Source: Affinundibacterium baiyunense
GTDB taxonomy: Bacteria; Pseudomonadota; Gammaproteobacteria; Burkholderiales; Burkholderiaceae_D
NCBI RefSeq assembly: GCF_018139645.1
Contig: NZ_JAGSPM010000003.1
Span: forward strand, 372,001 to 436,000
DNA: 64,000 nucleotides
Reading direction: 5' to 3'
Position numbers and translations under genes: made by a program. Position 1 is the stretch's first letter; each line of letters opens with the position of its first letter. This document shows positions 1-64,000 of the stretch, one piece after another. Below the pieces are notes generated by a model that saw only the letters and a list, made by a program, of their open reading frames with translations, did not search any database and was not told where the DNA came from.

Positions 1-1
1 C

Positions 2-1228
2 TTTCAAGGCTTTCGCAATCCCGATGGCAGTGTTGGCACGCGCAATATTTTAGCTATTACCACCACAGTGCAATGTGTGGCTGGCGTGGTTGACTATGCG
101 GTCAAACGAATTAAAGAAGAACTATTACCCAAGTATCCGAACGTCGATGATGTCGTTGGACTAGAGCATAGCTATGGCTGCGGTGTGGCGATTGATGCTC
201 CGGATGCGATGATACCAATACGCACAGTACGCAACATTAGCCTCAATCCTAATTTTGGCGGACAGACTATGGTGGTCAGTTTAGGTTGCGAGAAATTACA
301 ACCGACTCGATTGTTTCCAAAATCAGTGATCCCGATTCAGGTACAAGCACAAGCACAAACGCAGACCGAACCCGATGTAGTGTGCTTGCAAGACGCTGGC
401 CATATTGGTTTTCAAAGCATGATCACAAGTATTATGCAAACCGCTGAGAAACACTTAGCGACACTCAATCAACGTCAACGCGAAACCTGCCCAGCCTCTG
501 AGTTAGTGGTGGGTGTGCAATGTGGCGGCAGTGATGCATTCTCTGGCGTTACTGCCAATCCAGCGGTAGGTTTTGCAACGGATTTATTAGTACGTGCTGG
601 CGCGACCGTGATGTTTTCAGAGGTGACTGAAGTACGTGATGGGATTGATCAACTAACCTCACGCGCAGCAACGCCAGAAATCGCCGAGGCCATGATCCGC
701 GAGATGGATTGGTATGATCAATACCTCAAACGTGGCGGTGTCGATCGCAGTGCCAATACGACGCCAGGCAACAAAAAAGGCGGGCTATCGAACATCGTGG
801 AAAAAGCCATGGGCTCAATTGTGAAATCGGGCAGTGCTGCGATCACTGGCGTATTATCACCGGGTGAAAAATTGACACAAAAGGGCTTAATCTATGCAGC
901 CACGCCGGCCAGTGATTTTATCTGTGGCACACTGCAAACTGCCGCCGGCATGAATTTGCATATTTTTACTACGGGCCGTGGAACACCTTACGGCTTAGCT
1001 GCTGTCCCGGTAATTAAAGTCGCTACCCGTAATGATTTAGCACGACGTTGGCATGATCTAATGGACATTAACGCTGGTCGTATCGCCAGCGGTGAAGCGA
1101 CGATTGAAGAATTGGGCTGGGAATTGTTTCACTTCATGCTAGAAGTCGCTAGTGGTAAAAAGACCTGGGCAGAGTACTGGAAGTTACACAATGCGCTGGT
1201 GTTATTTAATCCTGCACCAATTACTTGA
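2..1228 (+). CDS. GarD/UxaA-family aldarate or altronate dehydratase (5'-truncated by window edge)
   Basis: The reading frame is open from base 2, so the gene begins before the window; about 409 C-terminal residues are visible. The segment [13 protein letters not shown] followed by a conserved Cys (TTTVQCVAG), then LEHSYGCG and SLGCEKLQP, matches the C-terminal dehydratase domain of the UxaA/GarD family. These are iron-dependent enzymes that dehydrate galactarate, altronate or related sugar acids. The N-terminal SAF domain would lie upstream of the window. A uronate dehydrogenase gene follows 98 bases downstream, so an aldarate (galactarate) substrate is more likely than altronate. That assignment is an inference from context. 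Confidence 0.82.
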
Positions 1229-1326
1229 TGACGACACCAATAATACAAAAAGATTTAACCGTGATAAATCTCTTCTCCCACATGCAGGAGAAGGAATTTA
1301 ATAATACAAAATAGTTGAGAACGACC

Positions 1327-2142
1327 ATGACGACAAATCAAAAACCATTTAAACGTATTTTATTAACCGGTGCAGCAGGTGGTCTCGGACGCATTTTGCG
1401 CGAGCGTATCAAGCCTTGGGCAGAGATCGTACGCTTAAGCGATATTAGCGATATGGGCGCCGCACAAGCCGGTGAAGAGGTGGTGCAATGTGATCTGTCT
1501 GATAAAGCAGCGGTACATGCTTTGATGAAAGATGTCGATGTTGTTTTGCACTTTGGTGGCATCTCGACTGAGAATAATTTTGAAGCCATCATGCGTGCCA
1601 ATATTCAAGGTACGTACAACATCTATGAAGCTGTTCATCAAGCGGGTGTCAAGCGTGTGGTATTTGCAAGTTCGAACCATGCAGTTGGATTCTACAAAAC
1701 CACCGATTACATCGACGCCAATAGCCCACGCCGCCCTGATGGCATGTACGGTATTAGCAAATGTTTTGGCGAAGATTTATCGCGCTATTACTATGATAGG
1801 TTCGGTATCGAGACAGTCTGCCTACGCATAGGCTCTTCCTTCCCAGAGCCTATCAATAAGCGGATGCTAGTCACTTACTTTAGCTATGACGATTTGGTAG
1901 AAATGCTGCGCTGCTGCCTGTTCACGCCACGCGTTGGTCATACGATTGCATTTGGTATGTCAGACAACCCCGCAAGTTGGTGGGACAACCGCTATGCAAG
2001 TCATCTTGGCTACCAAGCAAAAGACAGTTCAACACAATTCGCGCATAAATTCCCAGACAATGGAGACTATCCAGAAAAGGACGACATCACCACTATCTAT
2101 CAAGGTGGCGGATTTTTACTGACGGGTCCGCAGTACATATAG
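1327..2142 (+). CDS. udh: NAD-dependent uronate dehydrogenase (extended SDR)
   Basis: This is an extended short-chain dehydrogenase/reductase of about 271 residues. The Rossmann motif is LLTGAAGGLGR at the N-terminus, the NAD-site segment is VLHFGGIS, and the catalytic region is SSNHAVGFY followed by YGISKCFGED (Tyr-x-x-x-Lys). These features match bacterial uronate dehydrogenases, which oxidise D-galacturonate or D-glucuronate to the aldarate lactone. A TTG at 1315 would add four residues; the ATG at 1327, preceded by GAGA, is preferred. With the dehydratase upstream it forms an oxidative uronate pathway: uronate to aldarate to keto-deoxy-aldarate. Downstream aldolase or dehydrogenase steps are not in the window. 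Confidence 0.85.
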   Translation: MTTNQKPFKRILLTGAAGGLGRILRERIKPWAEIVRLSDISDMGAAQAGEEVVQCDLSDKAAVHALMKDVDVVLHFGGISTENNFEAIMRANIQGTYNIYEAVHQAGVKRVVFASSNHAVGFYKTTDYIDANSPRRPDGMYGISKCFGEDLSRYYYDRFGIETVCLRIGSSFPEPINKRMLVTYFSYDDLVEMLRCCLFTPRVGHTIAFGMSDNPASWWDNRYASHLGYQAKDSSTQFAHKFPDNGDYPEKDDITTIYQGGGFLLTGPQYI

Positions 2143-2199
2143 CGAATCGAAAATCACGAATCAAAGGCCAACAATCGAAACGCATATCAATGCTATTCA

Positions 2200-2238
2200 A
2201 CACCTCGGCGCAATCAACCATGCTTTGCACCGAGGTGT
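2200..2238 (+). terminator. Hairpin after udh, possible weak terminator
   Basis: Nine-base perfect arms (ACACCTCGG at 2200-2208 and CCGAGGTGT at 2230-2238) enclose a 21-base loop about 60 bases after the udh stop. There is no immediate U-run, only scattered T further on. Termination is therefore possible but not clear. The rest of 2143-2380 shows nothing else. Confidence 0.35.
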
Positions 2239-2381
2239 ATATGATGCAATTTTAGTTTTGATTCTCAAATAATATCCAGCACCCCGCCTCCAGCACCAAT
2301 CCCCCCCTACAACTACACCATTAGCTATTTCGAGTTTCCCATAGGAAAACCGTCTCGATTTAGAGTAAATTAATTTTTACT

Positions 2382-2403
2382 TGCGCACTTATATAAGTGC
2401 GCA
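2382..2403. promoter_or_regulatory. Perfect 22-bp palindrome, candidate MarR operator
   Basis: The left arm TGCGCACTTAT is followed directly by its exact complement ATAAGTGCGCA. It ends 13 bases before the preferred ATG of the MarR-family gene. MarR proteins bind palindromes of about this size and commonly repress their own promoter. A second, imperfect dyad (AAGT...ACTT) overlaps its right half up to about 2411. Confidence 0.65.
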
Positions 2404-2416
2404 TATACTTTCCTTT

Positions 2417-2884
2417 ATGGAAAAACTTGGAACACGATTACGTCATTTAATTGACTTACTAGACTCAGCAGTCGCCTCGACGTATACCGAGGCAGGTCTG
2501 AGGTATCGGCCACGATATACACCTATCGTAAGAGCCTTGACCGAGTCTGAACCACTTACAATCAATCAGATTGCGAAGTTAGCGGGCATTACACAACCAG
2601 CGGCAACCCAAACCATTGCCCTGATGGTGAAAGATGACATTGTGAAAGTGAATTCTGAAAGTAAAGATGGACGTCATAAATTTGTGAGATTCACAGATCA
2701 TGGCCGAGCTATGTTGCCACTACTTACCGCTCATTGGGATGCAACAACCGAGGCAATAAAAGAACTTGAATCCGAACTTCCCCATTCTCTTACTGAAATA
2801 ATAAAAGCAGCTACATCCCGACTCGAAGAAAAGCCGTTTGCCGCTCGGTTAAAAGAGGCGCATCAAAAAAAAATCGGACGATAA
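2417..2884 (+). CDS. MarR-family winged-helix regulator
   Basis: This protein of about 155 residues has a central winged helix-turn-helix (LTINQIAKLAGITQPAAT...DDIVKV, then a wing with SKDGRHKFVRFTDHG). A C-terminal helix probably serves dimerisation. An upstream in-frame TTG at 2381 would add 12 residues, but they would be encoded by the palindromic operator, so the ATG at 2417 is more likely. No clear Shine-Dalgarno precedes it, so the transcript may be leaderless or weakly translated. The S41 peptidase gene starts one base after its stop, so it is the obvious target along with the regulator's own promoter. The ligand is unknown. Confidence 0.82.
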   Translation: MEKLGTRLRHLIDLLDSAVASTYTEAGLRYRPRYTPIVRALTESEPLTINQIAKLAGITQPAATQTIALMVKDDIVKVNSESKDGRHKFVRFTDHGRAMLPLLTAHWDATTEAIKELESELPHSLTEIIKAATSRLEEKPFAARLKEAHQKKIGR

Positions 2885-2885
2885 A

Positions 2886-4214
2886 ATGAAGATTCTTATT
2901 CGTATATTGTTGTTACTTTCCGTATTTAACAATCTTGAATCACATGCACAAAAGAAATATCCCGAATTTACGGCTAACGAAAAATATGCGGTGCTGCAAT
3001 CGCTAAAAACAAACTTATTAGAAAACTATATTTTTCCAGATAAGGCTCATAAAGCGGTCGACTTTCTCGATGCAAGGCAAAGAAGTGGATCATATGAAAA
3101 AATTTCAGATCCAAACAAATATGCAGAAGCCTTAACAAACGACATCATGTCCGTGATTAAAGACAAGCATTTCAACTTGTTTTTTGATCCTGAACGCACA
3201 GAAGATGAATCGCGAGCAAAGTTGAGTAAAGAGGACGAAAAATATCTTGAGCAAAAAGAACTAGATAAAGCACGACAAGATAATTTCGGTTTCAAAGAAC
3301 TTCGAATTTTAGACGGCAACATCGGATACCTAAATTTGACTGGATTTTATGACCTTAAAAATGCTGCTCAAACCTTGAATAGCACAATGCGCTTCTTTGA
3401 AGGAACATCAGCAATCATTATTGATCTGCGATACAACCGAGGTGGAGCATCAGACTTAGCTCAATATTTGACTAGTTTCTTTTTCAACGATGAAGCGACA
3501 CTCTTATTTGATTTTTATACACGGCAAGGTAACAAGACTGATCATAAACAATACCTTACCTTTCCTTATGTTGAAGGACGACGTAGACCAGAGCTACCAG
3601 TTTACATTCTCACTAGTCAATTCTCGTTCTCCGCATCTGAAGGTTTTTCATACTCAATGCAAAGTACAAAAAGAGCTACCGTAATAGGAGAAACCACAGG
3701 CGGTGGTGCAAATATGTGGACGGGAAAAATAATTGATAAAAGATTCTACGCGCATATTCCAAACGCAAGACCAGTCGATCCTAGAACCCAAACAAACTGG
3801 GAAGGCGTTGGTGTAGCCCCAGACTTAAAGGTAGCAGCCACGCAAGCTTTGCCAATAGCGCACGCGCTTGCTTTAGAGAAACTCATGCTGACTGATTCAG
3901 CAAATTCATCAAGCTACAAATGGCATCTTGCGACCGCAAAATCAAACCTAAAACCTATACAAATTACCGAAGAGCACTTAAAGAAATTTGTTGGAAACTA
4001 CGAAGGAAAATCCATTATCTTCGAAGATGGGCAGCTTTACTTGCGTTGGAAAGGTACGAATTGCAAGCTAATTCCCATGTCTGAAAATCTTTTTCGCGTG
4101 GACGAATTCGACTACTTTCGTATCGAATTTATTCATGGCACAAATGATCAAGTCAACTTAAAGATAATTAACGACAATGGTAGTGAGTTTGTATCGATGC
4201 GGGTGACGAACTAA
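2886..4214 (+). CDS. Secreted S41-family (C-terminal processing/tricorn-like) serine peptidase
   Basis: This 442-residue protein has a signal peptide (residues 1-21, cleavage near SHA-Q) and a helical N-terminal segment like those of retinol-binding-protein-type S41 peptidases. The S41 core covers about residues 138-330: IIIDLRYNRGG near 177, the nucleophile region TSQFSFSASEGF (Ser about 249) and GETTGGGAN (268-275). The last 85 residues (from about 355) form a small beta-rich domain beginning HLKKFVGNYEGK, similar to domains appended to secreted hydrolases. No PDZ domain is evident. It lies one base after the marR stop, so the two are co-transcribed. Substrate unknown; export to the periplasm or outside is inferred. 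Confidence 0.8.
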   Translation: MKILIRILLLLSVFNNLESHAQKKYPEFTANEKYAVLQSLKTNLLENYIFPDKAHKAVDFLDARQRSGSYEKISDPNKYAEALTNDIMSVIKDKHFNLFFDPERTEDESRAKLSKEDEKYLEQKELDKARQDNFGFKELRILDGNIGYLNLTGFYDLKNAAQTLNSTMRFFEGTSAIIIDLRYNRGGASDLAQYLTSFFFNDEATLLFDFYTRQGNKTDHKQYLTFPYVEGRRRPELPVYILTSQFSFSASEGFSYSMQSTKRATVIGETTGGGANMWTGKIIDKRFYAHIPNARPVDPRTQTNWEGVGVAPDLKVAATQALPIAHALALEKLMLTDSANSSSYKWHLATAKSNLKPIQITEEHLKKFVGNYEGKSIIFEDGQLYLRWKGTNCKLIPMSENLFRVDEFDYFRIEFIHGTNDQVNLKIINDNGSEFVSMRVTN

Positions 4215-4673
4215 CTTTTACTAAATTCGATCAATATCGTTTTTTTGTCGAACTTAAAAAACCGACATAAAAGTATAGAAGTTGCCATCATTTTCTGCGA
4301 CTACCTGCTCTTTAGTGAACACTGATTTTGCTTACTCACAATTTGTGGCGTAGTAAAAACATAGAATCAGTTAATTGTGTTTTCTATCTTGATTCAGAAT
4401 GCCATTTTAAATTTGGCGCCAATCGAATTCTGTACGCTTCGCTTTTCACCTTTTTTGCCAATCCACCAGATATGCACTGTGCTACCTAACCGATGTGGAG
4501 CCACTTCATATAAATCTGCATTATTCCTTTTCGTTTAAGTCAGCTTTTTCCTCATCCTAAATCTCGTGTAATGCCAATGCGGTGCATGGTTTCAGCCGCA
4601 TACCGATAAGAAACGCTTAGTCATTTCGCTTAAGTGTTTTACTCATACAACTATTTACACTAGGAAAACAGCG
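4215..4673. other. Intergenic region, no recognised feature
   Basis: This AT-rich stretch of about 460 bases lies between the S41 peptidase and the next secreted protein. No convincing ORF, RNA gene or strong hairpin was seen. It presumably contains the promoter for the 4674 gene near its right end, but no clear -35/-10 pair stands out. Confidence 0.5.
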
Positions 4674-5402
4674 ATGAAATTTCCCCTAAAATCTTTAGCG
4701 ATCAGCATAGCGATGTTGACGTCTATTCCAGTGCTTGCACAAGGTGCAGGTAGTGCACGCCTAAGTTTTGATGCACAAGCGGTAGCGAAAGCATCCGCCG
4801 CCAGAGAACCTGTTGGTATACGTAATGCGGCCAATCTTGGTTTACGTAATTTGATTTCTGAAATTAGCAAAGACATTAAAAATGACGAATTGCCGGATGG
4901 ATTTCCATTCGATGTCAGCGATATTTCCGAATTAAAAAATGCAACATTGGGACTTGGCTTTGAAGTGTATTCTGCCCATCCACAAACTCTATTGGCTGGT
5001 GGAAGACCATTTGATCAAATGTTGATGGGCACTGGTGTATGGAATTTTGTAGTGCTGGTCGATAACAATCCGGTTGCCTTACTTGAGTTGGAAAAGATCA
5101 ATGGCAAGTGGCAAGTAAATGGCGCTGGTGCTGCAAAATTGGCGCAAGACTTGCATGTCTCAACACAAAATTTCGCGGGAAAAAACGCTTTCCGTTTTAT
5201 TCGCATTTATCAAGCGACTGCCGATTTCATGGAAGTGAAAGACATGGAAGGCCGCGCCCGTTTTGCTCCCCTGCTCGCAGCACGCCAATCTTTGCGCAGC
5301 ACTCAAGCGGTCAATGCGGAAACGCCACTGGCTGCGAGTCAAGATGTGCTGCCGGCTTTGCAAAATGCGGTACGCAATCACTTAGAGCGCTTTGGCAAAT
5401 AA
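4674..5402 (+). CDS. Secreted protein of unknown function, paired with a cysteine peptidase
   Basis: The 242-residue product has a clear signal peptide (MKFPLKSLAISIAML..., cleavage near VLA-Q at about residue 22). No catalytic motif is recognised. The middle part (VWNFVVLVDNNPVALLELEKINGKWQV...) resembles small alpha/beta domains that pack against or present a peptide, and the C-terminus is helical and Ala/Gln-rich. It lies 106 bases upstream of a secreted papain-like peptidase in the same direction. A role as inhibitor, chaperone or substrate of that enzyme is possible but only inferred from proximity. Confidence 0.7.
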   Translation: MKFPLKSLAISIAMLTSIPVLAQGAGSARLSFDAQAVAKASAAREPVGIRNAANLGLRNLISEISKDIKNDELPDGFPFDVSDISELKNATLGLGFEVYSAHPQTLLAGGRPFDQMLMGTGVWNFVVLVDNNPVALLELEKINGKWQVNGAGAAKLAQDLHVSTQNFAGKNAFRFIRIYQATADFMEVKDMEGRARFAPLLAARQSLRSTQAVNAETPLAASQDVLPALQNAVRNHLERFGK

Positions 5403-5508
5403 ACATCAGCATCATCTATTTGAAATCTATTCTCAATTAAAAAACCGTTTGATCCAACATCGCTATGCTATGTGATGATCAAGCTCATTCCGTCTCGGAG
5501 ACAAGACC

Positions 5509-6072
5509 ATGAAAAAAATAATTCATCGATTACAACTTCTTTCTATAGTGGCTGTGTTAGCAGTCAGTAGTTATGCTTCTGCACAAACAAAAAATCTCAA
5601 CGTTCCTTTGCGCGTGCAAGAACATAGCCAATGGTGCTGGGCAGGCGCTAGTCAAATGGTACTCAATTTCTTCGGCAAAATGCCAAGCCAATGTGCAGAA
5701 GTCAATTACGCAATCGGTATCAACTACGCTTGTGGCAATACTACGTTTAATTGGAACAGCCCTGCCAATCAACCCAAACCAACCAATACCATCACCTATA
5801 TTTTGAATGGTTGGGGTGTGAACTCCTCGGTAGTTGGTCGCCTGTCACAAGCAAACTCAACTGCAAAAATCAATGCCAATCGCCCTTATGTTTTGCTATG
5901 GCAGTGGACCGGTGGTGGCGGTCATTTTGTTGTCGTCAAAGGTTACACCAACAATGGCGCAACTTTGTACATAAATGATCCGTGGCCTGGCAATGGCGCT
6001 TATGTGAGAACCTATGCGAGCACAGCGTCTGCCTCTGATCGCTATTGGTATAACACTGCTGTGACCAACTAA
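5509..6072 (+). CDS. Secreted papain-like cysteine peptidase (AvrRpt2/C39-like fold)
   Basis: The protein has 187 residues with a signal peptide cleaved near ASA-Q (residue 25). The nucleophile motif is QWCWAGASQMVLNFFG (Cys43), the His motif GGHFVVVKGY (His139) and the third member YINDPWPG (Asp157 or Asn156). The NVPLRVQEHSQWCWAG signature is typical of the bacterial papain-like cysteine protease family related to AvrRpt2 and bacteriocin-processing folds. It has no transporter domain, so it acts as a free secreted enzyme. A strong terminator follows at 6087. Substrate unknown. Confidence 0.8.
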   Translation: MKKIIHRLQLLSIVAVLAVSSYASAQTKNLNVPLRVQEHSQWCWAGASQMVLNFFGKMPSQCAEVNYAIGINYACGNTTFNWNSPANQPKPTNTITYILNGWGVNSSVVGRLSQANSTAKINANRPYVLLWQWTGGGGHFVVVKGYTNNGATLYINDPWPGNGAYVRTYASTASASDRYWYNTAVTN

Positions 6073-6086
6073 TGATTTGAAATCAT

Positions 6087-6131
6087 CGCGCAATCTTTGA
6101 TGTGATGAAGATGGATTGCGCGTTGTTTTTT
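6087..6131 (+). terminator. Rho-independent terminator after the cysteine peptidase gene
   Basis: A nine-base GC-rich perfect stem (CGCGCAATC at 6087-6095, GATTGCGCG at 6114-6122) is followed by TTGTTTTTT. It sits 15 bases past the stop codon of the cysteine peptidase gene. Confidence 0.88.
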
Positions 6132-6203
6132 CTTGGCTACTTGCGTCTCGGTGGTTGGAGTGATTCGATTTGTTTTCTTATAACTGATTTCTACAGGTGA
6201 TGT

Positions 6204-6659
6204 TTAGTGCTTATTTTGATCAACTGACTTTTCAAGTGATTTTAAAAATCGGTGCAGACAAATATCTAACTGCAATGCGACATGCTCAAGCGAGCGAGTT
6301 CCAATCACCATCATGCTTTCCGCATGGCCAGAACAACGCAAAGCATGCTCAATACATACTGCAGATTTGCCGAAGAAAATAAGTTCTTTATAAGCTAAGC
6401 AAGACTGTGCTGAATGCAAATTTTCAAGACAAATCACCGCGCAAGTGCTTGGGGTATCAGCAAATTCTTCCTTCGAAAATTCGTCTGGAAAACATAATGC
6501 CAGTATTTGTTTTTTCATCGCGCTGAGCCATGCATTTCTCTCAGTCATCAAATTCGCTGGCATCGCGTTTGACAACGATGCCGTGTTCAAAACTAGAATA
6601 TGCGGTGCGAATAAACCCATAGAAAAACCAGAAACGTGATCAAAGTATGATGAGAGCAA
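6204..6659 (-). CDS. Hypothetical protein, doubtful ORF
   Basis: This is the longest open frame in the gap between the cysteine peptidase and the LysR gene. It encodes up to 151 residues from a TTG, or about 138 from an internal ATG at 6620. The translation is unusually Cys-rich, has no recognised motif, no good ribosome binding site and no signal peptide. It lies 64 bases after the lysR stop on the same strand, so it could be a distal gene of that transcript. It could equally be a chance frame or a decayed gene. Confidence 0.3.
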   Translation of the reverse strand: MLSSYFDHVSGFSMGLFAPHILVLNTASLSNAMPANLMTERNAWLSAMKKQILALCFPDEFSKEEFADTPSTCAVICLENLHSAQSCLAYKELIFFGKSAVCIEHALRCSGHAESMMVIGTRSLEHVALQLDICLHRFLKSLEKSVDQNKH

Positions 6660-6723
6660 AGATGCAGGAAAGCTTAGAAAAAAAGTTAGCTCGATACTGA
6701 TAGAGACCTAAATAGCGCCCAAA

Positions 6724-7608
6724 TCAACGCGATTGTGCTTCGCTGATCAGCCATTGGTGAAAAGCCACGAATGCGGCATTCTCTTTCATGTCCGCCGCAT
6801 AGATCAGGTAATAATCCAAGCGCAGCGGTGTCTCCACATGAAATGGCCGAACCAAACGCCCTGCGGCAATATCATACTCAACCAATAATGCCTGCCCTAA
6901 GGCCACACCCTGACCATCAATTGCCGCTTGCAACGCCATCAAAGCGAGTGTGAATAAGGGGCCCTTACGTACATCTTTATCATTCACACCCAGGGTTGAA
7001 AACCAAGATTGCCAACTTGGATAATCGGGATCATTCATTGCACTGACTTCGTGCAGCAAGGTTTGTTTACTTAAATCAGCAGGCTGCGCAATGTTATTTG
7101 CAATGGCAGGACTACACACTGGAAACACTTCGGTTGCGATAAATGGTTCAATCCGAAAATCAGCAAATTGTGTACGACGAAAATCAATAGAGATATCGCA
7201 ATCACGATAACTACGATCGACTTCGGAGACGATTTCAACACGAATATGCGGATGACGATTTAGAAAACGATATAAGCGCGGAACCAACCATTTAGAACCA
7301 AATGAAGGTGGTACGCCAACACGAAGCAAGACATTATTATCATTGAGCAGCGTATCCGTCGCTTGTTGAAAAATCTTAAAACCCTCACGAATACGCGGCA
7401 AATAGCGCTCACCCGCCTCGGTTAATTTCAATACATTATTGCTGCGCTGGAATAAATCCAATCCCAAAAAATCTTCCAATAACTTGATTTGATGGCTCAC
7501 CGCAGCATTGGTCACATGTAATTCTTCCGCCGCACGCGTGAAGTTTAATCGCCGTGCAGCGACTTCAAAAACCTTCAATGCGTTTAGTGGTGGAAGACGT
7601 TTAGACAT
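6724..7608 (-). CDS. LysR-family transcriptional regulator, GcvA-like
   Basis: The 294-residue regulator starts at the ATG at 7608, which has GAGGG five bases upstream; a further upstream start would add nine residues without a good ribosome site. The N-terminal helix-turn-helix (LNALKVFEVAARRLNFTRAAEELHVTNAAVSHQIKLLE, residues about 8-42) has the GcvA-subfamily form, and a periplasmic-binding-protein-like effector domain follows. It is transcribed away from the dgoK-ridA-SDR-transporter cluster across a 428-base shared promoter region, so it probably controls that cluster. The ligand would be a sugar-acid intermediate by inference. Confidence 0.85.
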   Translation of the reverse strand: MSKRLPPLNALKVFEVAARRLNFTRAAEELHVTNAAVSHQIKLLEDFLGLDLFQRSNNVLKLTEAGERYLPRIREGFKIFQQATDTLLNDNNVLLRVGVPPSFGSKWLVPRLYRFLNRHPHIRVEIVSEVDRSYRDCDISIDFRRTQFADFRIEPFIATEVFPVCSPAIANNIAQPADLSKQTLLHEVSAMNDPDYPSWQSWFSTLGVNDKDVRKGPLFTLALMALQAAIDGQGVALGQALLVEYDIAAGRLVRPFHVETPLRLDYYLIYAADMKENAAFVAFHQWLISEAQSR

Positions 7609-7643
7609 ATTACCCTCGTTGAAAACCGATACCATATCAGAAC

Positions 7644-7666
7644 TTCATTTAATAAAATTTAATGAA
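7644..7666. promoter_or_regulatory. Imperfect dyad upstream of lysR, candidate LysR-type box
   Basis: TTCATTTAAT, three bases, then ATTTAATGAA forms an AT-rich imperfect dyad 36 bases upstream of the regulator start. LysR regulators often bind such sites for autorepression and divergent activation. Related half-sites (AATTTCATTTAG) recur near 7840 and 8010, closer to the divergent kinase gene. Confidence 0.35.
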
Positions 7667-8036
7667 AGCTTGAAATTTAATTGTTGTCCCTAAAACCTCG
7701 TTCTATCAGGAAATTTTCGAACTTAAATTAAGCAGTAATGATCATTTTATTAAAATTACAATTGCGATAAAATTAGCGCCAAATCATGGTCTCGTCTATA
7801 AATATGAGAATCTTGCCAGACTGATCAGTTAGCAAATCCAATTTCATTTAGATTTTTTTAATGACATCTCAAATATTCCTCGCTTGCTCCCTCGCCTTTG
7901 CACCGTTAAGCTGCTAAACATCTAATTAAGTTGCACTACGACACATCGGTTTCTAGTGGGATGCCATCGATTTCGGCATCACGAAGTTAAAGCTGTCGTA
8001 CTGCAACACACTAATTTCATTTAGGTCTTATTCGAC
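7667..8036. other. Divergent promoter region lysR / dgoK-like
   Basis: This AT-rich intergenic DNA carries two copies of an AATTTCATTTAG-like word, the second ending just upstream of the kinase start. No ORF or RNA gene is evident. It presumably holds the divergent promoters and LysR binding sites. Confidence 0.4.
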
Positions 8037-9038
8037 ATGACTCATATCATTACCATCGACACCGGCACCACCAATACCCGCGTCACTTTATGGCGAGACC
8101 ATCAAGTGCTGGCTCACGAGGCTTGCGAGGTTGGCGTGCGCGATACCGCGATCACTGGCAATCGAGAAAAATTACAAAATGGGGTGCGCAACACCATCAA
8201 TAAAACCCTCGCCAGCGCGCAGGTCGATGCAGAACAAATCGATCTTGTGATCGGCTCTGGCATGATTAGTTCCAATGTCGGATTATTTGAATTGCCGCAC
8301 GTATTGGCGCCCGCTGGTTTACAGCAACTAGCACGAGGCATGGTATCGGTGACGATTCCTGAAGTGTTTTCAAAACCGATCTGGTTTGTACCGGGCGTGC
8401 GCAATGTAGTAGAGAACATCGGCTTGCATAATTGCGAAGCAATGGACATGATGCGCGGTGAAGAAGTTGAAGTCATGAGTGTGATTGATCAACTCTGTAT
8501 AACAGGTCCCGCCATGATGGTGATGCCTGGTTCACACTCCAAGTTTGTTTGCATTGACGATAAAAATCGTATCACTGGTTGCGTCACCACACTTGCTGGC
8601 GAACTGATGTATGTGATCACACACAATACTATTTTGGCGCAATCTCTCGATTCGCAATTTGCGACCTCCATCAATCAAGAGATGCTGTTGGCTGGTGCGC
8701 AATCAGCGCAGACTATCGGTTTGGGACGCACCTGCTTTAACGTGCGCACACTAGATCAATTCACGATTTATGAACGTAATGATCGCGCCAATTTCTTGTT
8801 GGGCGCAATCCTTGGTGCTGACTTATTGACGCTCAAAAATAGCACGGCAATCAAGATGATGCCCGGCACACCAGTGATCGTATGCGGCAAACCCATCATG
8901 AAAGAAGCCTTGGCGATTTTGATCAATAACGACGATTATTTCTCTGGAAAAATCACCGTCGTGTCGGATGAAACCCAAGCCCATTTAGCAGGACAGGGCG
9001 CAATTTTAGTTGCCTCCGCACGCGGCTTAATTAAGTGA
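8037..9038 (+). CDS. 2-dehydro-3-deoxy-galactonokinase-like sugar-acid kinase (DgoK family)
   Basis: The protein has 333 residues. The N-terminal phosphate-binding motif IDTGTTNTRVTLW (residues 6-18), the motif IGSGMISSNVG and the C-terminal GQGAILVA define the DgoK family. These enzymes phosphorylate 2-keto-3-deoxy sugar acids using ATP. No DgoA aldolase lies beside it. Instead it heads a cluster with RidA, a PLP deaminase and a D-aminoacylase, so the likely substrate is 2-keto-3-deoxygluconate formed by deamination of an amino-sugar acid. The specificity is inferred from context. Confidence 0.8.
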   Translation: MTHIITIDTGTTNTRVTLWRDHQVLAHEACEVGVRDTAITGNREKLQNGVRNTINKTLASAQVDAEQIDLVIGSGMISSNVGLFELPHVLAPAGLQQLARGMVSVTIPEVFSKPIWFVPGVRNVVENIGLHNCEAMDMMRGEEVEVMSVIDQLCITGPAMMVMPGSHSKFVCIDDKNRITGCVTTLAGELMYVITHNTILAQSLDSQFATSINQEMLLAGAQSAQTIGLGRTCFNVRTLDQFTIYERNDRANFLLGAILGADLLTLKNSTAIKMMPGTPVIVCGKPIMKEALAILINNDDYFSGKITVVSDETQAHLAGQGAILVASARGLIK

Positions 9039-9175
9039 TGTGAAAAGCTTAGGCTATTAAGCGAAGTAAATTAGGGAATTTACCCATACGACGATCAATG
9101 ACGAGAGCGCGCGAGACAAGTATGCTGTGCCCCGCCGCGCAATCACAGTAATGACTATTTTTTGATGAGTACAAC

Positions 9176-9568
9176 ATGACAAAAGAAATCACTCGCCTTG
9201 GCAATATCCCATCCGGTGCAGGTGGACAACGACTACCTTTTTCACCAGCAGTTCGTGCTGGCGATTTTGTGTTTTGTTCCGGACAAGTAGCGATGAAAGA
9301 GAATGGTGAAATCGAAACTGGCGGCATCGAATCACAAACCCGCCGCACCATGGAAAACGTTAAAAAAGTATTAGCTCTAGCAGGTTGCGAACTAAGTGAT
9401 GTGGTCAAAGTCAGCGTATGGCTTGACGATACACGTGACTTCTGGACCTTTAATCGTATTTACACCGAGTATTTTGGCGAACATCCACCAGCACGTTCAT
9501 GCGTGCAATCGGCCATGATGGTTGATTGCAAAGTTGAGATTGAAGTCACCGCCTATAAACCGCTTTAA
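9176..9568 (+). CDS. RidA/YjgF-family imine deaminase
   Basis: The 130-residue protein shows the family pattern: a PFSPAVRAGDFVFCSGQVA segment near the N-terminus, the central TRRTMENVKKVLALAG, and the C-terminal ARSCVQ with Arg-x-x-Cys in the active-site pocket. RidA proteins hydrolyse reactive enamine/imine intermediates released by PLP enzymes. A fold-III PLP deaminase is encoded about 4.3 kb downstream in the same cluster, which fits a role in speeding release of the keto acid and ammonia. It is separated by 137 bases from the kinase gene. Confidence 0.85.
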   Translation: MTKEITRLGNIPSGAGGQRLPFSPAVRAGDFVFCSGQVAMKENGEIETGGIESQTRRTMENVKKVLALAGCELSDVVKVSVWLDDTRDFWTFNRIYTEYFGEHPPARSCVQSAMMVDCKVEIEVTAYKPL

Positions 9569-9649
9569 GCCACTCTAAAGCACCTTCAGCCTTGCTACCG
9601 ACACTCAAATTCATCACTGTTTTACCACTAATTCAAGGATGCCGACAAG

Positions 9650-10831
9650 ATGGCCTACCGCTCTCTCTATACCTACGCTTGGGATATTGCTGATATTGGC
9701 GTTTCTCAGTTTGTTGATGAAATGCTCGGTATGGGCATCACTGATGTGACGGTAGCGACTGCTTATCATGCCGGTAAATTTATACGTCCACATGCCAAGC
9801 ATCCACCACGCGTAATTTTTCCAGAAGATGGCGTGACTTATTTTGATCCAAATCTTCAAGCGTATGGCGAAATCAAACCGCAAGCGCATAGTGATCAAGC
9901 AATGCGTGCTGTACTACCGGCTTTATTGCAAGACGGCAGATTAAAAGTTCATGCTTGGACTGTACTGTTACACAACACCCGCTTGGGCACTGCATTCCCA
10001 CAATACACCGTAAAAAATGCCTACGGTGATCCCTACGTTTATAGTTTGTGTCCAATGCACACGGCGGTGTTCGATTATGCGGTGAATTTGTGTAAAGATT
10101 TAAGCCATCAACATGCCTTGAACAGCATCGTGTTAGAAACTCCTGGCTGGCAACCATATGCACATGGCTATCACCATGAGTTTGCACAAGTGGCGAGCAA
10201 TACGTGGTTAGATAACATGCTAGGAATGTGTTTTTGCGATGCATGTACCAGCGCAGCAAAAGAAAAAGGCATCGCAATTGATACGCTACAAACGCGAGTG
10301 CAAGCCAACATTCATAATTATCTGGCGCTACCTGCCGATGCTCAGACAGATCAAGCAGCTAGTTGGACCCAATCCGATCTATTAAGCGATCCTGAATTAT
10401 TAGCGTTCATCAGTATACGACAAGATCGTGTGACGCAGCTAGTCAGTGCGATTCGTGCAGCAATTCCAAGTGAATGCGAGTTAGCCGTGATACCCACAGT
10501 ACAACGCCCAACAGCCGCATGCTGGACCGAAGGTAGTGATCTAAAAGCGCTATCTGAAGTCGCTGACTATCTCGAAATTCCATTTTATGAGCCAAGCGCC
10601 AATCGTGCCATCGCCGACGCTTGGGAAAGCCTACGCCAAATTGGCAACCCAGAAAAAATACGTGCGATCTTGCGCCCTGGCTTACCCGATCTCAATCAAG
10701 GTGCAGATTTAGCACCCGCAATTAAAGGCATACAAGCTTTAGGCATTCGAGACTTTGCTTTCTACAACTACGGCTTACTACCGCAGTACCAGCTTGATCA
10801 TTTAGCGAACACGCTCAAGGAACAAAATTAA
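9650..10831 (+). CDS. Conserved protein of unknown function, TIM-barrel-like
   Basis: This cytosolic protein has 393 residues and no signal peptide. The alternating strand/helix pattern, LKVHAWTVLLHNTRLG, SIVLETPGW and the late LRPGLPDL suggest a glycosyl-hydrolase-like (beta/alpha)8 barrel. A CFCDACT motif near residue 199 could bind a metal or be structural. The next gene starts immediately after its stop, so it is in an operon with the SDR. It may act on the sugar or lactone carried by this pathway. I do not recognise a characterised family. Confidence 0.75.
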   Translation: MAYRSLYTYAWDIADIGVSQFVDEMLGMGITDVTVATAYHAGKFIRPHAKHPPRVIFPEDGVTYFDPNLQAYGEIKPQAHSDQAMRAVLPALLQDGRLKVHAWTVLLHNTRLGTAFPQYTVKNAYGDPYVYSLCPMHTAVFDYAVNLCKDLSHQHALNSIVLETPGWQPYAHGYHHEFAQVASNTWLDNMLGMCFCDACTSAAKEKGIAIDTLQTRVQANIHNYLALPADAQTDQAASWTQSDLLSDPELLAFISIRQDRVTQLVSAIRAAIPSECELAVIPTVQRPTAACWTEGSDLKALSEVADYLEIPFYEPSANRAIADAWESLRQIGNPEKIRAILRPGLPDLNQGADLAPAIKGIQALGIRDFAFYNYGLLPQYQLDHLANTLKEQN

Positions 10832-11605
10832 ATGGCCAAAAATATTCTCATCACCGGAGCCTGTGGCGGCATAGGTCGTGCACTCTGCCAAGCCTTTGTG
10901 AACGCGGGGGACCATGTGTATGCACAAGATCGCGAAGCGGCACAATTAAACGCTTTAGTTGAACAACTTGGTATAGAAAAATGCACCGCGGTACTGGCCG
11001 ATATCACAAATGCAGAACAACTAAAACAAGCTTTACATCTTGCGGTAGCAAAACACGGTGAAGTACATGTCTTAGTCGCCAACGCAGGCGCCGCACAAGC
11101 ATTGACTTTGCAAAGCACCACAGAAGACAGCTGGAAGCAAGACATGGATTTGAACCTGAACGGTACCTTCCACTCCGTCGAAGCAGTTCGCCCAGCAATG
11201 CAAGCAGCAGGCAAAGGGAATATCGTAATTATCGGTAGCGTGAATGGCATGACTTCGTTTGGACATCCGGCGTATAGCGTAGCGAAAGCTGGTTTGATTA
11301 GCTATACCAAAGCACTGGCGATGGAATTTGGACGCTTTGGGATACGGGCGAATATGGTGTGCCCAGGCACAGTCAAGACCCAAGCTTGGCAAGCCCGCGT
11401 CGATAAAAATCCGCAGGTTTTTGAGGATTTAAAAAAATGGTATCCCTTACGTGATTTTGCGACGCCTGAGGATATTGCAGATGCGGTCATGTTTTTGGCG
11501 TCTGATGCGGCGAGAGTAATCACGGGAGTGGTGTTGCCAGTGGATGGTGGATTGATGGCGGGGAATCAGGTATTTGCTCGGGAGTTGACGCAGGAGGAGA
11601 TTTAG
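10832..11605 (+). CDS. Short-chain dehydrogenase/reductase (classical SDR)
   Basis: This 257-residue classical SDR has the Rossmann motif LITGACGGIGRALC, the segment VLVANAGAAQ (NAG), a catalytic Ser in IVIIGSVNG, YSVAKAG (Tyr-x-x-x-Lys) and the terminal GVVLPVDGG. It begins right at the stop of the preceding gene. Its likely role in the cluster is oxidation of a sugar (for example N-acetylglucosamine or its oligomer) or reduction of a keto intermediate. Family members include sugar 1-dehydrogenases and 3-oxoacyl reductases, so the substrate cannot be fixed from sequence. Confidence 0.82.
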   Translation: MAKNILITGACGGIGRALCQAFVNAGDHVYAQDREAAQLNALVEQLGIEKCTAVLADITNAEQLKQALHLAVAKHGEVHVLVANAGAAQALTLQSTTEDSWKQDMDLNLNGTFHSVEAVRPAMQAAGKGNIVIIGSVNGMTSFGHPAYSVAKAGLISYTKALAMEFGRFGIRANMVCPGTVKTQAWQARVDKNPQVFEDLKKWYPLRDFATPEDIADAVMFLASDAARVITGVVLPVDGGLMAGNQVFARELTQEEI

Positions 11606-11663
11606 GGGTTGGGTTGTTTTTTTGTTTGATCGCTGGTTTTGGATTTTGGATTGCTTAGGGTCT

Positions 11664-11897
11664 GTTGGTCGGGGGTGGCCCAACAGCCACTCACTTTTCT
11701 TGCTTCGCCAAGAAAAGTAAGCAAAAGAAGGCGACCACGCTGCCACTGCCCTTCGGGTTCCCAATTGTGCAAGACAAAAAATGGGAAAGCTTCGAAACTC
11801 GCCTGCGGCTCAGACATCGAAGCTTTCTTTATCCATTTTCTGTCTCGCACAATTGGCAGTGTCAGAAGTGGATAAAAGCAAAGTCAAAAACAACAGC
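11664..11897 (+). repeat. Non-coding repeat element, copy 1, with long internal stem-loop
   Basis: This copy begins with a GC-rich end (GGTCGGGGGTGGCCC at about 11668), then a conserved segment with arms CTTTTCTTG and CAAGAAAAG, then GCAAAAGAAGGCGACC. A long imperfect inverted repeat follows (11760-11856), with outer arms CCAATTGTGC and GCACAATTGG and inner arms AAAGCTTCGA and TCGAAGCTTT. A second copy lies in reverse orientation at 12135-12371. Short ORFs across it are translations of the repeat and are not annotated. Confidence 0.75.
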
Positions 11898-11949
11898 AAC
11901 ACAAACAGTATCAACCGCGATGTCGTTCAATAGAGCTAGAAAAATCGGG

Positions 11950-11978
11950 GCGTCATCCCTGCCTTCGCGGGAATGACG
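11950..11978. repeat. REP-like GC palindrome
   Basis: CGTCATCCCTGCC and its near-complement GGGAATGACG form a short imperfect palindrome. Many proteobacterial genomes carry dispersed copies of such a sequence (reading as a GTCATTCCCGCGAA-type word on the other strand). It lies between the two inverted repeat elements. Confidence 0.6.
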
Positions 11979-12060
11979 TTACATGCAGCGAGGGGTAGCT
12001 GAAAGAAATTGAAGTATCGACGGTATCTCATTTTTCTATTAGCCGTTGATGGTTGTTGTT

Positions 12061-12138
12061 TTTGACTTTGTTTTTGACTTTGTTTTTGACTTTGTTTTTG
12101 ACTTTGTTTTTGACTTTGCTTTTGACTTTGCTTTTGAC
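12061..12138. repeat. Tandem 12-bp repeat, about 6.5 copies
   Basis: The unit TTTTTGACTTTG is repeated head to tail with one C/T variant position. The same word on the other strand (GCAAAGTCAAAAA) occurs once at the end of repeat copy 1 (about 11879-11890). The array therefore looks like local expansion of the terminal segment of repeat copy 2. It is intergenic. Confidence 0.85.
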
Positions 12139-12371
12139 CTACCCCCGTTTGAGACGATGTAATTTGTGCGTCACAGAAAATGGATAAGAAAGTGTTGTTG
12201 TTTGAGCCGAAGGCGAGTTTCAACACTTTCCCATTTTTTGTGATGCACAAATTATGCTGAAGCGGAGCGTAAGCACCCCGAAGGGGCGAGTCTACGGTCG
12301 CCTTTCTTTTGCTTACTTTTTCTTTGGCGAAGCAAAGAAAAGTAAGTAGCTGTCGGGCTACCCCCGACCAG
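12135..12371 (-). repeat. Non-coding repeat element, copy 2, inverted relative to copy 1
   Basis: Read on the minus strand from 12371, it shows the same order as copy 1: GGTCGGGGGTAGCCC, the CTTTTCTTTG/CAAAGAAAA hairpin, GCAAAAGAAAGGCGACC, then a long stem-loop. Its stem arms (AATTTGTGC with GCACAAATT, and AAAGTGTTG with CAACACTTT) differ in sequence from copy 1 but still pair, while the loop word ACTCGCCTTCGGCTCA is nearly conserved. The rest of 12372-12575 is AT-rich and featureless apart from the promoter area of the transporter. Confidence 0.75.
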
Positions 12372-12575
12372 CAAACGATGAGCAACCAAAAAGATATATC
12401 AAGAAAAATAAAGATTCAGCAACCAACTTAATGCAACTTATAAAAACAATTTCAACCAAAAACGGTCAATTGCACTATCACCAGTAAAAAAACGGAACAA
12501 GATTTATAGCAACAAACAAACCAAAAGAGACACTCTCAACTCACCGAGAACCACCAACAAAAAAACGGAAAAACC

Positions 12576-13895
12576 ATGACCATCAACGCACCAACTCAAT
12601 CTAAAAAACAAGTCATAGTCGCCATGTTTTTCATCGCCCTATTGTTTTTCATTCTCGGCTTTGTGACTTGGCTCAATGGCTCACTCATTCCCTTTCTAAA
12701 AATCGTTTGCGACCTCAATGACTTCCAAGCGCTATGGGTCACCTTTGCGTTCTATATTGCCTATACCGTCATGGCGCTGCCATCTGCAGCGGTACTCAGT
12801 CGCATCGGCTACAAGAATGGCATGACCGCAAGCCTTGGTGTGATGGCAATCGGTGCGTTAATGTTCATTCCCGCTGCTAAAACCAGTTACTACGGCTTAT
12901 TCCTGCTTGCCTTGTTCACGCTTGCTACTGGCATGACCTTGATGCAAACCGCGATCAATCCCTATATCGTTTGCATAGGTTCACGTGAAAGCGCGGCGAT
13001 GCGTATCAGTATCATGGGTTTGTTTAACAAAGGCGCTGGCATAGTTGTACCGATGGTGTTCACCGCATTGATTTTGTCTGGGATCGATCAAAGCACAACT
13101 TCAACAGCGGCGTTAGCGGCGATGGATCATGCTGCACGTGAAGCATTGCGCGATGATCTCGCCGCACGTTTAGTTATGCCCTATATCGTGATGGCAATAG
13201 GCTTGCTTATTTTCATGGCGATCATTCATTTTTCTTCTTTACCTGATCTCGATTTACAAGATGACGAAAGTAGTAGTACCACCCGCTTTGGCGTGCTGCG
13301 ATTTCCGCAGCTGGTGTTAGGTGCAGTGACTTTATTTGCGTATGTTGGTGTTGAAGTGATCGCGGGCGATACGATAGGTTTGTATGGCCAACATCTCGGA
13401 GTTGAACATTTTCTAAAATTGACCTCTTACACCATGGGTTTTATGGTGGTTGGCTATTTACTTGGCGCGGTCGCGATTCCTAAATTGTTATCACAAAAAA
13501 GCGCACTGATTTTATCTGCACTGAGCGGTATTCTTTTTACCGCGGGCGTCGCTTTAAGCTCATCGACTGACAATAGCATTGCGCAAGCTTTAGTGGGTTG
13601 GGCAGGAGTTCCGGTCGTACCCAATTCAGTGATGTTTCTGGCTCTTTTGGGTTTTTCTAATGCACTAGTCTGGCCTGCGGTTTGGCCTTTAGCGCTTGAA
13701 GGTCTAGGCAAGTACACTGCGGCGGGTTCCGCCCTGCTGATCATGGGCATTGCAGGTGGCGCGATTCTGCCTATGGTATATGGCCACTTCTCCGATCGTA
13801 GCGGTGCACAAAGTGCTTATTGGATGATGCTACCTTGCTACGCCATGATCTTGTTTTATGCGATCAAAGGGCACAAGATCACTAGCTGGAAATAA
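12576..13895 (+). CDS. FucP/NagP-like sugar:H+ symporter (MFS, FHS family)
   Basis: The 439-residue protein has twelve predicted membrane helices. The first helix FFILGFVTWLNGSLIPFLK and the helix-4 region GMTLMQTAINPYI are characteristic of the FHS subgroup (L-fucose, glucose/galactose and N-acetylglucosamine permeases). It acts in the inner membrane as a proton-coupled sugar importer. It lies upstream of the PLP deaminase gene (19-base gap), so it probably imports the amino sugar or its acid that this cluster consumes. Confidence 0.82.
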   Translation: MTINAPTQSKKQVIVAMFFIALLFFILGFVTWLNGSLIPFLKIVCDLNDFQALWVTFAFYIAYTVMALPSAAVLSRIGYKNGMTASLGVMAIGALMFIPAAKTSYYGLFLLALFTLATGMTLMQTAINPYIVCIGSRESAAMRISIMGLFNKGAGIVVPMVFTALILSGIDQSTTSTAALAAMDHAAREALRDDLAARLVMPYIVMAIGLLIFMAIIHFSSLPDLDLQDDESSSTTRFGVLRFPQLVLGAVTLFAYVGVEVIAGDTIGLYGQHLGVEHFLKLTSYTMGFMVVGYLLGAVAIPKLLSQKSALILSALSGILFTAGVALSSSTDNSIAQALVGWAGVPVVPNSVMFLALLGFSNALVWPAVWPLALEGLGKYTAAGSALLIMGIAGGAILPMVYGHFSDRSGAQSAYWMMLPCYAMILFYAIKGHKITSWK

Positions 13896-13914
13896 TTTTT
13901 TTACTTGAATCACC

Positions 13915-15234
13915 ATGTCAACTACACACACGCTGAATCTCGACTCATTACAACAACAAGTCCTACTGCCCGGTACCAAAGGCTTGGCACTAAAGAGCGC
14001 TTTGCAACAACAAGACATTCCAAAACAAAATTGGAATGTCTTAAACGCAGATACTAGTTTTCCAGTGGCGGTACTAAAGCAAACGGCCTTGCAACATAAT
14101 CTAGCGTGGATGAAACAATTCTGCGCGCGTATGCAAGTCGTATTAGCACCGCATGGAAAAACTACCATGTCACCACAGCTATTTGATATGCAATTACAAA
14201 ATGGCGCGTGGGGAATTACGCTAGCGACGGTGAATCAAACTTTGATTGCGCATCGCTTTGGTGTGAAACGCGTCTTATTAGCGAACCAGTTAATTAGTCG
14301 CAGCGACACGCAAGCCGTACTGGCATTGATGCAAGCAGATCCAAGCTTTGAATTCTTTGCGCTAACCGACTCACTTGATGGCGTCGAACGCATCGCCACA
14401 CAAGTACAACAATCCGGAATCACGCGCCAGTTGCCGCTGTTGGTTGAGCTTGGTTTCGCAGGTGGGCGCACGGGTTGCCGCAGTCAAGCTGATGCTTTAG
14501 CTGTGGCGCGTGCGATTCATCAAAGCCCTTACTTGCAATTAGCCGGAATTGAAGGCTATGAAGGCCTACTAGTAGGCAAACACCGCGATCAAGACTTGCT
14601 CGCAGTCCGCACATTCATCAATGATTTGGTCGCACTCACACAGCAAGCCGACACCGAAGGCTTATTTGGCGGTGAGCACATTTTGCTATCCGCTGGAGGC
14701 TCGGCATATTTTGATTTGGTCGGACGCGGCTTTGAAACCAAGCTGCAACTTTCACGTCCTGTGACAGCGATCTTAAGAAGTGGCTGCTACATTACCCATG
14801 ATCATGGTTTCTACCATCACTTGCTGCATGAGATGCAAGCGCGAGAAAGCGCTGTTGACGAAGATAATTTGCGCCCAGCCTTAGAAGTCTGGAGCATGGT
14901 GCAATCGCGCCCAGAACCTGATCTAGCGATCCTAACGATGGGCAAGCGCGATGCCTCTTATGACATCGATTTACCATTTCCAGTGCAAACGCATCGACCA
15001 GGTAAGACATCGGCTCCAATCGATTTGCCGGCGGGCTGCAAGATAGAAAAAATGAATGACCAACACGCCTATTTGCGCTTGCCAAAAGACAGCACTATCT
15101 GCGAAACACTGCAAGTCGGTGATCTAGTCGCCTGTGGCATTTCCCATCCGTGTACAACTTTTGATAAATGGCCCTTGATCTTAGTGGTCGACGATGAGTA
15201 TCAAGTGCAATCGGCGATCAATACTTTCTTCTGA
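13915..15234 (+). CDS. PLP fold-type III amino acid deaminase (D-serine/D-threonine-aldolase-like)
   Basis: This 439-residue enzyme has an alanine-racemase-type N-terminal barrel. The PLP lysine is in APHGKTTMSP (Lys82), the phosphate-binding region is LSAGGSAYF, and the probable metal site CGISHPC lies near the C-terminus (His411, Cys413). These features match the DSD1/D-threonine aldolase group, annotated as amino acid deaminase or D-glucosaminate dehydratase. Such enzymes eliminate water and ammonia from beta-hydroxy D-amino acids. D-glucosaminate fits this chemistry and would give 2-keto-3-deoxygluconate. The D-aminoacylase gene overlaps or nearly abuts it downstream. Confidence 0.82.
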   Translation: MSTTHTLNLDSLQQQVLLPGTKGLALKSALQQQDIPKQNWNVLNADTSFPVAVLKQTALQHNLAWMKQFCARMQVVLAPHGKTTMSPQLFDMQLQNGAWGITLATVNQTLIAHRFGVKRVLLANQLISRSDTQAVLALMQADPSFEFFALTDSLDGVERIATQVQQSGITRQLPLLVELGFAGGRTGCRSQADALAVARAIHQSPYLQLAGIEGYEGLLVGKHRDQDLLAVRTFINDLVALTQQADTEGLFGGEHILLSAGGSAYFDLVGRGFETKLQLSRPVTAILRSGCYITHDHGFYHHLLHEMQARESAVDEDNLRPALEVWSMVQSRPEPDLAILTMGKRDASYDIDLPFPVQTHRPGKTSAPIDLPAGCKIEKMNDQHAYLRLPKDSTICETLQVGDLVACGISHPCTTFDKWPLILVVDDEYQVQSAINTFF

Positions 15235-15268
15235 TATGGGGAGCGGGTCACGCCCGAACGACAAAGTC

Positions 15269-16735
15269 ATGCAAACAGTCACCTACGACATCATCATCCG
15301 CAACGCAGACGTCATCGACGGCAGTGGCACTGCGCCTTACCGTGCTGACATCGCCATCGCAGATCAAAAGATCGTCGCGATTGCTCCTGCACTGAGTTTG
15401 CACGGCTATGAAACTCTAGACGCCACCGGACTAGTCGTTGCTCCTGGTTTTATCGATGTACATACGCACGATGACCGTGAAGTAATTGATGCACCCGCCA
15501 TGTTACCCAAACTCACACAAGGCGTAACGACCGTTATCACAGGCAATTGCGGCATCAGTCTATCGCCGTGGCTCGCCGACAAAATACCACCTGCACCATT
15601 AAGTTTAATCGGCACACAAAAAGACTATCGTTATGCCAGCGTTCAAGAGTATGCGAAAGCAGTAAAACAAGCGCAGCCGGCAGTCAACGTTGGCATGTTA
15701 ATTGGCCATTCGACTTTGCGAGTCAATGCCGTTGCAGATTTAGCGCGTGGCGCAACTGAGGAAGAAATCAAAGTCATGCAAGACATACTCGCCGCTGGCA
15801 TGCATGCGGGGGCATTAGGTTTTAGCTCAGGTTTGTTTTATCAAACCAGCAAAGCTGCAGACAATTCTGAAGTCATTGCTTTAGCCAAAATCAGTGCAGC
15901 TGCTGGCGGCGTTTATACGTCGCATATTCGCGATGAATATAATGGCGTGCTCGATGCATTGGCTGAGGCATGCGACGCAGGACAAGCCGCTAAATTACCC
16001 GTCATCCTCTCGCATCATAAGTGTGCTGGCCCCGCTAACTGGGGGCGCAGCACAGAAACATTAGCTTACGTAACCGAGCGCCGCAAGACACAAGCGATTG
16101 GACTCGATGCTTATCCATACACCGCTGGTTCCACCGTGCTTGATCCTGATTATGTCGATGGCGTGATTCGCATCATGATTAGCTTCTCGCAACCACATCC
16201 AGAAATGCAAGGACGTGATCTAGCGGACATCGCAGCCGAATGGGGCGTCGATCAAAAAACAGCAGCGCGACGCTTGCATCCAGCTGGCGCTGTGTATTTT
16301 CAAATGCGTGAAGACGATGTGGAAAGAGTATTGAGCTATCCACACACCATGATAGGGTCCGACGGTTTGCCGCACGACAGTCACCCACACCCACGCCTAT
16401 GGGGCGCGTTCCCACGCGTGCTAGGTCACTATAGCCGTGACAAAAAACTGTTCACACTAGCAGAAGCAGTACGCCGCATGACCACGCTATCGGCAGACCA
16501 TTTTGGACTAAAGCAACGCGGGCGTATTGCCCTCAATTGCTGGGCGGATTTAGTCGTTTTTGATCCGGCAAGCATCTCGGATCAAGCGACATTTGCATCA
16601 CCGAAACAAGCAGCAACGGGCATTCATTGGGTATTAGTCAATGGCACAATAGCCTTGGCAAACGGCAAATCAAGTACGATTAGAGCAGGACGTTTTTTAG
16701 ATCGACAAAGCGAACGCTTTCCAAATCAAACTTAA
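15269..16735 (+). CDS. N-acyl-D-amino-acid deacylase (D-aminoacylase, amidohydrolase fold)
   Basis: From the start at 15269 (MQTVTYDIIIRN) it has 488 residues. Alternative in-frame starts at 15236 and 15194 would add residues unlike the family N-terminus and overlap the preceding gene. The metal motif FIDVHTHDD near residue 60, GNCGIS, the later His-containing motifs (TSHIRDE, LSHHKCAG) and IGSDGLPHDSHPHPR identify a D-aminoacylase of the amidohydrolase superfamily. In this cluster it could deacetylate N-acetyl-D-glucosaminate before the PLP enzyme acts. That substrate is an inference. Confidence 0.83.
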   Translation: MQTVTYDIIIRNADVIDGSGTAPYRADIAIADQKIVAIAPALSLHGYETLDATGLVVAPGFIDVHTHDDREVIDAPAMLPKLTQGVTTVITGNCGISLSPWLADKIPPAPLSLIGTQKDYRYASVQEYAKAVKQAQPAVNVGMLIGHSTLRVNAVADLARGATEEEIKVMQDILAAGMHAGALGFSSGLFYQTSKAADNSEVIALAKISAAAGGVYTSHIRDEYNGVLDALAEACDAGQAAKLPVILSHHKCAGPANWGRSTETLAYVTERRKTQAIGLDAYPYTAGSTVLDPDYVDGVIRIMISFSQPHPEMQGRDLADIAAEWGVDQKTAARRLHPAGAVYFQMREDDVERVLSYPHTMIGSDGLPHDSHPHPRLWGAFPRVLGHYSRDKKLFTLAEAVRRMTTLSADHFGLKQRGRIALNCWADLVVFDPASISDQATFASPKQAATGIHWVLVNGTIALANGKSSTIRAGRFLDRQSERFPNQT

Positions 16736-16941
16736 AGTGAAGCACACAGCAGTGTTAGTGTGCGGTTAGCCAGTAATAAGGGAACTACCAAAAAACACGA
16801 AGGCATGAGCCAGGTATCTGCAAATTGTGAGATCGCTAGATTCCTGCCGTCACAATAATTAGCTTTACACTTACTTGCTCCGCTGAACGGCATTCGCAAA
16901 CCAAAAGCAAAATGCTTAAAAATTTTTCCTCATTCTCTTGT

Positions 16942-17226
16942 TTATGTCGTTGATTCTTTTTCGGCGCGTTTCGATAGGTAGAAGTTCGCAATACCCCAGA
17001 TCACACAAAGAACACCGATTCCCAATCCACGCCAAAGCCGTCCGATAAGATCAAAATTATTTGGATTAATTTGAGCAAAAATCAAAAAAACAACGATGGG
17101 TACAATCACTGACACTGCCCAATGGCCTCGTTTAAGCAGCCAAGGTAGCAAAGACATCGCAAATAGAAAGAGCACCAAAGTTTGTATAGCTAAAAAAAGT
17201 GTTGTGCTCATAAATATTTGGTCCAT
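16942..17226 (-). CDS. Small membrane protein, possible bacteriocin immunity protein
   Basis: The product has about 94 residues from the ATG at 17226; a TTG at 17250 or an ATG at 17211 are alternatives. It has three hydrophobic segments (LFLAIQTLVLFLFAMSLL, WAVSVIVPIVVFLIFA, GLGIGVLCVIWGIANFYL) and a charged C-terminal tail. It lies 97 bases downstream of the C39 ABC exporter on the same strand, at the end of the bacteriocin locus. Small polytopic proteins at this position often give producer immunity, but there is no recognised immunity-family motif here. Confidence 0.6.
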   Translation of the reverse strand: MDQIFMSTTLFLAIQTLVLFLFAMSLLPWLLKRGHWAVSVIVPIVVFLIFAQINPNNFDLIGRLWRGLGIGVLCVIWGIANFYLSKRAEKESTT

Positions 17227-17323
17227 AGTTGTCAAATCCAACTCAATCAACAGTATCTTAAATGAAAATTCACTGACAGCGACTGAGTTTTAATCAAGTG
17301 CATAAGCATCAAACTCTGATCAA

Positions 17324-19465
17324 TCACGCCACCAAAGTGTCATCGTCATTTTTCGCAACATGATCATTTGCAAAAGAGTTCGTTGCGGCACGAACTTCCA
17401 CCACCAGCCCATCTTTTAACATCACCACCCGCTCAGCAGCACTGATTGTTTCTGGTCGATGCGCCACCATGATGCGAGTTAAGGATAACTGCGAGAGCGC
17501 TTGATTGACGCGCTGTTCGTTGTCGATATCCAAGTGGCTAGTCGCTTCACCCAGCGCCAAAATTTTTGGTTGCTTATACAAAGCTCTGGCTAATAAGACA
17601 CGCTGCTTTTGACCACCCGACAAGCTGCTTCCCATATCACCGACTAAGGTTTGATACCCCATCGGCATCGCAACAATATCTTGATGAATAGCAGCAGCCT
17701 TCGCACATTGTTCGACTTGCGGTTGATTGCTGTGACTATCAAAAAATGCGATGTTGTCGCTGATCGATCCCGCCAACAAAACATCTTCTTGCATCACGGT
17801 TCCGACTAGCTTACGGTAGGTGCTCAGCCCTAATTGCGTAATCGGAATTTGGTCGATCAAGACTTCGCCTTCCGTCGGTTTAAGCAAACCCAAAATAATT
17901 TTACACAAAGTCGTTTTGCCACAGCCAGAAGGCCCAACCAAAGCGATGCTCTGTCCAGCAGGAATCGTCAGATTCACACCATTTAACACCCAAGGTTCAC
18001 CATCCGCATAACGAAACTTCACATTTTTTAGCGTAACACTCGCTTGAATCCTCGACACATCAGTCTCGACCAGTGCCTCTTTCTCCGCTTCTTCTAAAAT
18101 GATATCGGCCAAACGCTCGCTGTGCATACTCAACATTTTATAGCTGACGAATAAACTGATCAAATTAGAAATCCGTCCGGTGAAGGTGCCTGCATAGCTA
18201 GAGAACGCCATCAGCATACCCACGGTTAAGGCGTTCTCCATCACCAAACCTGCACCGATGTAAAACAGCAGTAAACCTTGTATGCCAAAGATAAAGGTAT
18301 TACTCACGCTGAACAGAATAGACATTTTTTGCGTTTTAATATCGCGATTCTGAACATCCATTTTCAGATTTTGCCAACGCGCTAAGCGCTCGGTCTCGCG
18401 CCCAAACAATTTCAAAGGCGTAATCGCCCGCATGGTTTCTAAAAAATGGCTGCTTTCTTTAGCCGACAAAATCAGACGCTCTTGCGAGGCTTCACGAAAC
18501 GGTTGATAAAACGCCCAACGCAATAGCGCATAAATAAAGACCGCGGCTACCACCAACAAAGTCAACTTCACGCTGTACATCACCATCATGCCCAGCGCCA
18601 TGATCACCATCAAACCATCTAAGGCGGTTTCTAAAAACATGCTGGTCAACGTGTTTTGAATTGCACCGATACTGCCAAATCGGGATACGACATCGCCCAA
18701 ATGGCGCTTTTCAAAATAGCTAACCGGGAGACGCACCAAATGCGCCAACACCCGCGCCGACCATTGCATGCTGACATCCATACTCCAGCGCATCAAAAAC
18801 CAACTACGCGCCAGACCGATCGCGGTTTGTGTCACCATTAATAATGCAAAACCAAACACCAATACAACCAATAATTCACGATCGCCACTGACGATCACAT
18901 CATCAATCACAAACTGATTAAACAAGGGTGCAACGACCGCAAATATCTCCAAAGCAAAAGCCAAAGCAAGCATTTGTACTATCGCCCGACGCAAGCCAAT
19001 AATCGGCCCCGTCAAATCACGCAAATTCACCTGCTTGCGTTCATCTTTCGCTTTAAATTCTGGATTAGGGCTGAGTTCCAGTGCTACACCAGTGAAGTGT
19101 TGTGATGCTTCTTCCAAAGACACTTTACGCTCACCCACTGCCGGATCAAGCAAGATCAAAGTAATGCGACCACGGAGATCTTTTTTGACTTTTTTGAGGA
19201 CGACAAAATGGTTCAAATTCCAATGCAAAATGCACGGCAAAGCCAACTCGGACATTTCTTCGAGTTCCAATCGCAAAGGACGCGAATTGAGATGGATTGT
19301 AGAAGCATGACGCATCAATTGCGCTAGGGTTGCTCCCTTTAAGCTAATGGGAAATTGACTGCGTAAATCAGCAAGATCTGTGTGATAACCGAAATGGCTG
19401 GCGATCATCGCTAGGCATGCTAGGCCACATTCTGAAGATTCGGTTTGGAGAATAGCAGAGGTCAT
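17324..19465 (-). CDS. Peptidase-containing ABC exporter (C39 domain, CvaB-like)
   Basis: The 713-residue protein has three parts. Residues 1-135 form a C39 leader peptidase (Gln7, Cys13 in ECGLACLAM, His86 in NLNHFVVL, Asp107 in LLDPAVG). Residues 160-440 hold the six-helix membrane domain. Residues 475-690 form the ATPase (Walker A GPSGCGKTT from 511, LSGGQ 615-619, H-loop His669). It would cleave the double-glycine leader and export the peptide through the inner membrane. The Walker B segment reads ILALGEATSHLD: the usual Asp is Gly at residue 639, although the catalytic Glu640 is kept. The stop is 97 bases upstream of a small membrane protein. Confidence 0.9.
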   Translation of the reverse strand: MTSAILQTESSECGLACLAMIASHFGYHTDLADLRSQFPISLKGATLAQLMRHASTIHLNSRPLRLELEEMSELALPCILHWNLNHFVVLKKVKKDLRGRITLILLDPAVGERKVSLEEASQHFTGVALELSPNPEFKAKDERKQVNLRDLTGPIIGLRRAIVQMLALAFALEIFAVVAPLFNQFVIDDVIVSGDRELLVVLVFGFALLMVTQTAIGLARSWFLMRWSMDVSMQWSARVLAHLVRLPVSYFEKRHLGDVVSRFGSIGAIQNTLTSMFLETALDGLMVIMALGMMVMYSVKLTLLVVAAVFIYALLRWAFYQPFREASQERLILSAKESSHFLETMRAITPLKLFGRETERLARWQNLKMDVQNRDIKTQKMSILFSVSNTFIFGIQGLLLFYIGAGLVMENALTVGMLMAFSSYAGTFTGRISNLISLFVSYKMLSMHSERLADIILEEAEKEALVETDVSRIQASVTLKNVKFRYADGEPWVLNGVNLTIPAGQSIALVGPSGCGKTTLCKIILGLLKPTEGEVLIDQIPITQLGLSTYRKLVGTVMQEDVLLAGSISDNIAFFDSHSNQPQVEQCAKAAAIHQDIVAMPMGYQTLVGDMGSSLSGGQKQRVLLARALYKQPKILALGEATSHLDIDNEQRVNQALSQLSLTRIMVAHRPETISAAERVVMLKDGLVVEVRAATNSFANDHVAKNDDDTLVA

Positions 19466-19491
19466 GATATATCTTGTTTTTCAAAAAAAGT

Positions 19492-20526
19492 TTAGTCCGT
19501 TTGACCTTTCGACAAATCTTTGAACGGGGATAGGTACAAACGACGACTTCCCATGGAAAACAAAATCCTATGTTCAAGTAAGAAATCTTTTCCAAGAATG
19601 ATTTCTGGTGCCTTTTCATCGCCTCCGGCAAGATTTCCAACACTTACTTCCTTATTTCTCCAAATAACGTCCCCAATCTCGATTTGATCAATCGTTGTTT
19701 TCCACGTTTGAGATTTTCCCTCACCGACACCAACCGCAAACTGAGGACTCAAGAGGCGGCCAGATGATTCGGTAATACCAAGATTTTCTGCGACTTTGAG
19801 GCTCATGGTCGTGTACTTTGCGGCTGTGTCAACAATGGCTCGCATGAGCTTTCCATTCAAGCTAATCCTAAATTGTGGTCTATCGTCGTCTTTATCTACA
19901 TCCAAAAAAGCAACTTCGTTAGTCGCCCAATCGGGCCTAGGATAAGTCGTGCAATCTTTTGCTTTATAGAGCTTCACTTGCTTAGCTTGGAAATCTACTT
20001 CCATATCTAGCGCCAACAAATAGTCAACACCAACGATTGCATCAAAGTAAGGAGTAAAACCCATGCGGTTTAATACAAACAAATAGGGTCGATTCGAACG
20101 AATAGCACCGATCTCAAAACTATCTGGACGTGTTACAGACCGACTCGCAACACCGCCAACCCCATACGCGACACTGGTGGGTTTCCCGACACGCAAATTC
20201 AGATTTTCCGCTGTAGCCGGCATGAGGTAAGTAAGGCCAGATCCGGTATCCAACAGCATCGTTGCTGCTTTTTGATTGATCTTTCCTTCTATCGTGGGCA
20301 GTAATGAGCTACCAGAGAATTGAATTGGAATGATCGAAAGATTTTTATATTCACAATTCAGTTCAGTTGCACCACAATATCGACTTAATACAACTGCCAT
20401 CGTCAGAAAAAAAAACCAGTCTAACTTGGTTGATCTATAAACAAAGTTTCGACTAATCACCATTTGATTAAAATACAAGATCAATTTGTGGACCGAGTTT
20501 TCTACAAAATAATTATCATTCTTCAT
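19492..20526 (-). CDS. Retropepsin-like aspartic protease, exported, in bacteriocin operon
   Basis: The 344-residue protein starts at an ATG that overlaps the upstream stop as ATGA (translational coupling); an internal ATG at 20463 would give a more normal signal sequence. A hydrophobic segment (LDWFFFLTMAVVL) marks export. Two tandem aspartyl-protease-like halves follow: ATMLLDTGSGLTYLMP in the first and RAIVDTAAKYTTMS in the second, each with the Asp-Thr core, and each followed by a hydrophobic-Gly strand (AIVGVDYLL, EIILGKDFLL). These match the bacterial Asp_protease_2 type. It may process or degrade the bacteriocin or a receptor, or confer protection. Its presence here is unusual. Confidence 0.75.
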   Translation of the reverse strand: MKNDNYFVENSVHKLILYFNQMVISRNFVYRSTKLDWFFFLTMAVVLSRYCGATELNCEYKNLSIIPIQFSGSSLLPTIEGKINQKAATMLLDTGSGLTYLMPATAENLNLRVGKPTSVAYGVGGVASRSVTRPDSFEIGAIRSNRPYLFVLNRMGFTPYFDAIVGVDYLLALDMEVDFQAKQVKLYKAKDCTTYPRPDWATNEVAFLDVDKDDDRPQFRISLNGKLMRAIVDTAAKYTTMSLKVAENLGITESSGRLLSPQFAVGVGEGKSQTWKTTIDQIEIGDVIWRNKEVSVGNLAGGDEKAPEIILGKDFLLEHRILFSMGSRRLYLSPFKDLSKGQTD

Positions 20527-20738
20527 TTATTTTTCCGATTTCTTGGTGCGCTATATCGCGACAGTATCCATGCTGATAATGCTGATCCCGTAGAAGAAGA
20601 AACTGTAATTAAAACCATCATTTTCCACTCAATAGCAACAATGCAAAAATGAATAAGGAGCAATCCCATTATTGCCAACGCCATATTGATCACCAATAAT
20701 TTCACTAGGTTTAAATCTAAATTAAATTTCATTTGCAT
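20523..20738 (-). CDS. Small two-helix membrane protein, candidate immunity protein
   Basis: The 71-residue protein has two hydrophobic segments (VKLLVINMALAIMGLLLIHF and MMVLITVSSSTGSALSAWIL) and a basic C-terminus (RNRKNK). Translation could start at 20738 or at the ATG two codons later; GGAAA lies upstream. Its stop overlaps the start of the aspartic protease gene. It sits just after the bacteriocin precursor, which is the classic position for an immunity gene. Function inferred only from size, topology and place. Confidence 0.65.
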   Translation of the reverse strand: MQMKFNLDLNLVKLLVINMALAIMGLLLIHFCIVAIEWKMMVLITVSSSTGSALSAWILSRYSAPRNRKNK

Positions 20739-20754
20739 TTTCCAATTAGTTTAT

Positions 20755-20781
20755 AAACACTCTTCCATCGGAAGAGTGTTT
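20755..20781 (-). terminator. Strong hairpin after the bacteriocin precursor gene
   Basis: Perfect 12-base arms (AAACACTCTTCC and GGAAGAGTGTTT) with a three-base loop lie 17 bases after the precursor stop on the minus strand. The stem ends in TTT followed by ATAAAC, so it could terminate part of the transcripts or stabilise the precursor mRNA. Either effect would raise precursor level above the downstream genes. Confidence 0.6.
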
Positions 20782-20797
20782 TGAATAACAATAAGTA

Positions 20798-21163
20798 TTA
20801 TTGCTCTCTTACGGCATTATTTATTGCTGCTCCTACTGCAATTCCTGTGACAGTTCCTGCTAGTGTGCATGGCTTCGTCGCGACTGGGATCAGAAGTCCG
20901 TCTGACACCACTGCTGCTCCAAACATGCATCCACCCGTAACAATTGAGGCAGCAGCAAATCCTCCAAATGCGGCTAAGTAACTAATGGCACTATTTTCCT
21001 CAGGAGTTCTTCGCCGAATAATACTAGGGTATCCCAGCTCCATATCGTATGCAGCCGCTTCCTCAGCACTCATTCTATTTCCAACAATTTCTACTCTCTG
21101 AATATCATCCTCGTCGCTGCCACCCGCTACAAACATCAATTCTTCATTTGAAATCAAACGCAT
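20798..21163 (-). CDS. Class II microcin-type bacteriocin precursor with double-glycine leader
   Basis: The product has 121 residues. The leader MRLISNEELMFVAGG (residues 1-15) matches the colicin V-type consensus (MR-x-L/I...EL..V.GG) recognised by C39 exporters, and cleavage after Gly15 would leave a 106-residue peptide. The mature part starts acidic (SDEDD) and ends in a Gly/Ala-rich hydrophobic region (GGFAAASIVTGG, AGTVTGIAVGAAINNA) with two cysteines that may form a disulfide, as in other class II microcins. A good GGAG ribosome site precedes the ATG. It sits between the HlyD adaptor and the exporter genes. Confidence 0.85.
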   Translation of the reverse strand: MRLISNEELMFVAGGSDEDDIQRVEIVGNRMSAEEAAAYDMELGYPSIIRRRTPEENSAISYLAAFGGFAAASIVTGGCMFGAAVVSDGLLIPVATKPCTLAGTVTGIAVGAAINNAVREQ

Positions 21164-21196
21164 TTTGTGTTACTCCTATACATGGTTCAGTTGAAA

Positions 21197-21291
21197 CCAT
21201 CGATCCTATACCGATGGGTTTTACTGCCTCCGTACAAGGTGTCGAATACCTGTGTACGGTTTTTTGCGGTGAGTGGGCTATGTTCACTCAC
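21197..21291. promoter_or_regulatory. Series of three hairpins between adaptor and bacteriocin genes
   Basis: Three inverted repeats occur in 95 bases: CCATCG/CGATGG (21197-21217), CCGTACA/TGTACGG (21230-21259, followed on the plus strand by six T) and GTGAGTG/CACTCAC (21269-21291). The middle one has the form of a plus-strand terminator, although all nearby genes are on the minus strand. In minus-strand RNA they would form the intercistronic leader of the precursor. Confidence 0.5.
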
Positions 21292-21349
21292 CTGCAAATC
21301 TTTTCAAGTGCGCGCACTTGCTTTTCAAAACATCGTTTCGTTGCTTGAC

Positions 21350-22714
21350 TCATGGCGCAGCCGATCTCGTTACTGCCAACACTGGCTCTATGATCCACTC
21401 CCAAATCTTGCGTCTATCCTGCACCACATCGGCTTCTAAAGTCATGCCTGGCTTGATCGCCTGAACTTGTCCATAAGCATTGATGCTCTGTTGTTTGAGT
21501 TGGACTTTGATGCGGTACAAGGCTTCGTTACTGTTAAAGCCTAAGATGTTTTGTTGTGCATTACTAAGGATGGTACTGGCTAGGTGTTGCGGTAATTCGT
21601 TGGGAGCGAATGGGGTTTTGCTGACATCGATTACCGTACCAGCTTGCAAGCCGAATTTTTGGTATGGATAGGCGTTGTAGCGGATCAAGACTTGTTGCCC
21701 TGCGCTGACAAAACCGGCGGTTTTACTGGGTGCATACAGATGCACTTCTAGCGCTTGTTGATCTTGCTCATTATTCGCATTGCTGGTCTCCACCGTTGGG
21801 ATAATAGTGGCAAGCACTTGTCCGCCATTGATGTTTTGTCCGGTTTGATTGGTAATGGCCGTGACCATACCCGCTTGTGGCGCTGTGATTTGGCTGGAGT
21901 GGCGATTATTATTTTCGGCAATCTCTTGTTGTAAGCCTGCTTTGGCGCGATTGAGCTGTGCTAGTTCAGTCGCTAAGGTATTGGCTAGCGTATTGATTTC
22001 AGATTGGACACTCACCTGTGTGGTCTGCAATTGGATCTTATTACGTTGAAGATTGCTTAGACGGGTAGACAAATCAATGTTCTCTTCTTGCTTTTGTTGG
22101 GTCTGAGCAGCGGACACGTAGCCGCTATTTTGCAGGGTTTGAAATTTATCGATACTTTGCTGGGATAAACTTAAACGACGTTTGGCTAGCATGATTTCTT
22201 GATCAATTTGATCGGATTCGATTTGAAGATTAGCCAATCGCTGCTGTAGAACGATTTTCTTATCGTTTGCAGCGCTTTCACGTAAGCGTTGTTCGCTAAT
22301 CAAGGTGTCTTGACGGGCGCGCAATTGATGCGCGATCAATGCGGTGATTTCGCCTTGGCTGTTTTGTCTTTGGGTCGAGAGCGTGAATAAAACTTGCCCT
22401 GCTTGAACTACATCGCCTTCTTTCACATGGCTTTGCGTCAATATTCCAGCATTCGGCGCAGCGATACTGATATTACCCGCAGTAGGAACGGTGATGCCCG
22501 TAACGCGCGCCTTTTTGGTCATGCTACCGAAGCTAAGAAAGGCGATTAAAGCAATGGCGACTGCTAGCGCAACCCCTGCGATTAACCAAACTGAAATCGG
22601 TTGCGCGAGACGAATCGCGCCCATCCATTGACTACCTAGTGCTACCGTGACTTCTGGGCGGAAAAGTGGGCTGTTAACTGATTTAGCAATTGCTGTGCTG
22701 TTATTCATGTTCAC
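21350..22714 (-). CDS. HlyD/CvaA-type membrane-fusion protein of the bacteriocin exporter
   Basis: This 454-residue adaptor has one N-terminal membrane helix (ISVWLIAGVALAVAIALIAFLSF, about residues 40-62). A lipoyl half-motif follows (GNISIAAPNAGILTQSHVKEGDVVQAGQ), then a long coiled coil rich in Gln and Leu (about 120-270), the second lipoyl half (ITAPQAGMVTAITNQTGQNINGGQ) and a beta-barrel region. It would link the inner-membrane C39 exporter to a TolC-type outer-membrane channel. It is the first gene of the bacteriocin operon, upstream of the precursor. Confidence 0.88.
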   Translation of the reverse strand: MNMNNSTAIAKSVNSPLFRPEVTVALGSQWMGAIRLAQPISVWLIAGVALAVAIALIAFLSFGSMTKKARVTGITVPTAGNISIAAPNAGILTQSHVKEGDVVQAGQVLFTLSTQRQNSQGEITALIAHQLRARQDTLISEQRLRESAANDKKIVLQQRLANLQIESDQIDQEIMLAKRRLSLSQQSIDKFQTLQNSGYVSAAQTQQKQEENIDLSTRLSNLQRNKIQLQTTQVSVQSEINTLANTLATELAQLNRAKAGLQQEIAENNNRHSSQITAPQAGMVTAITNQTGQNINGGQVLATIIPTVETSNANNEQDQQALEVHLYAPSKTAGFVSAGQQVLIRYNAYPYQKFGLQAGTVIDVSKTPFAPNELPQHLASTILSNAQQNILGFNSNEALYRIKVQLKQQSINAYGQVQAIKPGMTLEADVVQDRRKIWEWIIEPVLAVTRSAAP

Positions 22715-22770
22715 TTGCCATTTTAATTTTTTAACAAAAATTTACTTTGACAATTAAAACACAAGCATTT

Positions 22771-22794
22771 TATTTAAATAATATTATTTAAATA
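22771..22794. promoter_or_regulatory. Perfect 24-bp AT palindrome upstream of the bacteriocin operon
   Basis: TATTTAAATAAT is followed directly by its exact complement ATTATTTAAATA, 57-80 bases before the HlyD-like start codon. A possible minus-strand promoter (TTGTTT, 17 bases, TAAATA) overlaps its distal edge. It could be an operator, or simply AT-rich promoter DNA. Confidence 0.45.
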
Positions 22795-22940
22795 CTTTTA
22801 TACACGAAAACAACGTATGTAAATTCCTACTTGTCTCCAATCTAAATTCGTGACAATAAATTTGTATTTACATTAATGCATCTTTCATTCAACTTAAATT
22901 CAGCTTAAATAAACATCGCAATTTGGCAAAAATACAGCCA

Positions 22941-24074
22941 TCACCCCGCACAAGCCAACCAAGCCTCAACCTTAGGCCGCATCGCTCGCTCAAGTGCCGC
23001 ACCTTTGGTAAAGGAACCAAGATCGCCTTGTCTAGCGAGTATTCCGACGTAGGATTTACTTCTGTCCCAAAATGGATAAGCGCCGTAAGCGCCGGGGCTA
23101 GAGATACGTGTCGCTGGTGCGCAGTTAAAACTGGTACTTTGACATTCATGCCAATAGCCAAAGCCATAATGCCAAACTTCGCCTAAGGCGGCAGCAGGCG
23201 AATAAACCAATTTTGCGGTGGCGGTGCGATCTGCCAATAATTGCGTCATCGAAGCAGCGTTCAGTAGACGACCTTTTTTGAGTGCGGAAAGAAAGTCGAG
23301 ATATTCTTCACCTGTCCAATGCATGCCGCCCGCCAAGCGTGGATTACTCGACGAGGGCAAATCGTAGATTGCCGTTTTGAACAAGCCTGTTTGTTGTTTG
23401 AACTCATTAAAAATGTCTTGCCAAGAAGCGACACCACGCGCCTTCACCGCCATTAATCCCGCCACCTGCAAATGCGTACTGGAGTAGTAAAACTCGCTGC
23501 CTGGAACGATTTGATTACTCGCATTGACATTGGCAATCGTGTGCACGCAAGATTCAAAATTCATAAGGCCTGCATTTACGCATAATGGTTCGTCGGTTAA
23601 ACCAGAAGTAAAACTCAGTAGATTCGCTAAGTTCATTGTCGCTAATGGTGAAGTAGGCGCAATTGGCCATGTAGCGATGCGGTCTTGCGGCTTGTCGTCT
23701 AATTTCAAATAACCTTGCTCGACCAAGCGCAAAATAATCACTGCACTAACTAATTTAGAAGTTGAAGCAGATTCGTACACCGTTTGCATACGCGAGCTGC
23801 CACGTTGATACACATAACGACGACCATCATCACGTTCAACTCCGAATGAGAAATCCGTATCCGTTACCAATTGAGCGAATTGACTATTCATCTCGGATTC
23901 TAGTTGTGTGACTGAACAACTATTACTCGGCGATGTGGATGTAGTGGGTGTGCTTGCAGTAGTTGGATTACTAGTTGCGCTTCCACCGCCGCAAGCTGTA
24001 CACAGCAATAAGCTTACTAAAGCGGTGAGCTGGTGCGATTTAAATGGCTCACGAACAAATGGCACTCTCGACAT
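22941..24074 (-). CDS. Serine hydrolase, beta-lactamase/penicillin-binding family, probable lipoprotein
   Basis: The 377-residue protein has a signal sequence ending in a Cys-containing lipobox region (LLLCTAC, residues 22-28), then a Ser/Thr/Pro-rich linker. The catalytic Ser-x-x-Lys is STSK (Ser104, Lys107) and YYSSTHLQ resembles the Tyr-x-Asn box. The arrangement matches class C beta-lactamase-related esterases and carboxypeptidases. It is probably anchored in the outer membrane facing the periplasm. Its promoter region is separate from the bacteriocin operon upstream. Substrate unknown; resistance to beta-lactams is not implied. Confidence 0.8.
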   Translation of the reverse strand: MSRVPFVREPFKSHQLTALVSLLLCTACGGGSATSNPTTASTPTTSTSPSNSCSVTQLESEMNSQFAQLVTDTDFSFGVERDDGRRYVYQRGSSRMQTVYESASTSKLVSAVIILRLVEQGYLKLDDKPQDRIATWPIAPTSPLATMNLANLLSFTSGLTDEPLCVNAGLMNFESCVHTIANVNASNQIVPGSEFYYSSTHLQVAGLMAVKARGVASWQDIFNEFKQQTGLFKTAIYDLPSSSNPRLAGGMHWTGEEYLDFLSALKKGRLLNAASMTQLLADRTATAKLVYSPAAALGEVWHYGFGYWHECQSTSFNCAPATRISSPGAYGAYPFWDRSKSYVGILARQGDLGSFTKGAALERAMRPKVEAWLACAG

Positions 24075-24396
24075 ACATCACCTCAATAAAAGAAACGATA
24101 GGCATAAACTTAAATGGATTATCGTCAGCTTAAATCGGGCACATCTTTGTTAAGACGCTTTTTACAAAAAATTACAGGACAAAACAGTTTCTTACCAAGA
24201 TCAAGCCAAGTGTTGTCTGGCGAGCTACTTTCATGCCCGAAATACAAAAACTGCGGTATTCTCAATCTTGATCCAGCAAAATTGTTCAGCTTAAAGTTTT
24301 ACACGACATGATTTGTACTAAGCATTCTGAGCAATTCAACAATTCTAAAATATTACCGCGCAAAGTCATCTGCCACTTTCACTTACAGGATATGTC
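24075..24396. other. Divergent intergenic region, nothing recognised
   Basis: The 322 bases separate the serine hydrolase (minus) from the DUF885 gene (plus). The word CAGCTTAAA recurs three times, but no clear operator, promoter pair or ORF is visible. Confidence 0.4.
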
Positions 24397-26244
24397 ATGG
24401 CATTCAAGAAACACTTGCAACTAAAATGTTTGAGCATCGCCCTACTCTCGGCCTTCGTAACAACTACACCGAATCTCAGCATCGCTGCACAAGCGCCGTC
24501 CTCAGCAACCATCACCGCAAGCAAGCTACAAACAAAGAAACAACTGGATCAATTAGCAGATGCGTTTTACGAATCGCGCGCGAAATTTGATCCGCTGTTA
24601 TATGCCAGCATTAATGGTGACAACCGTTACGACAATCAATTAGCGATCAGTATCGCGCCACAAAATCGCGCAAAGCAATTTGCGCTCATGCATAAAATGC
24701 AGGCGCAACTCAAACGCATTTCAAAAGCACAACTCAATGAAAAAGATCAGCTCAATTATGATTTGCTCGCCTATGAACTAGACAGTGCATTGCACCTCGA
24801 ACACTTCCCCGAACATTTGCTGCCCATCAATCAAATGGACAATGTGCCGAGCACCTTGGCTAATTTTGCTGGTGGTGATGGTTCGCAGCCCTTGAAGACA
24901 GTGCCGCAGTATTATGCCTATTTGGCGCGTTTGAATGTATTACCTGCTTGGGTAGAACAAGCCATTAAAAATATGCGCGAAGGCATACAAAAAGGCATCG
25001 TTCAACCAAAAGCCATTACCTTAGCGATGCTGCCACAGTTCAAGGCGCTGCCAAATGCCAATGCAGAAGCGAGTATTTTTTATACGCCCATCAAAAATAT
25101 GCCGGCGCATTTTTCTGCTTCAGATAAGCAAAAACTGAGCAAAGCTTACAGCCAAACCATACGCACCAAACTGACGCCAGCCTTACAAAGATTGGTGCAT
25201 TTTTTAGAGACTGATTATCTGGCAGCAGGACGCGACACCAGTGGCTACAGTGCTTTGCCAAATGGCGCGGCTTGGTACCAAATGCGGATTAAAAATAATA
25301 CGACTACCGATTTAACACCAGATCAAATCCATGCACTTGGCTTACAAGAAGTCGCTCGTATTCAACAACAATGGGCAGAACTTGGCCCCAAACTAGGTTA
25401 CACCAGCGCAGCGATTGATTTGCCGCAATGGGTTAGTGCACAAGACAAATTTAAGTCGTTTCAAACGGATACTGAAATTTTGGACGCTTATCGCGCAATC
25501 GACGCACAAGTGCAAAAGAAGTTACCGAACTTGTTTAGCTTACTTCCCAAAGGCAAAATGGAGTTGCAGTTAGAACCGGAATTGAGCCGTGCCACCGCAT
25601 CGGATCACTACACACCACCGTCTGCCGATGGTTCGCATCCTGGTATCTTCTGGCCCGTGGTCAACGATCCTAAAAAATACAGTCGCGTTAGCATGGTGAC
25701 TTTGTTTTTACATGAAGGCCAACCTGGACATCATTTACATGCGGCATTGTTAAAAGAAATCGATTTACCGAAGTTCCGAAAATTCAATACCGAAAATCTC
25801 AACAGTGCTGCATTCACAGAAGGTTGGGCACTGTACGCAGAAACGCTGGGTCATGAGTTAGGCTTTTATGACAATCCTGAATCGTATTTTGGTCATCTCA
25901 ATGACGAACTCATGCGTGCTGTGCGCTTGGTAGTAGATACAGGACTACACGCCAAAGACTGGACACGAGAAGCCGCGATCGACTATATGCAAAAAAACCT
26001 CGGCTACACCGAAGCCAAAGCTAAAAATCAAATCGAGCGATATATGGTTCTGCCAGGACAAGCACTCAGCTATAAAATCGGTGCTCGCAAAATACTAGAA
26101 TTACGCGCACGCGCGCAACAAGCGCTTGGCCCTAATTTTAGCCTGCCGAAGTTTCATGAAATTGTGATTGGTGATGGGACTTTACCGATGCCAATTCTAG
26201 AAGCACAAGTAGAAAAGTGGATAGCAAAAAACAAGCCTCAATAA
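24397..26244 (+). CDS. Secreted DUF885-family protein, predicted zinc metallopeptidase
   Basis: The product has 615 residues with a signal peptide (cleavage near IAA-Q, about residue 31). The family signature HEGQPGHHLHAAL lies at residues 439-451, and TEGWALYAETLGHELG follows about 30 residues later, supplying a third metal ligand as in gluzincin-type enzymes. Length and the motif PPSADGSHPGIFWP are typical of DUF885. It is probably a periplasmic or extracellular peptidase or carboxypeptidase. No operon partner is evident. Confidence 0.83.
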   Translation: MAFKKHLQLKCLSIALLSAFVTTTPNLSIAAQAPSSATITASKLQTKKQLDQLADAFYESRAKFDPLLYASINGDNRYDNQLAISIAPQNRAKQFALMHKMQAQLKRISKAQLNEKDQLNYDLLAYELDSALHLEHFPEHLLPINQMDNVPSTLANFAGGDGSQPLKTVPQYYAYLARLNVLPAWVEQAIKNMREGIQKGIVQPKAITLAMLPQFKALPNANAEASIFYTPIKNMPAHFSASDKQKLSKAYSQTIRTKLTPALQRLVHFLETDYLAAGRDTSGYSALPNGAAWYQMRIKNNTTTDLTPDQIHALGLQEVARIQQQWAELGPKLGYTSAAIDLPQWVSAQDKFKSFQTDTEILDAYRAIDAQVQKKLPNLFSLLPKGKMELQLEPELSRATASDHYTPPSADGSHPGIFWPVVNDPKKYSRVSMVTLFLHEGQPGHHLHAALLKEIDLPKFRKFNTENLNSAAFTEGWALYAETLGHELGFYDNPESYFGHLNDELMRAVRLVVDTGLHAKDWTREAAIDYMQKNLGYTEAKAKNQIERYMVLPGQALSYKIGARKILELRARAQQALGPNFSLPKFHEIVIGDGTLPMPILEAQVEKWIAKNKPQ

Positions 26245-26473
26245 AACGCCAAACCTGATTCAATTCAATTCGATTGAGCATTTTATAAATACAGTCTTGT
26301 ATGTATTAAGATTTTGAATCAGGTATTCTTGCAAGACTGGTCTGAATATTCGATATGCAATAAAGTCGCAAAACATTTAGCTCACAACAGGTGTCTGCAC
26401 AATACTCGCAAACTGTAGTCGCGTACTAATTGTGCAGAGGTCTCAATATGCCGCATTGCGAAAATGAAAGTGT

Positions 26474-27229
26474 ATGAAGCAATTGCTAAAGTACCTATTA
26501 TTTTTTTGTTTGCCATGCCTGCAACTTAGCGCTGCAGCGGCTGAGCTCAAGATCGCTTTTGCTACTGATAGACCTCCTTATTGCTTTCGTCAAGATAATC
26601 TTGATCAAGGTATCGAAATCGATTTACTGCGCCAGATCATGGGGCAATATGGTCACACCATTAAAGTCAGCACAATTCCCAAGGTTCGTTTGATCAAGGC
26701 AGTCAAAGAGAAAGAAGTCGATGCGGCAGCAACAGTGCAAGACGATAAAGACCCTAGCCTTTACTTCTCTGATCCTTATTTAGAATTTCAAAATATGGTG
26801 ATTAGCAAAAGCAAACAGGCGATTGAACTTAAAAGTTTGCAGGATCTGTCACGCTTTAGTTTCATCATTTGGCAAGATGGTTGGAAGAATCTTGGTCCTG
26901 AGTTTGAAGCAAAGTATCGACCTGATACCAACGGCAGCTTTCCCAAAAATTACCACCAAGCTTTCAATCAACTGAGCCAAAATAAAATGTTTTGGGCGGA
27001 TCGCGTGCAATTAATTATCATCGATAAAACGATCTTTCAACATCATCAACGCTTGCTGGCAAAAGAATTCAATACTTCAGAAGCACTCACCTACCACGAC
27101 TTAATCAAGTCAAAAACCTCTTATGCCGTGGTATTTCAGCGAGCGGAATTGCGTCAGCAATTTAATGAAGGATTAAAAAAAATTCGCGCTAATGGGATCT
27201 ATCAGAAAATTATCGATAGCTATAAGTAA
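26474..27229 (+). CDS. Periplasmic solute-binding protein, SBP_bac_3 type
   Basis: The 251-residue protein has a signal peptide (cleavage near AAA-E, residue 23) and the family-3 fold pattern LKIAFATDRPPYCF...GIEIDLLRQIM...VDAAATVQDD. No ABC permease genes are adjacent, so it may be an orphan sensor or scavenging protein. Another protein of the same fold is encoded downstream, which suggests an ancient duplication. Confidence 0.8.
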   Translation: MKQLLKYLLFFCLPCLQLSAAAAELKIAFATDRPPYCFRQDNLDQGIEIDLLRQIMGQYGHTIKVSTIPKVRLIKAVKEKEVDAAATVQDDKDPSLYFSDPYLEFQNMVISKSKQAIELKSLQDLSRFSFIIWQDGWKNLGPEFEAKYRPDTNGSFPKNYHQAFNQLSQNKMFWADRVQLIIIDKTIFQHHQRLLAKEFNTSEALTYHDLIKSKTSYAVVFQRAELRQQFNEGLKKIRANGIYQKIIDSYK

Positions 27230-27714
27230 TGCGATGTGCTTAGTTTTTTAAGCACATCAAAACACAAGCAACTTCAACTAATTAGCAAGCAAGGTAAATT
27301 ATTCCATCCCTAGAAATCGTGCTTTTAAAACAAAACTGCATTCTTTAATACCGCGTTTCCTGCACTCCAGTCGCTAAAACCTGCCGTTTATCCCAAAGTA
27401 ATTGCAAAGTACCCGCAAGAATTGCAAACTTCACTTGACGCAATTGTACGGACTAGCCAAGTCAGCTTGTACATATTGTTTCAACCTCCCTTTTCAGTCA
27501 TCTCGAGCCCTCTTGAGATGACTTTTTTTTGCCTATTTTTCTCTGCTTTGGTATTGAATCTCGCATCGAAACTCGCACTGAAATTCACCTTAAGATCCAA
27601 TTGCTCAGGCCATGCGTCGCAATTTAACCTCGAATCAAGCTCATCAAGATCCAATTCAGACTATACTTTTCTAAAAGTACAGCGCAGTTAGCTCAACCGA
27701 GAAGTCTCTCGACT
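27230..27714. other. 485-base gap with a strong terminator, possible small RNA
   Basis: No convincing protein gene is present; the 89-codon frame at 27422-27691 runs through the terminator and lacks a ribosome site. The terminator lies about 270 bases past the nearest stop codon, far for a normal 3' end, so a short independent transcript could end there. No confident promoter was found. Confidence 0.35.
27496..27530 (+). terminator. Rho-independent terminator
   Basis: Perfect nine-base arms AGTCATCTC (27496-27504) and GAGATGACT (27515-27523) are followed directly by a run of T. It is one of the best terminators in the window. Confidence 0.9.
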
Positions 27715-28539
27715 ATGGCATGCAGACAAATTAATCATTTCAAACGATGGCGAACTTATCAGCAAATGATATTGCTGTGTATTGCGCTGATTGGCCCGAG
27801 CTTGATCTGGACGACACAAGCCGCACAATCGCAGAAACTGCCTTTACTCATTCGCGAACTTCGAAATGAACGCGGGGAAATCATCCCGATTAAAGACGAT
27901 ATTCGCCAACTCATACTTTTTTTCGAACGCGAGGCAAACCTCAATTTTCAAGTGGAATATTTTCCGATGGCGCGATTACTGAATCACGTCAACAATGGCT
28001 ATGGCATAGCGTTTGGTTTATCAAAAAATAGTGAACGACTGCAAACAATGCAGTTTTCTGAATTTATCTATGCCAATTTTGTCTGGCTAGTCACCTCCAG
28101 TAAGCAAGAATTTCAGTTCGAGAAAATTGATGACTTAAAAGGAAAAACTGTCGGTGTGATTCGTGGTGTTAGCTATGGTGATGAGTTTGATAGCAATAAG
28201 AATCGGCTATTCAAAGTCGAAGAAGACACCGCCTCACACGTAGCGCGTTTAAAAAAACTGGCAATGCAACGCATGGATGTGATGCTGTTTGGCGCTAGAG
28301 AGAGTGATCCGCGTGAAGTCGAGAGTCTATTGAGGCATATGCAGAACACCGACAAATCGCATGTATTAAATACAGAGGAAAGCAAGTTCACTGTGTTAGC
28401 AAAACCTTTGCGGGTTGACGAATTGCATTTCGCCGCAGGCTTGCACAAACACGATGCGATTATCAAACGTCTCAACGTGGCGATTATGCGCGGCAAAAAG
28501 AATGGTGAAATTTCGCGGATACTCAACAAACCCAAATAA
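27715..28539 (+). CDS. Periplasmic solute-binding-like protein, SBP_bac_3 fold
   Basis: The 274-residue protein has an N-terminal hydrophobic segment (MILLCIALIGPSLIWTTQA, export signal) and a bilobal binding-protein pattern: VEYFPMARLLNHVNNG, then IDDLKGKTVGVIRGVSYGDEF and a C-terminal FAAGLHKHDAIIKRLN. It is divergent from the protein at 26474 but shares its fold. No transporter genes are adjacent. It may serve in sensing rather than uptake. Confidence 0.75.
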   Translation: MACRQINHFKRWRTYQQMILLCIALIGPSLIWTTQAAQSQKLPLLIRELRNERGEIIPIKDDIRQLILFFEREANLNFQVEYFPMARLLNHVNNGYGIAFGLSKNSERLQTMQFSEFIYANFVWLVTSSKQEFQFEKIDDLKGKTVGVIRGVSYGDEFDSNKNRLFKVEEDTASHVARLKKLAMQRMDVMLFGARESDPREVESLLRHMQNTDKSHVLNTEESKFTVLAKPLRVDELHFAAGLHKHDAIIKRLNVAIMRGKKNGEISRILNKPK

Positions 28540-28560
28540 GCAATTTGCTTTGCGTCTTCG

Positions 28561-29592
28561 CTAGCGCTTTTGCTTTAGGAAGCGCACCAACATATCACCA
28601 AAATCGGCGATATTCTTATTGGAGATAATTTCTAAAGTATCTTTTGGTGTATGCCACTCGGCGAGGTTGGTCCAGTCAATGATATGAAGAAATGGCAACC
28701 CCATTTGCGCAAACGGAATATGATCATCTTCAATCGCAATATTCGCCGTGCTTATTTTTGTATTCGTTTTTTGCCCAAGTAATTTTTGCGCTAACTGCGG
28801 ATTAGAGCCATTCGTGATAAAAAGTTGTTGATTCTTATGGCCTATCATATCCAGAATCAATACTGCCTTGATCGGCAAATTCTGATACGTTACCCCTTCA
28901 AATTGCTTACTCAAACTCGCTGCAAACGCGCGTGAACCATGCGTATTGTCGGTAATTCCCAATAATCGGTCAGCATCACTCCATTCAGGCAAAGTCGCTT
29001 CTTCACCATCAAAGAAAGTTAAAGCAATACTGCAATCTAAGAATCGACCACTTTCTTTACTCGCTGGCTTGCTGCTTTCTTGACGACGAATTAGCTGGAT
29101 TACCCGTGCCAACTCTTGCATCGCCGCGGTTGAAGAACCGCCATCATTCGCGCCAACAAATGCAAAGTCTTTATAAAACTTGGTGTCGTAATGACCACCA
29201 ATCAATACCATGCATCGCTCGCTACCTTTTGAGATAGCGATGATATTTTCTCCTTCAACTTCTTTAATCGGTACCGCTTTTTTATCTTGCCCGCCTAATT
29301 GATGATGCGCCAAATTCGGAATCTTTGTTTTGAACCTTTGACTTTGTACTTGCCAGCCATGCTTACTCAAACCCGATTTAATCTCTTGCGCTAATTTTTT
29401 TTGTTCAGCACTTGCCATCGGATGCGGCGCTTTGGTGAAGCGCTTCATTGCTGCGTCGATAAAACTTACTTGAAACTCAGTACTTTGCGCGCTATCCGTC
29501 GCCCCTGACAAGGCACTATGAGTCAGGCCGAGCGCGAATACACTCAATAACAAAGTCTTCAACAATCTCGACATACCTACTCCTGTCTTCAA
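28561..29592 (-). CDS. M28-family zinc enzyme, probable glutaminyl-peptide cyclotransferase-like
   Basis: The 343-residue protein has a signal peptide (about residues 1-32). Zinc and catalytic residues appear in M28 order: GGHYDTK (134-138), GANDGG (148-152), FFDGEEA (193-199), LDMIG (Asp248), EDDHIPF (288-294) and EWHTPKD (312-318). The DGEEA, DDHIPF and WHT pattern is closer to animal-type glutaminyl cyclases than to ordinary aminopeptidases. It would convert N-terminal Gln of exported peptides to pyroglutamate. Aminopeptidase activity remains possible. Confidence 0.75.
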   Translation of the reverse strand: MKTGVGMSRLLKTLLLSVFALGLTHSALSGATDSAQSTEFQVSFIDAAMKRFTKAPHPMASAEQKKLAQEIKSGLSKHGWQVQSQRFKTKIPNLAHHQLGGQDKKAVPIKEVEGENIIAISKGSERCMVLIGGHYDTKFYKDFAFVGANDGGSSTAAMQELARVIQLIRRQESSKPASKESGRFLDCSIALTFFDGEEATLPEWSDADRLLGITDNTHGSRAFAASLSKQFEGVTYQNLPIKAVLILDMIGHKNQQLFITNGSNPQLAQKLLGQKTNTKISTANIAIEDDHIPFAQMGLPFLHIIDWTNLAEWHTPKDTLEIISNKNIADFGDMLVRFLKQKR

Positions 29593-29629
29593 ATAAATAG
29601 CGATGGTCTAACAGTCTATTAATTCACAA

Positions 29630-31399
29630 TCAAGCCGCAAACTGTAATCGATACAAGTTAGCATAAGCAGCATCTTTCGCTAACAATTCCGCATGCGTTC
29701 CGACTTCAACGATCTGTCCTTCGACTAAGACCACAATTCTGCTGGCGCGTTCAATTGTCGATAGACGATGTGCGATCACGAGTGTAGTGCGGCCTTGCAT
29801 CAATTCGTCTAATGCGGCTTGCACTGCACGTTCAGATTCACTATCTAACGCCGACGTTGCCTCATCTAAAATCAAAATAGGTGCATTCTTATAAATTGCG
29901 CGAGCGATCGCTAAGCGTTGACGCTGACCTCCTGACAAACGCATACCGTTATCACCTGTCATGGTTTGCAAACCTTCTGGCATTTCATTGACGACCTCTT
30001 GTAGATGCGCTGCTTGAACCGCATAGGCTATTCTTGCGGTATCGGGGTTCGCATCGCCATACGCAATATTGGCGGCAATCGTGTCATCAAACAAAATCAC
30101 ATTTTGACTGACCATCGCTATCTGCTGGCGCAAACTCTTCAGCGACAAATCGGATAATGCCACGCCATCAAGCAAGATCTCGCCACTATCTGGCTCATAA
30201 AAGCGCGGTACCAAGTTGACCAATGAAGTCTTACCACCGCCCGACATGCCGACCAAGGCAATCGTTTCGCCAGCTTCAACGTTCAAATTAATCTGATTCA
30301 GCGCCGGCTGTTCTTGCCCTGGATAGGTAAAGCTCAACTCTTTAAAACTGAGCTGACCAGAAGCACGTCCTTCAATTAGCTGACCGCTTTCATTCTCAGG
30401 AATTGCGTCCACCATGCTATATACCGATTCAGCCGCCGCCATACCACGTTGCAGAGGCCCATTTAAATCTGCCAAGCGTTTCAATGGTGTCAGCAACATC
30501 ATCATGGCGGTAATAAATGTAACGAAATCACCGACGGTGGTGGCATCTTTACGCGCTTGTGCTAAGGCCAACATAATCACAATCGCCACCGCAACCGAAG
30601 CCAAAATTTGTGTCAAAGGCGTGGTGAACGATACGGCAACCGTGCTTTTCATTGTGAAACTGCCGAGTTTTTTGTTTTTCGCTTCAAAGCGTTGCTGCTC
30701 ATACTGCTGTCCACCAAAAATACGAATCACTTGATGGGCACGCGTAGTTTCTTCAATCACTTGCGTTAGTTCGCCACTAACTTCTAAAGATTGATGATTC
30801 AATTTGCGCAGGCGCTTACTCACGCCGCGCACCAAGATCGTCATACCTGGAATCAAAATAATCGTGACTAAAGTTAATTTCCAGTTGAGCCAAATCAGAT
30901 AGCCCATTAAGACGATCACGGTCAAAGAATCGCGGAACAAAGTGGTGATCGAAACTTTAACCATCTCAACAATTTGCTGTGCTTCAAACATAATGGTATT
31001 GATGATGCGACCACTCGATTCGGCATGATAGAAACCAACTGGCACATGCAACAATTTGTCGAACACCTTGGCCCGCAATTCATTGAGCAAATTGACGGAA
31101 ATACGACTCATAAGATAACTCGTCGTGAATGTACAAATCCCGCGAATGACGAAGATACCGATCAATACCGCTGGCACATACCATAGTGGGAAATTCACGA
31201 CTTGCGCTTTCGATGCGCTCGACACAGTCGACGCGTTATGACCAAAGCCGTGATCAAGCAATAAGCCTAATCCCCAAGGCAGCGCCAGCTCGGTGAGCGC
31301 AGTACCGCACATCGTCAAGACCGTTAAAATCAAGTAAGCGCGATATTGCGTGACCGAGCTCCACAATCTTTTCAAAATTGGTTTATTCAGTTTCGCCAT
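29630..31399 (-). CDS. msbA: Lipid A/LPS flippase ABC transporter MsbA
   Basis: The 589-residue half-transporter has an N-terminal six-helix membrane domain and a C-terminal ATPase with GMSGGGKTS, LSGGQRQRLAIARA, ILILDEATSALD and the H-loop AHRLST. The organisation and length are those of MsbA, which flips lipid A-core across the inner membrane. The O-antigen ligase gene is immediately upstream on the same strand, which supports an LPS role. Confidence 0.87.
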   Translation of the reverse strand: MAKLNKPILKRLWSSVTQYRAYLILTVLTMCGTALTELALPWGLGLLLDHGFGHNASTVSSASKAQVVNFPLWYVPAVLIGIFVIRGICTFTTSYLMSRISVNLLNELRAKVFDKLLHVPVGFYHAESSGRIINTIMFEAQQIVEMVKVSITTLFRDSLTVIVLMGYLIWLNWKLTLVTIILIPGMTILVRGVSKRLRKLNHQSLEVSGELTQVIEETTRAHQVIRIFGGQQYEQQRFEAKNKKLGSFTMKSTVAVSFTTPLTQILASVAVAIVIMLALAQARKDATTVGDFVTFITAMMMLLTPLKRLADLNGPLQRGMAAAESVYSMVDAIPENESGQLIEGRASGQLSFKELSFTYPGQEQPALNQINLNVEAGETIALVGMSGGGKTSLVNLVPRFYEPDSGEILLDGVALSDLSLKSLRQQIAMVSQNVILFDDTIAANIAYGDANPDTARIAYAVQAAHLQEVVNEMPEGLQTMTGDNGMRLSGGQRQRLAIARAIYKNAPILILDEATSALDSESERAVQAALDELMQGRTTLVIAHRLSTIERASRIVVLVEGQIVEVGTHAELLAKDAAYANLYRLQFAA

Positions 31400-31447
31400 A
31401 ATTTGTTCGTTTTTTATTCGTTTTTTATTCGAGTTATTTTGATGTTT

Positions 31448-32755
31448 CTATTTCGAATTCGTACGCGATACACTAGCCATCGGTATCGCTAACAGGATCA
31501 GCATCGCGAAAGCAAATACGCCGTCACGCAAGATCGCGTTAAAACAAGCCGCAAACATCATAGATAATGTGAGCATCGACACCAACATCGCGCGCTCACT
31601 GTGTTCAGAGTTCACCATACGAAAGGCGATCCGCAATTGCGTCAACCAAATCGCAAGCAAGGCGACTAAACCGCCCAAACCCAATTCAAACCAATACAGC
31701 AAATAATCGTTATGCGGCGTCGTCATCTTTTCGCTAATTTGCCCTTGCGCTTTTTGCTGATACATCGGTAGCCAATTGCCTATGCCGTGCCCTATCCAAG
31801 GACTTGCTGTAATCATTTGCCAAGTGTTCATATAGAGCTCAAGACGCATGCCATCCTCACTCACTTGTTTAGTCTGGCCAAAATCACGAACCTGATGCAC
31901 AGTACAAATGGCGCGATTCTTCATAATTTCTGCACCATGCATCTGATGCACATCGTGCATTTGTTTTGCCAAGCAAGTGACTGGTGAGGGTAAGTGTGCG
32001 ATGTAGTTGATTGCAAAAATTAGTGCCGTCAATACCGCACCAGACGCAAGCACTTGCCACCATCGAAAACGAAAATTGCGACAAACAAGTACGCCACACA
32101 GCAAAATAAATAACAAACTAGCAGTGCGCGATTTTGCACATAAGACCAAGGCGAGCAGCACATAAATAAAAGCAAGTGCGCGCCAGACATGTTGATTCTT
32201 ACGCAAACGCCATTCATGCAACATCCACGCCGCCGCGATCGCTAATAGCAAGCCCAACAAAATCGACTTATTGCCTTCATACACGACATAACTCTTAAAC
32301 AGTTTAATCGCTGGCAAAGCGCCTAATGCATTCAAATAAAACAACGTAGCTGCGAGTATCGCGCCGAAAAAGAAGTTCTTTACGGCTTGGTTTTGCCAAG
32401 CGCCGCCGCGCAAGCTCAGCATAGGAAAAAGTAACCAGTAACTTTGATAGTGCGAGAATGCGGCTGCAAATTCGCCTTCAGGACGTGGATGAATCAAGCC
32501 AATCAAGATAGAAACTACGCTCAATGCCAACACCGGCACAAACAAAGCAGATGACCTAATTTGGCTAATTTTATTTTTCCAATCGCCAGAAAACGCCCAG
32601 CTAAGTAAAAATAAAACCAAACCCGCATACATCAAGCCAACTTGAAAAAACAAAGTCACTGGCAGCCAAGACAAGATTTGCTGTGGCAAAGTTTGTTGCC
32701 AGTCTGTTTGCGCATTGTGTACAGGAATGGTAGCGGTCATGTTTGGCTTATCCAA
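31448..32755 (-). CDS. O-antigen ligase-family membrane protein
   Basis: The 435-residue protein has about eleven membrane segments and a large periplasmic loop (about residues 250-330). The pattern NTWQMITASPWIGHGIGNWLP...TTPHNDYLLYWFELGLGG is typical of the Wzy_C domain of WaaL-type O-antigen ligases. It joins O-polysaccharide or a related glycan to lipid A-core in the periplasm. It lies between dnaE and msbA, all on the minus strand. Some relatives glycosylate proteins. Confidence 0.8.
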   Translation of the reverse strand: MDKPNMTATIPVHNAQTDWQQTLPQQILSWLPVTLFFQVGLMYAGLVLFLLSWAFSGDWKNKISQIRSSALFVPVLALSVVSILIGLIHPRPEGEFAAAFSHYQSYWLLFPMLSLRGGAWQNQAVKNFFFGAILAATLFYLNALGALPAIKLFKSYVVYEGNKSILLGLLLAIAAAWMLHEWRLRKNQHVWRALAFIYVLLALVLCAKSRTASLLFILLCGVLVCRNFRFRWWQVLASGAVLTALIFAINYIAHLPSPVTCLAKQMHDVHQMHGAEIMKNRAICTVHQVRDFGQTKQVSEDGMRLELYMNTWQMITASPWIGHGIGNWLPMYQQKAQGQISEKMTTPHNDYLLYWFELGLGGLVALLAIWLTQLRIAFRMVNSEHSERAMLVSMLTLSMMFAACFNAILRDGVFAFAMLILLAIPMASVSRTNSK

Positions 32756-32772
32756 TCACTTAAATCACTAAA

Positions 32773-35700
32773 TTAAGCATATTCAATTTTGACATTGGAT
32801 GCGTGCAACCAATCGCCAAGCTTTTTGCGTAACTGATCATCAGGATTCACTCGCCAAGCATCCGATAAATACAATTCCGCCGCCGCTGTTTGATTCGCAT
32901 AATCGATCAACACCGGACAGCCTTCACTATTCAAATGTGCTTGCAGAATTTCTGCCAGCTTCTTGGTATCCGCACTGGCATCGAGCTTAATTCGCAAACC
33001 TTGCGAGAATTGCACACGGGCGCGACCAATATCCATCACTTTTTCAGCCGTAATCCGCAGGCCGCCATTAAAGCGATCTTCCGACACTTTACCCATCACC
33101 GCGAGGAATTCATCCTCTTTAAATATTCCTTTGAATTCTTCCGCTAATTCGCCATACACGGTCACTTCGACCACCGCAGTACCATCGTCCAAAGTAACGA
33201 TCAATAGACGACCACGTTGCGTCATTTGTGTACGCAAACCTGCAATCACACCGCCGATCAAACGTAGATCGCGTGAAGGCTCAACTTTTGCCAAAGTCGT
33301 TTTGATAAATTGTCGTACCTCTGGCGCATACGCATCGAACAAATGTCCAGACAAATAGAAACCGAGCGCTTGTTTTTCTTCTAGCAAACGCTGGCGATCA
33401 GACCAGTGTTCCGCTTTTACGTATTCCGGTGGTGGAATCATGTCGTCATCGTCACCAAACAAGCTGACTTGATTGGCTGAGGCTTCGGCTTGTTCTGCAA
33501 CTTCGAGCGCAAAATCTACCGTCGCTAACAACACGGCACGATCTTGTTTTAAACAATCCATCGCACCGGCGCGTATCAAGGATTCAATCGTGCGACGATT
33601 GACTTGACGCTTATCGACGCGCTTACAGAAATCGAATAAATCGGTAAATGGCCCACCATTTTTGCGCGCGTTAACAATACTTTCAATCGCGTTCTGTCCA
33701 GAACCTTTGACGGCGCCCAAACCATATCGGATTTGGGTCGCTTTCTTACCTGCTTCTCCCACTGGCATAAAGCGATAATCAGATAGATTAATATCCGGTG
33801 CCAACATTTTCAGCTTGCAGACATCAATTGCATCTTCAACCAAAATCTTGACCTTATCGGTATCGTCCATCGCCAGCGACATATTGGCTGCCATAAACGC
33901 GGCGGGATGATGAGCTTTCAAATACGCCGTGTGGTAAGACAAAAGCGCGTAAGCGGCAGCATGGGATTTATTAAAACCATAGCCAGCAAATTTTTCCATC
34001 AAGTCAAAAATTTCGTCGGCTTTTTCTTGTGGCAAGCCATCTTTGGCAGCACCATCACGGAAAATTTGGCGATGCTCTGCCATCTCTTCGGCTTTCTTTT
34101 TACCCATCGCACGACGCAATAAATCCGCACCACCGAGTGAGTAACCACCAACCACCTGCGCCATCTGCATAACCTGTTCCTGATACACCATAATGCCGTA
34201 GGTCTCGGACAAAATGCCTTCAGTACGCGGATCGGGGTAATCAAATTTTTCACCGTGCTTACGCTTACAGAAGTCAGGAATCAAATCCATAGGACCCGGG
34301 CGATACAAAGCCACCAACGCGATAATGTCTTCAAAGCGATCGGGACGTGCGTCTTTCAACATGCCTTGCATGCCGCGGCTTTCAAGCTGGAACACAGCGA
34401 CGGTTTTTGCTTTGGTGAGAAGTTCGTAAGAAGCTCTATCGTCGAGCGGCAATTTAGATAAATCGAAATCCGCCATCGCTGGATCGAGCATTTTGATATA
34501 GCGCACTGCACGATCCAAAATCGTTAAAGTGGTCAAACCCAAAAAGTCGAACTTCACCAGACCGACGGCTTCGACGTCATCTTTATCGTATTGCGAGACT
34601 ACGCCAGAATCGCCACCCTGTGTGTAGAGTGGACAAAAATCCGTGAGCTTGCCAGGTGCAATCAATACACCTCCAGCATGCATACCGATGTTACGCGTAA
34701 TACCTTCGACTTGCTGCGCTAAGTCAAGCAGGGTTTTCACTTCTTCTTCGTTTTCTTGACGTTCAGCGAGTAAAGGTTCTTCGACGATGGCTTCGGCAAT
34801 CGTGACTTGTTTGCCTGGTTTAAATGGGATGAGTTTCGAGACACCATCACAAAACATATAACCAAAATCGAGCACACGACCAACGTCTCGAATCGCGCCT
34901 TTAGCCGCCATTGTTCCGAAGGTGGCAATCTGTGACACAGCTTCTTTTCCGTAACGGTCTTTCACGTATTGAATGACGCGATCACGACCTTCCTGACAGA
35001 AGTCAATATCGAAGTCGGGCATAGAAACGCGTTCTGGATTCAAGAAACGTTCGAACAGCAAATTGTATTGCAGCGGATCTAGATCGGTAATCAATAGCGC
35101 ATACGCGACCAAGGAACCCGCACCAGAACCACGACCAGGGCCGACGGGTACACCATTATTTTTCGCCCATTGAATAAAGTCAGCAACAATCAAGAAGTAA
35201 CCGGGGAAACCCATTTTAATAATGGTGTCGGTTTCAAACTTCAGCCGAGCCTCATAGCGCTCGCGATTTTGTTCGCGCTTTTCTGGATTCGGAAATAAAT
35301 TTTCTAATCGATACTCCAAACCTCGCTTGGCTTCATAAACCAAAAAATCATTAATGGTCATGCCTTCTGGCGTTGGAAAATCTGGCAACTTCGGTTTACC
35401 AAGCTCTAATTTCAAATTACAACGTTTAGCAATCTCGACGGAATTGGCTAATGCCCCAGGAATGTCGGCAAACAAAGCCAACATTTCTTCACGCGACTTA
35501 AAGCATTGCTGATCATTAAATTTGCGGGCACGTCTGCCGTTCGCCAGCATCTCGCCTTCGGCGATACAAGTACGTGCTTCATGTGCGGTGAAATCTTCTT
35601 TATTCAAAAACTGAATCGGGTGTGTCGCCACCACCGGCAAGCTCAAACGCTGTGCAAGTTTCACGGCTTGCTTGACGTGCGCCTCCATGTTCGGCTGACC

Positions 35701-36303
35701 CGCACGTTGAATCTCTATATAGAAATGATTCGGGAAGATACTTGCCCAACGTTGGGCGTGACGTTCTGCTAATTCAAGATTGCCATTATCGATGGCGATA
35801 CCTACATCACCAAAATGCGCTCCCGATAATGCAATGAGACCTTGCTCTTGGTCTTTCTCAAACAGTTCTTGTAGCCATTCAAATTTAATTTCGGCACGAC
35901 CACGGTGCTGATTTTCCAACCAAGCACGCGCCAATAGTTCACACAAGCGCAAATAACCATGACGTGATTTCACCAGTAGCAACAAGCGCGATGGTTTATC
36001 GCGGTCATTTTCGTTGGTAATCCAAACATCACATCCAGCAACAGGTTTAATTCCTTTACCGCGCGTTGCCTTATAAAATTTAACTAAACCAAACAAATTA
36101 CCTAAATCGGTCAATGCTAAGGCAGCTTGTTTGTCTTTAACTGCCGCTTTCACGACATCATCAATTCTGACCAAACCGTCAACGATCGAATATTCGGAAT
36201 GCATGCGCAAGTGCACAAACTGCGGAAAAGCAGATGCCGCGCCAGAGGCGGTCGATGAAGTTTCTGGGGAAGATGTTTGAGGGAGTGCGAGTTCTGTATT
36301 CAT
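32773..36303 (-). CDS. dnaE: DNA polymerase III subunit alpha
   Basis: The 1176-residue protein has an N-terminal PHP domain (HLRMHSEYSIVDGL), the polymerase core with VGPGRGSGAGSLVAY and MPDFDIDFCQEGRDRV, then helix-hairpin-helix and OB-fold regions in the last third. Length and motifs match the replicative alpha subunit of proteobacteria. The PHP histidines seen here (HSEYS, HAGG) are not judged for activity. Confidence 0.96.
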   Translation of the reverse strand: MNTELALPQTSSPETSSTASGAASAFPQFVHLRMHSEYSIVDGLVRIDDVVKAAVKDKQAALALTDLGNLFGLVKFYKATRGKGIKPVAGCDVWITNENDRDKPSRLLLLVKSRHGYLRLCELLARAWLENQHRGRAEIKFEWLQELFEKDQEQGLIALSGAHFGDVGIAIDNGNLELAERHAQRWASIFPNHFYIEIQRAGQPNMEAHVKQAVKLAQRLSLPVVATHPIQFLNKEDFTAHEARTCIAEGEMLANGRRARKFNDQQCFKSREEMLALFADIPGALANSVEIAKRCNLKLELGKPKLPDFPTPEGMTINDFLVYEAKRGLEYRLENLFPNPEKREQNRERYEARLKFETDTIIKMGFPGYFLIVADFIQWAKNNGVPVGPGRGSGAGSLVAYALLITDLDPLQYNLLFERFLNPERVSMPDFDIDFCQEGRDRVIQYVKDRYGKEAVSQIATFGTMAAKGAIRDVGRVLDFGYMFCDGVSKLIPFKPGKQVTIAEAIVEEPLLAERQENEEEVKTLLDLAQQVEGITRNIGMHAGGVLIAPGKLTDFCPLYTQGGDSGVVSQYDKDDVEAVGLVKFDFLGLTTLTILDRAVRYIKMLDPAMADFDLSKLPLDDRASYELLTKAKTVAVFQLESRGMQGMLKDARPDRFEDIIALVALYRPGPMDLIPDFCKRKHGEKFDYPDPRTEGILSETYGIMVYQEQVMQMAQVVGGYSLGGADLLRRAMGKKKAEEMAEHRQIFRDGAAKDGLPQEKADEIFDLMEKFAGYGFNKSHAAAYALLSYHTAYLKAHHPAAFMAANMSLAMDDTDKVKILVEDAIDVCKLKMLAPDINLSDYRFMPVGEAGKKATQIRYGLGAVKGSGQNAIESIVNARKNGGPFTDLFDFCKRVDKRQVNRRTIESLIRAGAMDCLKQDRAVLLATVDFALEVAEQAEASANQVSLFGDDDDMIPPPEYVKAEHWSDRQRLLEEKQALGFYLSGHLFDAYAPEVRQFIKTTLAKVEPSRDLRLIGGVIAGLRTQMTQRGRLLIVTLDDGTAVVEVTVYGELAEEFKGIFKEDEFLAVMGKVSEDRFNGGLRITAEKVMDIGRARVQFSQGLRIKLDASADTKKLAEILQAHLNSEGCPVLIDYANQTAAAELYLSDAWRVNPDDQLRKKLGDWLHASNVKIEYA

Positions 36304-36528
36304 CCCGCTATTTTACCGTGTTGAGGCATGCTTGGAAGACAAACCTATGTCAGCCCCAACAAGTTTGTCTAAGTGACTTTGGCCCAAGATTGGGTTATTC
36401 CTTCTTTTCTTAGACTAGGAATATGTTTAAATTACCAAAAAATTAATTTTATGCACTTAGCACTGAACGCTGAGCGCCGGATACTTGGCAAAAAAACTCA
36501 AACCAATTCAAATCAATCGTGCTGGATA

Positions 36529-38028
36529 TCAATCAAAATAAAGTCGTTCTGTATTGAAAAAGACGCGATCTTCTTCGTCTTCATTGGCGATTTCTATGTA
36601 GCCTGTTTCAATCAGTTCTTGCAGGCCAAGTAAGATTTTTTGCTCGGGCAAATATAAGTGCTGTTGAGAAAATTCTTGAATTAAGCATCGTACCGATTTA
36701 CCCAATTCACATAACAGCCATAAATCCTGCAATTCGCTGGCCTTTAAATGGGTAGGATTTGGCGCTAATCTCTGCTCAAAAAAATGTGTGGCATGGATCG
36801 TCGCCTCTTTTGAAATAGCAATGACGGCACGACGACGCGCCCAAAAAGTGGCTAAAGGCCAACGTGTTTCGCGCTGATAGTATTGCCACTGCGTTTGCAA
36901 ATACTGTTTGAAATCCTGATTAATCGCTCCTGCGTAAGTCTTCAGCAATTCACCACTGGAGAACAAACTATCCACCGCAATGAAGGCCCCGTGAATGCCA
37001 CTAGCTAAAGCACGCGGCATTCCAGAGGATGAAATCGGATCATAGGATGCAACCGCGTCGCCAACTGCGACCCAATCCTTGCCACCGGCTTGTTCCAAAT
37101 AGGAAGAAAAACAAGGGAAAGAACGCGGCTTTTCAGCAAATTCCACACCCGCCCTCTTAACTAACGCACCCAAGAACGGCGTTTTCTTCAATAAATCTGA
37201 CCACACGTCTGGATGGCAGATCTGCATTTTGTGGGCGATATCAGGGTCGGTCATCAAACTAATAGAAACCCGCCGATCTGGCATCGGTGAAGAATGCCAC
37301 CAACCATATTCACAAGCCTCGACCTGATTTTCAATCTGCGGTGAGCTATCTGCGGGCAATTGCCCAATGCGAGTAATACCGATCAAACGATCATGAACCT
37401 TCAATGCTAAATTCAAATTGGTTCGCATTACACCGCGCCGCCCAGAAGCATCAATGATGTATTTACAAACGATCATGTGCATTTGTTGGTCTTGTGACTT
37501 CACAATCACACGCCAGCCTCGATCCGACTGCGGTTCGCAAGTAATGACTTGACGATGACATTGCAAACGCCCACCGCGCTTAACGAATGCGCGCATCATC
37601 ATTTGCTCAAAGTTCAAACGATCCAGATTCCAGCCCGTGCCATGTGGTGTAAACATGTAGCCAAGGCGACGTTGAAACTCACTACCCCAAGTGACCTGAC
37701 AAGTAAATGGCGCCAAATTTTGTGCTTGTGCAAAATCTTGCCATAGGTCTAAATATTCTAGCGTCGAACGCACACCAGACGACAAAGACTCACCATATCG
37801 ATGTTCAGTGAAATCATCACGCTCTATCATCATCACATCAATATCACCACGCTTTAACAAAGCAAGCCCAGCCGCACAGCCCGATGGCCCACCGCCAATA
37901 ATCAACACATCGGCGTACTGCGTCTGCATGGATTTTTGCGATTCGTCGATTGAGCTAAAATTGTGTGCTTCCATAAATTCGTTGGTCTTGAAGTTATTAA
38001 CTGCTAGTAAATCGATGCTTGGTAGCAT
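36529..38028 (-). CDS. FAD-dependent oxidoreductase, halogenase/LodB-like
   Basis: The protein has about 499 residues from the ATG at 38028; TTG at 38058 and ATGs at 37974 and 37929 are alternatives. The FAD motif DVLIIGGGPSGCAAGLALL follows a poorly conserved N-terminal extension, which favours a late start. Further motifs are YGESLSSGVRSTLEYL and WVAVGDAVASYDPISSSGMP (FAD C-terminal motif). It belongs to the flavin halogenase/geranylgeranyl-reductase superfamily but lacks the WxWxIP halogenase motif (it has GWWHSSPMP). LodB-type cofactor-maturation enzymes are nearest in form. It is divergent from the FHA regulator and may belong to the adjacent peptide cluster. Confidence 0.72.
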   Translation of the reverse strand: MLPSIDLLAVNNFKTNEFMEAHNFSSIDESQKSMQTQYADVLIIGGGPSGCAAGLALLKRGDIDVMMIERDDFTEHRYGESLSSGVRSTLEYLDLWQDFAQAQNLAPFTCQVTWGSEFQRRLGYMFTPHGTGWNLDRLNFEQMMMRAFVKRGGRLQCHRQVITCEPQSDRGWRVIVKSQDQQMHMIVCKYIIDASGRRGVMRTNLNLALKVHDRLIGITRIGQLPADSSPQIENQVEACEYGWWHSSPMPDRRVSISLMTDPDIAHKMQICHPDVWSDLLKKTPFLGALVKRAGVEFAEKPRSFPCFSSYLEQAGGKDWVAVGDAVASYDPISSSGMPRALASGIHGAFIAVDSLFSSGELLKTYAGAINQDFKQYLQTQWQYYQRETRWPLATFWARRRAVIAISKEATIHATHFFEQRLAPNPTHLKASELQDLWLLCELGKSVRCLIQEFSQQHLYLPEQKILLGLQELIETGYIEIANEDEEDRVFFNTERLYFD

Positions 38029-38264
38029 GTCTTTTGTGACGTAAGTCGACAGTAGCAATTCACATGCCAGCCACTTAAAGCGTAAAAATTTGTCGTTTTT
38101 ACAGGAAAGACATGAAATAAACTTACGATGCCGCTAGAATGCCGCTACATAATTTGTGCGATCAAGGTTAAGATTGAAAAATTCAATTACCAAATTAAAA
38201 ATGAATCACGCTAAATTGACGTGTTTTTTAACTTGTTCCCAACAAAACTAAAGAAAATTAAGGC

Positions 38265-38290
38265 TACATGTAAAAAATTTTTTACATGTA
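38265..38290. promoter_or_regulatory. Perfect 26-bp palindrome upstream of the FHA regulator
   Basis: TACATGTAAAAAA is followed directly by its exact complement TTTTTTACATGTA, 45-70 bases before the regulator start. The half-site TTTTTTACATGT occurs again at 51027-51038 upstream of the pseudokinase operon. It is a candidate operator for the regulator of the peptide cluster. Confidence 0.6.
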
Positions 38291-38334
38291 AATTGCAAGC
38301 TAAACTTATTAATCGCGATCTTCGTTAAGCCACT

Positions 38335-39891
38335 ATGTCTAACGCCGACTACACACTAACCTCACCCATTGCATTTGCAGCAGCCAATAGCAAACCGCTA
38401 CTCAGTCTCACGATCGCTTGGCATACGGATAGCGCAAGAATTGGTGAGCAGTTTATTGGCGGCACCGAAGCAGAAGTGATTGAATTGAGTCGTTTCACCC
38501 CAGTATTTCGTCACATTACGGGTGATGCACTACCCATCGGTCACGGTGGCGTGTCACGCGATCCACTAAGAATTGTGCGAGATACCAGCGATGGCATCAC
38601 GATTTGCCCGCCGAATAGTCGTATGGTGGTTGAAGTGAATGGGGAAGAAATTCGTACACCAAGCTATCTCAGTCCAGAACAAGTGGATGCTGGCGTCATC
38701 GTTGGACTAGGACGTGCAATTTATATTTGCTTACATTGGATGCGCTGCCTACCCAAATTAAATCCAGTAAATGGTTTTATCGGTGTTGGCAGCAACGCGA
38801 TTTCAACCAGAGATTTAATTCGATTAGCGGCAACCAATGATAATGCTGTGTTACTGCTTGGCGAAACCGGTACAGGTAAAGAAGTCGCCGCACAAGCGAT
38901 TCATCAGCTCAGCAAGCGTAGCGCCGCGAAAATGGTTTCGGTCAATATGGCCGCCTTAAATGAATCACTGGCTGCAGCAGATCTATTTGGCGCGGCAAAA
39001 GGTGCCTACACTGGCGCTCAAAATACTCGCGATGGCTATTTCAGTGAAGCACAAAATTCCAGCTTATTTTTAGACGAGATTGGCAATACACCTGCCACCG
39101 TACAACCTATGCTTTTACGCGTATTAGAAAATGGCGAATACCGACCACTCGGTGCTACACGCGATGCGCGCTCTACCGCTCGCCTAATCACGGCAACAGA
39201 TCAAGACCTGTATCACACCAATTTCAACCACGCCCTAGTACGCCGATTAGAAAGCTTTATTATTCGAATTCCACCTTTACGTCAGCGACGTGAAGATATT
39301 GGCTTGTTGATCGCTCACCTCTCAAAACGCGAAGACTTCCCCTCAATCAATTTGAGTTTAATACCGCCGAGTTTGATTGGTGAAATGTTGAATTTTGATT
39401 GGCCAGGAAACATTCGCCAATTAAGCAATGTATTAAAACGCGCACTACTCTCATTGCAGTTGGGTGAATATCCGCAGTTAAGCAAGTTCATTGAAGCGCC
39501 TAAAGCAATTCCACCGGCTAGTGCCGAATTGCGTAAGGCCATCAGTGATGCGCCAATACCCGTCGTGAAGACACCAGTTGCCTCAGCGGACAATGCGCAC
39601 ATCGAACGTAAAAAATTACGCGACCTCACCGAGCAAGACGTGATCGACGCCATGCATAGACATGGTTGGACTATCCAATATGCTGCCGATGATTTAGGTA
39701 TCTCTCGCCCGTCGATGTACAAATTAATTGAGGCTAATTCACAGATTCGTCGCGTTGAGCAAATTCCCGCCGAGGAAATTCGCGTGCATCTCGATGCAGT
39801 GAATAATCATGTTGAAGATTGTGCGGCGAGGTTGAAAACACCTAGCGAAGCATTACGTCGACATTTAAAAGGGCTTGGTTGGATTGCTTAA
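38335..39891 (+). CDS. Sigma-54-dependent activator with N-terminal FHA domain
   Basis: The 518-residue protein has an FHA domain at about residues 25-135 (LPIGHGGVSRDPLRI carries the phosphopeptide-binding Ser-Arg region). The AAA+ domain follows: Walker A GETGTGK 176-182, GAYTGA 223-228 (a functional variant of GAFTGA) and Walker B LFLDEIG 244-250. A Fis-type helix-turn-helix lies near 435-470, and a short second helical unit at the end. FHA domains read phosphothreonine, so its activity is probably set by a Ser/Thr kinase. Two kinase-like genes lie in the same region. Transcribed divergently from the FAD gene. Confidence 0.87.
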   Translation: MSNADYTLTSPIAFAAANSKPLLSLTIAWHTDSARIGEQFIGGTEAEVIELSRFTPVFRHITGDALPIGHGGVSRDPLRIVRDTSDGITICPPNSRMVVEVNGEEIRTPSYLSPEQVDAGVIVGLGRAIYICLHWMRCLPKLNPVNGFIGVGSNAISTRDLIRLAATNDNAVLLLGETGTGKEVAAQAIHQLSKRSAAKMVSVNMAALNESLAAADLFGAAKGAYTGAQNTRDGYFSEAQNSSLFLDEIGNTPATVQPMLLRVLENGEYRPLGATRDARSTARLITATDQDLYHTNFNHALVRRLESFIIRIPPLRQRREDIGLLIAHLSKREDFPSINLSLIPPSLIGEMLNFDWPGNIRQLSNVLKRALLSLQLGEYPQLSKFIEAPKAIPPASAELRKAISDAPIPVVKTPVASADNAHIERKKLRDLTEQDVIDAMHRHGWTIQYAADDLGISRPSMYKLIEANSQIRRVEQIPAEEIRVHLDAVNNHVEDCAARLKTPSEALRRHLKGLGWIA

Positions 39892-40002
39892 TTCAAGTTC
39901 AAATAGATTTAAATATTTGTAGGCATCTGCGGCCGATTATTGTGTGATGATCGAGTAAGCATCATCAACAAATCAACAGCGCCGCAATCCAATTGCTCTT
40001 TT

Positions 40003-40428
40003 CTACTTGGTCGGCACTGGCCCAACGATCTTTGCGATCTCATCTGGCATGCAGGGTCGACCATTTTCATCAACAATCGCGGCAAATACTTTAGCCTCAC
40101 AAATACGTTTATCATCTGATTGACGATGAATTGTTTGATGAAACATAAATCGCAAGCGCGATACACGCTCAAAACGCACGCTCACTGAAAATACATCACC
40201 ACTCACCAATGATGCTTTGTAATCAAGTTCCGAGCGAACTACAACAAAGTTAATGCGACGTCGTGCAAATTCGGCAAAATCAATACCTAAAGTCTTTAAA
40301 AATTCGTGCCTTGCATGCTCACAATAATTGAAATAAACCGCGTTATTTACAACCCCGCCTTGATCACATTCGTAATCGCGCACTTGCATCACAATATTAA
40401 ATTCTAATGAGGTCTCAGGAACGGACAT
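40003..40428 (-). CDS. Acyl-CoA thioesterase, 4-hydroxybenzoyl-CoA (YbgC/FadM) type
   Basis: The 141-residue hotdog-fold protein has the signature RDYECDQGGVVNNAVYFNYCEHARHEFL, with the catalytic Asp near residue 22, and the strand pattern VVRSELDYKASLVSGD. Such enzymes hydrolyse short or medium acyl-CoA. It lies alone between the FHA regulator (convergent) and the TPR kinase. A link to the peptide cluster is not shown. Confidence 0.82.
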   Translation of the reverse strand: MSVPETSLEFNIVMQVRDYECDQGGVVNNAVYFNYCEHARHEFLKTLGIDFAEFARRRINFVVVRSELDYKASLVSGDVFSVSVRFERVSRLRFMFHQTIHRQSDDKRICEAKVFAAIVDENGRPCMPDEIAKIVGPVPTK

Positions 40429-40624
40429 CGCGAACTCAACTCCTTCTACAATAGGTTGAAATTAGATTCAGAAAGTCGCCGTAGATAAAGCGCAGCATAT
40501 TTAAGCTACAGTTCAAAACTGCAAACGCAGCGATACAAGCCTCGGGGCGATGAATACTTTGAATGTGCTAGCTATGTTATCGGCTTGGCGAAGTTAGCTT
40601 AGTGAAGTTAGCTTAGTGAGTTAA

Positions 40625-42814
40625 CTATCGCAGATACTTTGGATCACGACGTAAAGCAATTAGCTCTGGTTCAGATTCAATTAACTTAAGCGATATTCCT
40701 AGCTCTTTCGCCTTGGAGATCGCCGCTAAAGCTTGGGTACGCATATCGATCATCTCGAAACTAACCCCAGCGCGCAATTGTACCTCTGCATTCTCTGGAG
40801 CGATTGCTAAGGCTTTTTGTACGTACATTAAAGCATCAGCATTCTCACCCAGTTTCGCTGTATACAAGCCCATGCGTGACAAAAGATCTACATTGTTCGG
40901 ATCATCTTTCAGTCTTGGTTGCAAAAGATTACGCGCTTTACTGTAAGCCGTCTTCGCCACATCCGATTTGCCAGGCAACCAAGACATCGTATCACCCAAC
41001 TTTGCCCAAGCTAAATAATCAGCCGGATTTCCTTTATCTACACTGACCGCATTTTCATAGGCACTCGCCGCACCAACGTAGTCACCACTTGCAAAATAAT
41101 GATTACCAAGTGCTTTAAATAATTCTGCACCAGGCCGATTTTTTAGTCCCGATTGCAGGACTTGCAAACTATCTTCTGCACGATTCTGCATCGTGAAGGT
41201 TTCTGATAATCCTAAGTAAGCAGCACTGCCGTCAGGCTTAATTTGCAAACTTAATCCGTACGCAACTTCTGCAGATTTAAAATCCGCTTTTTGAAAATAA
41301 ATTTGTCCTAACTGATCGGCAAAGGTCCGCTCTGCTGGATAGCGCAACATCGCCGCTTTGACCATCGTCAAAGCCTCATCCAATCGGTGCGCACGTATGA
41401 ACAAATCAGTCTTCACACCTAAGGCTAATGCGCTACTAGGATCTAAGGCAATTGCTCGATCAATCTCAGCTAGGGCAAGGGCAAACTTATCTTGAAGTCC
41501 CATCACCCGCGCGTTTGCAATATGACTCAAGGCAAGGAAGTCATTCGATTTCAAAGCGACTTGCGCATTACTTTCTGCTTTCGCTAACCAATATGGATTT
41601 TCTTCATCGTACAAATAGCGATAGCTATAAATCAAAGATAGGCTTGCCGCTGCAGCTGCATGTTGCGGCGTGTTTTCGAGTATGCGAGAGAAATGCTGCT
41701 CTGCTTTATCGAGCATTTCGAGGCGATCGTAATTCGTAAATGCCTCTAAACCCAATTGCATTTCGCGCGCTTCAGAATACGGTGCGATCGCCGAACGCAT
41801 TTGTGACCAATATGGTTGCGAATACCAAACACCAACTAATACCGCAGAAGTTAATAGCGCGGCAAAAACAAAACGCCATTTCTGTACTAACTGACGCCAA
41901 CTAAACGCAGCTTTTGTTTGTTCAGGCACATTCAATAAAGTGAGATTCAGTGCCGCTAAATTGAATGTGCCTGAATTTAAAGACGGTGCATCAATCGCTG
42001 CAATCTGCGCGCATTGATAGGCAACTTCTTGCATACTACTGATACGCTGTTCGACTTGGCGCGTTGTCATCGCCCGCACCAATAAGCGCAGCACTTGCGG
42101 CAAATGATCTGGCCAAGGCCACTGATCTGAGTTCGATTGAATCAATGCCGCTGCCAATGCTAAACCAGACAAATGTGAAAAAGGTCTAGAGCCTGTTAAT
42201 AGCTCATATAAGATCACACCCAAAGCATAAATATCTGAACTGGGCTTCAAGCTCGCGCCAGTTAGCACTTCGGGCGCCATGTAGGCAATCGTGCCTTGTG
42301 GATCAGATTGCACCAAGGAAGTTGTGACATCGCGATCTGCTTGAATAGCAAGACCAAAATCTAAGATACGCACCACGCCGCTTGGCTCTTGCATCAGATT
42401 TGATGGCTTTAAATCGCCATGGATCAAACCAGCTAGGTGCGCTTCATGCATCGCTTGTGCGACTTGTAAAACAATATCGACCACATGCGAGATACTCGGT
42501 GTCTGTGTTTCCAAGACCTGACGTAAAGTGCGTCCTGGCACCAATTCCATCACAATGGCTTGGCAATCGTCGGTCTGTTCTAACGCGTGAATTTTTACGA
42601 AAGCGGCATGCTGGAGTGAAGCCGCTAAACGCGCCTCCTTCATCAAATCAACACCAGCTGCGATGTTCTTCAAATACTTAATCGCCACTTGCCGATGTAA
42701 CTTGGTATCCCATGCTTGATAGACATGCCCAAACCCACCCTCACCTAGGCTCTTACCTAGTTGATAGTGTAGTAATTGTTCAGGTTGTTTGACATTGTCT
42801 TTACTTGCTGACAT
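40625..42814 (-). CDS. Transmembrane Ser/Thr protein kinase with C-terminal TPR repeats
   Basis: The 729-residue protein has an N-terminal Hanks-type kinase domain (about 17-280) with all key residues: GEGGFG 24-29, Lys46, Glu60, HGDLKPSN 132-139, DFG 152-154 and APE. A single membrane helix follows (about 315-335), then at least seven TPR-like repeats. The kinase faces the cytosol and the TPRs face the periplasm. Its likely partner is the FHA sigma-54 activator. A paralogue with a damaged active site is encoded at 48768. It lies downstream of the lanthipeptide-like enzyme genes on the same strand. Confidence 0.9.
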   Translation of the reverse strand: MSASKDNVKQPEQLLHYQLGKSLGEGGFGHVYQAWDTKLHRQVAIKYLKNIAAGVDLMKEARLAASLQHAAFVKIHALEQTDDCQAIVMELVPGRTLRQVLETQTPSISHVVDIVLQVAQAMHEAHLAGLIHGDLKPSNLMQEPSGVVRILDFGLAIQADRDVTTSLVQSDPQGTIAYMAPEVLTGASLKPSSDIYALGVILYELLTGSRPFSHLSGLALAAALIQSNSDQWPWPDHLPQVLRLLVRAMTTRQVEQRISSMQEVAYQCAQIAAIDAPSLNSGTFNLAALNLTLLNVPEQTKAAFSWRQLVQKWRFVFAALLTSAVLVGVWYSQPYWSQMRSAIAPYSEAREMQLGLEAFTNYDRLEMLDKAEQHFSRILENTPQHAAAAASLSLIYSYRYLYDEENPYWLAKAESNAQVALKSNDFLALSHIANARVMGLQDKFALALAEIDRAIALDPSSALALGVKTDLFIRAHRLDEALTMVKAAMLRYPAERTFADQLGQIYFQKADFKSAEVAYGLSLQIKPDGSAAYLGLSETFTMQNRAEDSLQVLQSGLKNRPGAELFKALGNHYFASGDYVGAASAYENAVSVDKGNPADYLAWAKLGDTMSWLPGKSDVAKTAYSKARNLLQPRLKDDPNNVDLLSRMGLYTAKLGENADALMYVQKALAIAPENAEVQLRAGVSFEMIDMRTQALAAISKAKELGISLKLIESEPELIALRRDPKYLR

Positions 42815-43040
42815 GAGATGCGGTGACTAAATCCAGTTGAAAAGACGGCAATCCGTATTCTAAACTAATTTCACCACAGAAAGACGCAAGCAGACACCGA
42901 GAACAACACCCTAGCGTTCAACTAAGGATGTTTTATTGTCTCGGTTAGAAGCTGGCAATGCTTATGACAGACATTTAACTTATTTGCCAACTTTGCCAAC
43001 TGATAGGAGGCAGATACTGAAATCACCGATTTCACATTTG

Positions 43041-43078
43041 TATCAATCTTATGTATCAATCTTATGTATCAATCTGAA
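43041..43078. repeat. Short tandem 13-bp repeat
   Basis: TATCAATCTTATG is repeated two full times and a third time in part, in the 275-base gap between the LanC-like stop and the kinase start. No other signal was seen in the gap. Confidence 0.75.
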
Positions 43079-43089
43079 TGATAGGCGTT

Positions 43090-44400
43090 TCAATCTGCGC
43101 CAATCAACAAAATTGATCGTACGGATTTCACATCATACATCCGCAAATAAAAATGACCGATCCCTGCAGTTCCTAGCATAAGCCCTGGCGATTCTCCAAC
43201 GCCTGCATTTCCACAAGGCCACGGTAAGCCTTGCTTAATATAGAAATGGTGGCCGTCCTGTGCGACTTTTTCTGCCACCGTCATCAATGTTGGGCGATTT
43301 AATTCTTGCGCTGCCATGATCATTAAATCAGCATTTCCCGCCGCTCCATGGCACAAAGAATAATTCAGTTTACCTGGCAGCCAAGCTTGCATCAGTGCCG
43401 TAGCACTCGATTGCAAAGCGGCTTCAAGATCTTGTTCTATAGCGACAAGATCGCTTGTATCTACATCGCTCATTTGCATCAATAATTGTCGATTTCTAAG
43501 GCGCGACAATCCTATTCCCGGCGCACCATGACACCAAGCCATACTGCAAGTGGATTTTTTTTGATCCGATCCTGCCACATTTCCCGCTTGTGCAAATCGT
43601 CGTAAATCGGCCCAATTAGACTGATCTTGATCAAACCAATGACGCTCGTATTGCCATGCTGCGCGCACGGTATTTAAGTATTCCTTATCCTTGGTCACGC
43701 TATACAATTCCAACAAAGCAGTGGCGATTCCTGCCGTACCATGTGAATGTCCAGTCAAATTGGACTGTACCTCAGTGCCGATAGTAGACCATGAACAACC
43801 ATGCTCACCATGTTCCGCAAGTTGCAATAAATGGCGTCCGTGCAATTGCGCAAACTCAGTCAGTTCTTCACGCTGATATTTTTTAGCAAGATATAGCAAA
43901 GCCGGAATTGCTCCAGCACTGCCAGAAATGACATCAATATTCTTTAGATCAAGAGGAACTTTGCGCAAATCAAGCAATAGCGAAAATCCTCGCTCAATCA
44001 ACGCATCACGTTGCAGTAGTTCGCCAATCCGTATCAGCGCAAATCCGATTCCGGATATCCCGGCATAAAATCCATGCTTAGCATTAGTCGGTATGCGAGC
44101 ATAAATCGAGCATGCTTGATTTACCGCTGCTTCAATCGTGCGCAGTTGTTGTCGATCATGCGTAAATTGGTAAAGCTCTGCAAGAAATAATGCGATACCG
44201 CTAGTGCCTGCATATACATCCGCACCAAAAGCCTTGTACACAGGATTCAACCGCTGCCCGTGCATCTCTTGCGCCCATCCTAACCAATTGCAACGAGCCT
44301 GATCCCACACCGCGTCCCGACACAGCAGATTGCCAAGACGATTCGCGATCTCTAGATACAAAGGATTGTTTGTTGGACTGGATTGAGTAATTTCTACCAT
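43090..44400 (-). CDS. LanC-family lanthionine cyclase (free-standing)
   Basis: The 436-residue protein has repeated alpha-barrel motifs (VYAGTSGIALFLAEL, FYAGISGIGFALIRI, VISGSAGAIPALLYL). The complete zinc and catalytic set is present: GHSHG (His220), AWCHGAPGIG (Cys290) and LCHGAAGNAD (Cys350, His351). LanC enzymes catalyse addition of Cys thiols to dehydrated Ser/Thr to form thioether rings. The start overlaps the stop of the HopA1-like gene by seven bases (translational coupling). It is not fused to a dehydratase. Substrate is probably the repeat peptide encoded at 46776. Confidence 0.88.
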   Translation of the reverse strand: MVEITQSSPTNNPLYLEIANRLGNLLCRDAVWDQARCNWLGWAQEMHGQRLNPVYKAFGADVYAGTSGIALFLAELYQFTHDRQQLRTIEAAVNQACSIYARIPTNAKHGFYAGISGIGFALIRIGELLQRDALIERGFSLLLDLRKVPLDLKNIDVISGSAGAIPALLYLAKKYQREELTEFAQLHGRHLLQLAEHGEHGCSWSTIGTEVQSNLTGHSHGTAGIATALLELYSVTKDKEYLNTVRAAWQYERHWFDQDQSNWADLRRFAQAGNVAGSDQKKSTCSMAWCHGAPGIGLSRLRNRQLLMQMSDVDTSDLVAIEQDLEAALQSSATALMQAWLPGKLNYSLCHGAAGNADLMIMAAQELNRPTLMTVAEKVAQDGHHFYIKQGLPWPCGNAGVGESPGLMLGTAGIGHFYLRMYDVKSVRSILLIGAD

Positions 44401-45539
44401 TGTGTTTCTTTATCAAATAATTGCGCCTCAAAGAAATTTGTAGAACCGGGGTTCAAGTAAGCGAAATCTAAACTTAGTTGATTTGCTACAAACTCATCCT
44501 CGATCGCCTGCATTTTGGTTCTGCAATCTTGCAATCCCAATTGCCAAGCCTTGACGAATCCTTTTGCTAACAAATTACATCGATGCATTCCAAAGCTCAC
44601 TCCAGCTTTCGGATCTTCTGCCATCCCGATACCGGGACTCAGGGTTCGGGTAAATAAGGGATTACCTTCTTTTAAACAAATAGCTCCGTCGCGCTGCATA
44701 TCGATCAATAGCATTGCTACAACCGGATAATAACGTCGAGCGACGTACAAAACCGCTGCGTCTCTACGCGTGTACAACTTTGCCTGTATCAAGGCCTTAA
44801 ATTTAAATGGAATCTGATAACGATTCAGATTAGCGGTGACTTGCGCCATCAAATTAGGCGCTTGTTGGGCACTCACATGAAAATAAAAACGCACAATTGC
44901 ATATTCATCAAACTGATCTGACAAAGTCCGTCCAAACGCAAAGAAAAAACTAGGTTGTACATCCGTACTCCCGGCAAACATACGTACGCTAACAAAATCA
45001 CCAGCGACCGGCGCGACACCCGGCCATTTGTAGGTGCTGTATTCACCCGCCAACACTGCACGGCTACGATCCCCTTTTTGCACAAATAGTCGACCATCAC
45101 TACCCGTTTGATAAATTTGCCAACCGGGGTCCCAGCCATCTTTATTATCATTCGCATTATGAAATGACGCAGTTAAATTTTCGTCGGTTAAATTTTCGTC
45201 GCCTAAATTTTTGTCGATTAGTCGCTCACGAAAATCTTCACGAAATTCGTCGCTCGCAACGTATGCATCACAATCTAAAGATCGCACATAACAACGCTCA
45301 TAAAGTTGTCCCGTCAATTTCTCAATCAAGCATGCAACAGAAAGGGCGGTAACATGATCTGGTGATGCGTCATCAACCGAACTTTCCGAAGGCACCGTTG
45401 TAACAAACCGCGTGCCCGCGATAGTGAAAGTATCTACGGCTTCGATCTGAACGCTTTGACAAATCTTGTCTAACTGCGTGCGCAATGGGTGTGCTGATTT
45501 TGTTACATTGTTTGACTCCGTGTTCTGACTCATCAACAC
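44394..45539 (-). CDS. HopA1-family protein, probable lanthipeptide lyase component (LanY-like)
   Basis: The 381-residue protein matches the type III effector HopA1 family, with a central LYERCYVRSLD segment and a C-terminal half containing FYFHVSAQQAP, PFKFKALIQAKLYTRRDAAVLYV and FGMHRCNLLAKGFVKAW. In class V lanthipeptide and thioviridamide-type pathways a HopA1-like protein works with an APH-like kinase to eliminate phosphate from phosphorylated Ser/Thr. Here the APH-like gene lies just upstream with a seven-base overlap, and LanC overlaps downstream. A stretch near residues 117-128 holds small repeats (NLGDENLTDENL). Function inferred from family and context. Confidence 0.82.
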   Translation of the reverse strand: MLMSQNTESNNVTKSAHPLRTQLDKICQSVQIEAVDTFTIAGTRFVTTVPSESSVDDASPDHVTALSVACLIEKLTGQLYERCYVRSLDCDAYVASDEFREDFRERLIDKNLGDENLTDENLTASFHNANDNKDGWDPGWQIYQTGSDGRLFVQKGDRSRAVLAGEYSTYKWPGVAPVAGDFVSVRMFAGSTDVQPSFFFAFGRTLSDQFDEYAIVRFYFHVSAQQAPNLMAQVTANLNRYQIPFKFKALIQAKLYTRRDAAVLYVARRYYPVVAMLLIDMQRDGAICLKEGNPLFTRTLSPGIGMAEDPKAGVSFGMHRCNLLAKGFVKAWQLGLQDCRTKMQAIEDEFVANQLSLDFAYLNPGSTNFFEAQLFDKETQW

Positions 45540-46627
45540 TCCTCCACAAACCCAAACAGATTCCTTGCCGCTTGTTCCGGTGCATCCAGAATCTCTTGAC
45601 TTAACTCCACCAAAGCTTGTGCGTGCTGACTCACCTGCGCTAAGCCGTACAGAGATTCAAATGCGGTACACAACATTCTGATAGCAGAAAATTCCAAGCA
45701 CCGCAATAAAAGCGATGAACGGTCTTGTACGGCAATTTGCATTTGATCGCAATATGCTTGCCAGAAAGCTTGAATACTTGCGAACATGAATGGCATGTTA
45801 TCGATGGTGTCTTGCAAAAGTTGTTCGCGTTGTTGCGACTGATCTCGATAGTGACGCATGATCCAATGCGACAGATAGGCTTGGAATACCGAACCAACAT
45901 CCCAACGCCTATCACCAAATTCGACAAGTTCCCAATCAATCAATTTCAATTTTGGCTGACCAGCGTCGTGATACAGCAAACAGTTATCCCACTTTAGATC
46001 AGCGTGAATCAAGGTTTCAAAATGCCATGTTTCAAATAATCTATCCAGATGCCCAATGAGAACAGGCTTACTACGAAGAAAATCAGCAAACTGCACAGCA
46101 CCTGCACTCAAGGAGCCTGGTGAAAAATACGATTTTTTGTAGTAGGTGAAGATCCAAGGTACTTTCTTTTGCAAGCCAGGAATGTCTGCATCCAATACAT
46201 TCTCATCAAAAGAAAGGCGATGATAATAACTAAGCGCTTCTGCCAATAAGCAAGCAAGCGAGGTGGGGAAAATACGCTGTTGATAATAGAACTCACGCAA
46301 ATTTTGACTATCGGGTATCAGCTCAAAAATGAGGCTATGTCTAGTTTGATCGTAGTCCAACAAAGATGGTACGGAGGCCGCCCAATCAGGAAATTTTTGC
46401 GCCAATCGATAAACCTGAGCCTCTTTTAATAGCGAACTTTGTGCCAACTTATCGATCGCTTGAATTTGCTTTACAAAAATCCCGCCACGGGTACCACACA
46501 AAACTTTGAAATTGCGATTGTGCTGACCCGCCTCTATCACCCTGAACTGTCCATCGACGACATCGCTGACAGAAACAAAACCTCGAGCGGTTAAATAATG
46601 AGCTAGATTGGCTGCAGTTAAAAACAT
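45533..46627 (-). CDS. APH-like phosphotransferase, probable lanthipeptide Ser/Thr kinase (LanK-like)
   Basis: From the ATG at 46627 the protein has 364 residues; an upstream start at 46711 would add 28 less plausible residues through a terminator hairpin. The aminoglycoside-phosphotransferase fold is clear: Lys63 in IFVKQIQ, the catalytic loop HADLKWDN (218-225) and the metal-binding IDWE (240-243). In class V lanthipeptide and thioamitide systems such proteins phosphorylate precursor Ser/Thr before elimination. It starts the three-gene overlapping set APH-HopA1-LanC, downstream of the precursor gene's terminator. Confidence 0.82.
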   Translation of the reverse strand: MFLTAANLAHYLTARGFVSVSDVVDGQFRVIEAGQHNRNFKVLCGTRGGIFVKQIQAIDKLAQSSLLKEAQVYRLAQKFPDWAASVPSLLDYDQTRHSLIFELIPDSQNLREFYYQQRIFPTSLACLLAEALSYYHRLSFDENVLDADIPGLQKKVPWIFTYYKKSYFSPGSLSAGAVQFADFLRSKPVLIGHLDRLFETWHFETLIHADLKWDNCLLYHDAGQPKLKLIDWELVEFGDRRWDVGSVFQAYLSHWIMRHYRDQSQQREQLLQDTIDNMPFMFASIQAFWQAYCDQMQIAVQDRSSLLLRCLEFSAIRMLCTAFESLYGLAQVSQHAQALVELSQEILDAPEQAARNLFGFVEEC

Positions 46628-46665
46628 AGGTTCATTAAAATAGGAATCAACACACGATAAGCACA

Positions 46666-46706
46666 CGAAAAATAGAAAACCCGAAGCTTTAATCACTTCG
46701 GGTTTT
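46666..46706 (-). terminator. Terminator after the repeat precursor gene
   Basis: CCCGAAG and CTTCGGG arms (46680-46702) are followed on the minus strand by TTTTCTATTTTT. It lies between the precursor and the APH-like gene, so precursor mRNA can accumulate separately from the enzymes. T residues on the other side could also let it work on the plus strand. Confidence 0.82.
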
Positions 46707-46775
46707 ACCAAATTTCAAGCAAGGACAGCTTAGGCCTTAAACAACAAGCTTACCAAACAGATCATCACATTTTAA

Positions 46776-47282
46776 TTAACAGAGAAATGCTGGAGCTGAT
46801 TGATACGCTTGAGGCTGATACTGTCCCTGCGGAGGTGCGACAAAGTTTTGACGCGAGGACATAAGCTTTGAACCACAAGTTTGAGTGCATGCCGAGGACT
46901 CTGGCCCAGTGTCACAAGTTTGAGTGCATGCCGACGACTCTGGCCCAGTAGCACAAGTTTGAGTACATGCCGACGACTCTGGTCCTGTATCACAGGTTTG
47001 AGTACATGCCGACGACTCTGGTCCTGTATCACAGGTTTGAGTACATGCCGACGACTCTGGCCCAGTGTCACAAGTTTGAGTGCACTCCGAAGACGTTGGT
47101 CCAGTTTCACAAGTTTGAGTGCACTCCGAAGACGTTGGTCCAGTTTCACAAGTTTGAGTGCATTCTGAAGACGTTGGTCCAGTTTCACAAGTTTGAGTGC
47201 ATTCTGAAGACGTTGGTCCAAGATCGTAAATTTGAGAACCTATCATTGCTAACGATGCGCTTTGATTTTCCACTACATTCAT
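46776..47282 (-). CDS. Candidate lanthipeptide precursor with nine tandem core repeats
   Basis: From the ATG at 47282 (AGGA upstream) the product has 168 residues; a GTG at 47306 would add eight. Residues 1-21 (MNVVENQSASLAMIGSQIYDL) form a short leader. Then come nine 13-residue repeats: four of GPTSSECTQTC(E/D)T and five of GPESSACTQTC(D/A)T, the last lacking its final two residues. A 32-residue tail (GSKLMSSRQNF...) ends in Cys. Each repeat has two Cys and five or six Ser/Thr. The neighbouring dehydration and cyclisation enzymes make a multi-core lanthipeptide likely. Other frames through the repeat are open only because the unit is 39 bases. Confidence 0.82.
   Translation of the reverse strand: MNVVENQSASLAMIGSQIYDLGPTSSECTQTCETGPTSSECTQTCETGPTSSECTQTCETGPTSSECTQTCDTGPESSACTQTCDTGPESSACTQTCDTGPESSACTQTCATGPESSACTQTCDTGPESSACTQTCGSKLMSSRQNFVAPPQGQYQPQAYQSAPAFLC
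46875..47219. repeat. In-gene tandem 39-bp repeat, nine units
   Basis: The plus-strand unit begins ACAAGTTTGAGTGCA. Two neighbouring units (encoding the second and third repeats) are identical and others differ at one to several sites. Units fall into two blocks (4 + 5) that match the two peptide variants. This points to recent stepwise duplication. There are no unique spacers, so it is not a CRISPR array. Confidence 0.93.
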
Positions 47283-47395
47283 TTCATTTTTCCTTTTAAT
47301 GACCAAAAAAAAGATATATCTTCGTCGACATTACTACTTCTACCAACCCACAGCTACTACTGCTCCGCTTGTAATTGAATCAAAAGACCATAGTG

Positions 47396-48748
47396 CTATT
47401 TAACACTGTTGTCGATCTCTTCAGAGAACAAATCATAAGGAGTATTTCCACCATAAATTTGTATTGAGCCATAGCCACCAGCAAAATATTCGCTAAAACT
47501 TCCTACGTCTAGAATTGGCTCGGGGACATTCAAACTAATCACGTTTTCAGCGCTCAGAAATTGAAAATCCGCTGGATATTTATTCGGATCACAACCCTGC
47601 GCAGGATTCTTGACTTGTGCCAACTGTGTATGTGCACTGTACTGGGTACCATTTTGCGTCAACGTATAGTTGGTATAGACCGACTGCACCCCAGCAACAT
47701 TATCGGCTTGTGGTGTGACACTGTTATCGAGAGCGCACCAGCCGTCAACATTAAAGACGAATCCATTTTTCCCTACAACCACACATTGCTGCATGATCAC
47801 AGAGCCACTAGAAGGCACTAGTTGAATTTGTAGCTCGGTATTATTTGCGGGCAGATTCTCTCGATTCATGTTTTTTCTGAGCCGAGCATCATCGTGATCG
47901 AGACAAATTTCAATACCGTAGTTGATCGACGATAGAACATTATTCTGTCCAAAATTTTGATTAAAAATCGCGTAACTATCATACACGTGCTTTTTGACAT
48001 CACCATCAGACAAATCAATATGTGGATAAGCCACCATTTCCTCAGTAATCACGTCTTGATTATTAGTTTCAAACAAAACGAAATCAATCGGAGATAGAAA
48101 ATACTTCTCGGTGGTTAATGATTGATGTGTTTGAGATTGACCTGACAATTGCAAACCCAAGTTACTGAACACCAAGGCGCGGTCACGTACTTGAACAGCA
48201 GGATTCGCCCGCAAATCAATGATGGTATCGCTCAAAATTTGCTCGGTAACACTACGTGCATTGCCAAATTCAGCTTCTGCATTTAATGCCAAACTTTCTA
48301 CCAAACGCTTGCGCATTTTTACCGCTGGTGACTGAAATACCGCATCGATATTGGCAACTTTGGCGCTGATCATCGTACCAAAAACGAAAGTCCAATTAGG
48401 ATATTCCTGAGGATTGAAAGTCTTTGCCAACATTTTCAAAGCGAGCTCAGCCGGATCTTCGTCGGTATGTCGATAAACATAAGGTCCCAAAGGTCCATGA
48501 AAATAAAACTCGGGTGCCATGAAAATATTATTCACGAGTTGCGTGTCTTCACCGGCCGGCAATGCCTGCTTAGCGGTATCAACCGCATTTTTTAAGATTG
48601 CAATACGCGCGCTCAAATCTTGCACGATATCTGTCGCACCAAGATAATTGCCCACCAAATATTTCGACAAAATTAATTTATCCTGACTAGGTCCAGTTGG
48701 AATTGCATATCCAATAAAGCGACATTGCGCGTATTTGTTTGTGGTCAT
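47396..48748 (-). CDS. Nitrilase-superfamily protein in the lanthipeptide-like cluster
   Basis: The 450-residue protein carries the nitrilase triad: Glu80 in FMAPEFYFHG, Lys215 in TEKYFLSPIDF and Cys282 in YGIEICLDHDD. It is longer than ordinary nitrilases (about 270-330), with large insertions and a C-terminal extension. Such enzymes hydrolyse nitriles, amides or carbamoyl groups, or make amides. It starts 19 bases after the pseudokinase stop and ends 113 bases before the precursor start, so it is probably co-transcribed with both. A tailoring or signalling role for the peptide is inferred from location only. Confidence 0.8.
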   Translation of the reverse strand: MTTNKYAQCRFIGYAIPTGPSQDKLILSKYLVGNYLGATDIVQDLSARIAILKNAVDTAKQALPAGEDTQLVNNIFMAPEFYFHGPLGPYVYRHTDEDPAELALKMLAKTFNPQEYPNWTFVFGTMISAKVANIDAVFQSPAVKMRKRLVESLALNAEAEFGNARSVTEQILSDTIIDLRANPAVQVRDRALVFSNLGLQLSGQSQTHQSLTTEKYFLSPIDFVLFETNNQDVITEEMVAYPHIDLSDGDVKKHVYDSYAIFNQNFGQNNVLSSINYGIEICLDHDDARLRKNMNRENLPANNTELQIQLVPSSGSVIMQQCVVVGKNGFVFNVDGWCALDNSVTPQADNVAGVQSVYTNYTLTQNGTQYSAHTQLAQVKNPAQGCDPNKYPADFQFLSAENVISLNVPEPILDVGSFSEYFAGGYGSIQIYGGNTPYDLFSEEIDNSVK

Positions 48749-48767
48749 TACCTTTAAATTCCATGTA

Positions 48768-50930
48768 TTACATTGTTTTAAGCAGCTCTTTCAAAACAGG
48801 CTCACTACGAATTTTTGCCTCGCTAAAGCCTAGTTGCTTCGCCTTATCGATTTCTGCTAACGCACTATTTCGCAACCCCATTAATTCGTACGCACAAGCT
48901 GCTTGAAAATGTACATCAGGATTATTTGGTGCAAGTGCTAATGCTTTATTCAGCATGGCAAGTGACTCTTTTTCCTCACCAACTCGTGCATGAATTCGTG
49001 CAATTGTGACCATCAGCCATCCGTCACTTGGACGCTGCTCTAGCTTAGCCTCCAGCAATTTCTGTGCCTTCTCGTATGCTCTTCTAGCATCCACCTTTTT
49101 ATCAGGTACCTGAATCAACGCATTAGCGAGGCCAATCCAATTATCATAGTTTTGCGGATTCCCAAGGATTGCTTTTTCCATTGCATCGGCGGCTGCCGCA
49201 TAGTTCCCTTGGTCAAACCTAATTTCACCCAGACGCGCATATAAAATAACATCTGGACGTAGCTGCAAACCTTGCTGCAATACCTGCAAAGCATCATCAA
49301 CACGCCCCTGATATTGCAACACCATAGCTAAAAAATTATAAGAGAGCATCACATCAGGATGCTGTTCAACATTTTTTCTAAATATAGCTTCGGCCATTTG
49401 ATATTTCGCTTGATTCATATAAGCGACTCCCTTCAAATTGGAAATTAACCAATCATTCGGAAATAACTTTAAAGCGGAATCTGCATGTTTTATAGTTGCA
49501 TCGAATTGACGCGCGATCAAATAGGTACGTACCTCAGTTTGCCAAGCCAATAAATTATTCGGCTCTATTTTTTTCGCTTTTTGCACTGCAGCCATGGCCA
49601 TATCAAATTGGCGATGTGGGTCTAACGCCAGTGCATAAGCGATTTGGGTAATAGCTAAATCAGGATTCAAATTAATCGCTTGTTGAGCACTTGCCAAAGC
49701 TCGACCGCGCCACACATCATCTCGATTATTGCTGCGTAGACGATAGCTGTAAACAATCGATAGCCCCGCCGCTGCACGCGCATTATTCGCATCTCGCTCC
49801 AGCACTGTATTAAAGTGTTTGGTCGCTTCATCTAACTTGCCTGGCCTATCGTACATCGTCAATGCTTGCATTCCACGCTCCAACTCTAGCGACTCGGAGT
49901 ATGGCGTCAGCACTTTAACGACTTGCGTCCAATTAGGTTGTATTTTCCAAACCGTCACACCACCCACACACAGCAACGCGGCCACTAGCATGCCATAGCG
50001 CCAACGACGGCGACGATTGGCTGCATCGAGTTGCGCTTGTAGCGCCTGCATCTTTGATTGACTGAAACTACTGGAAGGCGACTCTTGGTCAACCAACTTT
50101 TGGCATTCCTGTTGAACTTGCGCCCATTGCAGTCGATCACTGACTTCGCGCTTAGTCATCGCCAAAATCAATTGATAAACAGCGGGAGAAATCGAGGACG
50201 GCCATGCCCATTGTTCGGAACGTGTTTGCGCTTGTGCCGCTACCAAACTCAAGCCGCGCAAATTAACAAAGGGTGTCGTGCCGTTGAGCATCTGATACAA
50301 AATCGTTCCGACCGCGAACACATCACTCGCGACGCTAGCAGCGTGTTCGGCGAAACGTTCAGGCGCGAGATAAGCGATACTGCCATAGGGATCAATCTCA
50401 GCAATATTGTTTACCGCTTGCGGGTCAAAATAGGTCGCAAAACCTAAATTTAAAATTCGAATTTTTCCGGTTGCGTCAACGATCAGATTAGCTGGTTGCA
50501 AATCGCCATGCACCAAACCAGCCTCCTGCGCTTCTTCTAAAGCAGCGGCAATTTGCTTAATATGAATTAAAGCGAGATTCTCACGACCTTGGTTCTCTGA
50601 TATCCATTGAGATAGTGCTTGCCCCTGCACCATCTCCATGACGATATAAATACTACGATCAACCTCTTCTAAGGCATGAATTTTGACAAAGGCAGAGTGA
50701 GTAAGGGCGGCGACTTTTCTTGCGCGATTTAACATGGCGTCGAACTCGCCGCCAAGATCGCTCAAACGCTTAATTGCAACGACGCGATGTAACTTGGTGT
50801 CCCAAGCTTCAAACACTGGCGAAACGCTATCCTCATCTATTCTTCGACGAATTTCATAATGACGAAAGGATTCCATCGTCATCAAATCTTGCTGATACTT
50901 ACTTTCGCCAATGCTGTGTACTGAATTCAT
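48768..50930 (-). CDS. Transmembrane TPR protein with degenerate Ser/Thr kinase domain (pseudokinase)
   Basis: The 720-residue paralogue of the kinase at 40625 has the same layout: kinase-like domain (about 24-290), one membrane helix (about 313-332, MLVAALLCVGGVTVW) and TPR repeats. Key residues are altered. The glycine loop is RIDEDSVSPVF instead of GEGGFG, HRDLKPxN is HGDLQPAN (141-148), and DFG is NLG (161-163). Lys54 of VAIK is retained. It is probably inactive or very weak, and may act as a sensor or allosteric partner of the active paralogue. It heads the run toward the nitrilase and precursor genes. Confidence 0.88.
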   Translation of the reverse strand: MNSVHSIGESKYQQDLMTMESFRHYEIRRRIDEDSVSPVFEAWDTKLHRVVAIKRLSDLGGEFDAMLNRARKVAALTHSAFVKIHALEEVDRSIYIVMEMVQGQALSQWISENQGRENLALIHIKQIAAALEEAQEAGLVHGDLQPANLIVDATGKIRILNLGFATYFDPQAVNNIAEIDPYGSIAYLAPERFAEHAASVASDVFAVGTILYQMLNGTTPFVNLRGLSLVAAQAQTRSEQWAWPSSISPAVYQLILAMTKREVSDRLQWAQVQQECQKLVDQESPSSSFSQSKMQALQAQLDAANRRRRWRYGMLVAALLCVGGVTVWKIQPNWTQVVKVLTPYSESLELERGMQALTMYDRPGKLDEATKHFNTVLERDANNARAAAGLSIVYSYRLRSNNRDDVWRGRALASAQQAINLNPDLAITQIAYALALDPHRQFDMAMAAVQKAKKIEPNNLLAWQTEVRTYLIARQFDATIKHADSALKLFPNDWLISNLKGVAYMNQAKYQMAEAIFRKNVEQHPDVMLSYNFLAMVLQYQGRVDDALQVLQQGLQLRPDVILYARLGEIRFDQGNYAAAADAMEKAILGNPQNYDNWIGLANALIQVPDKKVDARRAYEKAQKLLEAKLEQRPSDGWLMVTIARIHARVGEEKESLAMLNKALALAPNNPDVHFQAACAYELMGLRNSALAEIDKAKQLGFSEAKIRSEPVLKELLKTM

Positions 50931-51246
50931 TTTATCGATATGCGATTTATTGTTTTATTTATTGTTGTTATGTGTCAATTTTTAACTTTACCATCAATGC
51001 AGTGAATTGAGCTTACCGAAATAGCGTTTTTTACATGTTAAGTAAGTTTTTTACAAATTAAAAATTCATCATTGACATGTAATTGTCGCCTTAAAGCGAA
51101 AGTAGCTACGAAACTTGAGCGAACAATTCTGCACTATCGATAGCAGCAATTCGGTCAGCGACCTAAGTTGCCTAAGACGCAGACTAGGGTTTCATCATAT
51201 AATGCTGCCAAATCAATGACTTACTTCAATTTTTATTTCCCTATTC
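50931..51246. other. Divergent promoter region, pseudokinase operon / trhO
   Basis: The 316 bases contain TTTTTTACATGT at 51027-51038, the exact half-site of the 26-bp palindrome at 38265. Nearby are a degenerate second copy (TTTTTTACAAAT, about 51047) and a lone ACATGT at about 51075. TATAAT at 51198-51203 may be the -10 box of trhO, but no good -35 sits at standard spacing. Confidence 0.55.
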
Positions 51247-52158
51247 ATGCAATCATCTGCCACGCCCTACGTCAACATTTCTGCCTACAAATTTATTACA
51301 TTCAACGATACGGCTGAAAAGCGACAAATCTTTATCGATAAATGCAAAGAACTGAATTTAAAAGGTACGGTATTGCTCACACCAGAGGGCATCAATATGT
51401 TTTTGGCAGGCCTGCGCCATGAAATTGATGCGTATATGGATTGGCTACATCAAGATCCTCGCTTTGCCGACATCGTTGCGAAAGAAAGTTTTTCCGATCG
51501 CCAACCGTTTACCAAGTTATTGGTCAAGCTGAAACCAGAAATTATCACCATGCGCATGCCACTGATCAAACCAGAGGAAGGTCGCGCACCATCGGTTGAG
51601 GCAAAGACATTAAAGCGTTGGTTAGATCAAGGTCACGACGATAACGGCAAACCGATTGTCATGGTCGATACGCGCAATGATTTTGAGGTTGATGTCGGTA
51701 GCTTCAACAACACGATCGATTACCGTATTACTAAATTTACCGAATTTCCAGCAGTGATCGAGGCTAATCGTGATGCATTAAACGACAAAACCGTAGTGAC
51801 TTTTTGCACGGGTGGCATACGCTGTGAAAAAGCGGCAATTCATATGCAAAACGTCGGCTTTGAAAGCGTGTATCAACTTGAAGGCGGCATCTTGAAATAT
51901 TTTGAGGAAGTCGGCGGAGATCATTATCACGGCGACTGCTTTGTGTTCGACTACCGTACAGCCTTAAATCCTAAACTCGAAGCAACCGATACCACACAAT
52001 GTTATGCATGCCGTGCAGTAGTCACACCGCGTGAACAGTTATCACCTTGGTACATTGCTGGAAAATCCTGCCCGCATTGCAAAAAGCAATCTCGCGATGA
52101 TCTTGATGAAGCCAACGACAACATTAGTGCTAGCGGCAGTGCTGGTATAAGTAAATAA
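51247..52158 (+). CDS. trhO: tRNA uridine(34) hydroxylase, rhodanese-type
   Basis: The 303-residue protein has the YceA/TrhO N-terminal domain ([18 protein letters not shown]), a central rhodanese domain with active Cys in [14 protein letters not shown], and a C-terminal zinc-like segment (CYACRAVV...SCPHCKK). TrhO hydroxylates U34 of certain tRNAs in the O2-dependent route to 5-(carboxy)methoxyuridine. It stands alone, followed by the tRNA-modifying gluQ gene. Confidence 0.9.
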
Positions 52159-52348
52159 AAGCATCAAACGCGCGATTGACTGTAAGCTTGGTGGCAGTTA
52201 CCACTTTTCAGTCATCGTGCAGTGTTAATGAGAAAGAATTGAGATCAATTTTTTCTCCATGACTTCGCTGATGATTTGCATGATGTTTTAGCTGAATCAA
52301 TTCGCCAAATCATCTCTGCATCAATTGAACGCAATATTCATTCATAAC

Positions 52349-53233
52349 ATGTCTCTCTATCGCGGTCGTTTTGCTCCCTCACCAACTGGCCCTCTCCATC
52401 TCGGTTCCTTGGTCGCTGCAATGGCGAGCTATCTTGATGCCAAAGCACATCATGGGTGTTGGCTGGTTCGCATTGAAGATGTTGATTTTGACCGCAATCT
52501 TGCTGGAGCAGACCACGCAATATTGCAAACCTTACGTCGCTGCGGTATGGATTGGGATGAAGAAGTTGTGTGGCAAAGCCAACGCAGCACCTACTATCAA
52601 GCCGCGCTAGAACAATTAGCTGCACATGTATTTGCTTGTAGTTGTTCACGCAAAGAAATCGCTGATTCGCGCATACGAGCTGGTTTATCGGATTCACAAA
52701 TCTATCCTGGTACCTGCCGCTCGGGGATCACAAATAACAAGGTCGCACGCGCCTTTCGTTTGCGCGTACCTGACGGTGCTGCTGCCAACATCGAATTTGA
52801 AGATCGTTTGCTTGGTCGACAAAAACAAAATTTAAGCACTGCGGTTGGCGATTTTGTTTTAAAACGCGCTGACGGATTTTGGGCTTATCAACTGGCTGTC
52901 GTGGTCGATGACGCGTTACAAGGATTTACCGATATCGTACGCGGCGCGGATTTACTCGACTCTAGCGCACGGCAAATCTATCTACAACAATTGCTTGGCT
53001 ATCCGACGCCACGCTATTTACACGTGCCGGTGGTCACGAATGCGCTAGGAGAGAAATTGTCCAAGCAAACAGGTGCTTTGGGATTCGATCTAGGGAATAA
53101 CGATGTATTGCAGGATGCTCTCATTCCGGCAGCCGTTTTTTTGAATTTAGAATTCAGCACGCCCCCAGCAAACATCGCCGACTTTTGGTCAACAGCAACG
53201 GTCTTGTGGGCGAATAAGATGGGGATAAGATAA
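52349..53233 (+). CDS. gluQ: Glutamyl-Q tRNA(Asp) synthetase
   Basis: The 294-residue protein starts at the ATG at 52349 ([14 protein letters not shown]); a TTG 24 bases upstream is less likely. The class I signature is [11 protein letters not shown], the KMSKS-type loop is EKLSKQTG, and Cys residues in [10 protein letters not shown] supply a zinc site. It lacks the anticodon-binding domain of full GluRS, as expected for the enzyme that attaches glutamate to queuosine in tRNA(Asp). Confidence 0.9.
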
Positions 53234-53297
53234 TCACCGTTGTCGGCATCAACAGCGCAATTCAAGGGCTAAAAGCTCTCTCTAGCAAGAAATAAAA

Positions 53298-53333
53298 AAA
53301 GCAGAAAACACATTTGGTTTTCTGCTTTCTTTG
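53298..53333. terminator. Bidirectional-looking terminator between gluQ and the helicase
   Basis: Perfect 12-base arms AAAGCAGAAAAC (53298-53309) and GTTTTCTGCTTT (53317-53328) are preceded by a run of A and followed by CTTTGTTTT. It can serve the plus-strand gluQ gene and also the convergent helicase. Confidence 0.87.
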
Positions 53334-53482
53334 TTTTAAATTGACTCGAATAACAGCGAGTGATGAATCACAATCAGCTAATTTATTTGCGGACTTTTCG
53401 TCTAGCAATAAACCAACTTAAAAACGAATTTATAAGCGAACTCAAAAACGAACTTATTCAGTTTGCTATGTATCGCAGCGAA

Positions 53483-54949
53483 TTAATTTGCTTTCAAAGA
53501 ACTCGCAAAACCACCTAATAAAGCAGCTCGCTTTTGCGGCTTGGCGACTTCGTTAGTAGCTTTATTCAAGACAGGCTTGGTCGATGCAGCACTGGTGCTT
53601 GGTTCATACGGCTTTAAAAACCAAGGATCGACTTTCTCGCGCGGTGCTTGATATGTTCGTACCGGACGCTCAGTTGCGCGATCAGTTGAACGTGGACTAC
53701 GTTCTTGGCGATCAGAAAAACTTGATGATTTACGTTCAGAATGCAAAGAAGTAGCGATAAATCCGGCGAGTTGTAAGCGCACGATTTTTTGCTTGATCAG
53801 TTTTTCGATATCCACCAATAAACGTTCATCTTTATCGGTATGCAAAGAAATTGCATCGCCCTTTGCGCCAGCGCGACCAGTGCGACCAATTCGATGGACA
53901 TAGTCTTCTGCGTTGTACGGCAAATCAAAATTAATCACGCATGGCATTTCAGAAATATCTAAGCCACGTGCGGCAACGTCGGTAGCAACCAAAATTTCTA
54001 CCTCGCCACGTTTAAATGCTTCTAAGGCTGCCATCCGTTCTTGTTGCGATTTATCACCGTGAATCGCGGTCGCTTTAATGCCTTGCTTAACCAAATGTAC
54101 TGCCACACGTGAAGCGCCGATCTTGGTATTTGAAAATACGATCACTTGCTTCAATCCGCGTTCGCGAATAATGAACGCAACCGCATCACGTTTTTCATCT
54201 TCCTCTACTTTGTACAACACCTGCGTCACGTTTTCTGAGGTGGCGTTACTACGCGCTACTTCGATCGTCACCGGATTATTCAAGAAGCTGGCAGATAGTT
54301 TCTTGATTTCTGGAGAGAAGGTCGCAGAAAACATCAAATTCTGACGCTGCTTTGGCAGCAAATTAATGATGCGCTGTAAGTCTGGCAGAAACCCCATATC
54401 CAACATGCGATCGGCTTCATCCATAATCAAAATCTGGGTTTGCGATAGATTCACCGATTTTTGTGCCACATGATCTAACAAGCGACCAGGTGTAGCGATG
54501 ACGATCTCTACGCCATTACGCAAAATGGCGGTTTGCGGTGCCATATCCACACCACCAAATACGACTGTCGCGCGTAGAGGCGTGTGACGCGAATACGCCT
54601 TCACATTTTCTGCAACCTGATCAGCTAACTCACGTGTAGGCGTTAAAATTAATGCGCGTACTGGATGACGCGCTGGCGAGGCACTGGTATTGGCGTGTGC
54701 CATCAACAATTGAATAATCGGCAGCGAGAATCCCGCCGTTTTTCCTGTGCCTGTCTGCGCCGCACCCATCACATCACGACCCTGCAAAACTACGGGAATT
54801 GCTTGCGCTTGAATTGGCGTTGGATGCACATAACCTTGATCGTTTAGTGCGCGCAGAATTTCTGGTGCTAGCCCAAAAGAATCAAATCGAAGAGTATCAG
54901 CAGCCAATTCAGCTACTGTTGGAACAGAGGTTTCGGTCATGTTATGCAT
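53483..54949 (-). CDS. DEAD-box RNA helicase, RhlE-like
   Basis: The 488-residue protein has the Q motif (FDSFGLAPEILRALNDQGYVHPTPIQ), motif I AAQTGTGKT, PTRELADQ, DEAD in LIMDEADRMLD, SAT in MFSATFS and motif VI HRIGRTGRAG. A basic, Ser/Arg-rich C-terminal tail (from about 405) likely binds RNA. Start may be at 54949 or three codons later. RhlE/RhlB-group helicases act in ribosome assembly and RNA turnover. Confidence 0.92.
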   Translation of the reverse strand: MHNMTETSVPTVAELAADTLRFDSFGLAPEILRALNDQGYVHPTPIQAQAIPVVLQGRDVMGAAQTGTGKTAGFSLPIIQLLMAHANTSASPARHPVRALILTPTRELADQVAENVKAYSRHTPLRATVVFGGVDMAPQTAILRNGVEIVIATPGRLLDHVAQKSVNLSQTQILIMDEADRMLDMGFLPDLQRIINLLPKQRQNLMFSATFSPEIKKLSASFLNNPVTIEVARSNATSENVTQVLYKVEEDEKRDAVAFIIRERGLKQVIVFSNTKIGASRVAVHLVKQGIKATAIHGDKSQQERMAALEAFKRGEVEILVATDVAARGLDISEMPCVINFDLPYNAEDYVHRIGRTGRAGAKGDAISLHTDKDERLLVDIEKLIKQKIVRLQLAGFIATSLHSERKSSSFSDRQERSPRSTDRATERPVRTYQAPREKVDPWFLKPYEPSTSAASTKPVLNKATNEVAKPQKRAALLGGFASSLKAN

Positions 54950-55214
54950 AGTGTGCCTCCCGTGGGTCTAACACTGCATCAAAGGAAGAAAATTGTGATG
55001 TTGCGTCAGCAAAGAGTAAGGCATGGAAGAAAATTTACAGCGCACATTATAACACCATGCCTGTGTAGAACTATTTTTCGATATTTTCGATAGATGCTAG
55101 CAAAAACTCCTAGCCAAAAATATCACAAAACAAATTCAAAACTTTCTACATAACAGAGTAGACCAAAGACGATAGATCGCTCCCATAAATAATCACTACA
55201 TCGTCACGGCACAG

Positions 55215-56375
55215 TTAACGAATAGATTCCCGCTCCAAGGTATAACGTGCAACACGCTCTTCTAGTACCGTAACACCAATTCCCGGCCCTTCAGGTAACG
55301 CAATAAATCCATCGTCTGCTAACACCACAGCTTGATCAACGATGTCTTCGCTAAAGTAACGTGTGGTTTCTGATGTGTCGCCTGGCAAAGTAAATCCACT
55401 AGCGGTTTGCAATTGCAAATTGAATGCCCTACCGATACCGGTCTCATCCATGCCCCCCGACCAAACGTCAACGCCTGCGTGCTGACACAACGCTGCGGCT
55501 CGGAGCGATTCGATCATGCCGCCGACTCTACCTTGCTTAATATTGATTACACCACAGGCCTTCAAGGCAAGCGCTGAGCGTGCATCGTCGAGATCATGAA
55601 TTGATTCATCCAAACATAAAGGCGTGGCTAAACTAGCTTGCAATACCGAGTGCTGAACGATATCGCTGTAAGACAGGGGCTGTTCTATCATGGTCAAATT
55701 GAATGCATCTAGCTCTCGCAGTATAGGCGCATGCTCCAATCGATAATCACCATTGGCATCCGCCATCAAGCACAAATCAGGAAAAGCCTCGCGCACAGCG
55801 CGCACCCAAGCGACATCTTTACCCTGCATGATCTTCAATTTGACACGATGATAGGGGCGACGCATTGCATCAGCTACCGCATCGAGTAAAGCCGGAATCG
55901 ATTCCTGAATCCCTAGACTAATACCAGACTGAATCCGACGCGCCGATAACCCCAACAATGCATGCAATGGGCGATTCTGTTGACGTGCAATTAAATCGAG
56001 CAATGCATTTTCTACCATCGCCTTCGCCATGCCGTGACCACGCACCGGACTCCAGCTTGCTAGCAATTCCCCGATCGTAATACCCGGCTTCAATAGCGGC
56101 AATAAAAAGTCTTTAAAAATGTGGCGCACGGTTTGCGTAGTTTCACTGGCATAAAACGGATCTGGATCCGCTACACATTCTCCCCACCCCACCACGCCAT
56201 CCGATTCAAGCCGTAATAACAAGGCCTCTTTCACTGCCCAAGTATGCACACTGGTGGCAAATGGCTTTACAAATGGCAAGCGCACCACAATCAAATCGAT
56301 TTTATGCAAGACAGGAATACGTGCATCAACCGCGGGCGATAGTGGTACTGCGCAATGCAAAAATTGTTGGTCCAT
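55215..56375 (-). CDS. Enolase-superfamily N-acylamino acid racemase/OSBS-like enzyme
   Basis: The 386-residue protein has the muconate-lactonising subgroup residues: Lys179 and Lys181 in RVKLKIMQG, metal ligands Asp206 (ADANGDY), Glu231 (EQPL) and Asp256 (LDES), and Lys280 (NIKQG). This set is found in o-succinylbenzoate synthases and N-succinylamino acid racemases. No menaquinone genes are nearby. It follows a YfcC-type permease by 11 bases, close to amidohydrolase genes, so racemisation of N-acyl amino acids is more likely. Confidence 0.82.
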   Translation of the reverse strand: MDQQFLHCAVPLSPAVDARIPVLHKIDLIVVRLPFVKPFATSVHTWAVKEALLLRLESDGVVGWGECVADPDPFYASETTQTVRHIFKDFLLPLLKPGITIGELLASWSPVRGHGMAKAMVENALLDLIARQQNRPLHALLGLSARRIQSGISLGIQESIPALLDAVADAMRRPYHRVKLKIMQGKDVAWVRAVREAFPDLCLMADANGDYRLEHAPILRELDAFNLTMIEQPLSYSDIVQHSVLQASLATPLCLDESIHDLDDARSALALKACGVINIKQGRVGGMIESLRAAALCQHAGVDVWSGGMDETGIGRAFNLQLQTASGFTLPGDTSETTRYFSEDIVDQAVVLADDGFIALPEGPGIGVTVLEERVARYTLERESIR

Positions 56376-56386
56376 ACTTCAATTCC

Positions 56387-57805
56387 TCAAGAATAGCCAA
56401 TCGCTACCGCAATCGCGACCATCGCCATCGACATCAGCAAGATCAGCAATTGAAAGCGCCAGATAATGCCAAACCAACGTGTCCACGGCACACCAGCAAC
56501 ACCTAATGATGCCATTAAAATTGCACCCGTTGGCACACTCATATTTGCCATCGCATTGCCGAGCTGATAAGCCAACACGGCAGTCTGCCGCGTCACACCA
56601 ACTAAGTCAGATAATCCAGACATCAAAGGCATATTGATCGCCGCTTGCGCACTACCAGAATGAATCACAAAAGTGAACATTGTTTGCACCACCAACATCC
56701 CTTGGGCCGCCATCTGTGCAGGCCAAGTTTCTAGCATTGTTCCCATGCTATGTAAAAAGGTATTCAAAACTGAAGGAGCATGTGGGTTCGCACCGCCTAA
56801 TAAATACTCTATTCCTTTCGCCAACGAAATCACCAACACGGCCGACATCAATTGCTGCGCACCGGCGACAAATGATTCCGCTGCTGCATCGGCCGTGAGA
56901 CGTTTACTCAATATCGCAACGATGGCTGAAAATACGCATAACGTAAAAAATTGTGTGGCAATTTCTGGAATAAAATAACCTGCGGTGACCACACCCCAAA
57001 CGATCCAAACAATGGTTGCGACAATTCCCAACAAGATCACTCGATCAGCGAGCGCGAGCGGTGGTGCATCGACAGGAATCACAATCTTGCCATCTTCACC
57101 GAGATCAGCAGCGGTGCGATGGCGCTGCGCATACCAGAGCGTAAATACAATACCGGTACTCACAAAAATCAGAAACATCACAATACGCAAAGGCGCACCA
57201 GACAATAGCGGGACATTGGCAATGCCTTGTGCTAAAGCGACACCAAACGGATTCATCCACGAGGTGCCAAATCCAATTTGACTAGCCACATAGGTAATCA
57301 TGACACCGACTTCAGGTGGGTAACCTAAACGCAAAATCAAAGGCAATAACAATGCAAGAAAGGCGATAGTCTCTTCGCCCATGCCAAATACCGCGCCGCC
57401 AGTAGCGAATGCAGCGAATAAAGAGCCCAACAACAAACGTGGATGATGCCCAGTGATGGCAATTAAACGCAGCAAGCCACGGTCAACCGCACCCGTCGCA
57501 TTGATCACACCAAAAGCGCCACCAACCAATAAAATAAATGCAATCACACCAATTGCAGAACCACTGCGACTACCTGAGGTCATGCCTTCAAATGGCGCAT
57601 TCAGAAAACCAATTTCTTTGCCTGTACCAAACACAGCAATACTGATGTTGTGCTCTGCGACGCGATAAGAATCTAGCGATATTGGCATCCCCTTTTCAAA
57701 GTAACCTGCGGGAACCCAAGGAACGATTAGCGCCAAAATCAGCGCACCGAACAGTAAGATGATGAGTGTGTTTGGAACTTTGAATGTACTTCGCTTATTA
57801 CTCAT
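56387..57805 (-). CDS. YfcC-family membrane permease (amino acid/dicarboxylate type)
   Basis: The 472-residue protein has about twelve membrane helices. Motifs such as GGAFGVINATGAVDRGL, GMGEETIAFLALLLPLILRLGYP and GSAQAAINMPLMSGLSDL are those of the YfcC family, related to ArcD-like and C4-dicarboxylate carriers. GGAG precedes the ATG. It probably transports amino acids or N-acyl derivatives for the racemase encoded just downstream. Substrate unknown. Confidence 0.82.
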   Translation of the reverse strand: MSNKRSTFKVPNTLIILLFGALILALIVPWVPAGYFEKGMPISLDSYRVAEHNISIAVFGTGKEIGFLNAPFEGMTSGSRSGSAIGVIAFILLVGGAFGVINATGAVDRGLLRLIAITGHHPRLLLGSLFAAFATGGAVFGMGEETIAFLALLLPLILRLGYPPEVGVMITYVASQIGFGTSWMNPFGVALAQGIANVPLLSGAPLRIVMFLIFVSTGIVFTLWYAQRHRTAADLGEDGKIVIPVDAPPLALADRVILLGIVATIVWIVWGVVTAGYFIPEIATQFFTLCVFSAIVAILSKRLTADAAAESFVAGAQQLMSAVLVISLAKGIEYLLGGANPHAPSVLNTFLHSMGTMLETWPAQMAAQGMLVVQTMFTFVIHSGSAQAAINMPLMSGLSDLVGVTRQTAVLAYQLGNAMANMSVPTGAILMASLGVAGVPWTRWFGIIWRFQLLILLMSMAMVAIAVAIGYS

Positions 57806-57862
57806 GGGTTTAGCTCCTGCTAATAATTCTAATTGCTGTGATCTACTACTTTTCCCTCGTAT

Positions 57863-57886
57863 AAAAAAGCCCCACCTGAGTGGGGC
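57863..57886 (-). terminator. Rho-independent terminator after the TonB receptor gene
   Basis: On the minus strand the perfect stem GCCCCAC/GTGGGGC with a TCAG loop is followed by a T run, 26 bases past the receptor stop. It separates the receptor from the permease gene. Confidence 0.9.
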
Positions 57887-57911
57887 GTCAAGAACAGGAG
57901 GGTGCTACGAT

Positions 57912-60668
57912 TTACTTGAATTTGTACTGCAAATTCACGAAGATAGAACGTCCACGTGGATCACCATAAGTCGGGTCCCAAGTCACTTGGAAATAACGTG
58001 ACTGGTTGGTAAATGGTGGCGGGGTATCTAATAAATTGATGACGCCAGCACGCAATTTCAGATTTTTAGTGAACGCATAACTACCGGTTAAATCCCATAA
58101 GGAATACGCTTCGACATCACGATCATTCCAACCTGGATCAGCCAAGCCCGGAATATTTTGATCACGATAGCTTGCGAAATACGTGTGACCCAAAGTCAGA
58201 TTCAGTTGTTCATATGCCCAATCAAAATTGAGCTTATGACGCCAACGTTGCACTGCCTTATCATCGCGGAACACACCGAGGCCGTTCGTCAATGGTGAAC
58301 TTGGATCGGATTGGAACTTATATTCGGTCAAATAAGTTGCACCTAGATTCGCGCTGAAGCGACCAATCGAGGTGGCATCGCCGCGCCAATTGAGCGCTAA
58401 ATCAAAGCCGGAAGTATTCAGCTTGCCACGGTTCTCTTTCTTAAACTGTAAATAGGAAACCGCGCCATCGGAATCACGCACAACGATATTCGGATTGTTG
58501 TAGTAGACTGGATTATCAAACACAGTCTGCTCACCAATTTCCGAAATAATGTCAGTCTTACGAATCATCCAGTAATCAATACTACCGTTCCAATTTTGGT
58601 TTGGTTCTAACACCAAACCGATCGAGAATTGTTTCGATTTTTCTGGTTTGAGTAAAGGATTCGCGTAGCGATCAAGATCAAACTGTGCAATCTCGCCTGA
58701 CACCGGATCTTTGACGAAGCTTGCAATCGTGCCGGAACGAACTGGTAAGAACATTTCAGAAATCGACGGCGCACGGAAACCTGTGCCAAAAGAAGCACGA
58801 CCTAACATTGCTTTACTTGGACGATAGCTCAACGCGATCTTAGGATTGGTCGTATCAAGATTAGGTGTAGTCAATGCAGATCGTGGATCTTTCACACCTT
58901 TATAACGATCATAACGTAAGGCAAATTGTCCTTCCCATTCTTTGGTGAAAGGCGCACTAACTTCTGCATAAATGCCCGCAATATCGCGTTGATTTGAGGA
59001 GTCTTCCAACAACTCGTCCGAGCTGGATCGATCACCTTGTACGTCATTCGACTTCAGTGCCGCAGTAGAAGAAAACTCTGTCTTTTCACGGCGCAATTCC
59101 GCACCAACCGCGAGCATCGCATCACCACCCGCCATAGACATCAAAGAGCGCGTCAATTTGCCATCAACGCTATCGCTAGTACCTTTAGAGATACGCGCAG
59201 CGCCAGAAATCTTGATGGAATTCATAAACTTCTTACCAGAATCATCGGTAGCTGCAACGAATGGGTTATACAATCCTTTTGCAATACCATCGAGTAATTT
59301 AGTGCGCGAGACCCAGCCATCGATATCCAAATCAGTCGCTTCATTGACACTATGGTTGTAGGCGGTATCGTAATCCCAAGCACCGATACGTCCATTGGCA
59401 CCTAGGACAATACGTGAACTCTCACTGGTCACCTCGGTGGTGCGTCGACCAGCATCAGTTAAACGGAAACGGAAATTCACAGGTGTCGTGATACCCGTTT
59501 TCGTTTGCAAATCTTTTGGTAAAAAGATGCCCGTGGTAGTGCCATTAATACTGCCAGAAGTGGCAGGCGATGCTGCGTACGCAGTGACTGCTTTACTCTT
59601 CAATGCTTCGAAGAAAACTTGATGCTCATCGGATACCAAGAAAGTGGCACGACCGATAAAACTTTGTTTTTCTCCTTTAGGATAAACTTCAGAATCACCC
59701 ATGTAATTAAATGAACAGCCCTCAGTACCACCTGGCCCCAAAGGACGCACGACGTTTGGACTACCATTCACGCAGGCTGCCTTACCGAAACTCACACGAC
59801 GGCCTGGAGAAGGTAACCACTTACCGCCTGGACCTGAGCCAAACAAGTAAGAAGAATTATTCAAAGTCGCGAGTTGCGCCGAAGTTAAATCCACATTGGC
59901 AGGGAAGGAAGTGCTCGACAACTGCGGAGATAAGCGATCTGGCAAACTGTATTCCTGCATAAACTTGCGATCAGAACTAGCGAGTCGCTCCATACGCTGT
60001 ACATCTATCGCACCAAATACATTGAATCGGTCTTTGCCTAGATCACCAAAACCTCCAGAAATAGACGCGGTTTTTTTACTACCGCCACCTTCGGCAGTAT
60101 CTAAGGCATAGACGTTAACATCAGCACCTTGATAATCTTTGCGGGTAATGAAATTAATCACACCGCCCATCGCATCTGTACCATAAATAGCAGATGCACC
60201 ATCTTTCAAGACCTCAACACGTTGAATCGCGCCAGCGGGAATGCTATTGAGATCCACACCAGAACTATCACCTGGGCTCGCGAAATTGGCGAGTCGGCGA
60301 CCATTCAACAATACCAAGGTACTAGAAACACCAAGGCCACGAAGATTGGCACCATTAAAACCACGCTGCCCACCCATCACGTCACTAACACTGGTGCCGT
60401 CAGTCAGACCACCCACATTCGCCGATATTTTTTGCAATAATTCAGCGGCAGTCGTTACGCCGGTCTTATCAATATCTTCACGCTTAATGGTTTCAATCGC
60501 CAATGCGGTTTCACCTTCAATGCGTTTAATACTCGAACCTGTCACTTCAACGCGCTGCAAAGTTTGCGCAGTGACATTCAAACTTAAAACGCTCAGTGCA
60601 AGTAACACTGCATGGGTGCATCGGGAGCGGCGAAATAGCATCGCTGCGGGCTGGCTAGCTGGTTTCAT
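57912..60668 (-). CDS. TonB-dependent outer-membrane receptor
   Basis: The 918-residue protein starts at the ATG at 60668 (GAGGA upstream). It has a signal peptide (cleavage near VTA-Q), a plug domain (ITRKDYQGADVN near its end; NGANLRGLGVSSTLVLLNGRRLA inside) and a 22-strand barrel ending in Phe-Lys (LQYKFK). Plug motifs resemble receptors for peptides or carbohydrates rather than siderophores. With the cyanophycinase and M20 genes divergently placed, it may import polymer fragments into the periplasm. No TonB-ExbBD genes are nearby. Confidence 0.88.
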   Translation of the reverse strand: MKPASQPAAMLFRRSRCTHAVLLALSVLSLNVTAQTLQRVEVTGSSIKRIEGETALAIETIKREDIDKTGVTTAAELLQKISANVGGLTDGTSVSDVMGGQRGFNGANLRGLGVSSTLVLLNGRRLANFASPGDSSGVDLNSIPAGAIQRVEVLKDGASAIYGTDAMGGVINFITRKDYQGADVNVYALDTAEGGGSKKTASISGGFGDLGKDRFNVFGAIDVQRMERLASSDRKFMQEYSLPDRLSPQLSSTSFPANVDLTSAQLATLNNSSYLFGSGPGGKWLPSPGRRVSFGKAACVNGSPNVVRPLGPGGTEGCSFNYMGDSEVYPKGEKQSFIGRATFLVSDEHQVFFEALKSKAVTAYAASPATSGSINGTTTGIFLPKDLQTKTGITTPVNFRFRLTDAGRRTTEVTSESSRIVLGANGRIGAWDYDTAYNHSVNEATDLDIDGWVSRTKLLDGIAKGLYNPFVAATDDSGKKFMNSIKISGAARISKGTSDSVDGKLTRSLMSMAGGDAMLAVGAELRREKTEFSSTAALKSNDVQGDRSSSDELLEDSSNQRDIAGIYAEVSAPFTKEWEGQFALRYDRYKGVKDPRSALTTPNLDTTNPKIALSYRPSKAMLGRASFGTGFRAPSISEMFLPVRSGTIASFVKDPVSGEIAQFDLDRYANPLLKPEKSKQFSIGLVLEPNQNWNGSIDYWMIRKTDIISEIGEQTVFDNPVYYNNPNIVVRDSDGAVSYLQFKKENRGKLNTSGFDLALNWRGDATSIGRFSANLGATYLTEYKFQSDPSSPLTNGLGVFRDDKAVQRWRHKLNFDWAYEQLNLTLGHTYFASYRDQNIPGLADPGWNDRDVEAYSLWDLTGSYAFTKNLKLRAGVINLLDTPPPFTNQSRYFQVTWDPTYGDPRGRSIFVNLQYKFK

Positions 60669-61160
60669 GCGATAAGTCCTCAAAAATGGGTGTATCAATC
60701 TCAAACACAAATTTATATTCAAACTATTTTTCTAACTTCTTTTGACTTTGTTTTTAAACATATTTTTCAAACGTATTTTTCAAACGCGTCTTTCAAACGA
60801 ATTCTTAATACGTATTTAAAAAGCTATTTAAAAACTTAGATTCAATCACCAGCACTGCACTTACCTACTCTTACCTACTCTTGAGTGCGTTTATATGCGT
60901 TCGTGTGCTTTGGCGTATTTTTTTGTAACGATTTGAGTGTATGCACAGTTCATCATCTTGAACCATCTCATATTAACTTGAGTCGCTCTGTGAGAAGCTG
61001 GTGTCGCATTCATGCAATGTTGTTCCCATTAAAGTGTTGCAAACTTCCGACAGTGCGACATGCATTTACGAATGTGCGCAAACTTTTAACTGACATGATC
61101 TGAACGCAACGAATCAGTGGCAACATCCGTTCCATGAGACTTTAGCGAAAGGGCTATTTT
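60669..61160. other. Divergent promoter region, receptor / cyanophycinase
   Basis: The 492 AT-rich bases carry a tandem run of TATTTTTCAAACG-like words (about 60768-60801) and a doubled CTTACCTACT (about 60860-60880). TTTTGACTTTGTTTTT near 60737 matches the 12-bp repeat unit at 12061. No ORF or RNA gene was identified. Confidence 0.4.
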
Positions 61161-62429
61161 TTGAAATCCATATTCATACTGACGCTGCTTGCAGCAAATT
61201 TGGCAATCAATTTTGCACACGCTGACGGTAACGCTACAAAAACTTCATTTCAACCAATACCCGGAATCGTCGTGCCTATGGGCGGCGCGGTACGTGGTGA
61301 CAACAATGAATTGCGACAACGCTTAGTTGATCTTGCTGGTGGTAAAGGAGCGAAATTTGTCGTCATTCCAACCTCTTCCGGCAATCCAGTAGCGACCGGT
61401 GAAAATGCCGCGCATGAACTCAGACGTCGTGGCGCACAAGTCGAGTTACTCAAAATCGCCCCGCAATGGCCAGGAGAAAATCTTGAATCAGCACGTCGCG
61501 CTGCAGCTGATCCAGACAATGTGGCAAAAATTCGGGCAGCGAATGCGGTGTACTTTACTGGTGGAGCGCAAGAACGTTATGCCGACGTACTCAATCCAAA
61601 TGGCGTCGCCTCACCTGTGTTGCAAGCAGTCAGAGAATTGCAAGCGCGCGGTGGCGTGGTCGTCGGCACAAGCGCTGGCGCAGCGATCATGAGTCAAGTT
61701 ATGTTTCGTGATGCGCTCAATCCATTATTGGTGATGAAAGGTTTGTTAAGAGACGGCAAAGAAGTCGAACGTGGATTGGGATTTGCAGGCGAAGAAATCT
61801 TCATTGATCAACACTTCCTCAAACGTGGAAGAATAGGACGTTTGCTCGCTGCCATGCTCGCAAAAGGTTACAAAATTGGTTTGGGTATCGATGAAAATAC
61901 AGCTGCAATTATTCGCGGCAATGACGTAGAAATTGTCGGCGCCACAGGTGCTTTATTGATCGATCTACGCGATGCAACAGTACAAGCTGGTCCAATCAAT
62001 GTGAGCAATATTCGTATCTCGTACTTGGATAATGGCGATCACTATGATTTGGCCAACGCACAAATCAAAGTTTTTCCAGCCAAATTAGCGAGAGGTGAAC
62101 TGAAATTTCGACAAGCGGGATTTGTTCCTGAACTCGAAAATCCACGCCTCGATTTCCCTGATATTTTGGGAGAAAACGCGATTCAACGCGCCTTATCGCA
62201 ACTCGTCGATGGCAATCGTGAACACGTGATTGGTTTCGCCTTTAGCCTGATTACAGCCAAGGATGATCCTGCTCCTGATTTAGGTTTTGAATTTGTCTTA
62301 CGTCGCGATGAACGCACGCGCGCTTGGGAGAGTACAGGTATTGACGGTAAAGATTACTCCGTATTTAATGCGCGACTCGATGTGCGACCAATCCGTATGA
62401 CAACGCCGCTCTATCAATCATGGAAATGA
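61161..62429 (+). CDS. Extracellular cyanophycinase-like S51 serine peptidase
   Basis: The 422-residue protein starts at a TTG (AAAGGG ten bases upstream) and has a signal peptide (cleavage near AHA-D, residue 21). The S51 signatures are GIVVPMGGAVRGDN, VVIPTSSGNP, AVYFTGGAQERY and the nucleophile elbow GTSAGAAIMS (Ser171). Such enzymes release beta-Asp-Arg dipeptides from cyanophycin outside the cell. The C-terminal part (about 300-422) is an added domain. The next gene overlaps by ten bases. Confidence 0.85.
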   Translation: MKSIFILTLLAANLAINFAHADGNATKTSFQPIPGIVVPMGGAVRGDNNELRQRLVDLAGGKGAKFVVIPTSSGNPVATGENAAHELRRRGAQVELLKIAPQWPGENLESARRAAADPDNVAKIRAANAVYFTGGAQERYADVLNPNGVASPVLQAVRELQARGGVVVGTSAGAAIMSQVMFRDALNPLLVMKGLLRDGKEVERGLGFAGEEIFIDQHFLKRGRIGRLLAAMLAKGYKIGLGIDENTAAIIRGNDVEIVGATGALLIDLRDATVQAGPINVSNIRISYLDNGDHYDLANAQIKVFPAKLARGELKFRQAGFVPELENPRLDFPDILGENAIQRALSQLVDGNREHVIGFAFSLITAKDDPAPDLGFEFVLRRDERTRAWESTGIDGKDYSVFNARLDVRPIRMTTPLYQSWK

Positions 62430-63751
62430 CTATGTATCCATTGCGACATCTTGCGCCTATCCTGCTCTCGAGTGCACTACTTGTACCAAGTATCAACTTG
62501 CAGGCGCAGCAGCGTTCCTTCGACCATGCCAGCTTAGACGCTGCCGCTGCACGTGTCTTACCCGAGGTGATTCATTGGCGACGCGATTTACATGCGCATC
62601 CAGAACTCGCATTTCAAGAACATCGTACCGCAGCTCTTGTCGCCGCTGAACTAACACGCATGGGCTACGAGGTAAGTCGTGGCATCGCTGGTACTGGTGT
62701 GATTGGTTTACTCAAAACGGGGCGACCTGGTCCCGTCGTTGCCTTGCGTGCCGACATGGATGGATTGCCGGTCAGCGAAGAAACCGGTTTAGCGTTTGCA
62801 TCGAAACAGCGTGTGAAGCAAGGCAATACCGAAGTCGCTCTCATGCATGCTTGTGGTCACGACATGCACGTCGCCATGTTGCTAGGTGCGGCTCGTGTTC
62901 TCTCTGATATACGCGGACAACTTTCTGGCACGATAAAACTGGTGTTCCAACCAGCGGAAGAAGGTGTCCCAAATGCGCCAAATGGCGCAGAGCGTATGGT
63001 AAAAGCGGGTGTCTTAGAAAACCCAAAAGTGGACGCGATGTTTGGCTTACACGTGGGTATCACACCGGAGCCAACTGGAACGCTCTCATTACGTGCACGT
63101 GGCTTGATGGCGGGCAGCGATACATTTGATATCGTAGTTAAAGGCCGTCAAACACATGGGGCGTTACCATGGAACGGTGTTGATCCAGTGGTGGTGGCGT
63201 CGCAAATTGTCTTGGGTCTGCAATCAATCGTCAGCAGACAAACTAACCTCACTGTCGCACCAGCGGTGATTACTATAGGAACGATACAAGGCGGTCAAAG
63301 AGCAAACATCGTACCTAGCGAAGTCAAAATGAGTGGCACCATTCGCACCTTTGATCCACGCATGCGAGAACAAATTCTGGCACAAGTAAAACGTACCGCA
63401 GAAAACCTCGCTCTCGCTTCTGGTGCCAGTGCCGAAGTCAGTATTGATGCTGGCTATCCGGTGACTTGGAATGATCCCGCGCTAACCGCTAAAATGCTGC
63501 CTAGTCTGCGTCGCGTGGTTGGCACCGCATTGCTATCCGATATTCCACCAACGACGACCTCAGAAGATTTTTCATTTTACGGACAACGTGTTCCCACTAT
63601 GCTGTTTTTTCTAGGAGTCAATCCTCCAGAAAAAGCAGCGATAGACTGGGCCCCCAACCATTCACCTCGCTTCAATCCGGACGAAGCTGCCTTGCTGACT
63701 GGCGTGCGTACTCTCGCTAGCTTAGCTGCTGATTATTTAACTGGGAACTGA
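62420..63751 (+). CDS. Secreted M20-family amidohydrolase/carboxypeptidase
   Basis: The protein has 443 residues; the ATGs at 62426 and 62432 are alternative starts. It has a signal peptide (cleavage near LQA-Q). Metal-site motifs are MHACGHDMH (Cys145, His147) and FQPAEEG (Glu180/181), as in IAA-amino-acid hydrolase/N-acyl amidohydrolase relatives. The gene overlaps the cyanophycinase gene, so translation is coupled. It may cleave released dipeptides or N-acyl amino acids in the periplasm. Confidence 0.85.
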   Translation: MEMTMYPLRHLAPILLSSALLVPSINLQAQQRSFDHASLDAAAARVLPEVIHWRRDLHAHPELAFQEHRTAALVAAELTRMGYEVSRGIAGTGVIGLLKTGRPGPVVALRADMDGLPVSEETGLAFASKQRVKQGNTEVALMHACGHDMHVAMLLGAARVLSDIRGQLSGTIKLVFQPAEEGVPNAPNGAERMVKAGVLENPKVDAMFGLHVGITPEPTGTLSLRARGLMAGSDTFDIVVKGRQTHGALPWNGVDPVVVASQIVLGLQSIVSRQTNLTVAPAVITIGTIQGGQRANIVPSEVKMSGTIRTFDPRMREQILAQVKRTAENLALASGASAEVSIDAGYPVTWNDPALTAKMLPSLRRVVGTALLSDIPPTTTSEDFSFYGQRVPTMLFFLGVNPPEKAAIDWAPNHSPRFNPDEAALLTGVRTLASLAADYLTGN

Positions 63752-63759
63752 AAACGCTC

Positions 63760-64000
63760 ATGGAACCTAACTCAATTTCTCTCCCTTCTCCCGCCGCAGG
63801 CACAAGCCGAGAGCTTTCCTACATCCGTTTCGGCAAAACAGGAACTGGCCCAAAAGCCTATATTCAAGCATCACTACATGCCGATGAATTACCTGGCATG
63901 TTGGTCGCACATCACCTAAGAAATCAATTGATCGAATTAGAGCAGCAAGGAAAATTGCTCGGCGAGGTGATCTTAGTCCCCTCTGCCAACCCGATCGGCC
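63760..64000 (+). CDS. M14-type succinylglutamate desuccinylase/aspartoacylase-like protein (3'-truncated by window edge)
   Basis: About 80 N-terminal residues are visible. SLHADELPGMLVAHHL supplies the zinc His-x-x-Glu motif of the AstE/AspA group, followed by GEVILVPSANPIG. It starts eight bases after the M20 stop, in the same operon. It may deacylate an N-acyl amino acid or hydrolyse a small peptide. The remainder lies beyond the window. Confidence 0.78.
   Translation, partial: MEPNSISLPSPAAGTSRELSYIRFGKTGTGPKAYIQASLHADELPGMLVAHHLRNQLIELEQQGKLLGEVILVPSANPIG

Follow-up and report, generated by a model that had tools for sequence, protein, structure and literature searches.

A gene in a 64,000-nucleotide stretch of the Affinundibacterium baiyunense genome (the window) very probably encodes a multi-core lanthipeptide precursor, which would be modified by a synthetase of LanK, LanY and LanC type (class V, Vb-like). 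Judging from its sequence, the product is probably a bead-chain of sulphur-bridged rings, and relatives carry longer versions of the precursor. The multi-core lanthipeptide reading, first put forward in the initial annotation, is well supported by sequence, synteny and catalytic residues. The features involved are listed in Table 1.

Table 1. Features of the precursor locus, in window coordinates.
Feature	Coordinates	Strand	Basis or remark
Flavoprotein resembling LodB/GoxB peptide maturases	36529..38058	-	NCBIfam NF038171, 3.3e-86
Sigma-54 activator travelling with the block	38335..39891	+	Pfam PF00158, 1.2e-46; synteny
Second Ser/Thr protein kinase with TPR repeats, downstream end of operon	40625..42814	-	Pfam, synteny
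Stand-alone LanC cyclase	43090..44400	-	Pfam LANC_like, 9.6e-62
LanY-type phosphoSer/Thr lyase (HopA1 family)	44394..45539	-	Pfam HopA1, 1.5e-37
LanK-type kinase (APH fold)	45533..46627	-	Pfam APH, 1e-10
Intrinsic terminator in precursor/kinase gap	46676..46706	-	12-pair stem 46706-46676, then T-rich stretch
Putative multi-core precursor gene	46776..47282	-	168 aa, ATG start, stop included in coordinates
Leader, units and tail of precursor	within 46776..47282	-	Leader aa 1-21; nine 13-aa units aa 22-138; tail aa 139-168
Nine 13-codon units	46869..47219	-	Predicted (Me)Lan pairs S4-C7 and T8-C11 per unit; pairing inferred
450-aa protein, no family	47396..48748	-	Adjoins precursor in 8/8 loci of operon type
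Ser/Thr protein kinase with TPR repeats, first gene of block	48768..50930	-	Pfam, synteny

The precursor had been described as a 21-residue leader, nine units of 13 residues and a 32-residue tail ending in Cys. The open reading frame, its translation and a tandem array (Tandem Repeats Finder: 39-bp period, 8.9 copies, 92% matches) agree on the nine units, and the leader appears in the translation at the length given; the tail does end in Cys, but it is 30 residues long, counted after nine full units. Four units of the GPTSSECTQTC type come first, followed by five of the GPESSACTQTC type. The protein contains 19 Cys in its 168 residues and no Trp.

Other frames are also open across the array, so the openness of this frame is no evidence for it. 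The coding frame is supported by the differences between units, since the synonymous ones exceed the non-synonymous ones (pS 0.371 vs pN 0.093). The same is seen in U. macrobrachii (0.176 vs 0.057) and U. amnicola (0.577 vs 0.090), and in the +1 frame of the window array the relation is inverted (0.095 vs 0.194). The gene has repeated cores in one open reading frame under purifying selection, as a multi-core RiPP should, and a leader with a Ser/Thr/Cys core adjoining synthetase genes, as a lanthipeptide precursor should.

A terminator belonging to the gene itself had also been claimed, and the stem and T-rich stretch given in Table 1 bear this out together with the folding of the surrounding 121 bases (z = -4.43; 0/200 shuffles equally stable). 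The terminator pattern scan is weak when taken alone, with one match vs a mean of 0.7 in shuffles. Given this terminator between the precursor and the enzyme genes, the precursor transcript should exceed the enzyme transcript.

Units of the GP type were counted with a pattern that fixes only G1, P2, C7 and C11; U. flavidum was counted by whole protein only. There are nine such units in the window, eight in U. amnicola, seven in U. macrobrachii and four in the database protein P0001. In the eight distinct units all 16 Cys have Ser or Thr at position -3, which was reached in 0 of 10000 shuffles; the shuffles keep the composition of the unit and ignore relatedness, and with eight units from four close relatives the figure should not be read as a strict probability. 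In columns 4 and 8 the only variation is between Ser and Thr, and column 9 is always Q. In columns 3, 5, 6 and 10, E, V, A, G or I occur as well, and position 13 is likewise not kept as Ser/Thr.

Because every one of these Cys has Ser/Thr at -3, and because only Ser and Thr are exchanged at both positions, two adjacent four-residue thioether rings per unit are predicted, up to 18 per chain. The initial annotation had arrived at the same maximum of 18, which we keep as a prediction; the five or six dehydratable residues that it assigned to each unit are unlikely all to be donors, as only positions 4 and 8 are always Ser/Thr.

It is rather unlikely that only dehydration takes place, or that LanC closes just a subset of the rings, which would leave a product rich in dehydroamino acids. 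Ser or Thr is frequent at positions 5 and 10 as well, and CaoK/CaoY dehydrate eight residues of CaoA (available text of PMC9486802), both of which would suit such a product. However, positions 3, 5, 6, 10 and 13 are not kept as Ser/Thr among the units, and every Cys of the GP-type units has a fixed partner position.

Over the whole protein, Ser/Thr is found at -3 for 18 of the 19 Cys in the window precursor, and for 14/15 and 16/17 in two near homologues. Diverged homologues keep to this spacing in part or not at all: the corresponding values are 9/12 (U. flavidum), 5/11 (U. seohonense), 5/7 and 4/6 (two others), and in the precursor of the MAG nzgw559 they are 0/12, with Thr at -1 in 12/12. 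Throughout the precursor group the cores are followed by an FVAP- or YVAP-like motif. The tail is conserved as well as the leader, which is unusual for a lanthipeptide precursor.

Downstream of the precursor, and on the same strand, lie the genes of the kinase, HopA1 and LanC, which abut or overlap by a few bases. All three had been named as neighbours from the sequence, and all three were identified by Pfam.

In NCBIfam the kinase comes closest to LxmK, a class V subunit (3.1e-25); with 89 bits against a cut-off of 315, it is at best a distant member of this equivalog. K54, H209, D211, N216 and D232 (alignment numbering), which we take to be the catalytic residues, are invariant in 11 of 11 aligned sequences. 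The start is probably ATG 46627 rather than TTG 46711, because M-F-(L/F)-T is common to all 11 and a TTG start would cross the terminator. Searched against PDB, the kinase profile matches chain A (Kinase) of 9dk1 at 2.9e-4, outranked by two 4-hydroxytryptamine kinases (8.1e-5 and 8.2e-5).

The HopA1 open reading frame was listed with a GTG start; ATG 45533 is likelier. R215, K246, R256 and Y263 are invariant in 12 of 12 aligned homologues, and they match R187, K219, R229 and Y236 of CaoY by spacing (31/10/7 here vs 32/10/7). The first three of these CaoY residues have been mutated, and Y236 was named by alignment (available text of PMC9486802). The sole PDB match of the HopA1 profile is chain B (Lyase) of 9dk1, at 8.3e-9 and across the active-site region. 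That the kinase and HopA1 match chains A and B of the same PDB entry supports the kinase/lyase pair. A 15-bp tandem repeat lies within the HopA1 gene (45172-45220), and the length of this segment varies among homologues.

LanC matches TIGR03897 at 6.9e-82 over positions 540-931 of 932, with 275.6 bits (cut-off 304). All 12 aligned sequences have C290, C350 and H351, which by comparison with NisC presumably bind the zinc. The protein is closest to the C-terminal domains of LanM, and LicM2 is the nearest in PDB.

In terms of class V we find an APH-type LanK (Pfam APH, the five residues in 11/11, LxmK below cut-off), and a HopA1-type lyase with equivalents of R187/K219/R229/Y236 of CaoY, matched by spacing at these four residues. 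LanC is present together with LanK and LanY, as in subgroup Vb, judged by which genes are present. Neither a LanX-type second APH protein nor an AviMeCys decarboxylase, which would point to subgroup Va, is found among the window proteins scanned, a subset of the open reading frames of the 64 kb.

The block extends beyond the three enzymes. The 450-residue protein co-occurs with it and has no match in Pfam and NCBIfam searches. The idea that this protein is a nitrilase, which came from an E80/K215/C282 motif seen by eye, is unsupported: 0/8 members match CN_hydrolase, and the hhalign probability is 0.2% vs four CN_hydrolases of the same genome.

The two Ser/Thr protein kinases match APH weakly, through the kinase fold (Pfam). 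A third gene of this kind with TPR repeats lies between LanC and the last kinase in six of the eight loci with both ends visible (L014, L015, L016, L025, L034 and L086), and is missing in the window (42814-43090) and in L017. In L018 and L019, which are cut by contig ends, the gene adjoining LanC matches the last kinase. When the locus was scanned with PADLOC for a defence system, the two kinases gave generic kinase matches and the other four proteins scanned gave nothing; we do not regard it as one.

The sigma-54 activator is likely a regulator of the block. With a degenerate promoter pattern (up to three mismatches; 53 matches in the window vs a shuffle mean of 36) no match to a sigma-54 promoter lies just upstream of the precursor; the same pattern matches at 38054-38070, near the start of the flavoprotein. 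The flavoprotein, which also travels with the block, scores 289.6 bits against NF038171 (cut-off 400), and adjoins the sigma-54 activator in L015, L017, L025, L034 and L086.

Elsewhere in the window, about 25 kb away, there is a double-glycine export locus (17324-22714) with a C39-peptidase ABC transporter, an aspartyl-protease-like protein and an HlyD protein. It encodes its own 121-residue peptide with a GG leader; the lanthipeptide precursor has no GG leader. A 12-bp tandem repeat of 6.9 copies (98% matches) is found at 12056-12138.

HopA1 was found in 12 of the 60 genomes searched: 12 of the 36 from the genus of the window and none of the 24 others. Among the 52 genomes of good quality, 11 carry HopA1 and the same 11 carry LanC. 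In even samples, the genome of the window included, HopA1 is found in 1/369 genomes of the class, 2/399 of the order and 4/398 of the phylum. Named carriers include U. macrobrachii, U. amnicola, U. flavidum, U. seohonense, U. pigrum, U. nitidum and U. umbellatum, and a Magnetococcales MAG is also among them.

In the window and in seven further loci of the same genus (L014-L017, L019, L025 and L034) the block has the same position, upstream of a UPF0176-family gene that all of them share, and each of these loci has a repeat precursor of its own directly before the kinase gene. Pieces of the block are found in two incomplete genomes (L055 and L086 of G008, L056 of G029). Twelve HopA1-less genomes were searched for this flanking gene and 11 examined, G014 being dropped for its fragmentary flanking match. 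In all 11 the block queries are unmatched in the approximately 19 kb beside the flanking gene, on the side that holds the block elsewhere, which indicates that the block comes and goes as a unit.

HopA1 by itself is no marker of the block. In one genome (G540, L072) two adjacent HopA1 genes lie close to the end of a contig, and 12 kb of sequence there holds no match to APH or LanC; another (G978) has a single weak HopA1, and no block query finds a match in 19.5 kb. In the MAG nzgw559 (G009) there is a second kinase-lyase-LanC set (L018), on a low-coverage contig and with LanC split in two reading frames.

The precursor search matched six of the 60 genomes. In one (G009, contig 76) the lone match lies in a frame with stops and was discounted. 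The other five carry HopA1 and LanC; a second weak match in G024 also has stops, and over the array G000 and G002 give antisense matches interrupted by stops. This search missed the precursors in the syntenic loci of G009 and G017, which were found by position and by blastp (8e-6), respectively. The long precursor of a second group matched 4/60 genomes, all with the enzymes. When proteins were searched with nine aligned precursors, two new close homologues came up besides P0001, which was found again.

Homologues that keep the repeat after loss of the modification genes, named beforehand as evidence that would count against the lanthipeptide reading, were looked for; among the genomes searched, intact-frame precursors are confined to those with HopA1 and LanC. 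The same confinement makes it highly improbable that the precursor is a Cys-rich repeat protein working unmodified, in metal binding or disulphide cross-linking, while the lanthipeptide enzymes act on another substrate. Its 19 Cys in 168 residues would be in keeping with such a protein. However, metal binding leaves the exchange of only Ser and Thr at positions 4 and 8 unexplained, and wherever both genes can be seen in a locus, the precursor gene immediately precedes that of the kinase.

Precursors of 381-459 residues and 33-47 Cys accompany homologues of these three enzymes in six further loci. In four of them (L020-L023, from U. pigrum, U. umbellatum and two other genomes) the enzyme homologues follow a precursor of 381-432 residues with 33-39 Cys. 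Before it lies a protein of about 150 residues that ends in one 23-residue core (GPTGV.NCTQ....CGNTAW.GC). This core sits behind a leader-like domain of about 100 residues, and the long precursor contains further cores of this type. The locus of the Magnetococcales MAG (L035) has a 196-residue protein with a leader-like domain and without that exact core, and its long precursor has 459 residues, 33 of them masked, and 47 Cys. In a genome of the same phylum and another class (G631) the three enzymes come after a 449-residue open reading frame with 34 Cys, 16 of which have Ser/Thr at -3. Beside LanC in L021 (11800-13305, minus strand) there is a GDL-peptide-type radical SAM maturase (TIGR03913, 664 bits, cut-off 591.75).

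A database search with one long precursor gave 22 proteins, the record of the query included, of 307-498 residues and 27-53 Cys. One is from Methylogaea oryzae, and the names visible are hypothetical or uncharacterized protein. In the protein P0023 the leader-like domain and many cores are joined in a single chain. Among the distinct Cys contexts of the 22 proteins, 274/440 have Ser/Thr at -5. At most one Lys or Arg is found in 16 of 21 second-group long precursors (P0002-P0022), and the U. pigrum long precursor has 0 K/R and 2 D/E in 381 residues.

From the gene, the units, the operon, the co-occurrence and the conserved residues described above we infer how such a chain might be made. The kinase and the lyase would bind the short leader, and perhaps also the conserved FVAP-like tail motif. 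The kinase would phosphorylate Ser/Thr at unit positions 4 and 8, from which the lyase would eliminate the phosphate. The zinc LanC would then add Cys7 and Cys11 to positions 4 and 8, so that each unit would gain two adjacent four-residue (methyl)lanthionine rings and the whole precursor chain up to 18. The Ser/Thr protein kinases and the sigma-54 activator would probably control expression.

The regular units with their constant GP start in the window genome, U. macrobrachii and U. amnicola would suit a protease that cuts at the unit borders, probably near T-GP, and releases nine 13-residue peptides of two rings each. We regard this as possible but somewhat doubtful. A varying number of units fits expectation if dose matters, and other RiPPs, such as microviridin (PMC5934393, in the part available), process several cores per chain. 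However, no protease or transporter gene is seen in the conserved block, and the units of U. flavidum and of the second group are irregular, without a single common border.

Tentatively, the whole poly-lanthionine protein and not a small peptide may be the product, with a structural or surface role unlike that of a classical lantibiotic, in a family of up to about 500 residues and 53 Cys. It is conceivable that the rings of such proteins are set by a spacing grammar, S/T-x-x-C here and T-x4-C in the second group. The family might, with similar reserve, be taken to span Undibacterium, Magnetococcales, Methylogaea (placed by the precursor alone) and another lineage of the phylum.

The combination of APH, HopA1 and LanC is a recognised set, class V subgroup Vb, in the available part of a review (PMC12328550). 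As in Vb, where SmoA occurs with LanK, LanY and the LanC protein SmoC, the kinase, the HopA1-type lyase and LanC come from separate genes. Vb is without AviMeCys in that part of the review (PMC12328550), and no decarboxylase is found among the window proteins scanned either. Unlike Vb as reviewed there, with SmoC compared by description, the system in the window comes from a Pseudomonadota host, its core is repeated nine times, its leader is very short and its tail is conserved. The same text reports class V from actinobacteria only (PMC12328550). Homologues outside actinobacteria are noted in the accessible sections of PMC9486802 and PMC7794033, and cyanobacterial class V-type precursors already in those of PMC9486802.

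The Va lanthipeptides cacaoidin, lexapeptide and pristinin resemble the window in their LanK and LanY homologues and the corresponding lyase residues, as far as the sources at hand describe them. Their clusters encode a decarboxylase and, as CaoX or LxmX, a second protein resembling APH, where the window has LanC and one APH (PMC9486802, available text). The sprPT/sprH3 pairs of the decRiPPter study in Proteobacteria share the APH/HopA1 pair, and distant proteobacterial homologues are noted there; no precursor, LanC or repeats are described for them in the accessible text (PMC7794033). Multi-core microviridins (AMdnA) likewise have several cores in one polypeptide, but there an ATP-grasp ligase forms macrolactones on three cores and the enzymes are unrelated (PMC5934393, in part). 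The lyase, kinase and zinc LanC activities are also those of class IV LanL, which is one multifunctional protein with an OspF-like lyase, in contrast to the three separate proteins of HopA1, APH and LanC type in the window (PMC9486802, in part).

In the literature searched, which covers few subscription journals, no repeat-built class V precursor was found among the matches listed, and no papers on an Undibacterium lanthipeptide, a multicore class V lanthipeptide or a proteobacterial HopA1-LanC lanthipeptide. Nor does a repeat precursor with these enzymes appear in the available text of the kintamdin paper (PMC9415263), the precursor-mining paper (PMC7268733) or the nostolysamide preprint (PMC13060382). 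The initial annotation had held that no lanthipeptide with this core was described. Of this, the repeat-built substrate was indeed not found described in the texts available, but the enzyme set is already known as Vb. The enzymology is not new; the new part is the repeat-built substrate, as far as that literature and its partly available texts reach.

If this reading is true, class V-type lanthipeptide synthesis is not restricted to short single-core peptides. The CaoY study took as precursors only open reading frames below 110 residues (PMC9486802, in the part available), and precursor size limits in genome mining could miss such genes. A synthetase of three proteins would introduce as many as 18 rings into one chain in this genome, and possibly dozens in relatives. 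The system would then be a natural case for studying how a single set of enzymes deals with many sites, with respect to order, processivity and leader dependence. Further, the choice of ring size would be testable, because two groups with homologous enzymes have different spacings from Ser/Thr to Cys.
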